Made by a program: the position numbers and the translations under genes. A stretch of 64,000 bases of DNA. Origin: Arbacia lixula. Its lineage: Eukaryota; Echinodermata; Echinoidea; Arbacioida; Arbaciidae. Shown piece by piece: positions 1 to 64,000 of this stretch (positions within the stretch are counted from its first letter, which is position 1; each line of letters begins with the position of its first letter). Under the pieces are notes generated by a model that saw only the letters and a program-made list of their open reading frames with translations, did no database searches and was not told where the DNA came from. The DNA is taken from contig OZ022596.1 in the NCBI GenBank assembly GCA_963669155.1, positions 8,795,603 through 8,859,602 on the forward strand. The letters are read 5' to 3'.

Positions 1-545
1 TGAACAATAACACGAATTTGTTGGCATTAAAGTAGTGCTAAATGGGATTTGTTAATGTAACTTGGACAGAAATGCACCAATGACTTATCAATAGTTCAAG
101 TAAGTGATGGTAGCGGTAAAGATGATGTAAACCGTAACCATTGTGTAAAAGGTTGTGAAGAAAGGCCATTAAAGCTAAACCAGCGACAGCGATAACAGCT
201 TGGAACATGGACCGAGTCATTCTTTCATAATCACGGGTCCCATTCTCGGTTAATATTATGATTACGTGAAGGAATCGTCTACATAATAATAACAAAGTTA
301 AAATCATGGCAGCCTTCACCGCTATTACGTGTCCAAACTTTCTCATATAATTGTGATTGCAGCAATGCATGAGACAGTAAAAGAATTTACCTATCGGTAT
401 TTACTTTAGGCTACCTGGGAATAAAATGAGACCCGGGGATTTATTTCGGATGTTGATGAGCTCCTTCGTTTGCTCATTGCCCATGTAGACAGGCATGTTT
501 TCTCTTGAGTATACTAAGCCAAAAGAAACCTAGCCCCCCCCCCCT
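1..545 (-). repeat. Composite repeat block M (partial copy, left edge)
   Basis: This is a diverged copy of the block that recurs after every TRIM promoter in the window. It contains the conserved segment of about 85 bp (408-493) whose plus strand includes ATGAGACCCGGGGAT, and it ends in a C11 run (534-544). On the minus strand 38-370 is open for 110 codons with two hydrophobic stretches. That frame depends on a deletion of about 32 bp relative to the other copies (GATT on both sides), and the other copies are frameshifted, so I do not call it a gene. Confidence 0.55.
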
Positions 546-553
546 TTTTTTAA

Positions 554-1656
554 GGGGGTATATATAGTATCTGGGACAATTTTGACCAAAAAATCATTTT
601 TTTTTAATTTATGGATCATTGGAATAAGGGATATCTGAAATACCATAATCTAAATTTTCATTTCAAATAAATCACTAGAAATATGGTAAATTCAAGTTCA
701 AAGTCAAGGATTTCCTTTTAGCGCTCATTTTCTTTGTTTTCTCAGAATAGTGATTTTGTGTGTTGGTGTGACACTGTGGCCAAATATTGAGACTGAAGAA
801 AGAGATGTAGAGTGCTCAAATTTGGTGTTGAATGTCAGTGATAAATGTGCTAAAAACGTGTGAAAGAGATTTTTAAAATTTCTTATTTTTTTTTAATTAT
901 TGATGATTGAATACATAATTCTCCCTATCGCATATAGCTCTCCGAATCTGAACGTGTGTGGCGCTCTAATTTTTTTACCTTTAATTCTTGGGATATGAAC
1001 TTCCGGTCCACGAACATTCGGCAGTCCCAGGGACCAGGGTATCCAACTAATTTTATGAATATTAACCCTAAACCTAACCCTGACTTTAACACTTACCCTA
1101 AACCTTATTCTAAACCTAACCCTGACCCCAACCCACAACCCTACACAAAATTTTCACTGCTTAATTCACAAAAAAAGTGATTTCTTGGTCACTTTCTGCC
1201 GACAACCAGTTCTTACCGGAAGTATACGTCCCAAGAGCAATCGATCAGATATCGGTATCGTGAGGTGATATCGCTTGAAATCGGCTATATGCGATAGGGA
1301 GAATTAGCCCCTCTTTCATGTGATCGGAAAAATAAAGAAAAAAAAATAAAAGAAAAATTCTTTAAAAAAAAAGAATATTTTTTTCACCAAAAACTCATAG
1401 AAAGATGTATATTTCCATATGAAATACATATATCAAATATCAAATAAATCTGATGGATAGTTACTCTTAAAACTTGTCCACTTTGTTTTTCTTATGTTTT
1501 TTTTATATGCAAATTAGGGATTAATTTTGCCACATTTTGTGTGCGTGAAATTATACCTTAAGAATATTACTATGAATGTATAAAAAAAAATACTGAGGTA
1601 AATGCCATCAAGTATTGAAAAAATGCACTGAAGCACAAATGTGTCACGAACTATAT
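554..1656. mobile_element. AT-rich insertion of about 1.1 kb in block M, flanked by TTAA
   Basis: In the other units the C-run of block M is followed directly by TTAGCGCCAGATGAT. Here the two parts are separated by about 1.1 kb of AT-rich DNA with TTAA at both edges (550-553 and 1657-1660). The ends (GGGGGTATATATAGT and the reverse complement AATATAGTTCGTGAC) are only weakly similar. The simplest reading is a non-autonomous TTAA-specific insertion, which itself carries another element at 918-1304. No coding capacity is seen. Confidence 0.35.
918..1304. mobile_element. TA-flanked MITE with telomere-like interior
   Basis: The ends are perfect inverted repeats of about 20 bp (ATTCTCCCTATCGCATATAG at the left, its complement at the right) flanked by TA (916-917 and 1305-1306), as expected for a Tc1/mariner-like non-autonomous element. 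The interior (1063-1143) holds degenerate CCTAAACCTAACCCTGA-type repeats. Short minus- and plus-strand frames inside are translations of these repeats. No transposase is present. Confidence 0.75.
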
Positions 1657-1660
1657 TTAA

Positions 1661-1839
1661 GGCGCCAGATGATAGTTGCCGGGAGGAGGGGGGGGGGGGG
1701 GGGGCGGGAGAGTGACAATATCTGTAGGTGGTATCTCTGTTATATCTGTATTATATATCGTTAAAATTTCCTCTATACAATCGTTTTACATATCTGTCAT
1801 TATTCTCCTTTATCTTTCTCTCCTTTGGTTCTTCCCGTG

Positions 1840-1879
<40 letters not shown>

Positions 1880-2129
1880 GCCCTCTTTCTCTCTTATTCT
1901 GCCCTTCTCTTTCTATCTTTCTTACTTACTTCCTCCCGCATCTCCCTCTCTTTCTCCCTTTCCCTCCACCTCCCTCATCTCTCTCTCCATCTTCGCTACT
2001 CATCGCTATCTCTCTTTCACCCTTTTGAAAGAGAGTCTTCACCCCTCCCCTTTCTTTCTCACGGACAAGCAATGTGTCTAGTATCGTCATACAATAACGA
2101 AATAGCTGTTCAAATGACGTCAGTCTTAC
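1661..2129. repeat. G17 run, (CT)n tract and pyrimidine-rich stretch
   Basis: The stretch holds a G17 homopolymer (1688-1704), a (CT)n microsatellite (about 1842-1876) and low-complexity pyrimidine DNA to about 2060. The same pyrimidine block lies just inside the donor of every TRIM first-exon module here, so on the minus strand it would be purine-rich intron sequence. Overlapping plus-strand frames rich in Ser, Leu and Phe are low-complexity artefacts. A TGACGTCA is also present at 2115-2122, inside the presumed intron. Confidence 0.6.
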
Positions 2130-2231
2130 CTTGATCAGCTACTTAGAACCACAAGTCTCTGACTTCAAATTTCAGCTTTGCGTACGACGCACACACTACA
2201 AAACGGATGCTGTGACGTCAGCTCCTATTGG
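2130..2231 (-). promoter_or_regulatory. CRE/CCAAT promoter and non-coding first exon of an off-window TRIM unit
   Basis: On the minus strand a CCAAT box (2227-2231) is followed by a perfect palindromic CRE, TGACGTCA (2213-2220), then by about 80 bp ending in the donor CTGATCAAG/GTAAGACT (exon end at 2130). The module matches the first exons of units A, B and D, where a fitting acceptor and TRIM gene follow. No TRIM exon lies between here and position 1, so it probably serves a gene to the left of the window. Confidence 0.55.
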
Positions 2232-3412
2232 TCTACCCCTGAAGGACAAACGGGCCTACTGTCCAGTTTTGAGCTAACTTTGACAGAATTTATGTCAATT
2301 GTAGTCTAAAATGAACGTATCCAAAGTCTGATGCAAAAATCGCAATACTAGAAGACGTGTGAAACGATAGCGTCGGCCATTTGCTATGCATTCAGTATGG
2401 AATGACACAACATACATGATACCTCTCTTTATAAACATGGTAAATGGTTTCGTTTTGCCTCGCGTGTATGACTCATTTCCTGTTTTTCATTCTGTGCAGG
2501 AGACCTGGATTCATAACATGTGTTTAAGCCTTTGTTGCGTGATACTTCTGGCGATACCTCGATGAAACCATCACGGACCCCTTGATATGATTGCGACATT
2601 ATATGAAAAAAAAAACATGTGAAAAACACTTTCTTCATCATGTTCATGTTAGCTCATATTAAGTTCAGAGAGAACGCACGGCAGCATTGTTACGTGATAA
2701 CCCCGTGTATGAGAATGGTCGTAGGCTACATAAAACATAAACAAAGAGAACTGCCTCAATGGATCATAAAGAGCTCAAGTAATTGATAATAGTGGTCAAG
2801 ATGATGGAAACCGTAATCATTGTTAGTGATTGTAATTAAGGTTACGAAAAAAGGGCCATTATAGCCAAACCAGCGACAACAACAACAACAACAACCGTGA
2901 ACATGAGCCAATCATTCTGCCATCATCACGGGTCCTATTCTCGGTTGATTTCATGATTACATAAAGGGATCTTCTACAGATAAAGAGAAAGTTGAAATCT
3001 GAAATATCAAACGACACCGGGACCTACAATCATGGCAGCCATTCCTTGTCCAAACTTTATCTGACAATTGTAGTTGCATATCTGACAATTGTGGCAATGC
3101 ATGAGAAAGGAAAAGAATATTTGTGGATTGGAGGCTACCTGGGAATATAATGAGACCCGGGGATTGATTTCGGATATCGATGAAGTTCTTCGTTGGCTCA
3201 ATGCCTATGTAAACAGGCATTGCTCAGTGTAATTTATATAAAAAAAAAAGGTTATGTGTGATTTTAAGAACTGTTTCATATCTTCTGTAGAAGTGTGTCA
3301 GACTGGTTAAGCGATTTTTTTTTTATCCAAATGGTAAGTCAGGCAGAGTGTTGAGTTTCAAATCCGTGTTGGCTTACCGAATGGTGGGTGACAATGCTTT
3401 GAAAAAACTGTA
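2232..3412. repeat. Composite repeat block M
   Basis: This block of about 1.1 kb recurs after each promoter module. It holds a stretch ending TTTTTCATTCTGTGCAG, an (AAC)n-like patch near 2880, and the conserved 85-bp segment (3133-3218). The closest relative is 55330-56460. Minus-strand frames at 2429-2647 and 2957-3220 recur in some copies and are broken in others. Confidence 0.6.
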
Positions 3413-4100
3413 TTTAAAAATATGAAAACAAAGAAGTATAATAGAATGTGGGAGCAAGAAAAAGAAGAACAAGAAAAAAAGAAGAAAGAGAAAAGAGAAA
3501 AAAGGAGAGGGTGAGATAGTGTGTGCGTTTGTGTATGTGAGGGAGGCGAAAGCGAGGACAAAAACGTGTAATTATTTTGTGTATATAATGAAAAGTTCGA
3601 TTTTTCCATCTATCTGTCATTATCTCCTCCTTTTCCCTCTGTATTTTCCTCTTTCTCCTTTTTCTTCACCCCCCTCTCTCTCTCTGCCCCCCCTCTCTCT
3701 CTCTCTCGCTCCCTATCTTTCAATCTCTCTGTCACTCTTTCTAATTCTTGCTCCCCTTCTCTCTCTCTATCTCATTCTCTTTCTCCGTCCCCTTTTCTCT
3801 TTGTTCATGTCTCTTATCAATCTCCCTTTCTGATCCACCCCTCCCCGTTCCTCCTCTCTTTTCTATTACTCCTTCCCTTGCTTCGTTTCTCCGTCTATTT
3901 TCCTTTCTGTTTATCTCTTCTTTTCTCTCCACCTACACCCTTCCTCTCTGTCTCACTCCTGGCTGTACATGTCACAACACGTTTCGGAGAGGGAAACGAC
4001 AAAGAATCCAGAACTCATTTCAGTCTACGTGTACAAAGCGTTCTTTTAACAGCGTTTATTAATGAGCGAGTAAAAATAACGGTTTCTGACATACAAACAA
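3413..4100. repeat. Block P of unit A: purine-rich then pyrimidine-rich DNA
   Basis: About 100 bp of GAA/AAAG-rich sequence is followed by about 400 bp of CT-rich sequence and a conserved tail (about 3990-4100, including GCGTTTATTAATGAGCGAG). It marks the start of each unit and recurs near 13.5, 24.3, 39.4 and 56.5 kb. The long Ser/Leu/Pro frames on the plus strand are low-complexity translation. Confidence 0.6.
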
Positions 4101-7100
4101 AGCAAGATCTGCATCTACAATGTCTTAATCCCGATAATGTAAGCAGGTGATAAGAGTAATACGTGGAGGTTTGAAATAGCAAGACACCCTATGGGATATG
4201 TTACACATATATTTAAACTCATATTTAACTCTCCGTTTAATCTGACAAATCTCTAATGGTTGTAACGGTATGAAACACAATCACGTTCATATGTGACAAT
4301 CATGCTTTACACGCACTGCAAACTGATGTTACATACAAAAGTTGACTCTTCGACCAGTACATGATATACGCACAACCTACACGGACTGACAGGGTGACAT
4401 TTCGACAAGAGTACACATTAACTCTTTGCCCGCCACGCACACTATCTCCCCTGCGCCACATTAATTTCAAGGTGCTACACTCAGAGGGGTTTTGCATGCA
4501 CTGTCTTATTCCACTTCCAATAACTTTTTATTGGTTTGTCGTGATGAAAAAAAAATGTGTAGCTAAGTCTAAGAAAAACTTATACTCATGCCAATGATAT
4601 TATTTTTCATGTATAATATCATAGATTCTGAGAATTATAACTTTACATTCTGTCTCCAAATTATCGTTTTGGAGGCTATGTTATACCTCTTATATTCAAT
4701 ATTTCCTAATGAAGGTTATTCTCTAAGTTAGTTCATAGAAAAGATGTGTTCTTTAGCTTTCATTACATACCAAACCCATGTCTTTATGGGAATAATGAGC
4801 CAAGCAATTTAGGATTTGAATGGGGCATTCAAAAAGAGTAAGCTAACAATGAACTAAACTTCTCTATTGAAATTGACCCTGGGTACTTCTCAATAGACTT
4901 CCTGTCCTGGGAGACTTCCTGCCTATTGATACTTTAATCCCCTTATTGTTATATACGATGCAATACACGCTTCGCTTTTGTATGTGTGTGCGCACAATAC
5001 AATTAAATGCGTTTCGTATGCATTGTGCGCGAAATGTGACTTGAGTCGAACTTGGCAGCCCGCTGTATGTGCCGCAAGTCGAACAAAGCGAGCTAAGAGT
5101 TAAAAGTTGTGAGAATCTCTACTGTAATATCAATATCAGGAAAATACACGATTTTGTGATAGACTTTGTACAAGTTAGTTTGATTTCAATGTTTTTCACC
5201 GAAACACACAAGAGTTGGCCTTACAGAGGATTCTGAAAGTTTCACATTAGAGCCTTTGCTAACAAACAACAACGTTATCGCGATTGGTAAAATGATTTAT
5301 GCTGTACATGAATGTCATACTTATTACACTGGTGAAGGTTTATTACCAAAATTCGATATGACAAGTTTAATCAAAGTTATTCTAACGACAAACATGAGCT
5401 TTACATTAGAGACAGGGTGTCCCGATTACAAAAGTCATTAAACTCGGCAGGAATCAGCGGTAGACCCTAACAATAACGTGTATGAAATTTAAGTCATAGC
5501 TTCACGAACATTTTCAGGAAAAGTGAAAATTATCCCCGATTACGTTTGAAACGCAGCAAGTATAGTCTCCATTAATAATCACATTGTCCCTGTCAGCGTG
5601 TAATGCAGGCCATCGCTCCAATTGAACGGATGCACTGTGATGCTAACCATAGCGCACAGGTGCGGTCTCCATTCTCTAGGCTATAATATTTTGGCAACCC
5701 GCCCAAAACCATTAAATCTAGCAAACGCTGTAATTAAGCCTCAAGCCAGTTTCCACGTCTGTTATTGGGAGGGAAGTTGTGATATGTTTTCTTCTTCCTT
5801 TTCCGTGTTTTCACAAAAATCTTATTTTGTTTTTGACTTGTAAAAGGGACACCCTGTCTTTAAGCTATGACCACAATGAGAACATGTAAAACCTTCGAGA
5901 ACATACAAAGTACATGGTTTGAAAACCTCAAAAAAGGTTTAACGAACAAACGTAAGTACAGTATTTGCAATGTCTATCAATAAAAAACATTGATACAAAT
6001 TTAGAACACAGTTGTAAAAAAGCTGTCAACAAACGTATACTTGTATATGCACAATAATCATCAATCTTAAATTCTAAGAATAAGTACTTGTATGTATATT
6101 TCATATACCAATTACCGAGTTTACATACATCATTATGACAACTGACGGCAATGTGGATACAGGGCAATGTAAACTAAACAGAAATTCCACCTCATACCTT
6201 ATAGCAGTTACAAAGTGATACAATAAAGACACGTACTAAACATTCAACTTGTGATATAAATCATTAGTATTGTTGTAATAATTTTTATGGGGATAAAATG
6301 ATAGTTATCAATTCGACAGACTTGCAGCGATTGCGTGTTCTTTTCAGCCAGTATTTCAGTCGTATATAATGCCAAGTGTTAATTGTGGATACTCAATAAG
6401 GATTTTTATAAAAAAAAAAAATACATTTAACACATCAACAAGGGCAAGATAAGTAATATAAACGTAAGTTTCTTTTGAGAAGATAGAATAGCAAAGATGA
6501 GTCTGCCTAGTTCGCAGACACATAGTCACTTTTGGCAGCTAAAACATGATTGTGATTGGTTTGATCAGACCAGGTAGCTGTTACCTATGGAGGCTCAACA
6601 CGTGCTGTAACGTATTCTGACACCCGCCTGCTTCAGCCATTGAATTCACAGTGAAACACTTGACATGTTATTGCCATTTGATGTAAGCATGGTAAGCGTG
6701 CATCAGTAATGCTGTCCTATAAACTATGATAGAAATATCAATGCTACAGTCCATCTCTCTCAGGTCCATGGCCAGACTAAGGAATAGTTCTGCACTTTGT
6801 CTTGTGGTACTCGTCTAGTGTGGCATTTCCGACATGATAGTAAGGTGTAATGCGTGTAAGTAAAATCTAAATGTGAAGGTCTTAACAGTTAGATAACAAG
6901 GTAAATGAAAATAAAAGAAAGAAAGAGGATTTTCAAAGTAGTTTCTTTCATCATTACGAGCTAACGAGCTAGACAACGCATGTATGGTTAAGATGACACT
7001 CACCATCAGGCAAATTGACTTTTATTTGTAAAATGGCATAAATTTATAATCGACACACGCTATATGCAAAACTGTTTTGATACAAACAAACAGAATATTC

Positions 7101-8007
7101 GGACATACACTATTCGAAAGAATGCTGATATCATTTGTGTCTAATTAGTGTCAAAATTCATGAAAAAAAAACATGTTTAAATCGCTAATAGGCTAAATAT
7201 CACTCCAACAAATACATTGAACTAAAAGAGAGAAGTTGAAAGGAAAATCAAAAGTAATGGGTAAGGACATTGATTCTGAATATAAAAGTTCATATCCTTG
7301 CCCTGTTGCCCTCTCGTGACGTGTGTATGTACAATCGAGTAAAGTATACACAGAGTTCGGACAACATGGCGCATATTGTGTTGGTATTTTTGGCTAACCA
7401 AAGCAGCAGGTGTTATGTTGCTTCCTATGAAAACCGAGTCGCCAGACTGTGTTTAAAGGGCTCAGCACTATACATTATCATGATAATTGTTTGTGCGTAT
7501 AGACAGTCATCTAGGTGTGTTGAATGGGATTATTATACGGAATGATTAGCAGTTGAGATTCTCAATATCTTAATGGTGGGAGGGTTTGATTGGTTGCGAT
7601 TCGTTCATTTTAAAGGTTATCTATAATTCCTTGTATTGAACATTAACCGTTGTGTTTTTTATTATGATATGATACACTCTTTATTTTTATTGATGGGTTG
7701 TAAAAGGGAGAAAACGTTTTATCCAACATACTTTAAATCATACATTTAAAAAGAGTTCTACTTTTATGAATATATATATATATATTTTTACAAATTCAAC
7801 AATACTATGAGTATTGTTCATGTAACAAATTTTAGTTTCATCCCAAAGCATTGGAGTTCATTGAACAAACACAGGTCTCAAATCTCTTACTTAATTGGTA
7901 TAGCAAAGTGTAAATATCATTTAGTGCAGTGTAGTAAATATAGAGTAAATTACACATCATTGTTACACGCTATTCGATCTGTCCGTGTGAATGGTGACTC
8001 TAGTCAT
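4101..8007. other. 3' flank of TRIM A, no gene seen
   Basis: AT-rich sequence homologous to the flanks of the other units. Candidate minus-strand AATAAA signals lie at 7680-7691 and one overlaps the stop codon (8007-8012). A CGCCCTCTCGTGACG motif at about 7305 recurs in all units. Short frames of 60-90 codons are not conserved between units. Confidence 0.5.
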
Positions 8008-9888
8008 TTATTGACTCGTCACACCAGTGTGAGGGTCTCGTGTCTTACGGAAGATGTGTAGTTTGGACTTGTCGCACACAGCGATCTCACCCGTCGAGAA
8101 TTCACTTATACCGTGCACCCAGCCATTAACACGGTAATCAGCGAGGACTCTCCTGACGAACCTTAACTGATTCGTGTACAGATCGACACTCACCCGATGA
8201 ACCTTCAACCATCCAATCAGGATGTTGTCATCTTGCAGCACAGCAACGCTCGCACGGAAGTCCTTATTGCTGACGTCAGACATCACCTTACCCTCTCTAT
8301 CCACCACTCTGACTGATCTGTAATCACTCAGTACCAGCATCTCGCTGTGATTCATGGTACAGACTGTGTAGGGTTTATACCCAGGACAAGGGATCTCCCT
8401 GAATGGTGTCCCACCCTCTGAAGTATACACACGTACTGCCTTAGCATTACAACACCCTACATAAATACGATCGTTTCCATCGACATCCATACCTCCATAT
8501 CTATCAGCACCTTCAAAAACTGCAGCATTGATGCTCCCCCATGGCTGTGAGTAGAGAGATATGCGACCATTTAAATCACGTACTACAAATCTGCCATCAC
8601 GCAAGACAGACACACACTGGGCCGACACACCCTGCAGCCTTCTCCCGTGTAATCTATTTACACTGCACACCTCTAACCCATAACCATACTCATATCCCAC
8701 CACCATCTTTCCATCACGCGTGGCTGCCAAGCTACGCTCGCACGCGCCGGTGAGGGCCAGCTCCTTCTCCTTCTCCAGGCGCCACTGCTGTTTGAGGCTC
8801 AGCTCACCCAGAATGTGCTTAGTATTAAGCGTGTATGGGGTGAAAGTCAGACACTCAACCCGACGTGCGATTTCTTTCGCTCTTTCTGAATCTTCCTTTT
8901 TTACACTAGCTAACAAGTCCTGTAACCTTTTACACAGACTATCATGAACAGATAATGACTGTCCCTCGAGCACAGTTTCTACTCCCTTCCCGATTAAATC
9001 ATTAGTACTGCTGATGCATGCGACCTTCAAATCTCGTTTTTCCCTAATTTTGCGCACTTCTGCTCTAAACTCCTCTATATATGCATTACACTCCTCGATT
9101 AGATTATCTCGCTTCTCTGTGAACATAGTGAAGTGTTGCTTCGCTGTCTCCCACGCTTCGTTTATTTTCGAGATGATGTTGTTGAGACATGGTTCAACTT
9201 TTTGTAGCTCCTCGTCCCTTAGGTCAATGCCCTCTTTTTCATCAATATTGATTGATTCCATGAAAGCGCTTACCCGACTTTGAAGAGATGCGATCTGATC
9301 TTGTATTTTCTTCATGTATTTTGTCACATCTTCAATCTCGTGATCGGACCCACCGTGGTCAAGCATGCGACATCTAAAACATATAGATTGTTTACATGAC
9401 ATACAAACCCATTCCTTTTCCTCTTGCGGATGTGTAGCACAGTTTCGCTTGATTTTCACCCTCCCACTAATGAAGTCATCAATGCTCACTAAAACGTGAC
9501 TTGCAGTGAGTTTGAACTTCCTGTGATCATCGACGCACGACTCGCACAAGTAGTGATTACATTTCTCACAGTAACATTGTGCCGGTGGTTTAGTGTTATC
9601 CTCGATGTTACAGATTGTACAGATCTGTACTCCAGATTTAACATCAGCAATCATCGACTTGAGAGGAATGTTTGTTTGGAGCTTCGAGACATCGCTTTGT
9701 TTTAGCGGAGTTCTCTCGCGACAGAGCGGACACGCTAGCCTGCTCTTTTCCTCCTGTGATTTTAAAAGGTCTATCAAACACTTCATACAGAAAGTGTGAC
9801 TGCAAGCGAGAAGTTTTGGCTCCTCCATTAACGTGAAACATACACAGCATTCCAAGCCCTGCACTTCGACGGTATGTCTGGTTGCCAT
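8008..9888 (-). CDS. TRIM-family E3 ubiquitin ligase A, full length (626 aa)
   Basis: A single coding exon encodes the canonical tripartite order. The N-terminal C3HC4 RING uses C14, C17, C29, H31, C34, C37, C53 and C56. B-box 1 spans about 90-132. B-box 2 uses C151, H154, C163, C166, C171, C174, H179 and H184. A coiled coil (about 185-345) is followed by six propeller-like repeats (369-615), each with a core such as VLRDGRFVV or FSTGEIAV. RING-TRIM proteins transfer ubiquitin, and the propeller normally selects the target; that role is inferred from the family. The ATG lies 8 bp after an acceptor (TACTTCGCAG/ATAACACA, exon from 9896). The first exon is at 11833, across a 1936-bp intron. The stop is TAA, overlapped by an AATAAA. 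All metal ligands are intact, so I take it as functional. Confidence 0.93.
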   Translation of the reverse strand: MATRHTVEVQGLECCVCFTLMEEPKLLACSHTFCMKCLIDLLKSQEEKSRLACPLCRERTPLKQSDVSKLQTNIPLKSMIADVKSGVQICTICNIEDNTKPPAQCYCEKCNHYLCESCVDDHRKFKLTASHVLVSIDDFISGRVKIKRNCATHPQEEKEWVCMSCKQSICFRCRMLDHGGSDHEIEDVTKYMKKIQDQIASLQSRVSAFMESINIDEKEGIDLRDEELQKVEPCLNNIISKINEAWETAKQHFTMFTEKRDNLIEECNAYIEEFRAEVRKIREKRDLKVACISSTNDLIGKGVETVLEGQSLSVHDSLCKRLQDLLASVKKEDSERAKEIARRVECLTFTPYTLNTKHILGELSLKQQWRLEKEKELALTGACERSLAATRDGKMVVGYEYGYGLEVCSVNRLHGRRLQGVSAQCVSVLRDGRFVVRDLNGRISLYSQPWGSINAAVFEGADRYGGMDVDGNDRIYVGCCNAKAVRVYTSEGGTPFREIPCPGYKPYTVCTMNHSEMLVLSDYRSVRVVDREGKVMSDVSNKDFRASVAVLQDDNILIGWLKVHRVSVDLYTNQLRFVRRVLADYRVNGWVHGISEFSTGEIAVCDKSKLHIFRKTRDPHTGVTSQ

Positions 9889-9896
9889 TGTGTTAT

Positions 9897-11832
9897 CTGC
9901 GAAGTATACAAACGTGATATTTTATTGAATAAATGGGGAAATTGATCATCCTCTAACCAAACCTGACGTTAGTCAAAGCTCCAATAGCAGTAATCTTACT
10001 AAACTTCTTGTTTTGTTTATTTGAATGTTAGCAATAAGATAATGAAATCAAGTCTGTAGACACAGGACGCAGGAAAGACAGTGAGTAAGAGGAAACGAAG
10101 GCGGAAAACAAGGGCAACAAGGTCAAACAAAATAAAGGATAAGGCAAAGAAGCCAAGGAAGATAAAATAAAAGAAGAAAAAAAGAAGAACCAACATTTAA
10201 AATCTCGCAAATTGCACCAAGCACTAATAACTCCGTTGAAAAACTTTATTTCATGAATCTTAAACAAAACAAATGGTATAACAAATAATTTAACGGATGT
10301 TTGAAAAGGATTTCAATTTTTTCAATTTAAGAAAAGAGCGAAATATATATAAACTTCCTCCCCAAATTCAGGTTGATATACATGAGAGTAAGACAATATT
10401 AATAAAAGTCATAGCAATAATAATTACAACAGCAGAAAGGGAGAGAAAGGGGAGAGTGGGGTTGGGGGTGGGAGGAGATAGAATGAAGAAAAGGACAGAG
10501 AGGAAGAGATACGTAGAGTGGGGGAAGGAGAGGGAGAGGGAGGGGGGGGGGGAGAGGGGGGGGATAAAGGATTCATTTAAATTTCCAAACATTTGATATC
10601 ATTAACGGGCATAACGAGTTTTAATACAAGTGTTACATACAATGTAGCAATACGTTTTTAGCCATGTCTTATCATTACAAGTGCACAGCGGGAGAGAGAG
10701 AGAGGGGGGGGGGGGTTGAGGTAAGAAATATGATTACATGATAATATCCCTTCACTCAGGAGAATGTAGTAATACGAACATAATCATGATAATACCAAGT
10801 CTATGAAGACTAGATAGCGTAAGAGAATACAACAGAGCCCATTGTGCACCACACCGATCAATCCACTAGCATTTGCCTTCAATGTCATTGACAATGTACA
10901 TGTATTACATTTCTAGCAAAAAAAAAGACTTTGTGGGTTAGCATGTGTGATGTACAATGGGCATTGTTGTTTTTTAAATTCATGGACTGATTCACATTAA
11001 TCTGTAGGTCCAAATCTGCCTTAAAGCCAAAAGTGAAAACGTATTTAAAGGATTTTTAAAAAGAATGTTATTTGATGAAATGTCTTGAAAATCGACACCA
11101 TTTGACATTACTAGGTAGATTTTAGTTTTTATTTGAGATGTAAATTTGTTTTATTTCATTAAAATGTTTCTTCACATATTTTCGACTATGTGTTCGTGTT
11201 TCCTTAATTCTAAAGATATGCAATCTTATTGCAACTGAACAGCATCTATTGAAGGAGGAAAATGAAAAGATGGAGGAGGTGACAAGAAATAAGGAGATAG
11301 CGAGCAGGAAGTAAAGCAGGAGGAGAAGGAGAAGCATGAGAGAAGGGAAGAGCGGGGAGGTAAGTTATGAATGAGTTTGAGTTAGATGACGTGGAAGTTT
11401 ACCAACTGGTTAATTTATTTGAATAATCCTCTGCCTTTGTCTTACACTGTCTCTGTAATTCCTTTCTGACCCTGTCCCTCCTCTCTCTTTCTTTATTTCT
11501 TCTTTATTCCCCATCTCCCATTCTTGCCCGAATTCTTTGTTTCCTATTCTCTCCGCCTTCTTCTCCCTCCATCCTTCATCTTTCTTTCCGTCTTCCTCTC
11601 TATCTCTCCCTAAATGTCTGTCTTTCTTTTCCTCTATTTCTTCCCCTCACTCTCACACTCTTCGTTCTACTTACCCTTCTATTTTTCCTTATCTCTCTAT
11701 TTCCTCACTTTGTTTCCCTCTATATCCACCTTTCACCCTTCCGTTGCCACCCTCCCGCAATTATCTCTCATCTTCCCTCCACATCGTCGTCATACAATAA
11801 CGAAGAAATAGTTCATATGACGCCAATCTTAC
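9897..11832 (-). other. Intron of TRIM A
   Basis: It is bounded by GTAAGATT at the 5' side (11832 downward) and CTTCGCAG at the 3' side. It contains A/G-rich DNA (10080-10200, 10430-10565), a G-run near 10707 and a pyrimidine tract (11450-11790). A minus-strand frame at 11122-11337 starting with a poly-Leu run is also present in the B and D introns; it is a GAA/GGA-repeat translation and not supported as a gene. Confidence 0.75.
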
Positions 11833-11933
11833 CTTGATCAGCAGTTAGAACCACAAGTCTCTGACTTCAAACTTTAGCTTTCCGTACGACGCACACGCTA
11901 CAAAATTGGTGCTGTGACGTCAGCTTCTATTGG
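11833..11933 (-). promoter_or_regulatory. TRIM A promoter (CCAAT, CRE) and non-coding first exon
   Basis: Read on the minus strand, CCAAT (11929-11933) is followed by TGACGTCA (11915-11922) and about 80 bp of presumed 5' UTR ending CTGATCAAG, joined to the donor GTAAGATT at 11832. The exon has no in-frame coding contribution to the TRIM start, which lies in exon 2. The CRE predicts CREB/ATF binding. The transcription start is not visible and is placed only by the motif spacing. Confidence 0.7.
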
Positions 11934-13440
11934 TCTACCCCTGAAGGACAATCAGGTCTACTGTCCAGTTTCGAACTAACTTTGACAGAATTTATGTCAA
12001 TTGTAGTCTGAAATAAACGTATCCGAAGTCTGATGCAAAAATCGCAATACTGGAAGACGTGTGAATCGATAGCGTCGACAATTTGCTGTGCATTCGGTAT
12101 GGAATGATACAACGCACATGATACCGCTCTTTATAAACATGGTAAATGGTTTCGTTTTGCATCACGTGTGTGACTCAGTTCCTGCTGTTTTTCATTCTGT
12201 GCAGGAGACCTGGATTCATAACATGTGTTAATGTCTTTGTTGCGTGATACTGTTGATGACACCTCGATCAAACCATCACGGAACCCTCGATATTATTGCG
12301 ACATTATATGAAAAACACATGAAAAGCACTTTCTTCATCATGTTCATGTTAGCTTATCAAGTTCAGAGAGAACGCACGGCAGCATTGCTACGTGATAACC
12401 CCGTGTATGAGAGTGGTCGTAGGCTACATAAAAAGAGAACTGTCTCAATGGATCATAAAGAGCTCAAGTTAGTGATGGTAGTGGTCAAGATGATGGAAAC
12501 CGTAATCATTGCCAGTGATTGTAATTAAGGTTACGAAAGAAGGGCCATTGTAGCCAAACCAGCGACAACAACAACAACAACAACCGTGAACATGACCGAA
12601 TCATTCTGCCATGATCACCAACCAATTCGCGGTTGATTTCATAATTATGTGAAGTGATCTTCTACAGATAACAAGACAGTTTAAATCGAACATATTAAAG
12701 GATACTGGTACCTATAATCATGGCACCCATTTCTTGTCGAAACTTTATCTGACAATTGTAGTTGCAGCAATGCATGAGAAAGGGAAAGAATATGTGTCGA
12801 TTATAGGCTACCTGGGAATATGAGGCCAGGGGATTGATTTCGGATGTTGATAAAGTTCTTCGTTGGCTGAATGCCCATGTAGAGAGGCACGTGTTCTAGG
12901 GAGGGTACTAAACCAAGCTCAAGCTACCCCCCCCCCCCTCCCCTGAGCGCCAGATGATATTTTCCGGATAACTGTGTAGGGAAATTATATCTAAACTGAC
13001 CCTAGGAAGCATAGGTAATACATTTTTCATGACATGTGTTAATTCTACGTTATTTTTAAGTCTAATCATGGACTCTACCACGAATGGTGTGGTATATGAC
13101 AGATATATATGTATGATTTTTTTTATTTTTTTGATATCCTCCGTAGAAGTGGGTCAGATTGTTTAAGGGTTTTTTATCTTAATGGTAAGATAGGCAGAGA
13201 GTTGAATGTCAAGTCATAACTCTCAATGTGGATTGTAGGCTACCTGGGAATATAATGAGACCCGGAGGATTGATTTCGGATATTGATAAAGTTCTTCGTT
13301 TGCTCAATGCCTATGTAGAATGGCATTGCTCAGTGTAATTTATAACAAAAACAAAAAAAGGTTATGTGTGATTTTAAGAATTGTTTCATATATTCTGTAG
13401 AAGTGTGTCAGACTGGTTAAGGTTTTTTTTTTTTATCTAA
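11934..13440. repeat. Composite repeat block M of unit A
   Basis: It holds two copies of the 85-bp segment (about 12808 and 13248), a C12 run (12927-12938), and an (AAC)n-like patch near 12570. The second 85-bp copy carries a 1-nt insertion (CCGGAGGAT instead of CCGGGGAT). No gene is seen. Confidence 0.55.
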
Positions 13441-14110
13441 ATGGTAAGTTAGGCAGAGTGTTGAGTTTCAAATCTGTGTTGGCTTACCGAATGGTGGGTG
13501 ACGATGCTTTGAAAAAAATGTATTTGAAATATGAAAACAAAGAAGTAAAACGAATGTGGGAGCAAGAAAAAGAAGAACAAGAACAAAAGAAGAAAAATAA
13601 AAGAGAAAAAAGGGAGAGGGTGAGATAGTGTGTGCGTTTGTGTATGTGAGGGTGGCAAAAGCGAGGGCAAAAACGAAAGTATCTGTGTAATTATTTTGTG
13701 TAGATAATGAATAGTTCGATTTTCTCATCTATCTGTCATTATCTCCTCCTTTTCCCTCTGTATTTTCCTCTTTCTCCTTTTTTTTCACCCCCCCCCTTCT
13801 CTCTATCTCGCTCCCTATCTTTCAATCTCTCTGTCACTCTTTCTAATTCTTGCTCCCCTTCTCTCTCTCTATCTTATTCTCTCTCTCCGTCCCCTTTTCT
13901 CTTCGTTCATGTCTCTTGTCAATCTCCCTCTCTGAACCACCCCTCCCCGTTCCTCCTCTCTTTTCTTTTACCCCTTCCCTTGCTTCGTTCCTCCGTCTCT
14001 TTTTCTTTCTGTTTATCTATTCTTTTCTCTCCACCAACATCCTTCCTCTATGTGTCATTTCTGGTCGTACATGTCGTATTTCAGACACGTTTTGGAAAAG
14101 TAAAAGATAA
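13441..14110. repeat. Block P of unit B
   Basis: A purine-rich then pyrimidine-rich low-complexity block that starts unit B. From about 13.78 kb rightward it is nearly identical to 56.75 kb onward (unit E). No gene is seen; plus-strand Ser/Leu-rich frames are compositional. Confidence 0.6.
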
Positions 14111-17100
14111 ATAAATCCAGAACTCATTTCAATCTACGTGTACAAAGCGTTCTTTTAACAGCGTTTATTAATGAGCGAGTAAAAATAACGGTTTCTGACA
14201 TACAAACATAACAAGATCTGCATCTGTAATGTCTTAATCCCGATAATGTAAGCAGGTGATAATAGTAATACGTGGAGGTTTTTATATAGCAAGACACCCT
14301 ATGAGATAGGTTACACATATATCTAAACTCATATTTAACTCTCCGTTTAATCTGACAGATTGCTAATGGTTGTAACGGTATGAAACACAATCACGTTCAT
14401 ATGTAACAATTATGCTTTACACACACTGCAAACTGATGTTCCCTACAAAAATTAACCCTTTGACCAGTACATGATATACGCACAACCTACGCGGACTGAC
14501 AGGGTGACATTTCGACAAGAGTACACATTAAAAGTTGTGAGAATCTGTACTGTAATATCAATATCAGGAAAATACACGATTTTGTGATAGACTTTGTACA
14601 AGTTGGTTTGATTTAAATGTTTTTCACCGAAACACACAAGAGTTGGCCTTACAGAGGATTCTGAAAGTTTCACATAGAGCCATTGCTATTAAAAACGAAC
14701 TACGACGTTATCGTGCTTGGTAAACATGATTATACTGTGCATGGATGTCATACTTAATACGCTGGTAAAGGTTTATTTCCAAAATTCGATGTGATAAGTT
14801 TAATCAAAGTTATTATAACAATATAGATGAACGCTAATGATAATCGTTTGTCTCTCAATGTATGGTATACAAAATATCGACAAAGATCACGACGTTTCGT
14901 GCGCCGTTGCAACACTTCGCCAGGTGTGATACAAAATTGTAGTTATCACTAACGATTATCACTAGCGATTATATCCGAAATGAGTAACCTATTTTGCAAT
15001 AAACATGAACTTTACATTGCAGACAGGGTGTCCCAATTACAAAAGTCATTAAACCCGGCACGAATCACATGTAAACAATAACGAGTATGAAGTTTCAGTC
15101 ATAGCTTCACAAACATTTTGAGGAAAAATAAAAACATTATCACTGCTTACGTTTGAAACGCGGCAAAACATAGTCTACATTCATAATCACATTGTCTGTC
15201 AGCAAACAATGCATGGCGTCGCTCCCATTGCACTGTATCAAATGTTTTGGACAACCTGCCCCAAGCCACTAAATCTAGAAAACGCTATAATCTAGCTTAA
15301 AGCCAGTTTCCAGTTCTATTTGGGGGAGAGAAGTTCTGATACAGTATCTCCTTCCATTTCCGTGTTATCACAAAATCTTATTTTGATTTTAACTTGTAAA
15401 AGGCACACTCTGTCTTAGTTTGGGCTATGACCATAATGAAACATGTAAAACATTGTAGAACACACAAAGTGCATTATTTGACAACTTCAGAAATAAATGT
15501 ACGTAGAAACGTAGGTGGAGTATTTGCAATGTGTAGCAATAAATAATCTCAATAAAAAGAGAACACAAGTGTGTAAGCAGTTTTCAACAGACTTGCATAC
15601 ATGTACATCATAATTATCAATCTTAAATTGTAAGGATAAGTAAACATGGTAACTATACGTGTATTTCATATTTCATATTTCAATTTCCGAATTTATATAC
15701 ATCAATTTGAAAACTGACGGCAATGTGGAAACAGGGTAACGAACACTTAACAGGAATTCCACTTCATACCTTATGGCGATAACAAAATGGTATATGTACG
15801 ATAAAGACACGGACTCTAGATTCAACTTGTAACATCAATTGTTGCTGCGATATAAGCATTTTGTTTGTGATGAAATTAAAGTAATCAATTTGACAGACTT
15901 GCAGAGATTGCGTGTAGTCACTCTAGTCTGTGTTACAAGACATAGTTGTGTCAGACTGGGTTGTGTCCATGCACCTCATTTAGTACCTAGGCTAGTGAGT
16001 ATGGTTAGCGCCGCGTATCAGTAGGATGACATATGAATTACAACAGAAAAATATATGGTAGGCCCTATAGCAGTATAGCCCACACAGTAAATGCTTACAA
16101 AAATATCTAAACTTGACTGCTCGAACAGTAAGTCATACGTTCTGTAATTAAGAAATGGCTTTGCGATATATAAAAAAAAACATTCTTGTAAGAATAAAAA
16201 ATCCACGTAATTAAGTCTAACATGATGTGTATGCCATGTCTGATAGCAGCTTTGAATTCGGACTGTCCTCTCCATTTCCCGTCATATCATATCACATCAT
16301 ACAATCACGAGTAATTGCCACTTGGATCAAGTACAATCAAGTATTAATCCTCTTAACGTATGCGCAGGTTTGCGGAACACTTATTTGATGCTTTTGTGTA
16401 AAATATTACAATTTTCTGCGGTTTTTTTTCTTATTTGAGATACTTCCAGATAAGAGTTACATAATATCATGCCTTTGGTGAAAACACCGACACAATCTGC
16501 ATTTCTCTGCAGGGGTGACCATGATAATATCACAGAAAGTTATTCATGGACAGTCCATCTCTCCTAGGTCCATGGTCAGACTACGGCATGGTTTGGCCTT
16601 TTTTTTCACGATACACTATTGTGCATTATAGCTGTGTACTAGTCCACTTATTGAAACTCATTTCCGACCGACAATTAGGGGCTATCATGCCTCTATGCGT
16701 GCAGGTAGAATAGACATGTAAAGACATAGTCAAACGTAGCAAATAACATTTGAATAACACGTGCATTCATTATTACGAGCTAGAAATGCCTGTGTGGTGA
16801 ACGTGCCACACATTGTCAGACCATATTGAGTTTCATGTGTAAAATGGCTTTTTATGATGCAAATATTTCACGATACAACGATTTATAATATTAGCACATG
16901 CCCCCTAGAAAGAGTGCGGATCTGGTGTTAAAATAATATTAAATATAAAATAAAACCAAAACAAGTGAGGAAAGACATTTATTCTAGAAAAAGAAGTTCG
17001 TCTTCTAGCACTGTCGCCCACTCATGACGTGTGTATGTACAATCAAGTGAATAAAAAAAAACTGAAATAGGGTTTCTGGGTAAAGTCAGTGATCTAGGTG

Positions 17101-17613
17101 TCTTGATCTAGGTTATCATACGGAGTCATTTATCAGTTCTAAGCTTTAACATCATTATGGTGGGAGGGTTTGGTTTGTTGTGCCTCCTTCATTTTTAAGA
17201 TTATTTGTATCATATTTGTATCACTACAATTTGGAAATTCATTTCATTCAACATAATGTTATATTGTTGTTAGCTAATTATGATATGATATACTGTGACA
17301 TTTTTTTCTCAATGGTTGTGAAAGAGGAAAGAAGTCTGATCCAAAATATGTTAAATGCAAATCATCAGGATGACTCTATGCATACATTTATTTACAAAGT
17401 AAGCAATGCTTTGAATATTGCTTATGAAAACATTATACTTTTATTCCAAAACATTACACATTCAGTAAACAAACATTGGTTTTAAATCTACACTCTTACT
17501 TGAAAAAATATAGTATAATGGAAATGAGAAGAAACATCATTGTTGACGTAATCGGAACTTATACGCTATTCGATCTGACCATGTGAATGGTGACTCAGTC
17601 ATTCATTGACTCG
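14111..17613. other. 3' flank of TRIM B, no gene seen
   Basis: AT-rich DNA. 14111 to about 16570 is nearly identical to 57071-59525 of unit E; past that point the two diverge abruptly. The short minus-strand frame 16018-16275 includes a segment related to a candidate exon of units C and D, but it is rearranged here. A minus-strand AATAAA lies at 17387-17392. Confidence 0.55.
17387..17392 (-). promoter_or_regulatory. Poly(A) signal AATAAA, TRIM B
   Basis: AATAAA on the minus strand, about 222 bp past the TRIM B stop. The same signal sits at an equivalent distance in units C, D and E, so the 3' UTR of these genes is probably about 0.2 kb. B lacks the AATAAA that overlaps the stop codon in A, C and D. 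Confidence 0.5.
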
Positions 17614-19491
17614 TCACACGGTGTGAGGAACTCGTATCTTACGGAAGATGTGCAGTTTGGAAGAGTCGCTCAGAGCAATCTCACCCGTTGAGAATTCCCT
17701 GACAGCGTACACATCAAAATGGACATGAAAATCATTGAGGACTCTCCTGACGAGCCTCAGCTGATTCGTGTACAGATCGACACTCGCCCGATCAGCTCTA
17801 TCCCATCCAATTAGGATGTTGTCATCCCGCAGTACAGCAACGCGCGCACGGAAGCCCTTATTGCTGACGTCAGACATCACCTTACCCTCTCTATCCACCA
17901 CTCTGACTGATCTGTGATCACTCAGTACCAGCATCTCGCTGTGATTCATGGTGCAGACTGCCCAGGGCTTATACCCAGGACAAGGGATATCCCTGAATGG
18001 TGTCCCACCCTCTGGAGTAAACACACGTACTGCCTCAGCATTACTACACCCTACATAAATATGATCGCATCCATCAACATCCATACCTCCGTATTCATCA
18101 ACACCTTCAAACTCTGCAGTATTGATGCTACCCCATGTCTGTGAGTAGAGAGATATCCACCTATTAAAGTTACGTACTACAAATCGGCCATCACGCAAGA
18201 CTGACACACACTGGACCCGCACACGCTGCAGCATTCTCCCCTGTGATCCATTCACACTGCACACCTCTTCACAACCACGAACAACAAACACACCCGCATA
18301 TCCCACCACCATCTTCCCATCACGCGTGGCTGCCAAGCTGCTCGCGCACACGCCGGTGAGGGCCACTTCCTTCTCCTTCTCCAGGCGCCACTGTTTGAGG
18401 CTCAGCTCACCCAGAATGTGCTTAGCATCAAGCATGTACGGAGTGAAAGTCAGACACGCAACCCGACGCGCAATTTCTTTCGCTTTTTCTGAATCTTCCT
18501 TTTTTACACTAGCTAACAAGTCCTGTAACCTTTTACACAGGCTATCATGAACAGATAATGTCTGTACCTCGAGCACAGTTTCTACTCCCTTCCCGATCAA
18601 GTCATTAGCACTGTTGATGCATGCAACCTTCAAATCTCGTTTCTCTCTAAATTTGCGCACTTCCGCTCTAAACTCCTCTCTATATGCATTACACTCCTCG
18701 ATTAGTTTATCTCGCTTCTTTGTGAACATCGTGAAGTGTTGCTTCGCTCTCTCCCACGCTTCGTTTATTTTCGAGATGATGTTGTTGAGACAGGGTTCAA
18801 CTTTTTGTAGCTCCTCGTCCCTTAGGTCAATGCCCTCTGTTTCCTCAATATTGATTGATTCCATGAAAGCGTTTACCCGACTTTGAAGAGATGCGATCTG
18901 ATCTTGTATTTTCTTCATGTACTTTGTCACATCTTCAATCTTGTGATCGGATCCACCGTGGTCAAGCATACGACATCTAAAGCATATAGACTGTTTACAT
19001 GACGTACAAACCCATTCATTTTCCTCTTGCGGATGTCTAGCACAGTTTCGCTTGATTTTCACCCTCCCACTAATGACGTCATCAATGCTTACTAGCACGT
19101 GACTTGCAGTGAGTTTGAACTTCCTGTGATCATCGACGCAGGACTCGCACAAGTAGTGATTGCATTTCTCACAGTAACATTGTGCCGGTGATTTAGTGTT
19201 ATCCTCGATGTTACAGATTGTACAGATCTGTACTCCAGATTTAACATCAGTAATCATCGACTTGAGAGGAATGTTTGTTTGGAGCTTCGAGACATCGCTT
19301 TGTTCTAATGGAGTTGTCTTGCGACAGAGCGGACACGCTAGCTTGCTCTTTTCCTCCTGTGATTTCAAAAGGTCTATCAAACACTTCATACAGAAAGTGT
19401 GACTGCAAGCTAGAAGTTTTGGCTCCTCCATTAACTTGAAACACACACAGCATTCCAAGCCCTGCACTTCTACGGTATGTCTGGTCCCCAT
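17614..19491 (-). CDS. TRIM-family E3 ubiquitin ligase B, full length (625 aa)
   Basis: Same architecture as A: C3HC4 RING (14-56), B-box 1 (about 90-132), B-box 2 (151-184), coiled coil and six propeller repeats (from about 368). It has KQWRLEK where A, C and E have QQWRLEK, a feature shared with D. In the first 230 residues I count about eight differences from D. The ATG follows an acceptor (GCAG/ATAACACA, exon from 19499) and is joined over 1944 bp to the first exon at 21444. Relative to A a 1-nt deletion near the end (CACACCGTGTGA against CACACTGGTGTGA) creates an earlier stop and removes the last five residues; the propeller is unaffected. Ubiquitin ligase activity is inferred from the family. 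Confidence 0.93.
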   Translation of the reverse strand: MGTRHTVEVQGLECCVCFKLMEEPKLLACSHTFCMKCLIDLLKSQEEKSKLACPLCRKTTPLEQSDVSKLQTNIPLKSMITDVKSGVQICTICNIEDNTKSPAQCYCEKCNHYLCESCVDDHRKFKLTASHVLVSIDDVISGRVKIKRNCARHPQEENEWVCTSCKQSICFRCRMLDHGGSDHKIEDVTKYMKKIQDQIASLQSRVNAFMESINIEETEGIDLRDEELQKVEPCLNNIISKINEAWERAKQHFTMFTKKRDKLIEECNAYREEFRAEVRKFREKRDLKVACINSANDLIGKGVETVLEVQTLSVHDSLCKRLQDLLASVKKEDSEKAKEIARRVACLTFTPYMLDAKHILGELSLKQWRLEKEKEVALTGVCASSLAATRDGKMVVGYAGVFVVRGCEEVCSVNGSQGRMLQRVRVQCVSVLRDGRFVVRNFNRWISLYSQTWGSINTAEFEGVDEYGGMDVDGCDHIYVGCSNAEAVRVFTPEGGTPFRDIPCPGYKPWAVCTMNHSEMLVLSDHRSVRVVDREGKVMSDVSNKGFRARVAVLRDDNILIGWDRADRASVDLYTNQLRLVRRVLNDFHVHFDVYAVREFSTGEIALSDSSKLHIFRKIRVPHTV

Positions 19492-19499
19492 TGTGTTAT

Positions 19500-21443
19500 C
19501 TGCGAAATATACAAACGTGATATTTTATTGAATAAATGGGGAAATTGATCATCCTCTAACCAAACCTGACGTTAGTCAAAGCTCCAATAGCAGTAATCTT
19601 ACTAAACTTCTTGTTTTGTTTATTTGAATGTTAGCAATAAGATAATGACATCAAGTCTGTAGACACAGGACGCAGGAAAGACAGCGAGTAAGAGGAAACA
19701 AAGGCGGAAAACAAGGGCAACAAGGTCAAACAAAATAAAGGATAAAGGATAACGCAAAAGAACCGACGAAGATGAAATAAAAGAAGAAAAAAAAGAAGAA
19801 CCAACATTTAAAATCTCGCAAATTGTACCAAGCACTAATAACTCCGTTGAAAAACTTTATTTCATGAATCTTAAACAAAACAAATGGTATAACAAATAAT
19901 TTAACGGATGTTTGAAAAGGATTTCAATTTTTACAATTTAAGAAAAGAACGAAATATATATAAACTTCCTCCTCAAATTCAGGTTGATACACATGAGAGT
20001 AAGACAATATTAATAACAGTCATAGCAATAATAATTACAACAGCAGAAAGGGAGAGAAAGGGGAGAGTGGGGTTGGGGGTGGGAGGAGATAGAATGAAGA
20101 AAAGGAGAGAGAGGAAGAGATACGTACAGTGGGGGAGGGAGAGGGAGAGAGAGGGGGGAGAGAGAGAGGGGGGGGGGATAAAGGATTCATTTAATTCCGA
20201 AACATTTGATATCATTAACGGGCATAACGAGTTTTAATACAAGTGTTACATACAATGTAGTAATACGTTTATAGCCATGTCTTATCATTACAAGTGCACA
20301 GCGGGAGAGAGAGAGGGGGGGGGGGGGTTGAGGTAAGAAATATGATTACATGATAATATCCCTTCACTCAAGAGAATGTAGTAATACGAGCATAATCATG
20401 ATAATACCAAGTCTATGAAGACTAGATAGCGTAAGAAAATACAACAGAGCCCATTGTGCACCACACCGGTTAATCCACTAGTATTTGCCTTCAATGTCAT
20501 TGACAATGTACATGTATTACATTTCTAGCAAAAAAAAAGACTTTGTGGGTTAGCATGTGTAATGTACAATGGGCATTGTTGTTTTTTTAAATTCATGGAC
20601 TGATTCACATTAATCTGTAGGTCCAAATCTGCCTCAAAGTCAAAAGTGAAAACGTATTTAAAGGATTATTACAAAAATGATAATTGATGAAATGTCTTGA
20701 AAATCGACATCCTTTGACATTACAAGGTAGATTTTAGTTTTTATTTGAGATGTAAATTTGTTTTATTTCATTAAATGGTCCTTCACATATTTTCGACTAT
20801 GTGTTCGTGTTTCCTTAATTCTAAAGATATGCAATCTTATTGCAACTGAACAGCATCTATTGAAGGAAGAAAATGAAAAGACGGAGGAGGTGACAAGAAA
20901 TAAGAAGATAACGAGCAGGAAGTAAAGCAGGAGGAGAAGGAGAAGCATGAGAGAAGGGAAGAGCGGGGAGGTAAGTTATTAATGAGTTTGAGTTAGATGC
21001 CGCGGAAGTTTACCAACTGGTGATTTTATATGAATACTCCTCTGTCTTTGTCTTACACTGTCTCTGTAAGTCCTTTCTGACCCTGTCTCTCCTCTCTCTT
21101 TCTTTATTTCTTCTTTATTCCCCATCTCCCATTCTTGCCCGAATTCTTTGTTTCCTATTCTCTCCGTCTTCTTCTCCCTCCATCCTTCATCTTTCTTTCC
21201 TTCTTCCTCTCTATCTCCTTCTAAATGTCTGTCTTTCTTTTCCTCTATTTCTTCCTCTCACTCTCACACTCTTCGCTCTACTTACCCTTCTATTTATCCT
21301 TATCTCTCTATTTCCTCACTTTGTTTCCCTCTATATCCACCTTTCACCCTCCCGTTGCCACCCTCCCGCAATTATCTCTCCTCTTCCCTCCACATCGTCG
21401 TCATACAATAACGAAGAAATAGTTCATATGACGCCAATCTTAC
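19500..21443 (-). other. Intron of TRIM B
   Basis: Bounded by GTAAGATT and a CAG acceptor. The contents parallel the A intron: A/G-rich DNA (19680-19800, 20045-20175), a G-run near 20320 and a pyrimidine tract (21070-21400). The half nearest the donor is almost identical to the D intron. Confidence 0.75.
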
Positions 21444-21544
21444 CTTGATCAGCAGTTAGAACCACAAGTCTCTGACTTCAAACTTCAGCTTTCCGTACGA
21501 CGCACACGCTACAAAATTGGTGTTGTGACGTCAGCTTCTATTGG
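21444..21544 (-). promoter_or_regulatory. TRIM B promoter (CCAAT, CRE) and non-coding first exon
   Basis: On the minus strand CCAAT (21540-21544), TGACGTCA (21526-21533) and a presumed 5' UTR end at the donor CTGATCAAG/GTAAGATT (exon end 21444). The order and spacing equal those of units A and D. The transcription start is not visible. Confidence 0.7.
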
Positions 21545-23417
21545 TCTACCCCTCAAGGACAAACAGGTCTACTGTCCAGTTTCGAACTAACTTTGACAGA
21601 ATTTATGTCAATTGTAGTCTAAAATAAACGTATCCGAGGTCTGATGCAAAAATCGCAATACTGGAAGACGTGTGAATCGATAGCGTCGACCATTTGCTGT
21701 GCATTAAGTATGGAGTGATACAACCTACATGATACCGCTCTTTATAAACATGGTAATGGCCTCGTTTTGCCTCGCGTGTATGACTCAGTTCCTGCTGTTT
21801 TCCATTCTGTGCAGGAGACCAGGGTTCATAACATGTGTTAATGTCTTTGTTGCGTGATACTGCTGGTGACACCTCGATCGAACCATCACGGAACCCTTGA
21901 TATTATTGCGACATTATATGAAAAACACATGAAAAGCACTTTCTTCATCATATTCATGTTAGCTTATATCAAGTTCAGAGAAAACGCACGGCAGCAATGT
22001 TACGTGCTAGCCCCGTGTATGAGTATGCGCGTAGGCTACACGAAACATAAACCATGTCGCCCTCTCGTGACGCGTGTATGTACAATCAAGTAAAGTACTC
22101 AACACAGAGTTTGGACACCTTGGTTTTGTTGCGTGGCAATATGGCGCGTATTTGTTGGTATCAAATTGTCCGCTGTTCAGTCATGCGTGTAGGGAATCAA
22201 ATGAAAAAGGTACCTGAATGTACTTGGAGGATACCTCTATCAAGACATATCATGAAACTAATGATTCAATATTCATATTTTAAACAATTCAACTTTACAA
22301 AAGTGGGACATTTTTTCTGACTCACCCTGAGGGTACTAAGCTAGCCCCCCCCCCCCCCCCCCCTTAGCGCCAGATGATATTTTCCGGATAACGATGTACG
22401 GAAATTATATCTAAACTCACTCCAGGAAGCATATTTAAAGAGCCCCTGTGACCAAAATGTATGTTGACTTTTGTTGATGCAACTTAATATGTATATAACA
22501 AAATCACTAACTGTTTAATGGAAATATGTGTCCTACATTTTAAAATTATTTTTCTATATTTTATCTCAGCACTTATAAGCCCCGCCTCCAAAATATCCTC
22601 CAACTCAAGATTCCCCCTGTGACATCATCAAAGGTAGAAATTAGCAGGATAATAGGCAGAATTTACGCACAAACTCAACATTGCAATGACTACCTGCAAG
22701 TGCTTATAATAGCATCACATATCTAGCACATTTCTGACATAAGGAAAGGATTATTCCCACATGAAAGGTTGTTAGATAGTATTGTGTGAAGACATGTGTT
22801 GCTCTTGTGGGCAGGTGGAGTTTAATTTGTGCATGAATTTTTCCTATTATCCTGCTAGTTTCTACCTTTGATGATGTCACAGGGGGAATCTTGAGTTGGA
22901 GGATATTTTGGAGGCGGGGCTTATAAGTGCTGAGAAAAAATAGAGAAAAATTATTTTAAAATATAGGACATATATTGCCATTGAACAATTAGTGATGTTG
23001 TTATGTACATATTATGTTGCATCAACGTAAGTCGACATACATTTTGATGACAGGGGACCTTTAATACAGTTTTCATGACATGTGTTCATTCTACGTTATT
23101 TTTAAGTCTAATGATGGACTATACCACGATATATATATATATATATATGTGTGTGTGTAAGATTTTCAGAATTATTTGATATCCTCCATACAAGTGGGTC
23201 AGATTATTTTAGGGCTTTTTATCTTAATGGTAAGATAGGCAGAGTGTTGAGTTTCAAGTCATACCTCTCAGTGTGGATTTTAGGCTACCTGGGAATATAA
23301 TGAGACCCGGGGATTGATTTCGGATATTGATGAAGTCCTTCGTTGGCTCAACGCCTATGTAAAATGGCATGTGTTCTAGGTAGGGTACTCACGCAATATA
23401 CCCCCCCCCCCTCCCAG

Positions 23418-23463
<46 letters not shown>

Positions 23464-24230
23464 CCAATGTGACAGGATTTATGTCAATTCTAGTCTAAGA
23501 TAAACATCAAAGTACTGAGACAGGTAAAACGATAGCGTCGAGAATTTGCTGTGCATTCAGTATGGCCATGATACAACATATATGATACTGCTCTTTATAA
23601 ACATAGTAAATAGTTTCGTTTTGCCTTGCGTGTATGGCTCAGTTCAGTTTCTTCCTGTGCCGGATATCAGAGTTCATAGCATGTTTTCCTGTCTCTGTTG
23701 CGTGATACTTCTAATGACACCTTTGTCGTTCCATCACAGAACCCTCGATACTTTTTCAACATATAAAATCACATGTGGAAAGCACTTTCTTCATCATATT
23801 CATGTAAGCTGTAATATTAAGTAACCCCGTCTATGAGTACGGTTGTAAGCTACAAAAAACTGAAACACAGAGAACTGTGTCAATGGCTCATTAGCATAAT
23901 AAAGAGTTCGAGACCGGGACCTGTAATCTCGGCAACCATTACCGCTACTACGTGTCCAGACTTTATCCGACAACTGTGGTTGCAGCAATGCATGAGAAAG
24001 GAGAGAATGTACCTATCTGAGTGGATTTTAGGCTACCTAATAATATAATGAGACCCGGGGATTGATTTCTGATGTTGATGAAGTTCTTCGTTGGCAGAAT
24101 GCCTATGTAGACAGGCATTGCTCGGTGTAATTTAAAACAAAAACAAAAAAAAGGCTATGTGTGATTTCAAGAATTGTTTCATATCTTCTGTAGAAGAAGA
24201 AGACTTGTTAAGGGATTTCTTTTTTATCCT
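21545..24230. repeat. Composite repeat block M of unit B, two copies
   Basis: It contains two 85-bp segments (about 23283 and 24032), a C19 run (22345-22363), a C11 run (23401-23411), a (CA)n microsatellite (23421-23460), an (AT)n patch near 23130, and a fold-back element (22439-23060). Around 22050-22170 it carries sequence that elsewhere lies 3' of TRIM genes. No gene is seen. Confidence 0.55.
22439..23060. mobile_element. Fold-back MITE with arms of about 240 bp, TTAA target
   Basis: Left arm (22439 to about 22680) and right arm (about 22830-23060) are inverted copies; the shared core includes CACTTATAAGCCCCGCCTCC. TTAA flanks both sides (22435-22438 and 23061-23064). Paralogous sites in unit C (38607-38610) and unit D (50183-50186) have a single TTAA with no insert, which proves a TTAA target. 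That points to a piggyBac- or Kolobok-type non-autonomous element. No open frame of note is present. Confidence 0.88.
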
Positions 24231-24905
24231 AATGGTAAGTTAGCTTACCGAATGGTGGGTGACAATGCTTTGAAAAAAATGTATTTGAAATATGAAAACA
24301 AAGAAGTGAATAGAATGTGGGAGCAAGAAAAAGAAGAACAGGAACAAAAGAAGAAAACGAAAAGAGAGAAGAGAGAGAGAGTGAGATAGGGTGTGTGCTT
24401 GTGTATGTGAGGGAGGCAAAAGCGAGGGCAAAAACGAAAGTATCTGTGGAATTATTTTGTGTATATAATGAATAGTTCTATTTTTTCCCATCTATCTGTC
24501 ATTATCTCCTCCTTTTCCCTCTGTATTTTCCTTTTCTCCTTTTTTCTTCACCCCCCCCCCCCCACTCTCTGCCTCCCCCGCCTCTTTCTCTCTCTTTCTT
24601 TCTCACTCTCTCTCTCTCTCTATCTCGCTCCCTATCATTCAATCTCTCTGTCCCTCTTTCTAATTCTTGCTCCCCTTCTCTCTCTCTCCGTCCCCTTTTC
24701 TCTTTGTTCATGTCTCTTGTCAATATCCCTCTCTGGGCCACCCCTCCCCGTTCCTCCTCTCTTTTCTATTACTCCTTCCCTTGCTTCGATCCTCCGTCTC
24801 TTTTCCTTTCTGTTTATCTCTTCTTTTCTCTCCACCAGCAACTCACCTCTCTGTTTCATTTCTGGTCGTACATGTCGTATTTCAGACACGTTTTGGAAAA
24901 GTTAA
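24231..24905. repeat. Block P of unit C
   Basis: Purine-rich then pyrimidine-rich low-complexity DNA with a C-run near 24555. Frames on both strands here are compositional (Ser/Leu on plus, Arg/Glu on minus). No gene is seen. Confidence 0.6.
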
Positions 24906-26432
24906 AGATAAAGAAATCCAGAACTCATTTTAGTCTACGTGTACAAAGCGTTCTTTTTAACAGCGTTTATTAATGAGCGAGTAAAAATAATGGTTTCTGA
25001 CATACAAACATAACAAGATCTGCATCTGTGATGTCTTAATCCCAGATAATGTAAGCAGGTGATAAGAGTAATACGTGGAGGTTTGAAATAGCAAGACACC
25101 CTATGGGATATGTTACACATATATTTAAACTCATATTTAACTCTCCGTTTAATCTGACAAATTGCTAATGGTTGTAACGGTACGAGACACAATCACGTTC
25201 ATATATATATATAACAATCATGGTTTACACACACTGCAAACTGATGTTTCATACAAAAGTTGACCCTTTGACCAGTACGTAATATACACACAACTTACAC
25301 GGACTGACAGGATAACATTTCGACAAGAGAACACATTAACAGTTGTGAGAATCTCTACTGTTAATATCAATATCAAGAAAATATACAATTTGGTGATAGA
25401 CTTTTTACAAGTAATTATGAATTAAATACTTTTCATTGAAATACACAAGTGTAGGCCTAAGTCTGAAAGTTTCACATAGAGCCATTGCTAACAAACAACA
25501 ACGTTATCGCGATTGGTAAAATGATTTATGCTGTACATGAATGTCATACTTTTTACGCTGGTAAAGGTTTATTATCAAAATTCGATATGATAAGTTTAAT
25601 CAAAGTTATTATAACAATATACATGAATGCTAGTGATAATCGTTTGTCTCACAATGTATTTTCAACAAGGAATAAGTTTGATTTAAATGTTTTTTAATAA
25701 AACACACAAGAGTAGGCCTTACAGAGGATTTAGAAAGTATCTCATAGGGCCATTGCTATTAAAAACGAACTGCAACGTTACCGTGATTGGTAAACATGAA
25801 TATACTGTACATGAATGTCATACTCATTACCTTGGTAAAGGTGTATTTCCAAATTTCGATATGATAAGTTTAATCAAAGTTATTATAACAATATATATGA
25901 ACGCTAATGATATTCGTTTATCTAGCAAAGTGTGGTAAACAAGCAATCTAAAAATAACACGTCAATTGTGATTATTAATAACGATTAACACTAGCGATTA
26001 TGTTCACAATAAGTAACATATATTGCAATAAACATGAAATTTACATTAGAGACAGAGTTTCCCACTTACAATAGTCATTAAACTGGGCACGAATCGGCTG
26101 TAGACCCTAACGATAACGCGTATGAAGTTTCAGTCATAGCTTCCCGAACATTTTCAGGAAAAGTAAAAAAAAATATCCCTGTTTACGTTTAAAACGCGGC
26201 AAGCACAGTCTACATTCATAATCCGATTGTCCCTGCCAGCGCGCGATGCAGTGCATTGCTGCCATTGAACGCATGCACTGTGATGCGAACCATAGCACAG
26301 TCTGCGGTTTCCTGTCTCCAGGCTATATCAAATGTTTCGGACAACCCGCCCAAAACCACTCAATCTAGAAAACGCTATAATGTAGCTTCATGCAAGTTTC
26401 CAGTTCCTATTTTTGGGAGGAAAGTTCTGATA

Positions 26433-26953
26433 AACCCTTTTCTCACTAGGTTTTCTTAGCCTCGTACTATCCTTAGCCCCGTACTATTTTTTGAAGCTTT
26501 TCAAACTGGCATTTCTTAGCTCCGTACTATTTCTTAAAACCGTTCTCACTCGAAATCGTTAGCCCCGGACTTTCTCGACAACTTATAAATATTTATAAGT
26601 GTACGTCTTGCACAGCTGCTCTTTACCACTCCGCATCAACGTCACTCGCCCGTCGGGTATTATCTGATTGGTCTCGGCGTTTCGGCCTTGAGAGCTGACA
26701 TCGCATTTCCTTAGCCCAATTCTATTTTTTGTTTCTGTTCTCACTTGCGCTCTTAGCCCCGGACTATTTGTCTTGATCCTGCAATTGAGGGGTTAGCCTT
26801 GCTTTTTTGAAGGGGCTATCCCCCTTTGGTAAAAACAAGTGAGAACAGAAAGTGGGCTAAGCTTAGCCCCGTACTATAGGTGGAGCTAAGGCCCCACTTA
26901 GCCCCACCTATAGTACGGGGCTAATGTAATTTTTGCCAGTGTGAAAAGCATAA
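26433..26953. mobile_element. TA-flanked element made of bipartite iterons (copy 1)
   Basis: It lies between TA dinucleotides (26431-26432 and 26954-26955). The same place in units B (15340-15341) and E (58306-58307) has one TA and no insert. The ends are inverted (CTTTTCTCACTAGG at the left; GCTTTTCACACTGGC as the reverse complement of the right). Inside, the motif TTAGCCCCGTACTAT recurs in diverged form at 26456, 26473, 26516, 26559, 26711, 26753 and 26863, often preceded by TTCTCACT. Near the right end a hairpin has arms 26862-26890 and 26897-26924 with one mismatch. No transposase is present. Confidence 0.82.
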
Positions 26954-28006
26954 TACAGTCTTTTCTTCCATTTTCGTGTTATCACAAATCTTATTTTGTC
27001 CATGACTTGTAAACGGGACACTCTATCTTTAAGCTATGACCATAATGAAAAAAATATAAAACCTTCGAGAACATACAAAGTACATTATTTGACAGCTTCA
27101 AAAATAGTTGTACGAACAAATGTAAAAAGTGGTGTATTTGCAATGTGCATCAATCGATTAGCTTGATCAAAACTGACAACACAGTTGTGAAAACAGCTGT
27201 CAACAAACGTATACATTTTTATGCACAATTATCATCAATCTTAAATTGTGAGGATAAGTACCTGTACGTATATTTCATTTTTCAATATTCAAATTTACAT
27301 ACACCATTAAAAATATACAGTATTATTATTGTTGTGAGCAATTTTCTTTTGGATAAATCAATTCAATTTTTCCGACTTGCAACAGAGATAGCGTGTTTTA
27401 GCCAATATTTTAGTCATATATAAGGTTATCAAAATACATGCAATAATAATGTAACAAGACCTTAATGCAATAACAAAGTGATACAATAAAGACACGTACT
27501 AGACATTCAATTTGTGATATAAATCATTAGTATTGCTGTGATCTTTTGTATTGGGATATAATAAGAGTTATCAATTTGACAGCCTTGCAGAGATTGCGGG
27601 TTTTTTCAGCCAGTATTTCACTCGTATAAATTGCTAAGTGTTGCCTGTGGATATTCAATAAGGACAAGGCCTCTTCTAATCACGTAAATTAATTGCAAGA
27701 AGATAGAATAGCAAAGATAAGTCTGCCTATTCTGCAGACACATAGTCACATTTGGCAGCTAAAACATGATTGTGATTGGTTTGATCAGACAAGGGAGCTG
27801 TTACCCACGGAGGCTCAACAAGTGATGTAACGTATTCTGACACCCGCCTGCCTCAGCCATTGACGTCACAGTGGAACATTTGACATGTTATTGCCATTTG
27901 ATGTAAGAATGGTTAGCGTGCATCAGTAATGCTGTCCTATGAAATATAATAGAAATATAAATGCTACAGCCTACGCAGAATCTTATATTTACTAACATAC
28001 CTGGAT

Positions 28007-28168
28007 TTGAATGGATAAACAATCTTACGTTTCACTATAAATAAATGTCTTCTCGATCCGTTTTCTAAAACAATAGATCCGTTCAAGAAAGGAAATGTAA
28101 ACATGATGTGTAAGTCATGTCTGATAGCAGCTTTGAATTCAGACTGTTCTCTCCATTTCCCGTCATAT
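28007..28168 (-). other. Candidate orphan exon or gene fragment in unit C
   Basis: On the minus strand an open stretch starting YDGKWREQSEFKAAIRH and ending VYPFKSR lies between an acceptor-like GTGATAG and a donor-like TCCAG/GTATGTTAG. Unit D has the same stretch with four base changes, three of them amino-acid changing. Units B and E keep only the first half, and A has lost it. I do not recognise the protein. It could be one exon of a minus-strand gene or a chance frame in repeated DNA. Confidence 0.25.
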
Positions 28169-29380
28169 CCTATCACGTCACAAAATCAAAAGTAATTTCT
28201 ACCTTGATCACGCTAAATCATTTCTTTAACGTATGTGGTAGTTTCTGGAACACTCATTCAATACTCTTGTGTACAAAATTATAATTGTTCTCCGCGTCTT
28301 TCCCGTTAAAGATCCTTTCAGATAGGACTTACATGATATCATGCCTTTAATAAAAACACCTACACAATCTGAATTTCTCTACGGTAGTCACAGAAAGATA
28401 TTCATTGACAGTCCATCTCTCCTAGGTCAATGACCAGACTACGGCGTGGTTTTGCTTTTTTATGGTACACCACTGTGCAATATAGCTGTATCCTAGTCCA
28501 CTGACTAAAACTCTTTTCTGATTGACAGTTAGGGGCTATGCCTGTATGCGTGCAATTAGAATAGAAACGTCAACGATCTTTACAGTACGACAACAAGGAA
28601 TACTGACACAACAATCATATAAAGACAGAGTCAAACTTAGCAAATAACATTTGTATAAGACGTGCATTCACCATTAAGAGATCTGTAATATCTGTATGGT
28701 GAACATGCTACACTTTTGCTACACATATTGAGTTTTGTGTGTAAAATAGCATATAATACACGGTTATTTATATGCAAGTCTTTCAAGATACAATGATTTA
28801 TAATACATTAGCAAATACAGTCCTGGAGAGTGTGCCGGTTGTAATGTTAAAATGACATACACTCCTGTGAAATCTCTGAAAAATTGTGAAAGACTTGTTC
28901 CGATCATTATTAGGCTAAAGCTCAGTCTGCCCTAACTAGGCAACAAGGAGAGAGTACTTTAAAAAAGGGAAAATCAAAAAGGTTCATTGTAAAAGTTGAA
29001 GTTCATTTTCTTGCTACGTCGCCCTCTCGTGACGTATGTATGTACACACACAAAAAAAATCCCGTTAATGGTATGTGGCTATAGACAGTGATTTAGATCT
29101 GTTGATCTGGGTTATCATCCGGAGTCAATAAGCAGTTTTCAGTTTGAACATCATTATTGTGGGAGTTCTGGCTCCTTCATTTTCAAGATTATTTGCAACT
29201 CATTTGCATCACTATAATCAAACAATTTATTGAATACAACATAATGTTATATTGTTGTAAGGTGATTATAATATGATACACCGTGATATTTTTTCTCAAT
29301 GGGCTGTGAAAGAGATGAGAAGTCTTATCCAAAATATGTTAAATGTTAATTATTAGGACGGCTCTATGCATGTTCTAACA

Positions 29381-29386
29381 TTTATT
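29381..29386 (-). promoter_or_regulatory. Poly(A) signal AATAAA, TRIM C
   Basis: AATAAA on the minus strand about 200 bp past the stop of TRIM C, at the position conserved in B, D and E. A second AATAAA overlaps the stop codon. Confidence 0.45.
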
Positions 29387-29588
29387 TACAAAGTAACCAA
29401 TAATTTGAGTATTGTTCATGAACCAATTTTTCTTTTTCCCAAAACATTACATATTGATTAAACGAACATCGGTTTTAAACTCTACACTCTTAATAAAAAT
29501 AGTATAGCATGATTTAAATAAGGGGAACATCATTTTTGACGTAATGAAGTTATCCGATCTGTCCATGTGAATAGTGACTCTTAGTTAT

Positions 29589-30881
29589 TTATTGAGCTGT
29601 CACATCAGTGAGAGAAACTTGTGTCTTACGGAAGATGTGTAGTTTTGACCGCGTGCACAGAGCGATCTCACCCGTTGAGAATTCCCTGATAGCGCACATC
29701 CTGCCATCGATCATGTTGATAGGGTAATCAGCAAGGACTCTCCTGACGAGCTTCAGCTGATTCGTGTACAGATCGACATTCACCCTACTATCTTTTAACC
29801 ATCCAATCAGGATGTTGTCATCCTGCAACACAGCAACGCTCGCACTGAAGCCCCTATTGCAGACGTCACACATCACCTTACCCTCTCTATCCACCACTCT
29901 GACTGATGAGCCATCACTCAGTACCAGCATCTCGCTGTGATTCATGGTGCAGACTGTGGAGGGTATATACCCAGGACAAGAAATCAACCTGACGTGAACC
30001 CCATCTTTTGGAGTAAACACATTTACTACCTCACGATGAACACACCCTGCATAAATATGATCACATCCATCGACATCCATACCTCCGTCTCTACCAACAC
30101 TTTTAATCACTGCAGCATTGATGCTCCCCCATGTCTGTGAGTAGAGAGATATAAGACCACCACTGTTACGTACTACAAATCGGCCATCACGCAAGACAGC
30201 CACACCCTGGACCCACACACCCTGCAGCTTTCTGACCTGTAATCCATTCACACTGCATACCTCTACCCCATCAGAACAAACAAAACGCTTATATCCACCA
30301 AGCAAACGCTTATATCCCACCACCATCTTCCCATCACGCGTGGCTGCCAAGCTGCTCGCGCACGCGCCGGTGAGGGCCAGCTCCTTCTCCTTCTCCAGGC
30401 GCCACTGCTGTTTGAAGCTCAGCTCACCCAGGATGTGCTTAGTATTAAGCGTGTACGGGGTGAAAGTCAGACACTCAACCTGACGCGCAATTTCTTTCGC
30501 TTTTTCTGAATCTTCCCTTTTTGCACTAGCTAACAAGTCCTGTAACCTTGTACACAGACTATCATGAACAGATAATGTCTGTCCCTCGAGCACAGTTTCT
30601 ACTCCCTTCCCAATCGAGTCATTACCACTGCTGATACATCTGACCTTCAAATGTTGTAACTCTCTAATTTTGCCTATTTCTGCTCTAAATGCCTCTCTGT
30701 ATGCATTACACTTCTTGATTAGATCATCTCGCTTCTTCGTTAACATAGTGAAGAGCTGGTTAGCTGCCTTCCACGATTCGTTTATTTCTGATATGATGTT
30801 GTCGATAGTGCGTTCAACGTTTGTCAGCTCCTCGTCCTTTAAGTCAATGTCCCGCTCTTCGACGGTGTGCTTGGTTGCCAT
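29589..30881 (-). CDS. RING-less TRIM paralogue C (430 aa): coiled coil and propeller only
   Basis: The protein starts MATKHTVEERDIDLKDEEL. It passes straight from the first nine residues of the family to the coiled coil, missing about 210 residues: the RING and both B-boxes. The coiled coil (about 15-145) and six propeller repeats (about 160-425) remain in frame with no stop. A short duplication gives GYKRLLGGYKR in the first blade. I start at the ATG after the acceptor TTTTACAG/GAAACACC (exon from 30889); an upstream ATG lies in the intron. With no RING it cannot act as a ligase itself; it could pair through the coiled coil with full-length copies. The proximal first exon and promoter are deleted, so it may be transcribed from the distal modules at 36357 or 36985, or be silent. 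Confidence 0.8.
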   Translation of the reverse strand: MATKHTVEERDIDLKDEELTNVERTIDNIISEINESWKAANQLFTMLTKKRDDLIKKCNAYREAFRAEIGKIRELQHLKVRCISSGNDSIGKGVETVLEGQTLSVHDSLCTRLQDLLASAKREDSEKAKEIARQVECLTFTPYTLNTKHILGELSFKQQWRLEKEKELALTGACASSLAATRDGKMVVGYKRLLGGYKRFVCSDGVEVCSVNGLQVRKLQGVWVQGVAVLRDGRFVVRNSGGLISLYSQTWGSINAAVIKSVGRDGGMDVDGCDHIYAGCVHREVVNVFTPKDGVHVRLISCPGYIPSTVCTMNHSEMLVLSDGSSVRVVDREGKVMCDVCNRGFSASVAVLQDDNILIGWLKDSRVNVDLYTNQLKLVRRVLADYPINMIDGRMCAIREFSTGEIALCTRSKLHIFRKTQVSLTDVTAQ

Positions 30882-30889
30882 GGTGTTTC

Positions 30890-31160
30890 CTGTAAAATGA
30901 ATAGACATGAAACTACTTAGGGACTCATGTCATCCGACAAAAAACCCTCACGTCCGTCGACACTCTAATAGTAGCCATCTTGTTACTTTCATTAATGACG
31001 GTTTGTTTAATTGAATGTGAAAAAGAGCAATAAGATTATTCAACACCGGCTGATGTAATACTGATACAAGTCATATAAATAATGATTTCAAGAACAGGAA
31101 GGGAGAAGGGAAGGGAGATATAGAATGAAGGGAAGGAGAGGAAGAGAGTTAGAGCGATGG

Positions 31161-31191
<31 letters not shown>

Positions 31192-32050
31192 GAAGAGAGA
31201 GAATGGAGAAATGAAGAATAGACGTGAGAACAAATAGTTCATTAAGTATCATTAATGTTCATAAGGAATTATGTTACACATGTTACAAAATGTACATAAT
31301 GGGTCGAAATACGTTTGAAACCATGTTTTACTACTACTTAGGTATAATGGGGGGGGGGGGGGGTTATATGGTTGCATGGTACTTTCCGTACGTTTAAGAA
31401 AACAATCGTAATACGACTATAATACCAAGTCTATAAATACCAGATAAGGTAAGAAACCACAACAATGCCTATTGTGCACTGCACCTGGCAACCCACCAGC
31501 AATTGCCTTTAGTGTCATTAATAGTGCATGATCTTCGTAGCAGTGGGTTGACACGTGTGATGCGAATTGGGCATTGTTGATTCGCACACATGTTCACGTC
31601 CAGAAGTGAAGAGTAAAAATGTATCAAAAGGTATCACGAAAATAATTATTGATAAACTGTCATATCCTTTGGGTTCATGATGACTTGTGCACATCTTAGT
31701 TCCATTTGAGTGTTCACATTCTTTCGATTATATTTAAGGGTTATCATCTTACTTGTGATTGTATGTTTGTGTGATGTATGATTTAAAAATAATCCATTTC
31801 AATCAAATCAAATTTTGAAACAATTTAAAAATAATCAATCGTCATCTCACTGGACAACATCAGGTGAATGAGGAAAAAGAGAAGACGGAGGATGTGACAA
31901 GGTTGAGGAAGACAAGGAGAAGGAGGCAAGGGAGGAAAAGAAGTAGCATGTGAGAAAGAAAGAGCGGGGAGTTAAGTTATTAATGAGTTCGAGTTAGATG
32001 CCGCAGACCTTTACCAACTGGTGATTTTATGTGAATAATCCCCTACCTTT
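30890..32050 (-). other. Truncated upstream (intron-like) region of TRIM C
   Basis: It is homologous to the introns of A, B and D: G/A-rich DNA (31100-31205), a G15 run (31349-31363), and the GAGGAAGA-rich segment (31860-31950). It stops at about 32050, where the pyrimidine tract, donor, first exon and CRE present in A, B and D are missing and block M begins. Confidence 0.65.
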
Positions 32051-34980
32051 GCAAAAATCACACTACTCAAATGATAGCGTGGACCTTTTTCTGTGCATTC
32101 AGCATGTTCAGTATGGAATGAGACAATGTACGATTTTGCTTTTATTAAACATGGTAATGTTTTCGTTTTGCATCGCGTGTATGACTCCATTCCTGCTGTT
32201 TTTTTTTTTTTCATTCTGTGCAGGAGACCTGGGTTCATAACATGTGTTAATGTCTTTGTTGTGTGATACTGCTGGTGACACCTCGATCGAACCATCACGG
32301 AACCTTCGATATTACTGCGACATTATAGAAAAAAACATATGAAAAACACTTTCTTCATCAGGTTCATGTTAGCTTATCAAGTTCAGAGAGAACGCACGGC
32401 AGCAATGTTACTTGATAACCCTGTGTATGAGCAAGCTCGTAGGCTACACGAAACATAAACCATGTCGCCCTCTCGTGACGTGTGTATGTATAATTAAGTA
32501 AAGTACTAAACACAAAGTTTGGACAACCTGGTTTTATTACCTGGCAATATGGCGCATATTGTGTTGGTATCTTTTTGCTAACCAAAGCAGCACGTGATGT
32601 TATGTTTCTACCTATGAAAACCGAGTCGCCAAACTGTGTATAAAGGGCTCTGCTCTAAACATTATCATAGTAATAGTTTTGAATGGGGTTATTTATGCAG
32701 AATGTTTGAGCAATTGTGAGTCCCCCTATCCTTATGGTGGAAGGGTTTAATTGTTTGTGGTTCCTTCATTTTCACGTTTATCTATATATTACTTTAATTA
32801 AACAATTCCTTGAATTGAACATTCACTGTTTTTTCTTTGATCATGATATGACAAATTGTTTATTTTCATGATGTGTTGTAAAAGAGAGAAAAGGTTTTTA
32901 TACAACATACATGTAACTGTATTTATAATCAAAACGAGACATACTTGTGGACAAGTATAAGGTGGTCTGCATTGGCAAATTTATAGGGCCTACACAGATA
33001 TCAAGGAGAACTGAATCAATGGCTCATTAAGAGTTCAATTAAGTAAAGGTAGAAGTAAAGATGATGCAAACCGTGATCATGGTAATTAATTTTGCCAAAA
33101 GGGGGCTCCTAGAGCAAAACCAGTGACAGCAACAACAATCGTTAACAACTGACTGAATCATTCTGCATTCAGACGGGTCCCATTCTCGGTTGATTTCATG
33201 ATTACGGGAAGGTATCGTCTACAGATAAAAAAAAAGTTAAAATCTAACATATCAAACGACAGCGGGACGTATAATCATAGCAACCATTTTCTTGTCTAAT
33301 CTTTATCTGACAATTGTGGTTGCAGTATTAGGAAAGAATATGTGTGGATCGTAGGCTACCTGGGAATATAATGAGACCCGGGGATTGATTTCGGATGTTG
33401 ATAAAGTTATTCGTTGGTTGAATGCCTATGTAGAGAGGCACGTGTTCTAGGGAGGGTACTAAGCTAAAACTAGTTTCAAGTCATACCTATCAGTATGGAT
33501 ATAGGCTACCTGGGAATATAATGAGACCCGGGGAGTAATTTCGGATGTTGAGGAAGTTCTTCGTTGGCTCAATGTTCTGGGTAGGGTAGTCTTGCAAGAA
33601 CCCCCCCCCCCCCCCCTCCCACACCCACGAGGTCTGATGCCAAACATCAAATTACTAGAAGACAGGTGAAACGATAGCGTCGACATTTTGCTGTGCATTC
33701 AGTATACATGATACCGCTCTTTATAAACATGACGAATGGTTTCGTTTTGCCTTGCGTGTATGACTCCGTTCAGTTTCTTCCTGTACCGGAGACCAGAGCT
33801 CATAACATGTTTTTCCTGTTTTCGTTACACTTTACTTTTGGTGACACCTCGATCGAAACATTACATCACCCTAGATGATATTGCGACATGTATTAAGAGA
33901 ACAAAATGAATAGCATTTTCTTGATCATGTTCATGTTAGCTGATATCAAGTTGGTATCAACCAGATTTTCTTTAAAGACTGCCTGCCTTACATTTGTTAC
34001 CTTTAAATCACATTTCTCTTTCTACCTCACTTACCTTCTCCAAAACACAGTCTATTTGTTCAGTTTTCTTTCTCTTTCCTCCATCCAAGAAAATTAATTG
34101 CCTTTTAAACATAAAACAATAGTTGTTCAAGGAATCTCCCAAGCTATGTTTGTGGCAATGCAATATTTGTATTTCAAGCAGGAAAACAAAATCAGCGGTA
34201 ATGCACTGCGGCAATGTATATATAACCTGGGCACAAACGCACCAATGTCTCATGAAAAGTTCAAGACATAAAAGTGATGGTAGTGGTAAAGATTATGGGA
34301 ACAACAGCAGTGACAACAACCGTGTATGCTTAATGCAGACATGCACGTGTTCTCGGAAGGGTACTAATCCCCCCCCCCCCCTTCTCCCCCTCCCCCTCCA
34401 ACTCCTCCCTCAATTCCCAGCTTCAGATAATAGTTTTTGGTTATTACGTTAGATCAATCTTAATTGTCTTGACCCGCGCACGCAAACTTGAACTCAATAC
34501 AGTTTCCTTGAAATGACGTTATTCAGTGGAATATATCACAAAATTGCTCATTATGACTTTAGAAATGTCTTTGGTAGAAGTTTTCAGAATGTTTAAGGGC
34601 TTCTGATCTTAATGGTAAGAATGGTCGGGTGCTGAGTTTCTAGTCAGATAAAGGGTGAGAAAGAGAGAAAATAGTGTTCGTCCCATCATGGGACCTTCAA
34701 TGATATTGCGTCATACATGAAAACAAATGTTTGCTAAGAATTTTAGAAATTAGAAGCACTCGATAGTTTGTGTGCCATTCAAGAACTGCACAAAGAACAA
34801 ACGCACCAATGTCTAATGAAGAGTTTAAGGCTTGAAAGCGATGTGTGGTAGAGATTAAGGAAACAACAGCAGTGAAAACAACCGGGAATTCTTATGTAAA
34901 CAGGCACGTGTTCTCGGGAGGGCACTAGCCCCCCCCCCCCCCCCCCCCCATATACTTGTACAACACATACTTGAAATATA
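32051..34980. repeat. Composite repeat blocks M of unit C, with relic TRIM 3' flank
   Basis: It holds 85-bp segments near 33356 and 33505, C-runs (33601-33616, 34369-34381, 34929-34949), and at about 32455-32960 sequence homologous to the 3' flank of TRIM A (7290-7740), although no TRIM exon lies beside it. 33650-34980 is paralogous to 51807-53150 of unit D. No gene is seen. Confidence 0.55.
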
Positions 34981-36356
34981 CTTTCTCTCCACTCTTTCTC
35001 TTCTTTCTATTATTTTGATCTCTCTGTCACTCTCTCTTCCTCCCTTCTCTGTCCATCCCTCTCTCTATCTATCTCTCTCTTCTCTTAAACTGTTCATATT
35101 TTCACCTTTTCGAATTCTTCTTCCTCTGTGCTTCACTCTCCACTCCCTCGTTCTGTTTTCTCTTTACTCTGTCCCTCTCTCTTTATCTCTTTTGTTCTCT
35201 CCCCCAACATCCTTCCTATCTGTCTCCCTCCCTGTCATACATGTCGTATTACACACACGTTTTTTAACCTTTGCTGTGTCCACACCTGGGCAGAGAAACG
35301 ATAAAGACACCCAGAACTGATTATAATCTACATATACAGAGCGTTCTTTTAGCAATGTTTAATACATGTGCAAGTGGAAACAGATTCTGATATGGCAGAG
35401 CACCGCGCAGGTGACGTCACGAAGTGAGAAAATATTAATTTTTGTATCCTTTATCGGATTTTTATGAAACCTTCACTTATCTTTGTTTTCATGTGTCTGC
35501 GTTTATTGAAACAAACTCAATTTCAGGGTGAACTATCATACTATTTATGCTGAGCATATGAATTATGAACAAGATAACTCCAACTCTTCTTACTTCTAAG
35601 TTTTCCCCTCTACTTTAGCCCCATGACTATCAACTCTATTCGGGGGTGAAGTCTAAATTAGCATATACATTTAGGATATGGAAGAAGCTAGGGGTGTGGC
35701 CTCTGCCTGGTGGCTTGACTAAGAGGCAGTTCTGGGAAGTACATGTATAGATGGAGGTATGTGGTCAATTGAGGGTTTTAGGTGGTTTAGGTGCAAGAAT
35801 GTTTAGAAAGTGGTCTTATCAGGAATAGATTAGTATAAATGTAAAAATAAAACCACAATAAATCATGACCAAGAGGCAGTTCTGGAAAGTACATGTATAG
35901 ATAGAGATATGTGGTAAATTGAGGGTTTTAGGTGGTTTGGGTGCAAGGACGTATAGAAAGTGGTCTAATCAGGAAGGGGGTGAGGATTAGTATAAATTTT
36001 AAACGTTATAAATACTTTTTCTTTCTCTTCACCCTCTTCTTTCTCCACCCTTCATCTATCTGCCTTTCTTTCTCACTTCCTGTCCCTCTCTTTCCATATT
36101 TCTCTTCCTCTCTTCCCCTCACTCTCACACTTTTCCTTTCACTTACCCTTCTATTTCTTCATATCTCCCCACTATGTTCCCCTATACTGCCACCTTTCAC
36201 TCTACCATCACCATCCCTCTCGTATCTCTCTATCCTCCCTTCCCCTTCTCATCTCTATCTCTCTTTAACTTTTTTGAAAGCGAGTCTCCATCCCTCCCTT
36301 ATATCTCTCACGGACAAGCAATGTTTCTAGTGTCGTCAAAAATACGTCAATCTTAC
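34981..36356. repeat. Partial block P, tandem repeats of about 150 bp and pyrimidine tract
   Basis: A CT-rich stretch (34981-35220) is followed by GACGTCAC-containing repeat DNA (35410) and then by tandem copies of a unit of about 150 bp (from about 35690 and 35845; a third, diverged copy lies at about 36475-36650) with the core GTACATGTATAGAT. A pyrimidine tract (36005-36270) leads to the distal first exon. Unit D has the same order at 53151-54542. No gene is seen. Confidence 0.55.
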
Positions 36357-36440
36357 CTTGATCAGCTACTTAGAACCACAAGTCTCTGACTTCAAACTTT
36401 GCGTACAGCGCTCACACTACAAAAGAGTGCTATAACGTCA
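36357..36440 (-). promoter_or_regulatory. Distal TRIM-type first exon 1 (unit C)
   Basis: On the minus strand it ends CTGATCAAG at the donor GTAAGATT (exon end 36357). The upstream palindromic CRE is reduced to a half site, TGACGT (36435-36440), and CCAAT is not seen at the usual place. It may drive TRIM C over a 5.5-kb intron, or be the relic of a lost unit. Confidence 0.45.
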
Positions 36441-36984
36441 GCTCCAACGACCGGCATCAAACAGAAGCTAGGGAAGTGGCCTCTGCAGTGTAGCTTGACC
36501 AAGAGGCAATTCTGTGAAGTACATGTATAGATGGAGATATGTGGTCAATTGGGGGTCTTAGGTGTTTTAAGTGCAAGAATGTTTAGAAAGTGGTCTTATA
36601 AGGAACAAGGATAAAGATTAGTATAAATGTAAAAAAAAAAAACAATAAATCAGGACCCTTTTTCTTCGCGCTCTTTCTCCACCATTTGTCTGTCTTTCCT
36701 TCTTTCTCACTTTCTCTTCTTCTCTTCCCCTCTTTCCGTTCCTCTTACTTTTACACTTTCCCTTTGACTTACCCTTCTATTTCTTCATAATCCCCACCAT
36801 GTTCCACTCTCTTGCTACCTTTCACTCTACCATCACCATGCCACTCTTTCTACTCCCTTTCCCTCCTTATCCTTATCTCTCTTTCACCTTTTTGAAGAGA
36901 ATCTCTACCCTTCCCCTTTCTCTCTCATGGACAACAAATATGTCATACAATAACGAAGTAATAGTTCAAATGACGTAATCTTAC
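36441..36984. repeat. Third copy of the ~150-bp repeat and pyrimidine tract
   Basis: Between the two distal exon modules. It holds the diverged repeat copy with GTACATGTATAGATGG, an A-run near 36632 and CT-rich DNA (36660-36930). No gene is seen. Confidence 0.5.
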
Positions 36985-37064
36985 CTTGATCAACCACTTT
37001 ATTAGATACAAACTCCAGCTTTCGCGTACCTCTCACAAACTACAAAACGGGTGCTGCAACGTCA
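36985..37064 (-). promoter_or_regulatory. Distal TRIM-type first exon 2 (unit C), diverged
   Basis: It ends GGTTGATCAAG at the donor GTAAGATTACGTCA (exon end 36985). The half CRE TGACGT is at 37059-37064 on the minus strand. It is more diverged from the A/B/D exons than the module at 36357. Confidence 0.4.
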
Positions 37065-38974
37065 GCTGCTCTTGACTTCACTCCGAATCACTGCATATAC
37101 AGTGCTATTCAAAAGAAGAAGAGGACGACGATTTCCGTCTAAATAGACAATAAAGTCTACTGTCGGATTTTGGACTAACTTTGACACAGGATTTATGTCA
37201 ATTCTAGTCTATGGTAAAAGTTTCCGAAATCTGATGCAAAACTCAAACTACTAGAAGACAAGTGAAACGATAGCGTCGACCATTTGCTATGCATTCAGTA
37301 TGGAATGACATAACATACATGATACCTCTCTTTATAAACATGGTAAATGGTTTCGTTTTGCCTCGTGTGTATGACTCACTTCCTGCTGTTTTTCATTCTG
37401 TGCAGGAGACCTGGGTTCATAACATGTGTTAATGTCTTTGTTGCGTGATACTTCTGGCGATACCTCGATCAAACCATCTCGGAACCCTTGATATGATTGC
37501 GACATTATATGAAAAACATATGAAACACACTTTCTTTATCAGGTTCATGTTAGCTGATATTAAAAGGATGTGTCACTGAGCTTTTGTGGCGCGATATTAT
37601 TTAAAGGGGGCGCTGCAATCGACGGCGTTCGGCGGCGGTCTTATGAGTCCCACCCTCAAGATCTGCAAGACTGCGTTAGCATCGATCTCATGCGTGTGTG
37701 CTACTAGCAACAGTCTTTGACACGCTTTGGTGCATGTACACAAAATGAACACATATCACATATAAAGTTACCCGTATCACTACAATTGCGTGCTTGTTTG
37801 TCGAAGTTATACGGAGATTCTCGAATGTAACCGAGCCGGCCCATGCTCCACGCCGTCGATTGCAGCGCCCTCTATAAACAATAACGCGCCACAAAAGCTC
37901 AGTGATGTGTCCCTTTTAAGTTCAGAGAGAACGCACGGCAGCAATGTTACGTGATAACCCATTGTGTGACTATGATCGTAGGCTTCATAAAACATAAACA
38001 AAGAGAACTGCCTCATTGGCACATAAGGAGTTCAAGTAAGTGATGGTAGTGGTCAAGATGATGGAAACCGTAATCATTGTCAGTGATTGTAATTAAAGTT
38101 ACGAAAAAAGGGCCATTATAGCCAAACCAGCGACAACAACAACAACAACAACCGTGAACATGAGCCAATCATTCTGCCATCATCACGGGTCCTATTCTCG
38201 GTTGATATCATGATTACATGAAGGGATCTTCGACAGATAAAGAGAAAGTTGAAATCTGAAATATTAAACGACACCGGGACCTACAATCATGGCAGCCATT
38301 TCTTGTCCAAACTTTATCTGACAATTGTAGTTGCATATTTGACAATTGTAGATGCAGCAATGCATGAGAAAGGAAAATAATATTTGTGGATTGTAGGCTA
38401 CCTAGGAATAAAATGAGACCCGGAGACTGATTTCGGATGTTGATAAAGTTCTTCGTTGGCGGAATGCCTATGTAGAGAGGCACGTGCTTTAGGGAGGGTA
38501 CCAAACCAGCTCAAACTATCCCCCCCCCCCCCCCCTTAGCGCCAGATAAAATTTTCCGGATAACTGTGCAGGGAAATTATATTTAAACTCACCCTAGGAA
38601 GCATACTTAATACAGTTTTCATGACATGTGTTAATTCTACGTTATTTTTAAGTCTAATGATGGACTGTACCACGAATGGTGTGGTATATATATATATATA
38701 TATGTGTGTATGATTTTCAGAATTTTTTGATATCCTCCGTAGAAGTGGGTCAGATTGTTTAAGGGCTTTTTATCTTAATGGTAAGATAGGCAGAGTGTTG
38801 AGTTTCAAGTCATACCTCTCAGTGTGGATTTTAGGCTACCTGGGAATATAATGAGACCCGGAGGATTGATTTCGGATATTGATGAAGTTCTTCGTTGGCT
38901 GAATGCCTATGTAGAATGGCATGTGTTCTAGGTAGGGTACTCACGCAATATATCCCCCCCCCCCATTCCCAGAA

Positions 38975-39013
<39 letters not shown>

Positions 39014-39370
39014 AACACAAACACAATGTGACAGGATTTATGTCAATTCTAGTGTAAGATAAACGTATTCGAAGTCTGTGGTCAAAATCAAAGTACTGAG
39101 ACAGGTGAAACAATAGCGTCGACCATTTGCTGTGCATTCAGTATGGCCATGATACAACATACATGATACTGCTCTTTATAAAGTTAAGTTAAAGTTTAAG
39201 TTCTTTGTTGGCGTTGGCATTGCTCAGTGTAATTTATAAAAAAAGGGTATGTGTGATTTTAAGAATTGTTTGATATCTTCCAAAGAAGTGTGTCAGAATG
39301 TTTAAGGGATTTCTATCAAAATCTCAATGGTAAGTAAGAGAGTGTTGAGTCTCAAGTCGGTGTTGGCTTA
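37065..39370. repeat. Composite repeat blocks M before unit D
   Basis: It contains a fold-back insertion (37564-37915), 85-bp segments near 38398 and 38836 (the second with a 1-nt insertion), a C16 run (38520-38535), an (AT)n patch near 38692, a C11 run (38954-38964) and (CA)n (about 38975-39026). No gene is seen. Confidence 0.55.
37564..37915. mobile_element. TTAA-flanked MITE with inverted ends of about 65 bp
   Basis: The ends are inverted copies; shared cores are CACTGAGCTTTTGTGGCGCG and GGCGCTGCAATCGACGGCG. TTAA lies at 37560-37563 and 37916-37919. The same place in the paralogous copies near 2660 and 55755 reads TATTAAGTTCAG with one TTAA and no insert. Non-autonomous; the short frames inside are not credible genes. 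Confidence 0.88.
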
Positions 39371-40030
39371 CTGAATTGTGGGTGACAATGTTTTAAAGAC
39401 ATGTACTTGAAATATGAAGAAAAAGAGAATGATGGAACGAAAGAAAGTAAAAGAAGAAGAAAGGAAGAGAAAGAGAAGGAAAGAGGTAAAGATAGTGTGT
39501 TTGTGTGTGAGGGGGGGGGGGGGGGGGGTGGGCAAGGGAAAAACCGAAAGTATGTATATGCATCTGTGGATTTCTATTGTGTGTATAATGTAAAGTTGGA
39601 ATCTCCCCTTTTCCCCTTTTCCATCTATCTCTCATTATTTTCTCATTATATCTCCTCAATTTTTCTCTGTATTTTCCTCTTTCTCCCCTTTTCTTCATCC
39701 ACCCCCTCTCTCTGTTAAATATCGCTTCCTATCTTTCGATCTCTCTGTCACTTTCTAATTCTTGCTCCCCTTCTCTCTCTCTCACTCTCTCTCTCACTCC
39801 CCCTTTCTCTTTCTTGTTTTTCCATGTTTCTTGTCAATCTCCCTCTCTGAGTCACCCTTCCCCGTTCCTTCTCTTTTTCTAATATTCCTCCCCTTGCTTC
39901 GTTCCTCCGTCTCTTTCCCTTTCTATTTATCTCTTATTTTCTCTCCACCAACATCCCCCATCTGTGTCTCACTCCTGGCTGTACATATCACAACACGTTT
40001 TGGAGAGGGAAACGACAAAGAAATCAAGAA
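39371..40030. repeat. Block P of unit D
   Basis: Purine-rich DNA with a G18 run (39511-39528), then pyrimidine-rich DNA (39600-39960). It is the left boundary of unit D. No gene is seen. Confidence 0.6.
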
Positions 40031-41553
40031 CTCAATTCAGTCTAAGAGTATAAAGCGTTCTTTTTTACAGCGTTTATTAATGAGCGAGTAAAAATAACGG
40101 TTTCTGACATACAAACATAACAAGATCTGCATCTATAATGTCTTAATCCCGATAATGTAAGCAGGTGATAAGAGTAATACGTGGAGGTTTGATATAGCAA
40201 AACACCATGTGGGATAGGTTACACATATATTTAAACTCATATTTAACTCTCCGTTTAATCTGACAAATTGCTAATGGTTGAAACGCTAAGAAACACAATC
40301 ACGTTCATATGTGACAATGATGGTTTACACACATTGCAAACTGATGTTACCTAAAAAACGTTGACCCTTTGACTAGTATACATGATATACACAACACTTA
40401 AGCGGACTGACAAGATAAGATTTAGACAAGAGAACACATTAACAGTTGCGAATTTTTTTTGAATATCAGGAAAATACACAATTTGGTGATAGACTTTGTA
40501 CATGAAAGTTTGAATTGAATACTATTCATTAAAACACGCAAGAGTAGTCCTAACAGAGGATTATGAAAGTTTCACATAGAAGCATTGCTAATGAACTGCA
40601 ACGTTATCGCGATTGGTAAAATGATTTATACTCTACATGAATGTCATACTTATTACGCTGGTAATTCTTTTTTTGGCAAAATTCAATTTGATAAATGTAT
40701 TGATATCGTCTAACGGGTACAACCAAAATAACCCTGTTTTCAAGTTTCACCACATTAACAGTTGTGAGAATCTCTACTGTAATATCAATATCAGAAAAAT
40801 GCACAATTTTTTGATAGACTTTGTACAAATAAGTTTGATTGAAATGCTTGTTAATAAAACACAAAAGAGTAGGCCTTACAGAGGATTCAGAAAGTATCTC
40901 ATAGAGCCATTGCTGATTGGCAAACATGATTATACTGTACATGAATATCTTACTTATTACGCTGGTAATGGTTTAATTCCAAAATTCGAAGTTTAATCAA
41001 AGTTATTATAACAATATATATGAACGGTAATGATAATCATTTGTCTTGCAATGTGTGGTGAGCAAGGAATCTAAAAATAACACGTCCATTGTGATTATTG
41101 ATAACGATTAACACTAGCGATTATATTCACAATGAGTAAAATATATTGCAATAAACATGAAATTTACATTAGAGACAGTGTCCCAATTACAATAGTCATT
41201 AAACTAGGCACGAATCGGCTGTAGACCCTAACGATAACGCGTATGAAATTTCAGTCATAGCTTCACGAACATTTTCAGGAAAAGTAAAAAAAAAATATCC
41301 CTGTTTACGTTTAAAACGCGGCAAGCACAGTCTACATTCATAATCACATTGTCCCTGCCAGCGCGCGATGCAGTGCATTGCTGCCATTGAACGCATGCAC
41401 TGTGATGCAAACCATAGCACAGTCTGCGGTCTCCAGTGTCTAGGCTGTATCAAATGTTTCGGACAACCCGCCCAAAAACACTCAATCTAGAAAACGCTAT
41501 AATATAGCTTCATGCAAGTTTCCAGTTCTATTTTTGGGAGGGAAGTTCTGATA

Positions 41554-42068
41554 AACCCTTTTCTCACTAGGTTTTCTTAGCCCCGTACTATCCTTAGCCC
41601 CGTACTACTTTTTGAAGCTTTTCACACTTGCATTTCTTAGCTCCGTACTATTTCTTAAAACCGTTCTCACTCGAAATCGTTAGCCCCGGACTTTCTCGAC
41701 AGCTTATGAATTTTATGAGTTTACCTCTTGCACAGCTGCTCTTTACCACTCCGCATCAAGGTCACTCGCCCGTCGGGCATTATCTGATTGGTCCCGGCGT
41801 TTCGGCCTTGAGAGCTGACACCGCATTTCCTTCATTCTATTTTTCGTTTCTGTTCTCACTTGCGCTCTTAGCCCCGGACTGTTTGTCTTGGCCCTGCAAT
41901 TGAGGGGTTGGCCCTGCTTTTTTGAAGGGGCTATCCCCCTTTGCTAAAAGCAAGTGAGAACAGAAATTGGTCTAAGCTTAGCCCCGTACTATAGGTGGGG
42001 CTAGGTCCCCCCTTAGCCCCACCTATAGTACGGGGCTAATGTAATTTTTGCCAGTGTGAAAAGCATAA
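41554..42068. mobile_element. TA-flanked element made of bipartite iterons (copy 2)
   Basis: It lies at the same place as the unit C copy, with the same ends, the same TTAGCCCCGTACTAT repeats and the same right-end hairpin. It therefore inserted before the C/D duplication and was copied with it. Flanks read CTGATA at the left and ATACAG at the right. Confidence 0.82.
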
Positions 42069-43111
42069 TACAGTCTTTTCTTCCATTTTCGTGTTATCAC
42101 TAAATCTTACTTTGTCCATGACTTGCAAACGGAACACTCTATCTTTAAGCTATGACCATAATGAAAAAAATATAAAACCTTCGACAACATACAAAGTACA
42201 TTATTTGACAACTTCAGAAATAGTTGTACGAACAAACGTAAAAAGTGGTGTATTTGCAATGTGCATCAAGTGATAATCTTGATAAAAACTTACAATACAG
42301 TTGAGAAAACAGCTGTCAACAAACTTGTACATTTTATGGACAATTAGCATCAATCTTTAATTGTAAGGATAAGTACCTGTACGTATATTTCATTTTTCAA
42401 TATTCAAATTTACATACACCATTAAAAATATATAGTATTATAATTGTTGTGAGCAATTTTCTTTTGGATAAATCAATTCAATTTTTCAGACTTGCAACAG
42501 GGATAGCGTGTTTTAGCCAATATTTTAGTCATATATAAGGTTATCAAAATACATGCAATAATAATGTAACAAGACCTTAATGCAATAACGAAGTGATACT
42601 ATAAAGACACGTACTAGACATTCAACCTGTGATATAAATCATTAGTATTGCTGTGATCATTTGTATTGGGATATAATGAGAGTTTATTAATTCGACAGAC
42701 TTGCAGCGAATGCGTGTTTTTTCAGCCAGTATTTCACTCGTATATAATGCTAAGTGTTGCCTGTGGATATTTAATAACGACAAGGCCACTTCTAAGCACG
42801 TAAATTAATTGCAAGAAGATAGAATAGCAAAGATGAGTCTGCCTATTTTGCAGACACGTAGTCACTTTTGGCAGCTAAAACATGATTGTGATTGGTTTGA
42901 TCAGACCATGAGCTATTACCCATGGAGTGATGTAACGTATTCTGACACCCGCCTGCCTCAGCCATTGAATTCACAGTGAAACACTTGACATGCTTTTGCC
43001 ATTTGATGTAAGCATGGTTAGCGTGCATCAGTAATGCTGTATTATAAACCATGATAGAAATATAAATGCTACAGCCTACGCAGAATCTTATATTTACTCA
43101 CATACCTGGAT

Positions 43112-43273
43112 TTGAATGGATAAACAATCTTACATTTCACTATAAATAAATGTCTTCTCGATCCGTTTTCTATAACAATTGATCCGTTCAAGAAAGGACA
43201 TGTAAACATGATGTGTAAGTCATGTCTGATAGCAGCTTTGAATTCAGACTGTTCTCTCCATTTCCCGTCATAT
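43112..43273 (-). other. Candidate orphan exon or gene fragment in unit D
   Basis: Paralogue of 28007-28168 with the same open frame, the same acceptor-like and donor-like edges, and four base differences. Too short and isolated for a functional call. Confidence 0.25.
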
Positions 43274-44443
43274 CCTATCACGTCACAAAATCAAGAGTAA
43301 TTTTTACTTTGATCAGGTTAAATCATTTCTTTAACGTATGTGCTAGTTTCTGGAACACTCATTTAATACTCTTGTGTAAAATATTATAATTGTTCTGCGC
43401 GTCTTTACCGTTAAAGATCCTTTCAGATAGGATCTTGCCTTTGATAAAAACACCTACACAATCTGAATTTCTCTACTGTGGTCAGAGAAAGATATTCATT
43501 GACAGTCCATCTCTCCTAGGTCAATTACCAGACTACGGCGTGGTTTTGCTTTTTTATGGTACACCACTGTGCAGTATAGCTGTATCCTAGTCCACTGACT
43601 AAAACTCTTTTCCGACTGACAGTTAGGGGTTATGCCTGTATGCGTGCAAGTACAATAGAAACGTCAACGATCTTAACAGTACGACAACGAGGAATACTGA
43701 CACAAGAATCATATAAAGACAGAGTCAAACTTAGCAAATAACATTTGTATAACACGTGAACTCACCATTAATTTCCGTATGGTGAACATGCTACACTTTT
43801 GCTACACATATTGAGTTTTGTGTGTAAAATGGCATATAATACATGGTCATTTATATGCAGGTCTTTCAATACATTAGCAAGTACAGTCCTGGAGAGTGTG
43901 CTGGTTGTAATGTTAAAATGACATACACTCCTGTGAAATCTGTGAAAAAATCGTGAAAGACTTGTTCCGATCATTATTAGGCTAAAACTCAGTCTGCCCT
44001 AACTAGGCAACCAGGAGAGAGTACTTTAAAAAAGGGAAAATCAAAAGGTTCATTCTAAAAGTTGAAGTTCATTTTCTTGCCATGTCGCCCTCTCGTGACG
44101 TATGTATGTACACACACAAAAATCCCGTTAATGGTATGTGGCTATAGACAGTGATTTAGATCTGTTGATCTGGGTTATCATATGGAGTCAATGAGCAGTT
44201 TTCAGTTTCAACATCATTATTGTGGGAGTTCTGGCTCCTTCATTTTCAAGATTATTTGCAACTCATTTGCATCACTATAATCAAACAATTCATTGAATAC
44301 AACATAATGTTATATTGTTGTAAGGTGATTATAATATGATACATCGTGATATTTTTTCTCAATGGGCTGTGAAAGAGATGAGAAGTCTTATCCAAAATAT
44401 GTTAAATGTTAATTATTAGGACGGCTCTATGCATGCTCTAACA

Positions 44444-44449
44444 TTTATT
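44444..44449 (-). promoter_or_regulatory. Poly(A) signal AATAAA, TRIM D
   Basis: AATAAA on the minus strand about 204 bp past the TRIM D stop, conserved with B, C and E. Confidence 0.5.
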
Positions 44450-44652
44450 TACAAAGTAACCAATGATTTGAGTATTGTTCATGAACCAATTTTACTTTTT
44501 CCCAAACCATTACATATTTATTACACGAACATCGGTTTTAAACTCAACACTCTTAATAAAAATAGTATAGCATGATTTAAAATAAGGGGAACATCATTAA
44601 TGACGTAATGGAGTTATCCGATCTGTCCATGTGAATAGTGACTCTTAGTTAT

Positions 44653-46542
44653 TTATTGAGTCGTCACATCAGTGAGAGAGACTTGTTTCTTACGGAAGAT
44701 GTGTAGTTCTGACTGCGTGCACAGAGCGATCTCACCCGTTGAGAATTCCCTGATAGCGCGTATCGAGTCATTGATAGGGTAATTAGCAAGGACTCTCCTG
44801 ACGAGCTTCAGCTGATTCGTGTACAGATCGACATTCCCCCGATCATCCTTCCGCCATCCAATCAGGATGTTGTCATCCTGCAACACAGCAACGCTCGCAC
44901 CGAAGCCCTCATTGCTGACGTCACACATCACCTTACCCTCTCTATCCACCACTCTGACTGATCTGTAATCACTCAGTACCAGCATCTCGCTGTGATTCAT
45001 GGTACAGACTGTGTAAGGTTTATACCCCGGACAAGGGATCTCCCTGACTGGTGCCCCACCCTCTGGAGTAAACACATGTACTGTCCTAGCATTACTACAC
45101 CCTACATAAATACGATCGTTTCCATCGACATCCATACCTCCGTATTCATCAACACCTTCAAACTCTGCTGTATTGATGCTACCCCATGTCTGTGAGTAGA
45201 GAGATATCCACCTATTAAAGTTACGTACTACAAATCGGCCATCACGCAAGACTGACACACGGTGGACCGACACACCCTGCAGTCTTCTCACCTGTAATCC
45301 ATTCACACTGCACACCTCTACACAACCACGAACAACAAACACACCCGCATATCCCACCACCATCTTCCCATCACGCGTGGCTGCCAAGCTGCTCGCGCAC
45401 ACGCCAGTGAGGGCCACTTCCTTCTCCTTCCCCAGGCGCCACTGTTTGAAGCTCAGCTCACCCAGAATGTGCTTAGCATCAAGCATGTACGGAGTGAAAG
45501 TCAGACACGCAACCCGACGCGCAATTTCTTTCGCTTTTTCTGAATCATCCCTTTTTGCACTAGCTAACAAGTCCTGTAACCTTTTACACAGACTATCATG
45601 AACAGATAATGTCTGTCCCTCGAGCACATTTTCTACTCCCTTCCCAATCAAATCATTAGCACTGTTGATGCAAGCGACCTTCAAATCTCGTTTCTCCCTA
45701 ATTTTGCGCACCTCTGCTCTAAACTCCTCTCTATATGCATTACACTCCTCGATTAGTTTATCTCGCTTCTTTGTGAGCAGAGTGAAGTGTTGCTTCGCTG
45801 TCTCCCACGCTTCGTTTATTTTCGAGATGATGTTGTTGAGACATGGTTCAACTTTTTGTAGCTCCTCGTCCCTTAGGTCAATGCCCTCTGTTTCCTCAAT
45901 ATTGATGGATTCCATGAAAGCGTTTACCCGACTTTGAAGAGATGCGATCTGATCTTGTATTTTCTTCATGTATTTTGTCACATCTTCAATCTCGTGATCG
46001 GACCCACCGTGGTCAAGCACACGACATCTAAAACATATAGATTGTTTACATGACGTACAAATCCATTCAATTTCCTCTTGCAGATGTGTAGCACAGTTTC
46101 GCTTGATTTTCACCCTCCCACTAATGACGTCATCAATGCTCACTAAAACGTGACTTGCAGTGAGTTTGAACTTCCTGTGATCATCGACGCACGACTCGCA
46201 CAAGTAGTGATTACATTTCTCACAGTAACATTGTGCCGGTGATTTAGTGTTATCCTCGATGTTACAGATTGTACAGATCTGTACTCCAGATTTAACATCA
46301 GTAATCATCGACTTGAGAGGAATGTTTGTTTGGAGCTTCGAGACATCGCTTTGTTTTAGCGGAGTTGTCTTGCGACAGAGCGGACACGCTAGCTTACTCT
46401 TTTCCTCCTGTGATTTCAAAAGGTCTATCAAACACTTCATACAGAAAGTGTGACTGCAAGCTAGAAGTTTTGGCTCCTCCATTAACTTGAAACATACACA
46501 GCATTCCAAGCCCTGCACTTCTACGGTATGTCTGGTTGCCAT
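44653..46542 (-). CDS. TRIM-family E3 ubiquitin ligase D, full length (629 aa)
   Basis: Full architecture with all RING (14-56) and B-box (90-132, 151-184) ligands intact, coiled coil and six propeller repeats. I start at MATRHTVEV, 8 bp after the acceptor GCAG/ATAACACA (exon from 46550). An in-frame ATG at 46596 lies in the intron and would add 18 residues with no counterpart in A or B. The protein is mosaic. The N-terminal two thirds match B. Around the fourth blade it reads like A (NDRIYVGC, YKPYTVCTMNHSEML). The last 90 residues match C (VMCDV, YPIN, RKKQVSLTDVT). The intron is 1950 bp and the first exon starts at 48501. It is probably an active ligase, inferred from the intact ligands. 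Confidence 0.93.
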   Translation of the reverse strand: MATRHTVEVQGLECCVCFKLMEEPKLLACSHTFCMKCLIDLLKSQEEKSKLACPLCRKTTPLKQSDVSKLQTNIPLKSMITDVKSGVQICTICNIEDNTKSPAQCYCEKCNHYLCESCVDDHRKFKLTASHVLVSIDDVISGRVKIKRNCATHLQEEIEWICTSCKQSICFRCRVLDHGGSDHEIEDVTKYMKKIQDQIASLQSRVNAFMESINIEETEGIDLRDEELQKVEPCLNNIISKINEAWETAKQHFTLLTKKRDKLIEECNAYREEFRAEVRKIREKRDLKVACINSANDLIGKGVENVLEGQTLSVHDSLCKRLQDLLASAKRDDSEKAKEIARRVACLTFTPYMLDAKHILGELSFKQWRLGKEKEVALTGVCASSLAATRDGKMVVGYAGVFVVRGCVEVCSVNGLQVRRLQGVSVHRVSVLRDGRFVVRNFNRWISLYSQTWGSINTAEFEGVDEYGGMDVDGNDRIYVGCSNARTVHVFTPEGGAPVREIPCPGYKPYTVCTMNHSEMLVLSDYRSVRVVDREGKVMCDVSNEGFGASVAVLQDDNILIGWRKDDRGNVDLYTNQLKLVRRVLANYPINDSIRAIREFSTGEIALCTQSELHIFRKKQVSLTDVTTQ

Positions 46543-46550
46543 TGTGTTAT

Positions 46551-48500
46551 CTGCGAAATATACAAACATGATATTGTATTGAATAAATGGGGACATTTAT
46601 CATCCTCTAACCAAACATGACGTTAGTCAAAGCTCCAATAGAAGTAGTCTTACTAAACTTCTTGTTTTGTTTATTTAAATGTTAGCAATAAGATAATGAC
46701 ATCAACTCTCTAGGCATGAGACGCAGAAAAGACAGCGAGTGAGAGGAGAGGAAACGAAGGCAGAAAACGAGGATTACAAGGTCAAACAAAATGAAGGACG
46801 AGGCGAAAAAGCCGAGGAAGATGAAAAAAAGAAGAAAAAAAGAAGAACCAATATTTAAAATCTTGCAAATTGTACCAAGCACCAATTACTTCGTTGAAAA
46901 ACTCTTTTTCATGAATCTTAAACAAAACAAATTATATAACAAATATTTGAACGGGTTTTTTAAAAGGATTTTAATTTTTACAATTTAATAAAAGAAAAGA
47001 GCGAAATATATATAAATTTCCTCCCCAAACCCAGGTTGATACACATGGGAGTAAGACAAAATTCATAAAAGACATATCAATAATAATTACCAGAGCAGAA
47101 AGGTAGAGAAAGAGGGGGTAGGGGGGGGGGGGTGGGAGGAGATAGAATGAAGAAAAGGACAGAGGGAGGGGAGAGAGAGAGAAGGATATACGTAGAGTGG
47201 GGGAGGGAGAGGGAGAGAGAGAGGGGGGGGTAGAGAATAAAGGATTCATTAAATTCCGAAACAGTTGATATCATTAATGGGCATAACGATTTTTAATACA
47301 AGTGTTACATACAAGGTAACAATACGTGTTCGACCATGTCTTATCATTACAAGTGCGCAAAGGGAGAGGGAGAGAGAGAGAGGGGGGAAGGTTAGGAATA
47401 TGATTGCATGATAATATCCGTTCACTCAAGAAAATGTAGTAATACGAATATAATCATGATGATACCAAGTCTATGAAGACTATATAGCGTAAGAAAAGAC
47501 AACAGACCCCACTGTGCACCACACCTGGCAATCCACTAGCACTTGCCTTCACAGTGTCATTGACAATGTACATGTATAATATTTCTAGCAAAAAAAAAAG
47601 ACTTTGTGGGTTAGCATGTGTGATGTACAATGGGCGTTGTTTTTTAAATTCATGGACTGATTCACATGAATCTGTAGGTCCAAATCTGCCTCAAAGTCAA
47701 AAGTGAAAACGTGTTTAAAGGATTATTACAAAAATGATAATTGATGAAATGTCTTGAAAATCGACATCCTTTGACATTACAAGGTAGATTTTAGTTTTTA
47801 TTTGAGATGTAAATTTGTTTTATTTCATTAAATGGTCCTTCACATATTTTCGACTATGTGTTCGTGTTTCCTTAATTCTAAAGATATGCAATCTTATTGC
47901 AACTGAACAGCATCTATTGAAGGAAGAAAATGAAAAGACGGAGGAGGTGACAAGAAATAAGAAGATAACGAGCAGGAAATAAAGCAGGAGGAGAAGGAGT
48001 AGCATGAGAGAAGGGAAGAGCGGGGAGATAAGTTATTAATGAGTTTGAGTTAGATGCCGCGGAAGTTTACCAACTGGTGATTTTATATGAATAATCCTCT
48101 GCCTTTGTCTTACACTGTCTCTGTAATTCCTTTCTGACCCTGTCTCTCCTCTCTCTTTCTTTATTTCTTCTTTATTCCCCATCTCCCATTCTTGCCCGAA
48201 TTCTTTGTTTCCTATTCTCTCCGCCTTCTTCTCCCTCCATCCTTCATCTTTCTTTCCGTCTTCCTCTCTATCTCTCCCTAAATGTCTGTCTTTCTTTTCC
48301 TCTATTTCTTCCCCTCACTCTCACACTCTTCGTTCTACTTACCCTTCTATTTATCCTTATCTCTCTATTTCCTCACTTTGTTTTCCTCTATATCCACCTT
48401 TCACCCTCCCGTTGCCACCCTCCCGCAATTATCTCTCCTCTTCCCTCCACATCGTCGTCATACAATAACGAAGAAATAGTTCATATGACGCCAATCTTAC
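46551..48500 (-). other. Intron of TRIM D
   Basis: Bounded by GTAAGATT and a CAG acceptor. It has A/G-rich DNA (46760-46850, 47095-47235) and a pyrimidine tract (48120-48450). It is closely similar to the B intron, in contrast with the C-like DNA on both outer sides of the unit. Confidence 0.75.
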
Positions 48501-48601
48501 CTTGATCAGCAGTTAGAACCACAAGTCTCTGACTTCAAACTTTAGCTTTCCGTACGACGCACACGCTACAAAATTGGTGTTGTGACGTCAGCTTCTATTG
48601 G
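48501..48601 (-). promoter_or_regulatory. TRIM D promoter (CCAAT, CRE) and non-coding first exon
   Basis: On the minus strand CCAAT (48597-48601), TGACGTCA (48583-48590), then a presumed 5' UTR ending CTGATCAAG at the donor GTAAGATT (exon end 48501). It is nearly identical to the B module. Confidence 0.7.
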
Positions 48602-50497
48602 TCTACCCCTGAAGGACAATCAGGTCTACTGTCCAGTTTTGAACTAACTTTGACAGAATTTATGTCAATTGTAGTCTAAAATAAACGTATTCGAAGTCTG
48701 ATGCAAAAATCGCAATACTAGAAGACAAGTGAAACGATAGCGTCGACCATTTGCTGCGCATTCAGTATGGAATGATACAACGCACATGATACCGCTCTTA
48801 TTAAACATGGTAAATGGTTTCGTTTTGCCTCACGTGTGTTACTCAGTTCCTGCTGTTTTTCATTCTGTGCCGGAGACCAGAGTTCATAACATGTGTTAAT
48901 GTCTTTGTTGCGTGATATTACTGGTGACACCTCGATCGAACCATCACGGAACTCTTGATATTATTGCGACATTATATGAAAAACACATGAGAAGCACTTT
49001 CTTCATCATAGTCATGTTAGCTTATATCATGTTCAGAGAGAACGCACGGCAGCAGTGTTACGTGATAGCCCCGTGTATGAGTATGCTCGTAGGCTACACG
49101 AAACATAAACCATGTCGCCCTCTCGTGACGTGTGTATGTACAATCAAGTAAAGTACTAAACTAAGAGTTTGGACACCTTGGTTTTGTTGCGTGGCAACAT
49201 GGCCCGTATTTGTTGGTATCTTTTTGCTAAACATAGCTGCAGGCGTTATGTAACTACTTATGAAAATAAAGGACTCTTCTCTATTCATCTACTTTTGAAT
49301 AGGATTATTATACAGAATGGTTGAGCAATTGTGAGTCTCACTATCCTTATTGTTAAAAGGGTTTGATTGGTTGTGGTTCCTTCATTTTCACGCTTATCTA
49401 TATATTACTTTAATTAAACAATTCCTTGAATTGAACATACACTGTTTTTTCTTTGATCATGATATGACAAATTGTTTATTTTCATGATGTGTTGTAAAAG
49501 AGAGAAAAGGTTTTTATACAACATACATGTAAATGTATTTATAATCAAAACGAGACATACTTGTAGACAAGTATAAGGTGGTCTGCATTGCCAAATTTAT
49601 AGGGCCTACACAGATATCAAAGAGAACTGAAATAATGACTCATTAAGAGTTCAAGTAAGTAAAGGTAGAAGTAAAGATGATGGAAAAGGTGATCATGGTA
49701 ATTACTTTTGCTAAAAAGGGGCTCCAAAAGCAAAACCAGTGACAGCAACAACAACCGTGACCATGACCGAATCATTCTGCCATCACACGGGTCCCATTCC
49801 CGGTTGATTTCATGATTACGGGGAGGTATCGTGTACAGATAAAAAAGAAAGTTAAAATCTAACATATCATACGACAGCGGGATGTATAATCATAGCAACC
49901 ATTTTCTTGTCTAAGCTTTATCTGACAATTGTGGTTGCAATAATAGGAAAGAATATGTGTGGATTGTACGCTACCTGGGAATATAATGCGACGCGGGGAT
50001 TGATTTCGGTTGTTGATTAAGTTATTCTTTGGTTGAATGCCTATGTAGAGAGCCACGTGTTCTAGGGAGGTTACTAAGGTAAAGCTACCCCTCCCCCCCC
50101 CCCCCCGCCCTTAGCGCCAGGTGATATTTTCCGGATAACTATGTAGGCAAGTTTAAATCTAAACTCACCCTAGAAAGCATACTTAATACAGTTTTCATAA
50201 CATGTGTTAATTCTACGACATTGTTAAGTGTAATCATGGACTCTACCACGAATTGTATAATATATGACCAATGTATATGTATGATTTTCAGAATTATTGG
50301 ATATCCACCTTAGAAGTGTGTCAGAATATTTAGGGGGTTTTTTCCATCTTAATGGTAAGATAGGCAGAGTGCTAGGTTTTCTAGTCATACCTATCAGTGT
50401 GGATATAGGCTACCTGGGAATATAATGAGACCCGGGGATTAATTTCGGATGTTGATGAAGTTCTTCGTTGGCTCAATGTTCTTGGTAGGGTACTCTT
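48602..50497. repeat. Composite repeat block M of unit D
   Basis: 48602 to about 49230 is B-like and 49230-50490 is C-like. It contains relic TRIM 3' flank (49105-49600), 85-bp segments near 49970 and 50408, and a C-rich run near 50090-50105. No gene is seen. Confidence 0.55.
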
Positions 50498-51471
50498 ATC
50501 TCATATCTCACTGGCTGGACATCTCGTGTTAAAATACCAGAGCAAGTTTCAGCTCCTTGGACTTGCGAATACGGTGTCCCTCAAGGGTCTGTTATGGGCC
50601 CTATACTCTTCAATGTTTATATCACTCCTGTGTCAACTATAATTCGTAAGCACAATCTTTTCTATCTTATCTATGCCGATGATATTCAACTATATGATGC
50701 GTTTAATCCTCGTTCACCATCAAGTATGCAAGAAGTGTTAGAAAGAATTTCGTTATGTATTGCTGAGATAAACACGTGGATGACTTCAAATTTCCTCAAA
50801 CTAAATGTTTCTAAAACTGAATTCACTATACTATATCGGAAAAACCAATTCAATGAAAATCTATCCAACGTAAAACTCAATGTATGTGATAATGAAATTG
50901 CACTATCCCCTAAAGTTAAGAATCTTGGCATATGTATTGACTCGTGCTTTACACTCTCATCTCACGTCAGTAATATTGTACGTACCTGTAATTTCCATCT
51001 TAAGAATCTGTGGCGCATTAGATGATTTATCAATGAAAAAAACTTGCCATCATGCAGTTAGGGCACTTGTACTTTCTCGACTTGACTATTGTAACAGTCT
51101 CTTTTCAGTTCTTTGTGTTAAAGATCAGAAAAAAACTTCAGAGTGTTCAGAATCGTGCCGCACGTTTAGTGTTTTCAGTTGGTCGCAATATACATACGTC
51201 TCCTTTGATTAGGGAACTCCATTGGCTCCCTTTTTCTCAACGTGTCAAGTTCAAACTTTGTCTGTACATTTATAAATTGATTAACAGTACTGGTCCTTCA
51301 TATCTTGTAAACAAACTTGTTATTCCGAAAACAAACCTCTCCATAGCAGAAAAACGTTTTAGTATAGCTGGATCTAGAGTTTGGAATACACTCCCCTCTT
51401 CCATCCGAACAACACCGACCATATCATCTTTCAAACGACAACTCAAGTCATATCTTTTTCCAAATATCTAG
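50498..51471 (+). pseudogene. Reverse transcriptase fragment, C-terminal half, disrupted
   Basis: The frame open from 50498 shows the RT signature YGVPQGSVMGPILF and then the catalytic YADD box (residues about 60-63 of the fragment). It ends at a TGA (51023-51025) in a place where related elements have arginine. The sequence then shifts frame in an A-run (near 51033) and again in a second A-run (near 51128). The remaining part carries the conserved region SRLDYCNSL and, after the second shift, LQSVQNRAARLV and ELHWLP, ending at a stop in 51471. With no 5' half, endonuclease or intact frame it is inactive. Confidence 0.9.
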
Positions 51472-51799
51472 TTTTATATTTTCATTTATTTAATGTGTAT
51501 TTGTTTTGATGATTTTTGCTATCACTATTTGGTTTGACTTGGCTAACCCATCTGGGGCCTGGTGGCCTCAAGTGCTATACTAGAGCTTCTGTGAATAATG
51601 TGCTGACCCGGCTTGTCCCTTAAATTGTTGGTGAACGAAGCAGCAAGCAAGAGGCCACCAGGCCTCATCTGGCACAGTTGAGAACTCCAATGGTTGATGC
51701 AATTTAATGTATATATTTATATTTTATATCTGATTGTAAGCGCTGTGATACTTTTTGTGTATAGCGCAGATAAATAACCATTATTATTATTGTTATTAT
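50498..51799 (+). mobile_element. 5'-truncated non-LTR retrotransposon (CR1/L2-like)
   Basis: The element is flanked by the 7-bp direct repeat TACTCTT (50491-50497 and 51800-51806). The empty site survives in unit C (33587-33593, TAGTCTT). It has reverse transcriptase sequence, a 3' tail of about 330 bp with GTATAGCGCAGATAAATA, and an ATT/GTT microsatellite end, as in CR1/L2-type elements. It is 1302 bp long, so most of the element is missing at the 5' side, a normal result of target-primed integration. Confidence 0.92.
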
Positions 51800-51806
51800 T
51801 ACTCTT

Positions 51807-53150
51807 GCAAGAACCCCCCTCCCACACCCACGAAGTCTGATGCCAACATCAAACTACTAGAAGACAGGTGAAACGATAGCGTCGACCATTTGCTGTGCAT
51901 TCAGTATACATGATACCGCTCTTTATAAACATGACAAATGGTTTCGTTTTGCCTTGCGTGTATGACTCCGTTCAGTTTCTTCCTGTGCCGGAGACCAGAG
52001 TTCATAACATGTTTTCCTGTTTTCGTTACACTTTACTTTTGGTGACACCTCGATCGAAACATTACATCACCCTAGATGATATTGCGACATGTATTAAGAG
52101 AACAAAATGAATAGCATTTTCTTGATCATGTTCATGTTAGCTGATATCAAGTTGGTATCAACCAGATTTTCTTTAAAGACTGCCTGCCTTACATTTGTTA
52201 CCTTTAAATCACATTTCTCTTTCTACCTCACTAACCTTCTCCAAAACACAGTCGATTTGTTCAGTTTTTTCTTTCTCTTTCCTCCATCCAAGAAAATTAA
52301 TTAACTTTTAAACATAAAACAAAAGTTGTTCAAGGAATCTCCCAAGCTATGTTTGCATCAATGCAATATTTGTATTTCAAGCAGGAAAACAAAATCAGCG
52401 GGAATGCACTGCGGCAATGTATATATAACCTGGGCACAAACGCACCAATGTCTCATGAAAAGTTCAAGACATAAAATAGGTGGGAGTGGTAAAGATTATG
52501 GGAACAACAGCAGTGACAACAACCGTGTATGCTTAATGCAGACAGGCACGTGTTCTCGGAAGGGTTCTTTATCCCGCCGCCCCCCCCCCCCCCTTCTCCC
52601 CCTCCCCCTCCAACTCCTATCTAAATTCCCAGCTTTAGATAATAGTTTTTGGTTATTACGTTAGATCAATCTTAATTGTCTCGACCCGCGCACGCAAACT
52701 TGAACTCAATACAGTTTCCTTGAAATGACGTTATTCAGTGGAATATATCACAAAATTGCTCATTATGACTTTAGAAATGTCTTTGGTAGAAGTTTTCAGA
52801 ATGTTTAAGGGCTTCTGATCTTAATGGTAAGATAGGTCGGGTGCTGAGTTTCTAGTCAGATAAAGGGTGAGAAAGAGACAAAATAGTGTTCGTCCCATCA
52901 TGGAACCTTCGATGATATTGCGTCATACATGAAAACAAATGTTTGCTAAGAATTTTAGAAATTAGAAGCACTCGATAGTTTGTGTGCCATTCAAGAACTG
53001 CACAAAGAACAACCCCCCCCCCCCCCCCAATGTCTAATGAAGAGTTATAGGCTTTAAAGCGATGTGTGGTAGAGATTAAGGAAACTTAAGGGAATGCTTA
53101 TGTAAACAGGCACTTGTTCTCGGGAGGGCACTAGCCCCCCCCCCCCCCCT
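51807..53150. repeat. Composite repeat block M of unit D, second part
   Basis: Paralogous to 33591-34950 of unit C with few changes. C-runs at 52580-52593, 53013-53028 and 53135-53149; the second has no counterpart in unit C, where the same place reads AAACGCACC. No gene is seen. Confidence 0.55.
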
Positions 53151-54542
53151 ATATACTTGTACAGCACATACTTGAAATATACTTTCTCTCCACTCTCTCT
53201 CTTCTTTCTATTATTGTGATCTCTCTGTCACTCTCTCTTCCTCACTTTCTCTGTCCATCCCTCTATCTATCTCTCTCTTCTCTTAAACTGTTCATATTTT
53301 TACCTTTTCGAATTCTTCTTCCTCCCTGATTCACCACCCACTCCCTCGTTCTGTTTTCTCTTTACTCTGTCCCTCTCTCTTTATCTCTTCTTTCCTCTCC
53401 CCCCAACATCCTTCCTCTCTGTCTCCCTCCCTGTCATACATGTCGTATTACACACACGTGTTTTTACCTTTGCTGTGTCCACACCTGGACAGAGAAACTA
53501 TAAAGACACCCAGAAGTGATTATAATCTACATGTACAGAGCGTTCTTTTAACAATGTTTAATACATGTGCAAGTGGAAACAGATTCTGATATTTCAGAGC
53601 ACCGCGCAGGTGACGTCACGAGGTGAGATCATATTAATTTTTGTATCTTTTATCGGATTTTTATGAAACCTTCACTTACCTTTTTTATTTCATGTGTCTG
53701 CGTTTATTGAAACAAACTCAATTTCAGGGTGAACTATCATACTATTTATGCCCAGCATATGAATTATGAACAAGATAACTCCAACTCTTCTTACTTCTAA
53801 GTTTTCCCCTCTACTTTAGCCACATGACTATCAACTCTATTCGGGGGTGAAGTCTAAATTAGCATATACATTTAGGATATGGAAGAAGCTATGGGTGTGG
53901 CCTCTGTCTGGTGGCTTGACCAAGAGGCAATTCTGTGAAGTACATGTATAGATGGAGATATGTGGTCAATTGAGGGTTTTAGGTGGTTTAGGTGCAAGAA
54001 TGTTTAGAAAGTGGTCTTATCAGGACAGGGATAAAGATTAGTATGAATGTAAAAAAAAAAAAAAAAAACAATAAATCATGACCAAGAGGCAGTTCTGCAA
54101 AGTACATGTATAGATAGAGATATATGGCAAATTGAGGGTTTTAGGTGGTTTGGGTGCAAGGACGTTTAGAAAGTGGTCTAATCAGGAAGGGGGTGAGGAT
54201 TAGTATAAATTTTAAACGTTAAAAAAAAATACTTTTTCTTTCTCTTCACCCTCTTTTCTCACTTCCTCTCCCTCTCTTTCCATATTTCTTTTCCTCTCTT
54301 CCCCTCACTCTCACACTTTTCCATTCCCTTACCCTTCTATTTCTTCATATCTCCCCACTATGTTCCCCTATACTGCCACCTTTCACTCTACCATCACCAT
54401 CCCTCCCGTATCTCTCTCTCTTCCCTTCCCCTTCTCATCTCTATCTCTCTTTCACTTTTTTGAAAGAGAGTCTCCACCCCTCCCTTATCTCTCTCACGGA
54501 CAAGCAATGTTTCTAGTGTCGTCAAAAATACGTCAATCTTAC
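53151..54542. repeat. Partial block P, ~150-bp tandem repeats and pyrimidine tract
   Basis: The same order as 34981-36356 of unit C: a CT-rich stretch, GACGTCAC repeat DNA, tandem units (from about 53895 and 54075) with an A-run between them (about 54052-54069), and a CT-rich tract (54235-54520). No gene is seen. Confidence 0.55.
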
Positions 54543-54626
54543 CTTGATCAGCTACTTAGAACCACAACTCTCTGACTTCAAACTTTGCGTACAGCGCTCA
54601 CACTAAAAAAGAGTGCTGTAACGTCA
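54543..54626 (-). promoter_or_regulatory. Distal TRIM-type first exon 1 (unit D)
   Basis: It ends CTGATCAAG at the donor GTAAGATT (exon end 54543). The half CRE TGACGT is at 54621-54626. The gene it served is not adjacent; TRIM D already has a proximal first exon, so this may be an alternative promoter or a relic. Confidence 0.4.
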
Positions 54627-55174
54627 GCTCCAACGACCGGCATCAAACAGGAGCTAGGGAAGTGGCCTCTGCAGTGTAGCTTGACCAAGAGGCAATTCTG
54701 TGAAGTACATGTATAGATGGAGATATGTGGTCAATTGGGGATTTAGGTGTTTTAGGTGCAAGAATGTTTAGAAAGTGGTCTTATAAGGAACAAGGATAAA
54801 GATTAGTGTAAATGTAAAAAAAAAATAAATCAGGACCCTTTTTCTTCGCGCTTTTCTTTCTCCACCATTTATCTTTCTTCCCTTCTTTCTCACTTTCTCT
54901 TCTTCTCTTCCCCTCTTTCCGTTCCTCTTTCCCCTACTTTCACACTTTCTCTTTGACTTACCCTTCTATTTCTTCATAATCCCCACCATGTTCCACTCTA
55001 TTGCTACCTTTCACTCTACCATCACCATGCCTCTCTTTCTACTCCCTTTCCCTCCTTATCCCTATCTCTCTTTCACCTTTTTGAAGAGAATCTCTACTCT
55101 TCCCCATTTCTCTCTCATGGACAACAAATATGTCATACAATAACGAAGTAATAGTTCAAATGACGTAATCTTAC
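54627..55174. repeat. Third copy of the ~150-bp repeat and pyrimidine tract (unit D)
   Basis: The counterpart of 36441-36984: a repeat copy with GTACATGTATAGATGG at about 54705, then CT-rich DNA (54835-55110). No gene is seen. Confidence 0.5.
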
Positions 55175-55254
55175 CTTGATCAACCACTTTATTAGATACA
55201 AACTCCAGCTTTCGCGTACCTCTCACAAACTACAAAACGGGTGCTGCAACGTCA
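55175..55254 (-). promoter_or_regulatory. Distal TRIM-type first exon 2 (unit D), diverged
   Basis: It ends TTGATCAAG at the donor GTAAGATTACGTCA (exon end 55175), with a half CRE at 55249-55254. Nearly identical to 36985-37064. Confidence 0.4.
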
Positions 55255-56460
55255 GCTGCTCCTGACTTCACTCCGAATCACTGCATATACAGTGCTATTC
55301 AAAAGAAGAAGAGGACGACGATTTCCGTCTAAATAGAATATAAAGTCTACTGTCGGATTTTGGACTAACTTTGACACAGGATTTATGTCAATTCTAGTCT
55401 ATGGTAAACGTTTCCGAAATCTGATGCAAAAGTCAAACTACTAGAAGACAAGTGAAACGATAGCGTCGACCATTTGCTATGCATTCAGTATGGAATGATA
55501 CAACATACATGATACCGCTCTTTTTAAACATGGTAAATGGTTTCGTTTTGCCTCGCGTGTATGACTCACTTCCTGCTGTTTTTCATTCTGTGTAGGAGAC
55601 CTGGGTTCATAACATGTGTTAATGTCTTTGTTGCGTGATACTTCTGGCGATACCTCGATGAAACCATCACGGACCCCTTGATATGATTGCGACATTATAT
55701 GAAAAAAAAAACATGTGAAAAACACTTTCTTCATCATGTTCATGTTAGCTTATATTAAGTTCAGAAAGAACGCACGGCATCAATGTTACGTGATAACCCC
55801 GTGTATGAGAATGGTCGTAGGCTACATAAAACATAAACAAAGAGAACTGCCTCAATGGATCATAACGAGCTCAAGTAAGTGATGGTAGTGGTCAAGATGA
55901 TGGAAACCGCAATCGTTGTCAGTGATTGTAATTAAGGTTACGAAAAAAGGGTCATTATAGCCAAGCCAGCGACAACAACAACAACCGTGAACATGAGCCA
56001 ATCATTCTGCCATCATCACTGGTCCTATTCTCGGTTGATTTCATGATTACATGAAGGGATCTTCGACAGATAAAGAGAAAGTTGAAATCTGAAATATCAA
56101 ACGACACCGGGACCTACAATCATGGCAGCCATTTCTTGTCCAAACTTTATCTGACAATTGTAGTTGCATATCTGGCAATTGTGGCAATGCATGAGAAAGG
56201 AAAAGAATATTTGTGGATTGGAGGCTACCTGGGAATATAATGAGACCCGGGGATTGATTTCGGATATTGATGAAGTTCTTCGTTGGCTCAATGCCTATGT
56301 AAACAGGCATTGCTCAGTGTAATTTATATATAAAAAAAAAAGTTTATGTGTGATTTTAAGAACTGTTTCATATCTTCTGTAGAAGTGTGTCAGACTGGTT
56401 AAGGGATTTTTTTTTATCCAAATGGTAAGTCAGGCAGAGTGTTGAGTTTCAAATCCGTGT
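55255..56460. repeat. Composite repeat block M before unit E
   Basis: Closest to 2270-3412, with the 85-bp segment at about 56224. The empty TTAA site of the 37564 element lies near 55755. Minus-strand frames at 55477-55743 and 56047-56310 match those of the left copy but are broken elsewhere. Confidence 0.55.
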
Positions 56461-57075
56461 TGGCTTACCGAATGGTGGGTGACGATGCTTTGAAAAAACT
56501 GTATTTAAAAATATGAAAACAAAGAAGTAAATAGAATGTGGGAGCAAGAAAAAGAAGAACAAGAACAAAAGAAGAAAAAGAAAAGAGAAAAAAGGGAGAG
56601 GGTGAGATAGTGTGTGCGTTTGTGTATGTGAGGGAGGCGAAAGCGAGGGCAAAAACGTGTAATTATTTTGTGTTTATAATGAATAGTTCGATTTTTCCAT
56701 CTATCTGTCATTATCTCCTCCTTTTCCCTCTGTATTTTCCTCTTTCTCCTTTTTTTCACCCCCCCCCCGTCTCTCTATCTCGCTCCCTATCTTTCAATCT
56801 CTCTGTCACTCTTTCTAATTCTTGCTCCCCTTCTCTCTCTCTCTCTCCGTTCCCTTTTCTCTTCGTTCATGTCTCTTGTCAATCTCCCTCTCTGAACCAC
56901 CCCTCCCCGTTCCTCCTCTCTTTTCTATTACTCCTTCCCTTGCTTCGTTCCTCCGTCTCTTTTTCTTTCTGTTTATCTATTCTTTTCTCTCCACCAACAT
57001 CCTTCCTCTCTGTGTCATTTCTGGTCGTACATGTCGTATTTCAGACACGTTTTGGAAAAGTAAAAGATAAATAAA
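56461..57075. repeat. Block P of unit E, chimeric
   Basis: The purine-rich part (to about 56670) follows unit A in lacking AAAGTATCTGTG. The pyrimidine-rich part from about 56750 follows unit B almost base for base. No gene is seen. Confidence 0.6.
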
Positions 57076-60000
57076 TCCAGAACTCATTTCAATCTACGTG
57101 TACAAAGCGCTCTTTTAACAGCGTTTATTAATGAGCGAGTAAAAATAACGGTTTCTGACATACAAACATAACAAGATCTGCATCTATAATGTCTTAATCC
57201 CGATAATGTAAGCAGGTGATAATAGTAATACGTGGAGGTTTTTATATAGCAAGACACCCTATGAGATAGGTTACACATATATCTAAACTCATATTTAACT
57301 CTCCGTTTAATCTGACAGATTGCTAATGGTTGTAACGGTATGAAACACAATCACGTTCATATGTAACAATTATGCTTTACATACACTGCAAACTGATGTT
57401 CCCTACAAAAATTAACCCTTTGACCAGTACATGATATACGCACAACCTACGCGGACTGACAGGGTGACATTTCGACAAGAGTACACATTAAAAGTTGTGA
57501 GAATCTGTACTGTAATATCAATATCAGGAAAATACACGATTTTGTGATAGACTTTGTACAAGTTAGTTTGATTTAAATGTTTTTCACCGAAACACACAAG
57601 AGTTGGCCTTACAGAGGATTCTGAAAGTTTCACATAGAGCCATTGCTATTAAAAACGAACTACGACGTTATCGTGCTTGGTAAACATGATTATACTGTGC
57701 ATGGATGTCATACTTAATACGCTGGTAAAGGTTTATTTCCAAAATTCGATGTGATAAGTTTAATCAAAGTTATTATAACAATATAGATGAACGCTAATGA
57801 TAATCGTTTGTCTCTCAATGTATGGTATACAAAATATCGACAAAGATCACGACGTTTCGTGCGCCGTTGCAACACTTCGCCAGGTGTGATACAAAATTGT
57901 AGTTATCACTAACGATTATCACTAGCGATTATATCCGAATTGAGTAACCTATTTTGCAATAAACATGAACTTTACATTGCAGACAGGGTGTCCCAATTAC
58001 AAAAGTCATTAAACCCGGCACGAATCACATGTAAACCCTAACAATAACGAGTATGAAGTTTCAGTCATAGCTTCACAAACATTTTGAGGAAAAATAAAAA
58101 CATTATCACTGCTTACGTTTGAAACGCGGCAAAACATAGTCTACATTCATAATCACATTGTCTGTCAGCAAACAATGCATGGCGTCGCTCCCATTGCACT
58201 GTATCAAATGTTTTGGACAACCTGCACCAAGCCACTAAATCTAGAAAACGCTATAATCTAGCTTAAAGCCAGTTTCCAGTTCTATTTGGGGGAGAGAAGT
58301 TCTGATACAGTATCTCCTTCCATTTCCGTGTTATCACAAAATCTTATTTTGATTTTAACTTGTAAAAGGCACACTCTGTCTTAGTTTGGGCTATGACCAT
58401 AATGAAACATGTAAAACATTGTAGAACACACAAAGTGCATTATTTGACAACTTCAGAAATAAATGTACGTAGAAACGTAGGTGGAGTATTTGCAATGTGT
58501 AGCAATAAATAATCTCAATAAAAAGAGAACACAAGTGTGTAAGCAGTTTTCAACAGACTTGCATACATGTACATCATAATTATCAATCTTAAATTGTAAG
58601 GATAAGTAAACATGGTAACTATACGTGTATTTCATATTTAATATTTCAATTTCCGAATTTATATACATCAATTTGAAAACTGACGGCAATGTGGAAACAG
58701 GGTAACGAACACTTAACAGGAATTCCACTTCATACCTTATGGCGATAACAAAATGGTATATGTACGATAAAGACACGGACTCTAGATTCAACTTGTAGCA
58801 TCAATTGTTGCTGCGATATGAGCATTTTGTTTGTGATGAAATACAAGTAATCAATTTTACAGACTTGCAGAAATTGCGTGTAGTCACACTAGTCTGTGTT
58901 ACAAGACATAGTTGTGTCAGACTGGGTTGTGTCCATGCACCTCATTTAGTACCTAGGCTAGTAAGTATGGTTAGCGCCGCGTATCAGTAGGATGACATAT
59001 GAATTACAACAGAAAAATATATGGTAGGCCCTATAGCCCACACAGTAAATGCTCACAAAAAATATCTAAACTTGACTGCTCGAACAGTAAGTCATACGTT
59101 CTGTAATTAAGAAATGGCTTTGCGATATTAAAAAAAAAGAGAAAAATCTTGTAAGAATAAAAAATCCACGTAATTAAGTCTAACATGATGTGTATGCCAT
59201 GTCTGATAGCAGCTTTGAATTCGGACTGTCCTCTCCATTTCCCGTCATATCATATCACATCACACAATCACGAGTAATTGCCACTTGGATCAAGTACAAT
59301 CAAGTATTAATCCTCTTAACGTATGCGCAGGTTTGCGGAACACTTATTTGATGCTTTTGTGTAAAATATTACAATTTTCTGCGTTTTTTTCTTATTTGAG
59401 ATACTTCCAGATAAGACTTACATAATATCATGCCTTTGGTGAAAACACCGACACAATCTGCATTTCTCTGCAGGGGTGACCATGATAATATCACACAAAG
59501 TTATTCATGGACAGTCCATCTCTCCGAGGTCCATGATCAGACTACGGCGTGGTTTGGCTTTTTTCATGGTACACTATTGTGAATTATAGTTTTGTACAAT
59601 TCCACCTACTGAAACTTATTTTCGACTGACAGTTAGGGGCTATCATGCCTGTATGTGTTCAAGTAGAATAGAAACGTCAACGATCTTAACAGTACAACGA
59701 GGAATACTGACACAGCAATCATATAAAGACACAGTCAAACTTAGCAAATAATATTTGTGTTAACACGTGCATTGGTCATTACGAGCTATACACTGCGTGT
59801 GTGGTGAACGTGCCACATATTCCTGGAGCATATTAAGTTTCATGTGTAAAATGGCATACAATTAAGCAAATCTTAGAAGATACAACGATTTATAGTACAG
59901 TGCATTAGCATAAGCAAACCTAGAGAGAGTGCGGATATGGTGCTAGAAAAATAAACATTCTTGTGAAATGGCTGTCAAAATTCGTCAAAGACTTGTTCCG

Positions 60001-60660
60001 AACATTATTAGGCTAAGACTCAATCTGCACTAGCTAGGCAACCAGGAGAGAGAGTAGTTAAAAACGGGCAAACGAAAAGTAGTGAGGAAAGACATTCATT
60101 CTAAGAATTAAGTTCATCTTCCTGCCATGTCGCCCTCTCATGACGTGTGTATGTACAATGAAATGGGGAAAAAAATGATTTCTCGGTATAGATCTACACG
60201 GAGTCATTTAGCAGTTGTAAGTCTCAACATCATTATGGTGAGAGGGTTTGATTGGTTCTGGCTCCTTCATTTTCAAGATTATTTCTAACACATTTGCATC
60301 ACTTAAATAAGCAATTCATTGAATTCAACATAGCATATTGTTAGCCGCTTTATTACAATATGATATATCGTGATATCTTTTCCTCAAAGCGTTGTGAAAG
60401 AAGAAAGAATTCTGATCCAAATATGTAAAATATAAATCACTAGGATGGTTCTACACATACTCTAACATTTATTCACAAAGTAACCAATACTTTGAATTTT
60501 CTTCATGAACAAATTCTACTTGTATCATTACAAGTTCAGTAAAAAAAAAACACTTAAGGGAAATAGTATAGCATGACGTAAATAATAAGAACATCATTGT
60601 TGATGTAGTGGGACGTTACACGCTATTCGATCTGACCATGTGAATAGTGACTCTAGTCAT
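57076..60660. other. 3' flank of TRIM E
   Basis: Nearly identical to the 3' flank of B as far as about 59525, then diverged. The empty TA site of the iteron element is at 58306-58307. A minus-strand AATAAA is at 60468-60473. No gene is seen. Confidence 0.55.
60468..60473 (-). promoter_or_regulatory. Poly(A) signal AATAAA, TRIM E
   Basis: AATAAA on the minus strand about 188 bp past the TRIM E stop, at the conserved position. Confidence 0.45.
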
Positions 60661-61521
60661 TCATTGACTCGTCACACTAGTGTGAGGGTCTCGTGTCTGA
60701 CGGAAGATGTGTAGCTTAGAACGGTCGCACAGAGCGATCTCACCCGTCGAGAATTCCGTGATATCATACACGAACAAATCGACACGGTAATCAGCGAGGA
60801 CTCTCCTTACGAGCCTCAGCTGATTCGTGTACAGATCGATATTCACCCGACCAAGCTTCAACCATCCAATCAGGATGTTGTCATCATGCAGCAAAACAAC
60901 GCGCGCATCGAAGCCATTATTGCTGACGTCAGACATCACCTTACCCTCTCTATCCACCACTCTGACTGATAAGCCATCACTCAGTACCAGCATCTCGCTG
61001 TGATTCATGGTGCAGAGTATGTAGGGTCTATACCCAGGACAAGGAATCTTCTTGACTGGTGCCCCACCCTCTGGAGTAAACACACGGATTGCCTCAACAT
61101 CCAACCCCCCTACATAAATATGATCATTTTCATCGACATCAATACCTCCGTGTATCTCATCATTTATCTCTGAAAACCAGTCATACGTATCTTCAAAGCA
61201 TTCAAACTCTGCTGCCTTGATTTCCTTCCATGTCTGTGAGTAGAGAGATATGCGACCTACACAGCCACGTTCTACAAATCGTCCATCACGCAAGACAGAC
61301 ACACCGTGGGCAAACACACCCTGCACCTTTCTATCCTGTGATTCATTCACACCGCCCACCTCTAACCCACCATCATCATATACCACTATATACCACTGTT
61401 CACCACAACGCTTGGATCCCAAGCTGTTCTTGCACGCGTTACTGAGGACGAGCTCCTTCTCCTTCTCAAGGCGCCACTGCTGATCAATGTCCTGCTCTTC
61501 GACAGGATGTTTGGTTGCCAT
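60661..61521 (-). CDS. Propeller-only TRIM derivative E (286 aa)
   Basis: The start MATKHPVEEQDID matches TRIM C and then joins directly to QQWRLEKEKEL, the beginning of the propeller. RING, both B-boxes and the whole coiled coil are absent, and six propeller repeats (about 16-275) remain uninterrupted. The first blade is diverged (SKRCGEQWYIVVYDDG), and a 14-residue insertion (about YDWFSEINDEIHG) sits before VDENDHIYVG. The acceptor ACAG/GAAACACC (exon from 61529) is kept as in C. No first exon is seen before the window end. It cannot ligate ubiquitin or dimerise through a coiled coil; a soluble ligand-binding role or slow decay are both possible. Confidence 0.72.
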   Translation of the reverse strand: MATKHPVEEQDIDQQWRLEKEKELVLSNACKNSLGSKRCGEQWYIVVYDDGGLEVGGVNESQDRKVQGVFAHGVSVLRDGRFVERGCVGRISLYSQTWKEIKAAEFECFEDTYDWFSEINDEIHGGIDVDENDHIYVGGLDVEAIRVFTPEGGAPVKKIPCPGYRPYILCTMNHSEMLVLSDGLSVRVVDREGKVMSDVSNNGFDARVVLLHDDNILIGWLKLGRVNIDLYTNQLRLVRRVLADYRVDLFVYDITEFSTGEIALCDRSKLHIFRQTRDPHTSVTSQ

Positions 61522-61529
61522 GGTGTTTC

Positions 61530-62802
61530 CTGTAAAGTGAATGAACGTGATACTCTACTTGTTGGAATCTACTAGTAGCAATATTTTTATTTTCTTCATT
61601 GACGGGTTGTTTAATAGAATGTGAAAAGGACAATAGGATTATGACATCAATTATTCTGCAAAGACGAGACGCAGGAAAAAAAAAGTTACGTGAAAAAAAC
61701 ATGAACCAAAGACAAAAAACAAACGCAACAAGTTCAAACAAATGAAAGACAAGGCGAACGAGCAGGAGAACGATAAAATTTAAAAAAATGAAGAGAAAAA
61801 AAAACATGTGAAATCTCAAAAATTGGGGGATGGCCGGAGAAAATAGAGGTGGGATCAGTTCATTCTTAAACATTCAATATCATTAACGTTTTTAAGGAAT
61901 TGTGTTACGAGTGTTACATACCGGGTAGCAATTTGTTTTCGACCATGTCTTATCATTACAAGTGTTCGAGGGGAAGAGGGTGGGGACGGGGAGGGAGATT
62001 GAAGTAATATGGTTGCATAATAAAACCTGTACGCTCAAGAAGATCTAGCTATACAAAAAGAATGCCAAGTCTATGACGACCAACATGAATAAGAAAACTC
62101 ATTTTTAAAGGGTTATTACAAAAAATCATTGATGAAACGTCAAAAATGTTTGTAAAAAAGATACGGAATGTCTTTAACGAATAATAAAATTATGTTATTA
62201 AATATGTTTTTATTTCGTGAAAAAGCACTCTAGCGAGAATAGAAATTTGGAATTCATACGCTTATTAATAATTACGGCATGAGAGAGTACATATTGCAAC
62301 CAATGGGCGTAGAGGTTTAATTTGTTCGTACTTGACGTCACAGTTTAAAATGGCAGCACGGAAAATCGCGACTCCCGTAAGTTTTTTCGGCGTACGCTTT
62401 GACGACTGAAACTAGAATGTAATACGGGCTTCGGCTGGTACTTTCTCAAGCAAATTCTTTTATTTTAGAGCCATTTTAAGTACCTTGAATGCAGTTTAAC
62501 GTAGAATTGACATGTTTAATGGGTTAAGTTGCCCTTTAAGCTACATGCATTCATTGAACCCTCTAACAAGGTTAGGTTTTGAACTTTCTCGAATACGCTC
62601 AGTTCTGTATTTTGATTTTTGTGAGTTTGTGACTACTCCTGAGGGATGCCCTATGAAATGCCCTAGCTGTTGTTAGCCAGTTACAAAAATGTTTCAACGA
62701 TGCAGACGCACAGACAGATGAAAAGATTAAAAAAGAAGAAATTCTAAAGATTTATTATAACCTATTATATTATATACCTACCCCCCCCCCAACACCCACC
62801 CA

Positions 62803-62843
<41 letters not shown>

Positions 62844-64000
62844 TATCTCTCTTTCTCTTTCTTGTTTTATTACGGATTTTCATAAAACCTTTGCTGTTAT
62901 GTTTCTTTCATGCTTTTGCTTTTGTCAAAACCATCTTGAATATCAGGATAGATTATCCCTTAAAGGGCATATACTGTACTGGGAAGGCAAAAGGCCTTCA
63001 AAAAGTAATTGTTAGTAATCTTCTTGTCAATGGTCTTAAATTCATGTATTGACCATTTTAGAAGCTTGAAAGTGATTTGCCCTCAAATGATCCACTTATG
63101 GGGTAATTCATTATTAATTATTAGATCTTCAAAATGTTCGGCCCGAACATTTTGAGGATTTGTGATTTAATCACTCATTACTCCAAATGTAGATCATTTG
63201 AGGGCAAATAACTTTCAGCAAGCTTCTGAAATAGACAATACATGACTTTAGGACCATTGGTAAGAAGATTGCTATACAATTACATTTTGAAGGATTTCTT
63301 GCCTTCCCAGTACAGTATATGCCCTTTAAAAGTATTGTTACGAAAATAGTATTTTATGAAATGTCACAAAGTTTGCTTTTCGATTTGTAAATTTGGTTTG
63401 ATTTGAGATTTCACGGTTTTTTAATAATATCAAAGGCATAATCAAGTCTTGTCCGTGTGTGTTTTTAACATTTTCAAGATATTTAATCAGCATCGGTTTA
63501 ATGAAATAAAGAGGAAGACGAGGAGAAGGAGGCAAAGGATGAGGAGAAGGAGTAGCACGGAAGAAGGGAAGAGCGGGAATATGTAGGTGCTACAGATGAG
63601 TTCGAGTTCGACCCTGCAGAATTTTACTGATGAAAATAATTATATATTTTTATGCGAATATTCATTTGGCTCCGTCTTGCACTGCTATATATTTTTTGAC
63701 CCTGTCTCTATTTTTCATTTCTCTTTCGTGTCCCATATCTTTATTATTATATATCTCTTCTCCGCCCTCTTCTTTCTCTACCAACTAGCTTTCTTCACTT
63801 CTTTTTCTCTATCTCTCCTCTCTTTTCCTCACTCTCAAAAATTTGACTTCCCATTCTTTTCTTCATATCTCACAATCTCCCCACTATGCTTCACCCTATA
63901 CCCACCTTTCACTGCAGCTTAAAATTAAAAGTATAACGTTAATCATCGATTTGCCTTACAAACAATTGTAAGAAAAATCCTAAAAATATTAACAAGTTCT
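61530..64000. other. Upstream intron-like region of TRIM E to the window end
   Basis: The A-rich part (61640-61830) matches the other introns. The rest contains a C10 run (62781-62790), (CA)n (about 62811-62841), a fold-back element (62964-63325), GAGGAAGA-rich DNA (63505-63570) and a pyrimidine tract (63710-63910) of the type that precedes a TRIM donor. The expected donor and CRE are not found in the last 90 bases. A segment resembling TTTTAAAGGGTTATTACAAAA occurs at 62107 and again just after the fold-back element. Confidence 0.45.
62964..63325. mobile_element. Near-perfect palindromic MITE, TTAA target
   Basis: The whole 362-bp element folds on itself. The ends AGGGCATATACTGTAC and GTACAGTATATGCCCT are exact inverted copies, and the centre (about 63129-63155, around TTCGGCCCGAA) has essentially no loop. 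TTAA flanks it at 62960-62963 and 63326-63329. A related, non-inserted TTTAAAGG site is present in the B intron near 20656. Non-autonomous; the family (piggyBac or Kolobok) is not decided. Confidence 0.88.

Follow-up and report, generated by a model that had tools for sequence, protein, structure and literature searches.

TRIM-NHL proteins (TRIM2/TRIM3 and Brat), young TRIM genes of primates and the SpTransformer clusters of the purple sea urchin are the described systems closest to the gene array considered here. In the primate work, the TRIM locus is presented as recombinationally volatile, with copies made by segmental duplication and signatures of selection in the target-recognition region (PMC3228819). 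The history of the SpTransformer clusters has been read from phylogeny and from the mismatch between genes and intergenic regions, and change in them is ascribed to duplication, deletion, ectopic insertion, indels and point mutation (PMC8634487). Among the literature matches listed, there is no account of an NHL-type TRIM array like this one.

Gene Units of the Array

The window, a 64,000-nucleotide stretch of the Arbacia lixula genome, is part of a tandem TRIM-NHL gene array with two gene classes, F and R; to judge from sequence, the array genes look like putative ubiquitin ligases. Class F consists of a RING, B-boxes, a coil and an NHL propeller, with a separate 5' exon; in class R the RING and B-boxes are gone in frame, and the upstream sequence and right flank are of its own kind. 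Five units, A to E, lie in the window:

8008..9888, minus strand: gene A, class F, 626 aa
17614..19491, minus strand: gene B, class F (full-length), 625 aa
29589..30881, minus strand: gene C, 430 aa, coil and propeller without RING and B-boxes, in frame (open reading frame; no Pfam match at 1e-3)
44653..46542, minus strand: gene D, 629 aa, RING, B-boxes, long helix (coil) and C-terminal NHL propeller, coding sequence in a single exon (Pfam for RING and B-box; predicted structure and Foldseek)
60661..61521, minus strand: gene E, 286 aa, without the coil as well

Pfam RING models score above the cut-off in A, B and D, and the B-box model PF00643 matches two stretches each in B and D and one in A, so that these three genes have the RING and B-boxes of the TRIM family; at 1e-3 Pfam finds nothing in C or E, and reports no NHL match in the array proteins. 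Residues 368-620 of D are all-beta in the predicted model (pLDDT 80-91 for the most part, falling to 57-62 at residues 401-420), the top Foldseek matches of this propeller are the NHL domains of Brat (E 1.1e-14) and TRIM2 (2.6e-14), and a sequence profile match to TRIM2 NHL stands at 9e-4; the model thus points to the C-terminal NHL beta-propeller expected of a TRIM-NHL protein. Residues 225-328 are predicted, in a low-confidence part of the model (block pLDDT 30-63), to form the long helix of the coil. A reading of the reduced genes as plain relics was rejected because seven of eight reduced reading frames begin at a shared start motif and continue as far as the family C-terminus. The dN/dS of the reduced-class coil is about 0.97 (21 pairs), which speaks against function of these genes and could mean relaxed constraint.

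Unit analyses covered A-E and 16 loci from outside the window, drawn from 30 genome loci found. Four of these 30, namely L001, L002, L004 and L023, correspond to units D, B, A and C; the remaining ten (L013-L020, L029 and L030), which are more distant, stayed outside the unit analyses, and seven of them entered the protein alignment.

Similarity of Unit D to Units B and C

An earlier note had described D as C-like on the outside and B-like on the inside, and this switch from C-like to B-like and back is confirmed by sliding-window identity (93-97% to C from about 40.83 to 44.84 kb and 92% to C right of 49.22 kb, with 86-98% to B in between). In the five-unit alignment, profiled in 200-bp windows, D-C identity left of the gene is 94.2% (40,828-42,600), 93.8% (42,600-43,900) and 96.8% (43,900-44,652), and is 93.4% in 44,653-44,835; in successive gene-body blocks after 44,835 it is 83.0, 88.1, 94.5 and 80.2%; the promoter block stands at 87.8% and 49,220-50,087 at 92.0%. 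Against B, D is at 74-81% to the left of the gene and across its last 180 bp, and at 91-98% from 44,836 to 46,550; the intron is 86.5-88.5% identical over its first half, the remaining intron and exon 1 are at 96.6-97.1%, and the promoter is at 93.2%; past 49,220 the two are not alignable. Within A-E alone, a maximum-descent walk with C and B as parents flags D as a mosaic (tract 44,909-49,206, descent 388 versus a permutation maximum of 22, n=300) far more strongly than the same type of walk flags C with D and B as parents (10 versus a permutation maximum of 6), the permutations ignoring site autocorrelation and tree shape. Unit A matches the middle of D as well as B does (RING 97.3% for A and 97.6% for B; coil 95.3 and 94.9%).

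The left change, placed by the note near 44.9 kb, agrees with the walk (44,909) and with AU tests, which reject a sister pairing of C and D at p=1.3e-6 for the coil, 1.7e-4 for the propeller and 0.007 for the promoter-plus-right-flank block and do not reject it for the left flank (0.455); the extent of the C-likeness had to be narrowed, as it reaches left only to about 40.83-41.1 kb. At 39.0-41.1 kb D-C identity is 66-86% in 300-bp windows, in a comparison that disregards the self-matching rows of C left of 38.9 kb and of E from 54 kb onward. These alignments and trees support different recombinational histories for C and D to the left and to the right of about 44.9 kb.

The left part of D belongs to a flank and tail type designated type I:

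40828..44652, unstranded: type-I 3' flank of D, 93-97% to C, u0, k8770, k8898m, M10.2 and c128_35 by segment where present
44653..44835, minus strand: type-I propeller tail of D, last 61 codons including the stop, clustering with C, u0, k8770, k8898m and c128_18r at 92% linkage (per-segment clusters exclude units covering half or less of the segment)

In the 750 bp adjoining the gene, the best match of D is C (97 versus 95%). For 43,200-44,652, at least seven places in the genome match over the whole segment at 91% or more; of the seven type-I flanks found, six, D among them, carry RING/B-box sequence, C being the sole reduced one (best 40 of 46 candidates scored; genome searches score the best 40 candidates each, and place counts are lower bounds). 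The claim that D was formerly a reduced unit is not supported by this distribution. The tail tree sets type-I units apart from all others at 99, and tail type (A or I) and gene class occur in every pairing: F with A in A, k8887, k8930m and k8971m; F with I in D, u0 and others; R with A in k8917m; and R with I in C and c128_18r. AU rejects the reduced genes as a single clade in the tail (3e-41) and the type-I units as a single clade in the coil (9e-58).

To the right of the tail, the kinship of D is divided among several units:

45142..45600, minus strand: propeller stretch of D that is specifically B-like (B nearest, 93-98% in 150-bp windows at 45,153-45,603)
46551..48500, minus strand: putative intron of D (GT..AG), lying between the coding exon and an exon of 5' UTR, by the splice consensus in the sequence

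The propeller-block tree joins B and D at bootstrap 100, and the B-D-specific piece at about 45.14-45.60 kb, small as it is, is real. The proposal that B donated gene and promoter is not supported: B and D as sisters are rejected by AU in the promoter (0.014) and coil (0.005), which rules out B as sole donor, and are not rejected in the RING/B-box segment (0.08). The intron class of D is common to A, B and k8930m, yet 46.55-47.48 kb is just 85-89% identical to them, and the intron falls between the two intron classes. The nearest relative of the promoter (48.6-49.11 kb) is k8930m at 97-99%.

Right-Hand Junction

The right end of the B-like stretch comprises a class change and an inserted element:

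49073..49085, unstranded: change from class F to class R in D, B, k8930m and c128_35, by diagnostic sites
49111..49618, unstranded: inserted repetitive element of about 508 bp, missing from u0, M10.2 and A
22155..22165, unstranded: approximate end of the homology of B to the right flank of D, inside the inserted element
49619..50087, unstranded: right flank of D common to reduced units, k8930m and c128_35, by percent identities

Among the 15 diagnostic sites of D up to 49,100, those at or before 49,082 are F in nine cases, R in two and neither in one, and the following three are R; from 49,631 on, 30/30 sites are R in both D and k8930m. At least 15 empty sites abutting the inserted element were found among the best candidates scored in the genome search. 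B has just the first ~110 bp of this element and breaks off there, so the reduced-class side of B rests on three sites and those ~110 bp. At 49,111-49,219 D is nearest to c128_35 (98%) and B (94%), not to k8930m (90%); in the block at 49,220-50,087 its identity is 93% to C, 92% to c128_18r and 91% each to k8930m and c128_35, and k8873 and k8917m reach 91-99% at 49,619-50,087. In D and k8930m the promoter and insert run unbroken into the right flank. Because the junction at 49,073-49,085 and part of the insert are common to D and B, the point at 49.23 kb, taken in the note as the end of a tract in D, is the break in B; by these alignments the right edge of D (~49.22 kb) is the stop of B's homology and not a change of partner in D.

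Unit C as a Probable Recombinant

The two sides of C have different nearest relatives, with a join between them:

28000..29771, unstranded: type-I 3' flank and propeller tail of C, by mean tail identities
29800..30220, minus strand: join of the type-I tail to the reduced-class gene, interval approximate, by triplets and painting
30686..34000, unstranded: reduced-class block of C with coil, gene start, upstream sequence and right flank, by identity to reduced units

The tail of C is on average 92.5% identical to six full-length type-I units versus 83.3% to five reduced units, and its coil is 94.8-98% identical to six reduced units versus 79-81% to twelve full-length units; in the coil tree C clusters with the six reduced units at bootstrap 99 (100 with M7.55r). 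In D coordinates the reduced-class tract of C begins at 44,852-45,255 in five triplets, the painting changes at ~45.15 kb, and C has no match above 86% at about 44.95-45.15 kb. C is colinear with k8873 over 30,686-34,000 at 96.2% (3,347 bp), is ~95% identical to k8757, k8954m and k8988m over shorter blocks, and is 90.1% identical to k8917m over 3,724 bp, the different tail of k8917m included. The left flank of k8873 is mostly unrelated to that of C, with a ~200-bp piece at 82% common in the 1.5 kb compared, and a constraint joining C and k8873 over the whole propeller is rejected (0.002). With different nearest relatives on its two sides and a significant conflict of topology, C has the marks of a chimeric unit; it is C, and not D, whose gene class does not belong with its flank.

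Proposed History and Alternatives

The preferred reading, given a probability of roughly 0.75, is that D is a normal full-length gene, that its neighbour C is the recombined unit, and that the 4.3-kb stretch is the interval between two different recombination points. Misaligned copies would have recombined ectopically at homologous sequence, by unequal crossing over or conversion, and the units would have been shuffled in this way. D consists of the kind of 3' flank and propeller tail (type I) that full-length units usually have, joined to an F gene, with an F-to-R junction at its right that is the one common to B, k8930m and c128_35; C consists of a type-I flank and tail joined, inside the propeller exon, to an R gene and all that lies right of it. 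The B-like stretch of D would then span from the join in C to the older junction common to B and D. The points of switching, the class of each unit and the common junction are what the comparisons show; that the change fell in C rather than D is inferred, as is the process, crossing over or conversion.

The history proposed in the note, in which B passed ~4.3 kb of gene and promoter to D, until then a C-like reduced unit, through conversion or double crossover, fits the triplet walk and identities within A-E alone, the propeller bootstrap for B and D, and the left flank that does not reject C with D; once other copies are read, such a restoring tract is unsupported. Of its two ends the left is a real change of partner and the right is the break in B, with junction and partial insert shared, which largely refutes it there; closeness to B beyond that to other copies is strong in the propeller only, promoter and coil reject B with D, most type-I flanks found already carry RING/B-box sequence, and the misplaced gene class is that of C, so that this history is judged unlikely. 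A single crossover in the propeller exon of D, the left-hand sequence coming from a type-I unit that may have been reduced and everything from ~44.9 kb on, right flank included, from a B/k8930m-like unit, is a possibility of some weight, albeit with the odds against it: the type-I tail beside a B-like mid-propeller and the continuity of promoter, insert and right flank agree with it, whereas the combination of type I with F is common and as such needs no crossover, and D is so close to other full-length copies (88-96% in the coil, 92-98% in RING/B-box) that a joint outside the propeller is not placeable.

Preferring recombination in C also means setting aside a history without exchange, in which a C/D duplication was followed by deletion of the RING, the B-boxes and exon 1 from C. 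Both flanks of C are 92-97% identical to D, in favour of that history, but its coil is 80% identical to D and far closer to the six other reduced units; the AU rejection of C with D in the coil eliminates deletion alone, which is left with almost no probability. Wrongly joined haplotypes or units could mimic mosaics in so repetitive an array, and C128, an unplaced 50-kb contig, holds close relatives of C and D (two units that may be alleles or assembly duplicates); against this improbable artefact, the same junctions are seen again in separate units on C21 and C128, and the joined reading frames of C and D are intact. A speculative extension, given a low probability, is that the array serves to shuffle NHL propellers: RING-bearing and RING-less genes would exchange propeller tails by recombination in the single coding exon, each ligase could thereby gain a tail-matched RING-less partner, and this partner could act as a coil-dimerising decoy or brake.

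Comparison with Known Systems

Restoration by conversion makes a convincing story as long as five neighbours are compared, but with further copies of the array C becomes the likelier recombinant, and one of the two tract ends turns out to be a break in B, the presumed donor. The array proteins resemble TRIM2/TRIM3 and Brat in their RING, B-boxes and a propeller matching the NHL structures of Brat and TRIM2, but differ in forming a tandem, fast-diverging set with some copies lacking RING and B-boxes. The TRIM5-related set of primates is another TRIM type, with B30.2 as its domain, whereas the diverging domain of the urchin array is the NHL propeller and the joints lie inside its exon; SpTransformer is a different family, not known to belong to TRIM. 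The array is akin to the primate locus in its TRIM context of segmental duplication and selection signatures in the target-recognition region (PMC3228819), and to SpTransformer as a clustered, fast-changing family whose history is read from phylogeny and gene/intergenic mismatch (PMC8634487). In this NHL-type TRIM array the fast-changing domain, presumably target-binding, is the site where units recombine, a pattern comparable to that of immune gene clusters.

Array and units

The genome comprises 607 Mb in 590 contigs, and the window (C21, 8,795,603-8,859,602) holds five tandem TRIM-NHL units, A-E, with all genes on the minus strand. RING and B-box domains are found in A, B and D (full-length class), while neither domain is matched in C (430 aa; reduced class) or in E (286 aa). 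The C-terminal domain of D is predicted, by structure prediction and comparison, to be an NHL-type beta-propeller, with which A and B can be aligned along its length. The array runs past the window: a genome search lists more copies on C21, at 8.757-8.989 Mb as well as near 7.54 and 10.2 Mb, and others on C128, a contig of 50 kb. C21 units are named by position in kb, m marking the opposite orientation (k8757, k8770, k8873, k8887, k8898m, k8917m, k8930m, k8954m, k8971m, k8988m, and u0 at 8,792k); the remainder are M7.54a, M7.55r, M10.2, c128_18r and c128_35. Literature searches returned no description of this array among the papers listed, which is not proof of absence.

Array orientation flips at about 8.892-8.893 Mb of C21: copies are listed on the plus strand to 8,892,274 and on the minus strand from 8,893,078, except for one weak plus-strand piece at 8,898,245. 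C128, which is unplaced and exactly 50,000 bases long, carries one reduced and one full-length unit in the order of C and D; it is possibly a second haplotype or an additional array segment. Reading frames are interrupted in k8887 (L006), M10.2 (L009) and k8954m (L027); k8887 is 97-99% identical to A from the tail to the pre-NHL region and 95-96% in the coil (the long helix between B-boxes and propeller), B-box and RING. Other features of the window are:

1063-1143: degenerate telomere-like TAACCC repeats, chromosome-internal
22,435-22,679 and 22,820-23,064: 245-bp inverted repeat, 90% complementary, within the sequence that B has in place of a D-like flank
35,716-35,996 and 53,917-54,210: tandem duplication in two right flanks, unit 150-162 bp, about 1.8-1.9 copies
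50,489-51,025 (+): RVT_1 reverse-transcriptase fragment in the right flank of D (E 1.1e-14), with a 97-99% copy at C128:2.5-4.5 kb

The switch of resemblance in D

Sliding-window identity confirms that D resembles C, then B, then C again, and the triplet walk on D gives a descent of 388, far above the permutation maximum of 22. The earlier note explained this pattern as a C-type unit into which a B-type gene and promoter had been copied along about 4.3 kb, restoring a full-length gene; D needs neither such a donor nor restoration. C changes class at ~45.1 kb (D coordinates) and D at ~49.08 kb; between these points C is of the reduced and D of the full-length class, so that D resembles full-length copies in general, including B and A. 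Over the RING and coil A fits the middle part of D as well as B does; across the first half of the intron, where A and B are ~96% identical to each other, D reaches just 86.5-89% to either of them. The left-hand likeness to C stops near 40.83-41.1 kb, and the tract end placed at 49.23 kb gives way to the class change at ~49.08 kb, a junction also present in B, c128_35 and k8930m.

C is the likelier recombinant. Its coil is 96-98% identical to those of k8757, k8873, k8917m, k8954m, k8988m and c128_18r, 87% to M7.55r and 79-81% to twelve full-length copies; the coil tree supports the reduced class with bootstrap 99 (100 including M7.55r). C 30,686-34,000 aligns unbroken with k8873 (96.2% over 3,347 bp); left of the gene the two share only ~200 bp of the 1.5 kb compared. 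In a genome query with C 30,600-31,800, at least seven places reach 93% or more, C itself among them; one of the seven, c128_18r, matches as two adjoining pieces (95 and 90%). The propeller tail of C is of type I, the tail and 3' flank type of D and u0, with mean identity of 92.5% to six full-length type-I units and 83.3% to five reduced units; five triplets put the join at D 44,852-45,255, within the exon that encodes the propeller. Nineteen of 20 triplet walks lie above all 2,000 permutations, the remaining one (A with k8887 and B) giving p=0.016. A walk limited to A-E flags D and hardly C; the case for C as the recombinant rests on copies outside the window.

The so-called C-type flank of D is 93-97% identical to u0, k8770, k8898m, M10.2 and c128_35 in the segments where present. 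A genome query with 43,200-44,652 (best 40 of 46 candidates scored) gives, counting D itself, at least seven matches over the full length with 91% identity or above, and 73% for the one listed next; six of the seven matched places have RING/B-box sequence, C alone being reduced among the matches listed. Open reading frames are intact in D, u0, k8898m and c128_35 (623-629 aa), lack the usual start in k8770 (610 aa) and are broken in M10.2. Across 41.1-44.7 kb, C tops D's list in two of twelve 300-bp windows and ties in one more; in the tree of the left flank, D falls beside M10.2 and c128_35 (bootstrap 63). A sister relation of C and D is not rejected in this flank (AU 0.455), and adjoining the gene the best match of D is C (97 vs 95%).

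The reduced unit k8917m joins an A-type tail (93.0%) to a coil of the reduced class (95.9%), which means that each of the two tail types occurs with each of the two gene classes. AU tests reject reduced genes as a single clade in the tail, and type-I units as a single clade in the coil. B and E are another flank/gene mismatch, with unlike gene classes and like 3' flanks: B 13,227-16,938 and E 56,212-59,953 are 94% alike, and 99-100% in several windows.

The right-hand junction

The promoter block of A, u0 and M10.2 stops at D 49,103-49,110 and continues directly with D 49,618 onward; the empty site is clean in u0 and M10.2, and at least 15 abutting empty sites were counted, among them that of A, in which a few bases separate the two sides. 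An insert of ~508 bp is present in D, k8930m, c128_35 and the seven close reduced units, one of which, k8757, shows the beginning of it up to the point where the match ends; B has the first ~110 bp of the insert followed by unrelated sequence. Fifteen sites up to 49,100 distinguish A/u0/M10.2 from six reduced units. Up to and including 49,082, D has nine full-length states, two reduced and one neither, and after it three reduced; k8930m equals D at all 15. B and c128_35 likewise change state between 49,072 and 49,086, and both lack the two reduced states that D has earlier. Since this class change is common to all four, the junction probably predates the split of D from B. B and D as sisters are rejected in the promoter (AU 0.014) and coil (0.005) and not in the RING/B-box (0.08); the propeller tree unites them with bootstrap 100. 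At 49,111-49,219, D is closer to c128_35 (98%) and B (94%) than to k8930m (90%), which makes its promoter end itself mosaic. The stretch at 50.7-51.6 kb has no match in the span of C or the other units compared.

Mechanism and selection

Ectopic recombination between tandem copies would account for the class changes; the comparisons do not distinguish a crossover from a long conversion. Seven of eight reduced genes have an intact open reading frame, but the reduced-class coil has a dN/dS of ~0.97, and their function is therefore uncertain. The propeller is fast-evolving, with mean dN/dS of 0.84 vs 0.26 in the RING/B-box (eight full-length copies, 28 pairs). At least five different residues occur in 17 protein columns, 16 in the propeller and one in the coil; a column had to be present in 12 of 15 sequences, a bar that those of the RING/B-box, with eight sequences only, could not pass. 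Hypervariable columns in the D propeller (44,653-45,430) lie near residues 399, 441-445, 483-486, 526, 564-566 and 589-595. Many of the 16 propeller columns are ~42 residues apart, roughly one blade, a spacing that would be expected for loops of successive blades; by analogy with TRIM biology, the propeller may serve in target recognition, perhaps with an immune role.
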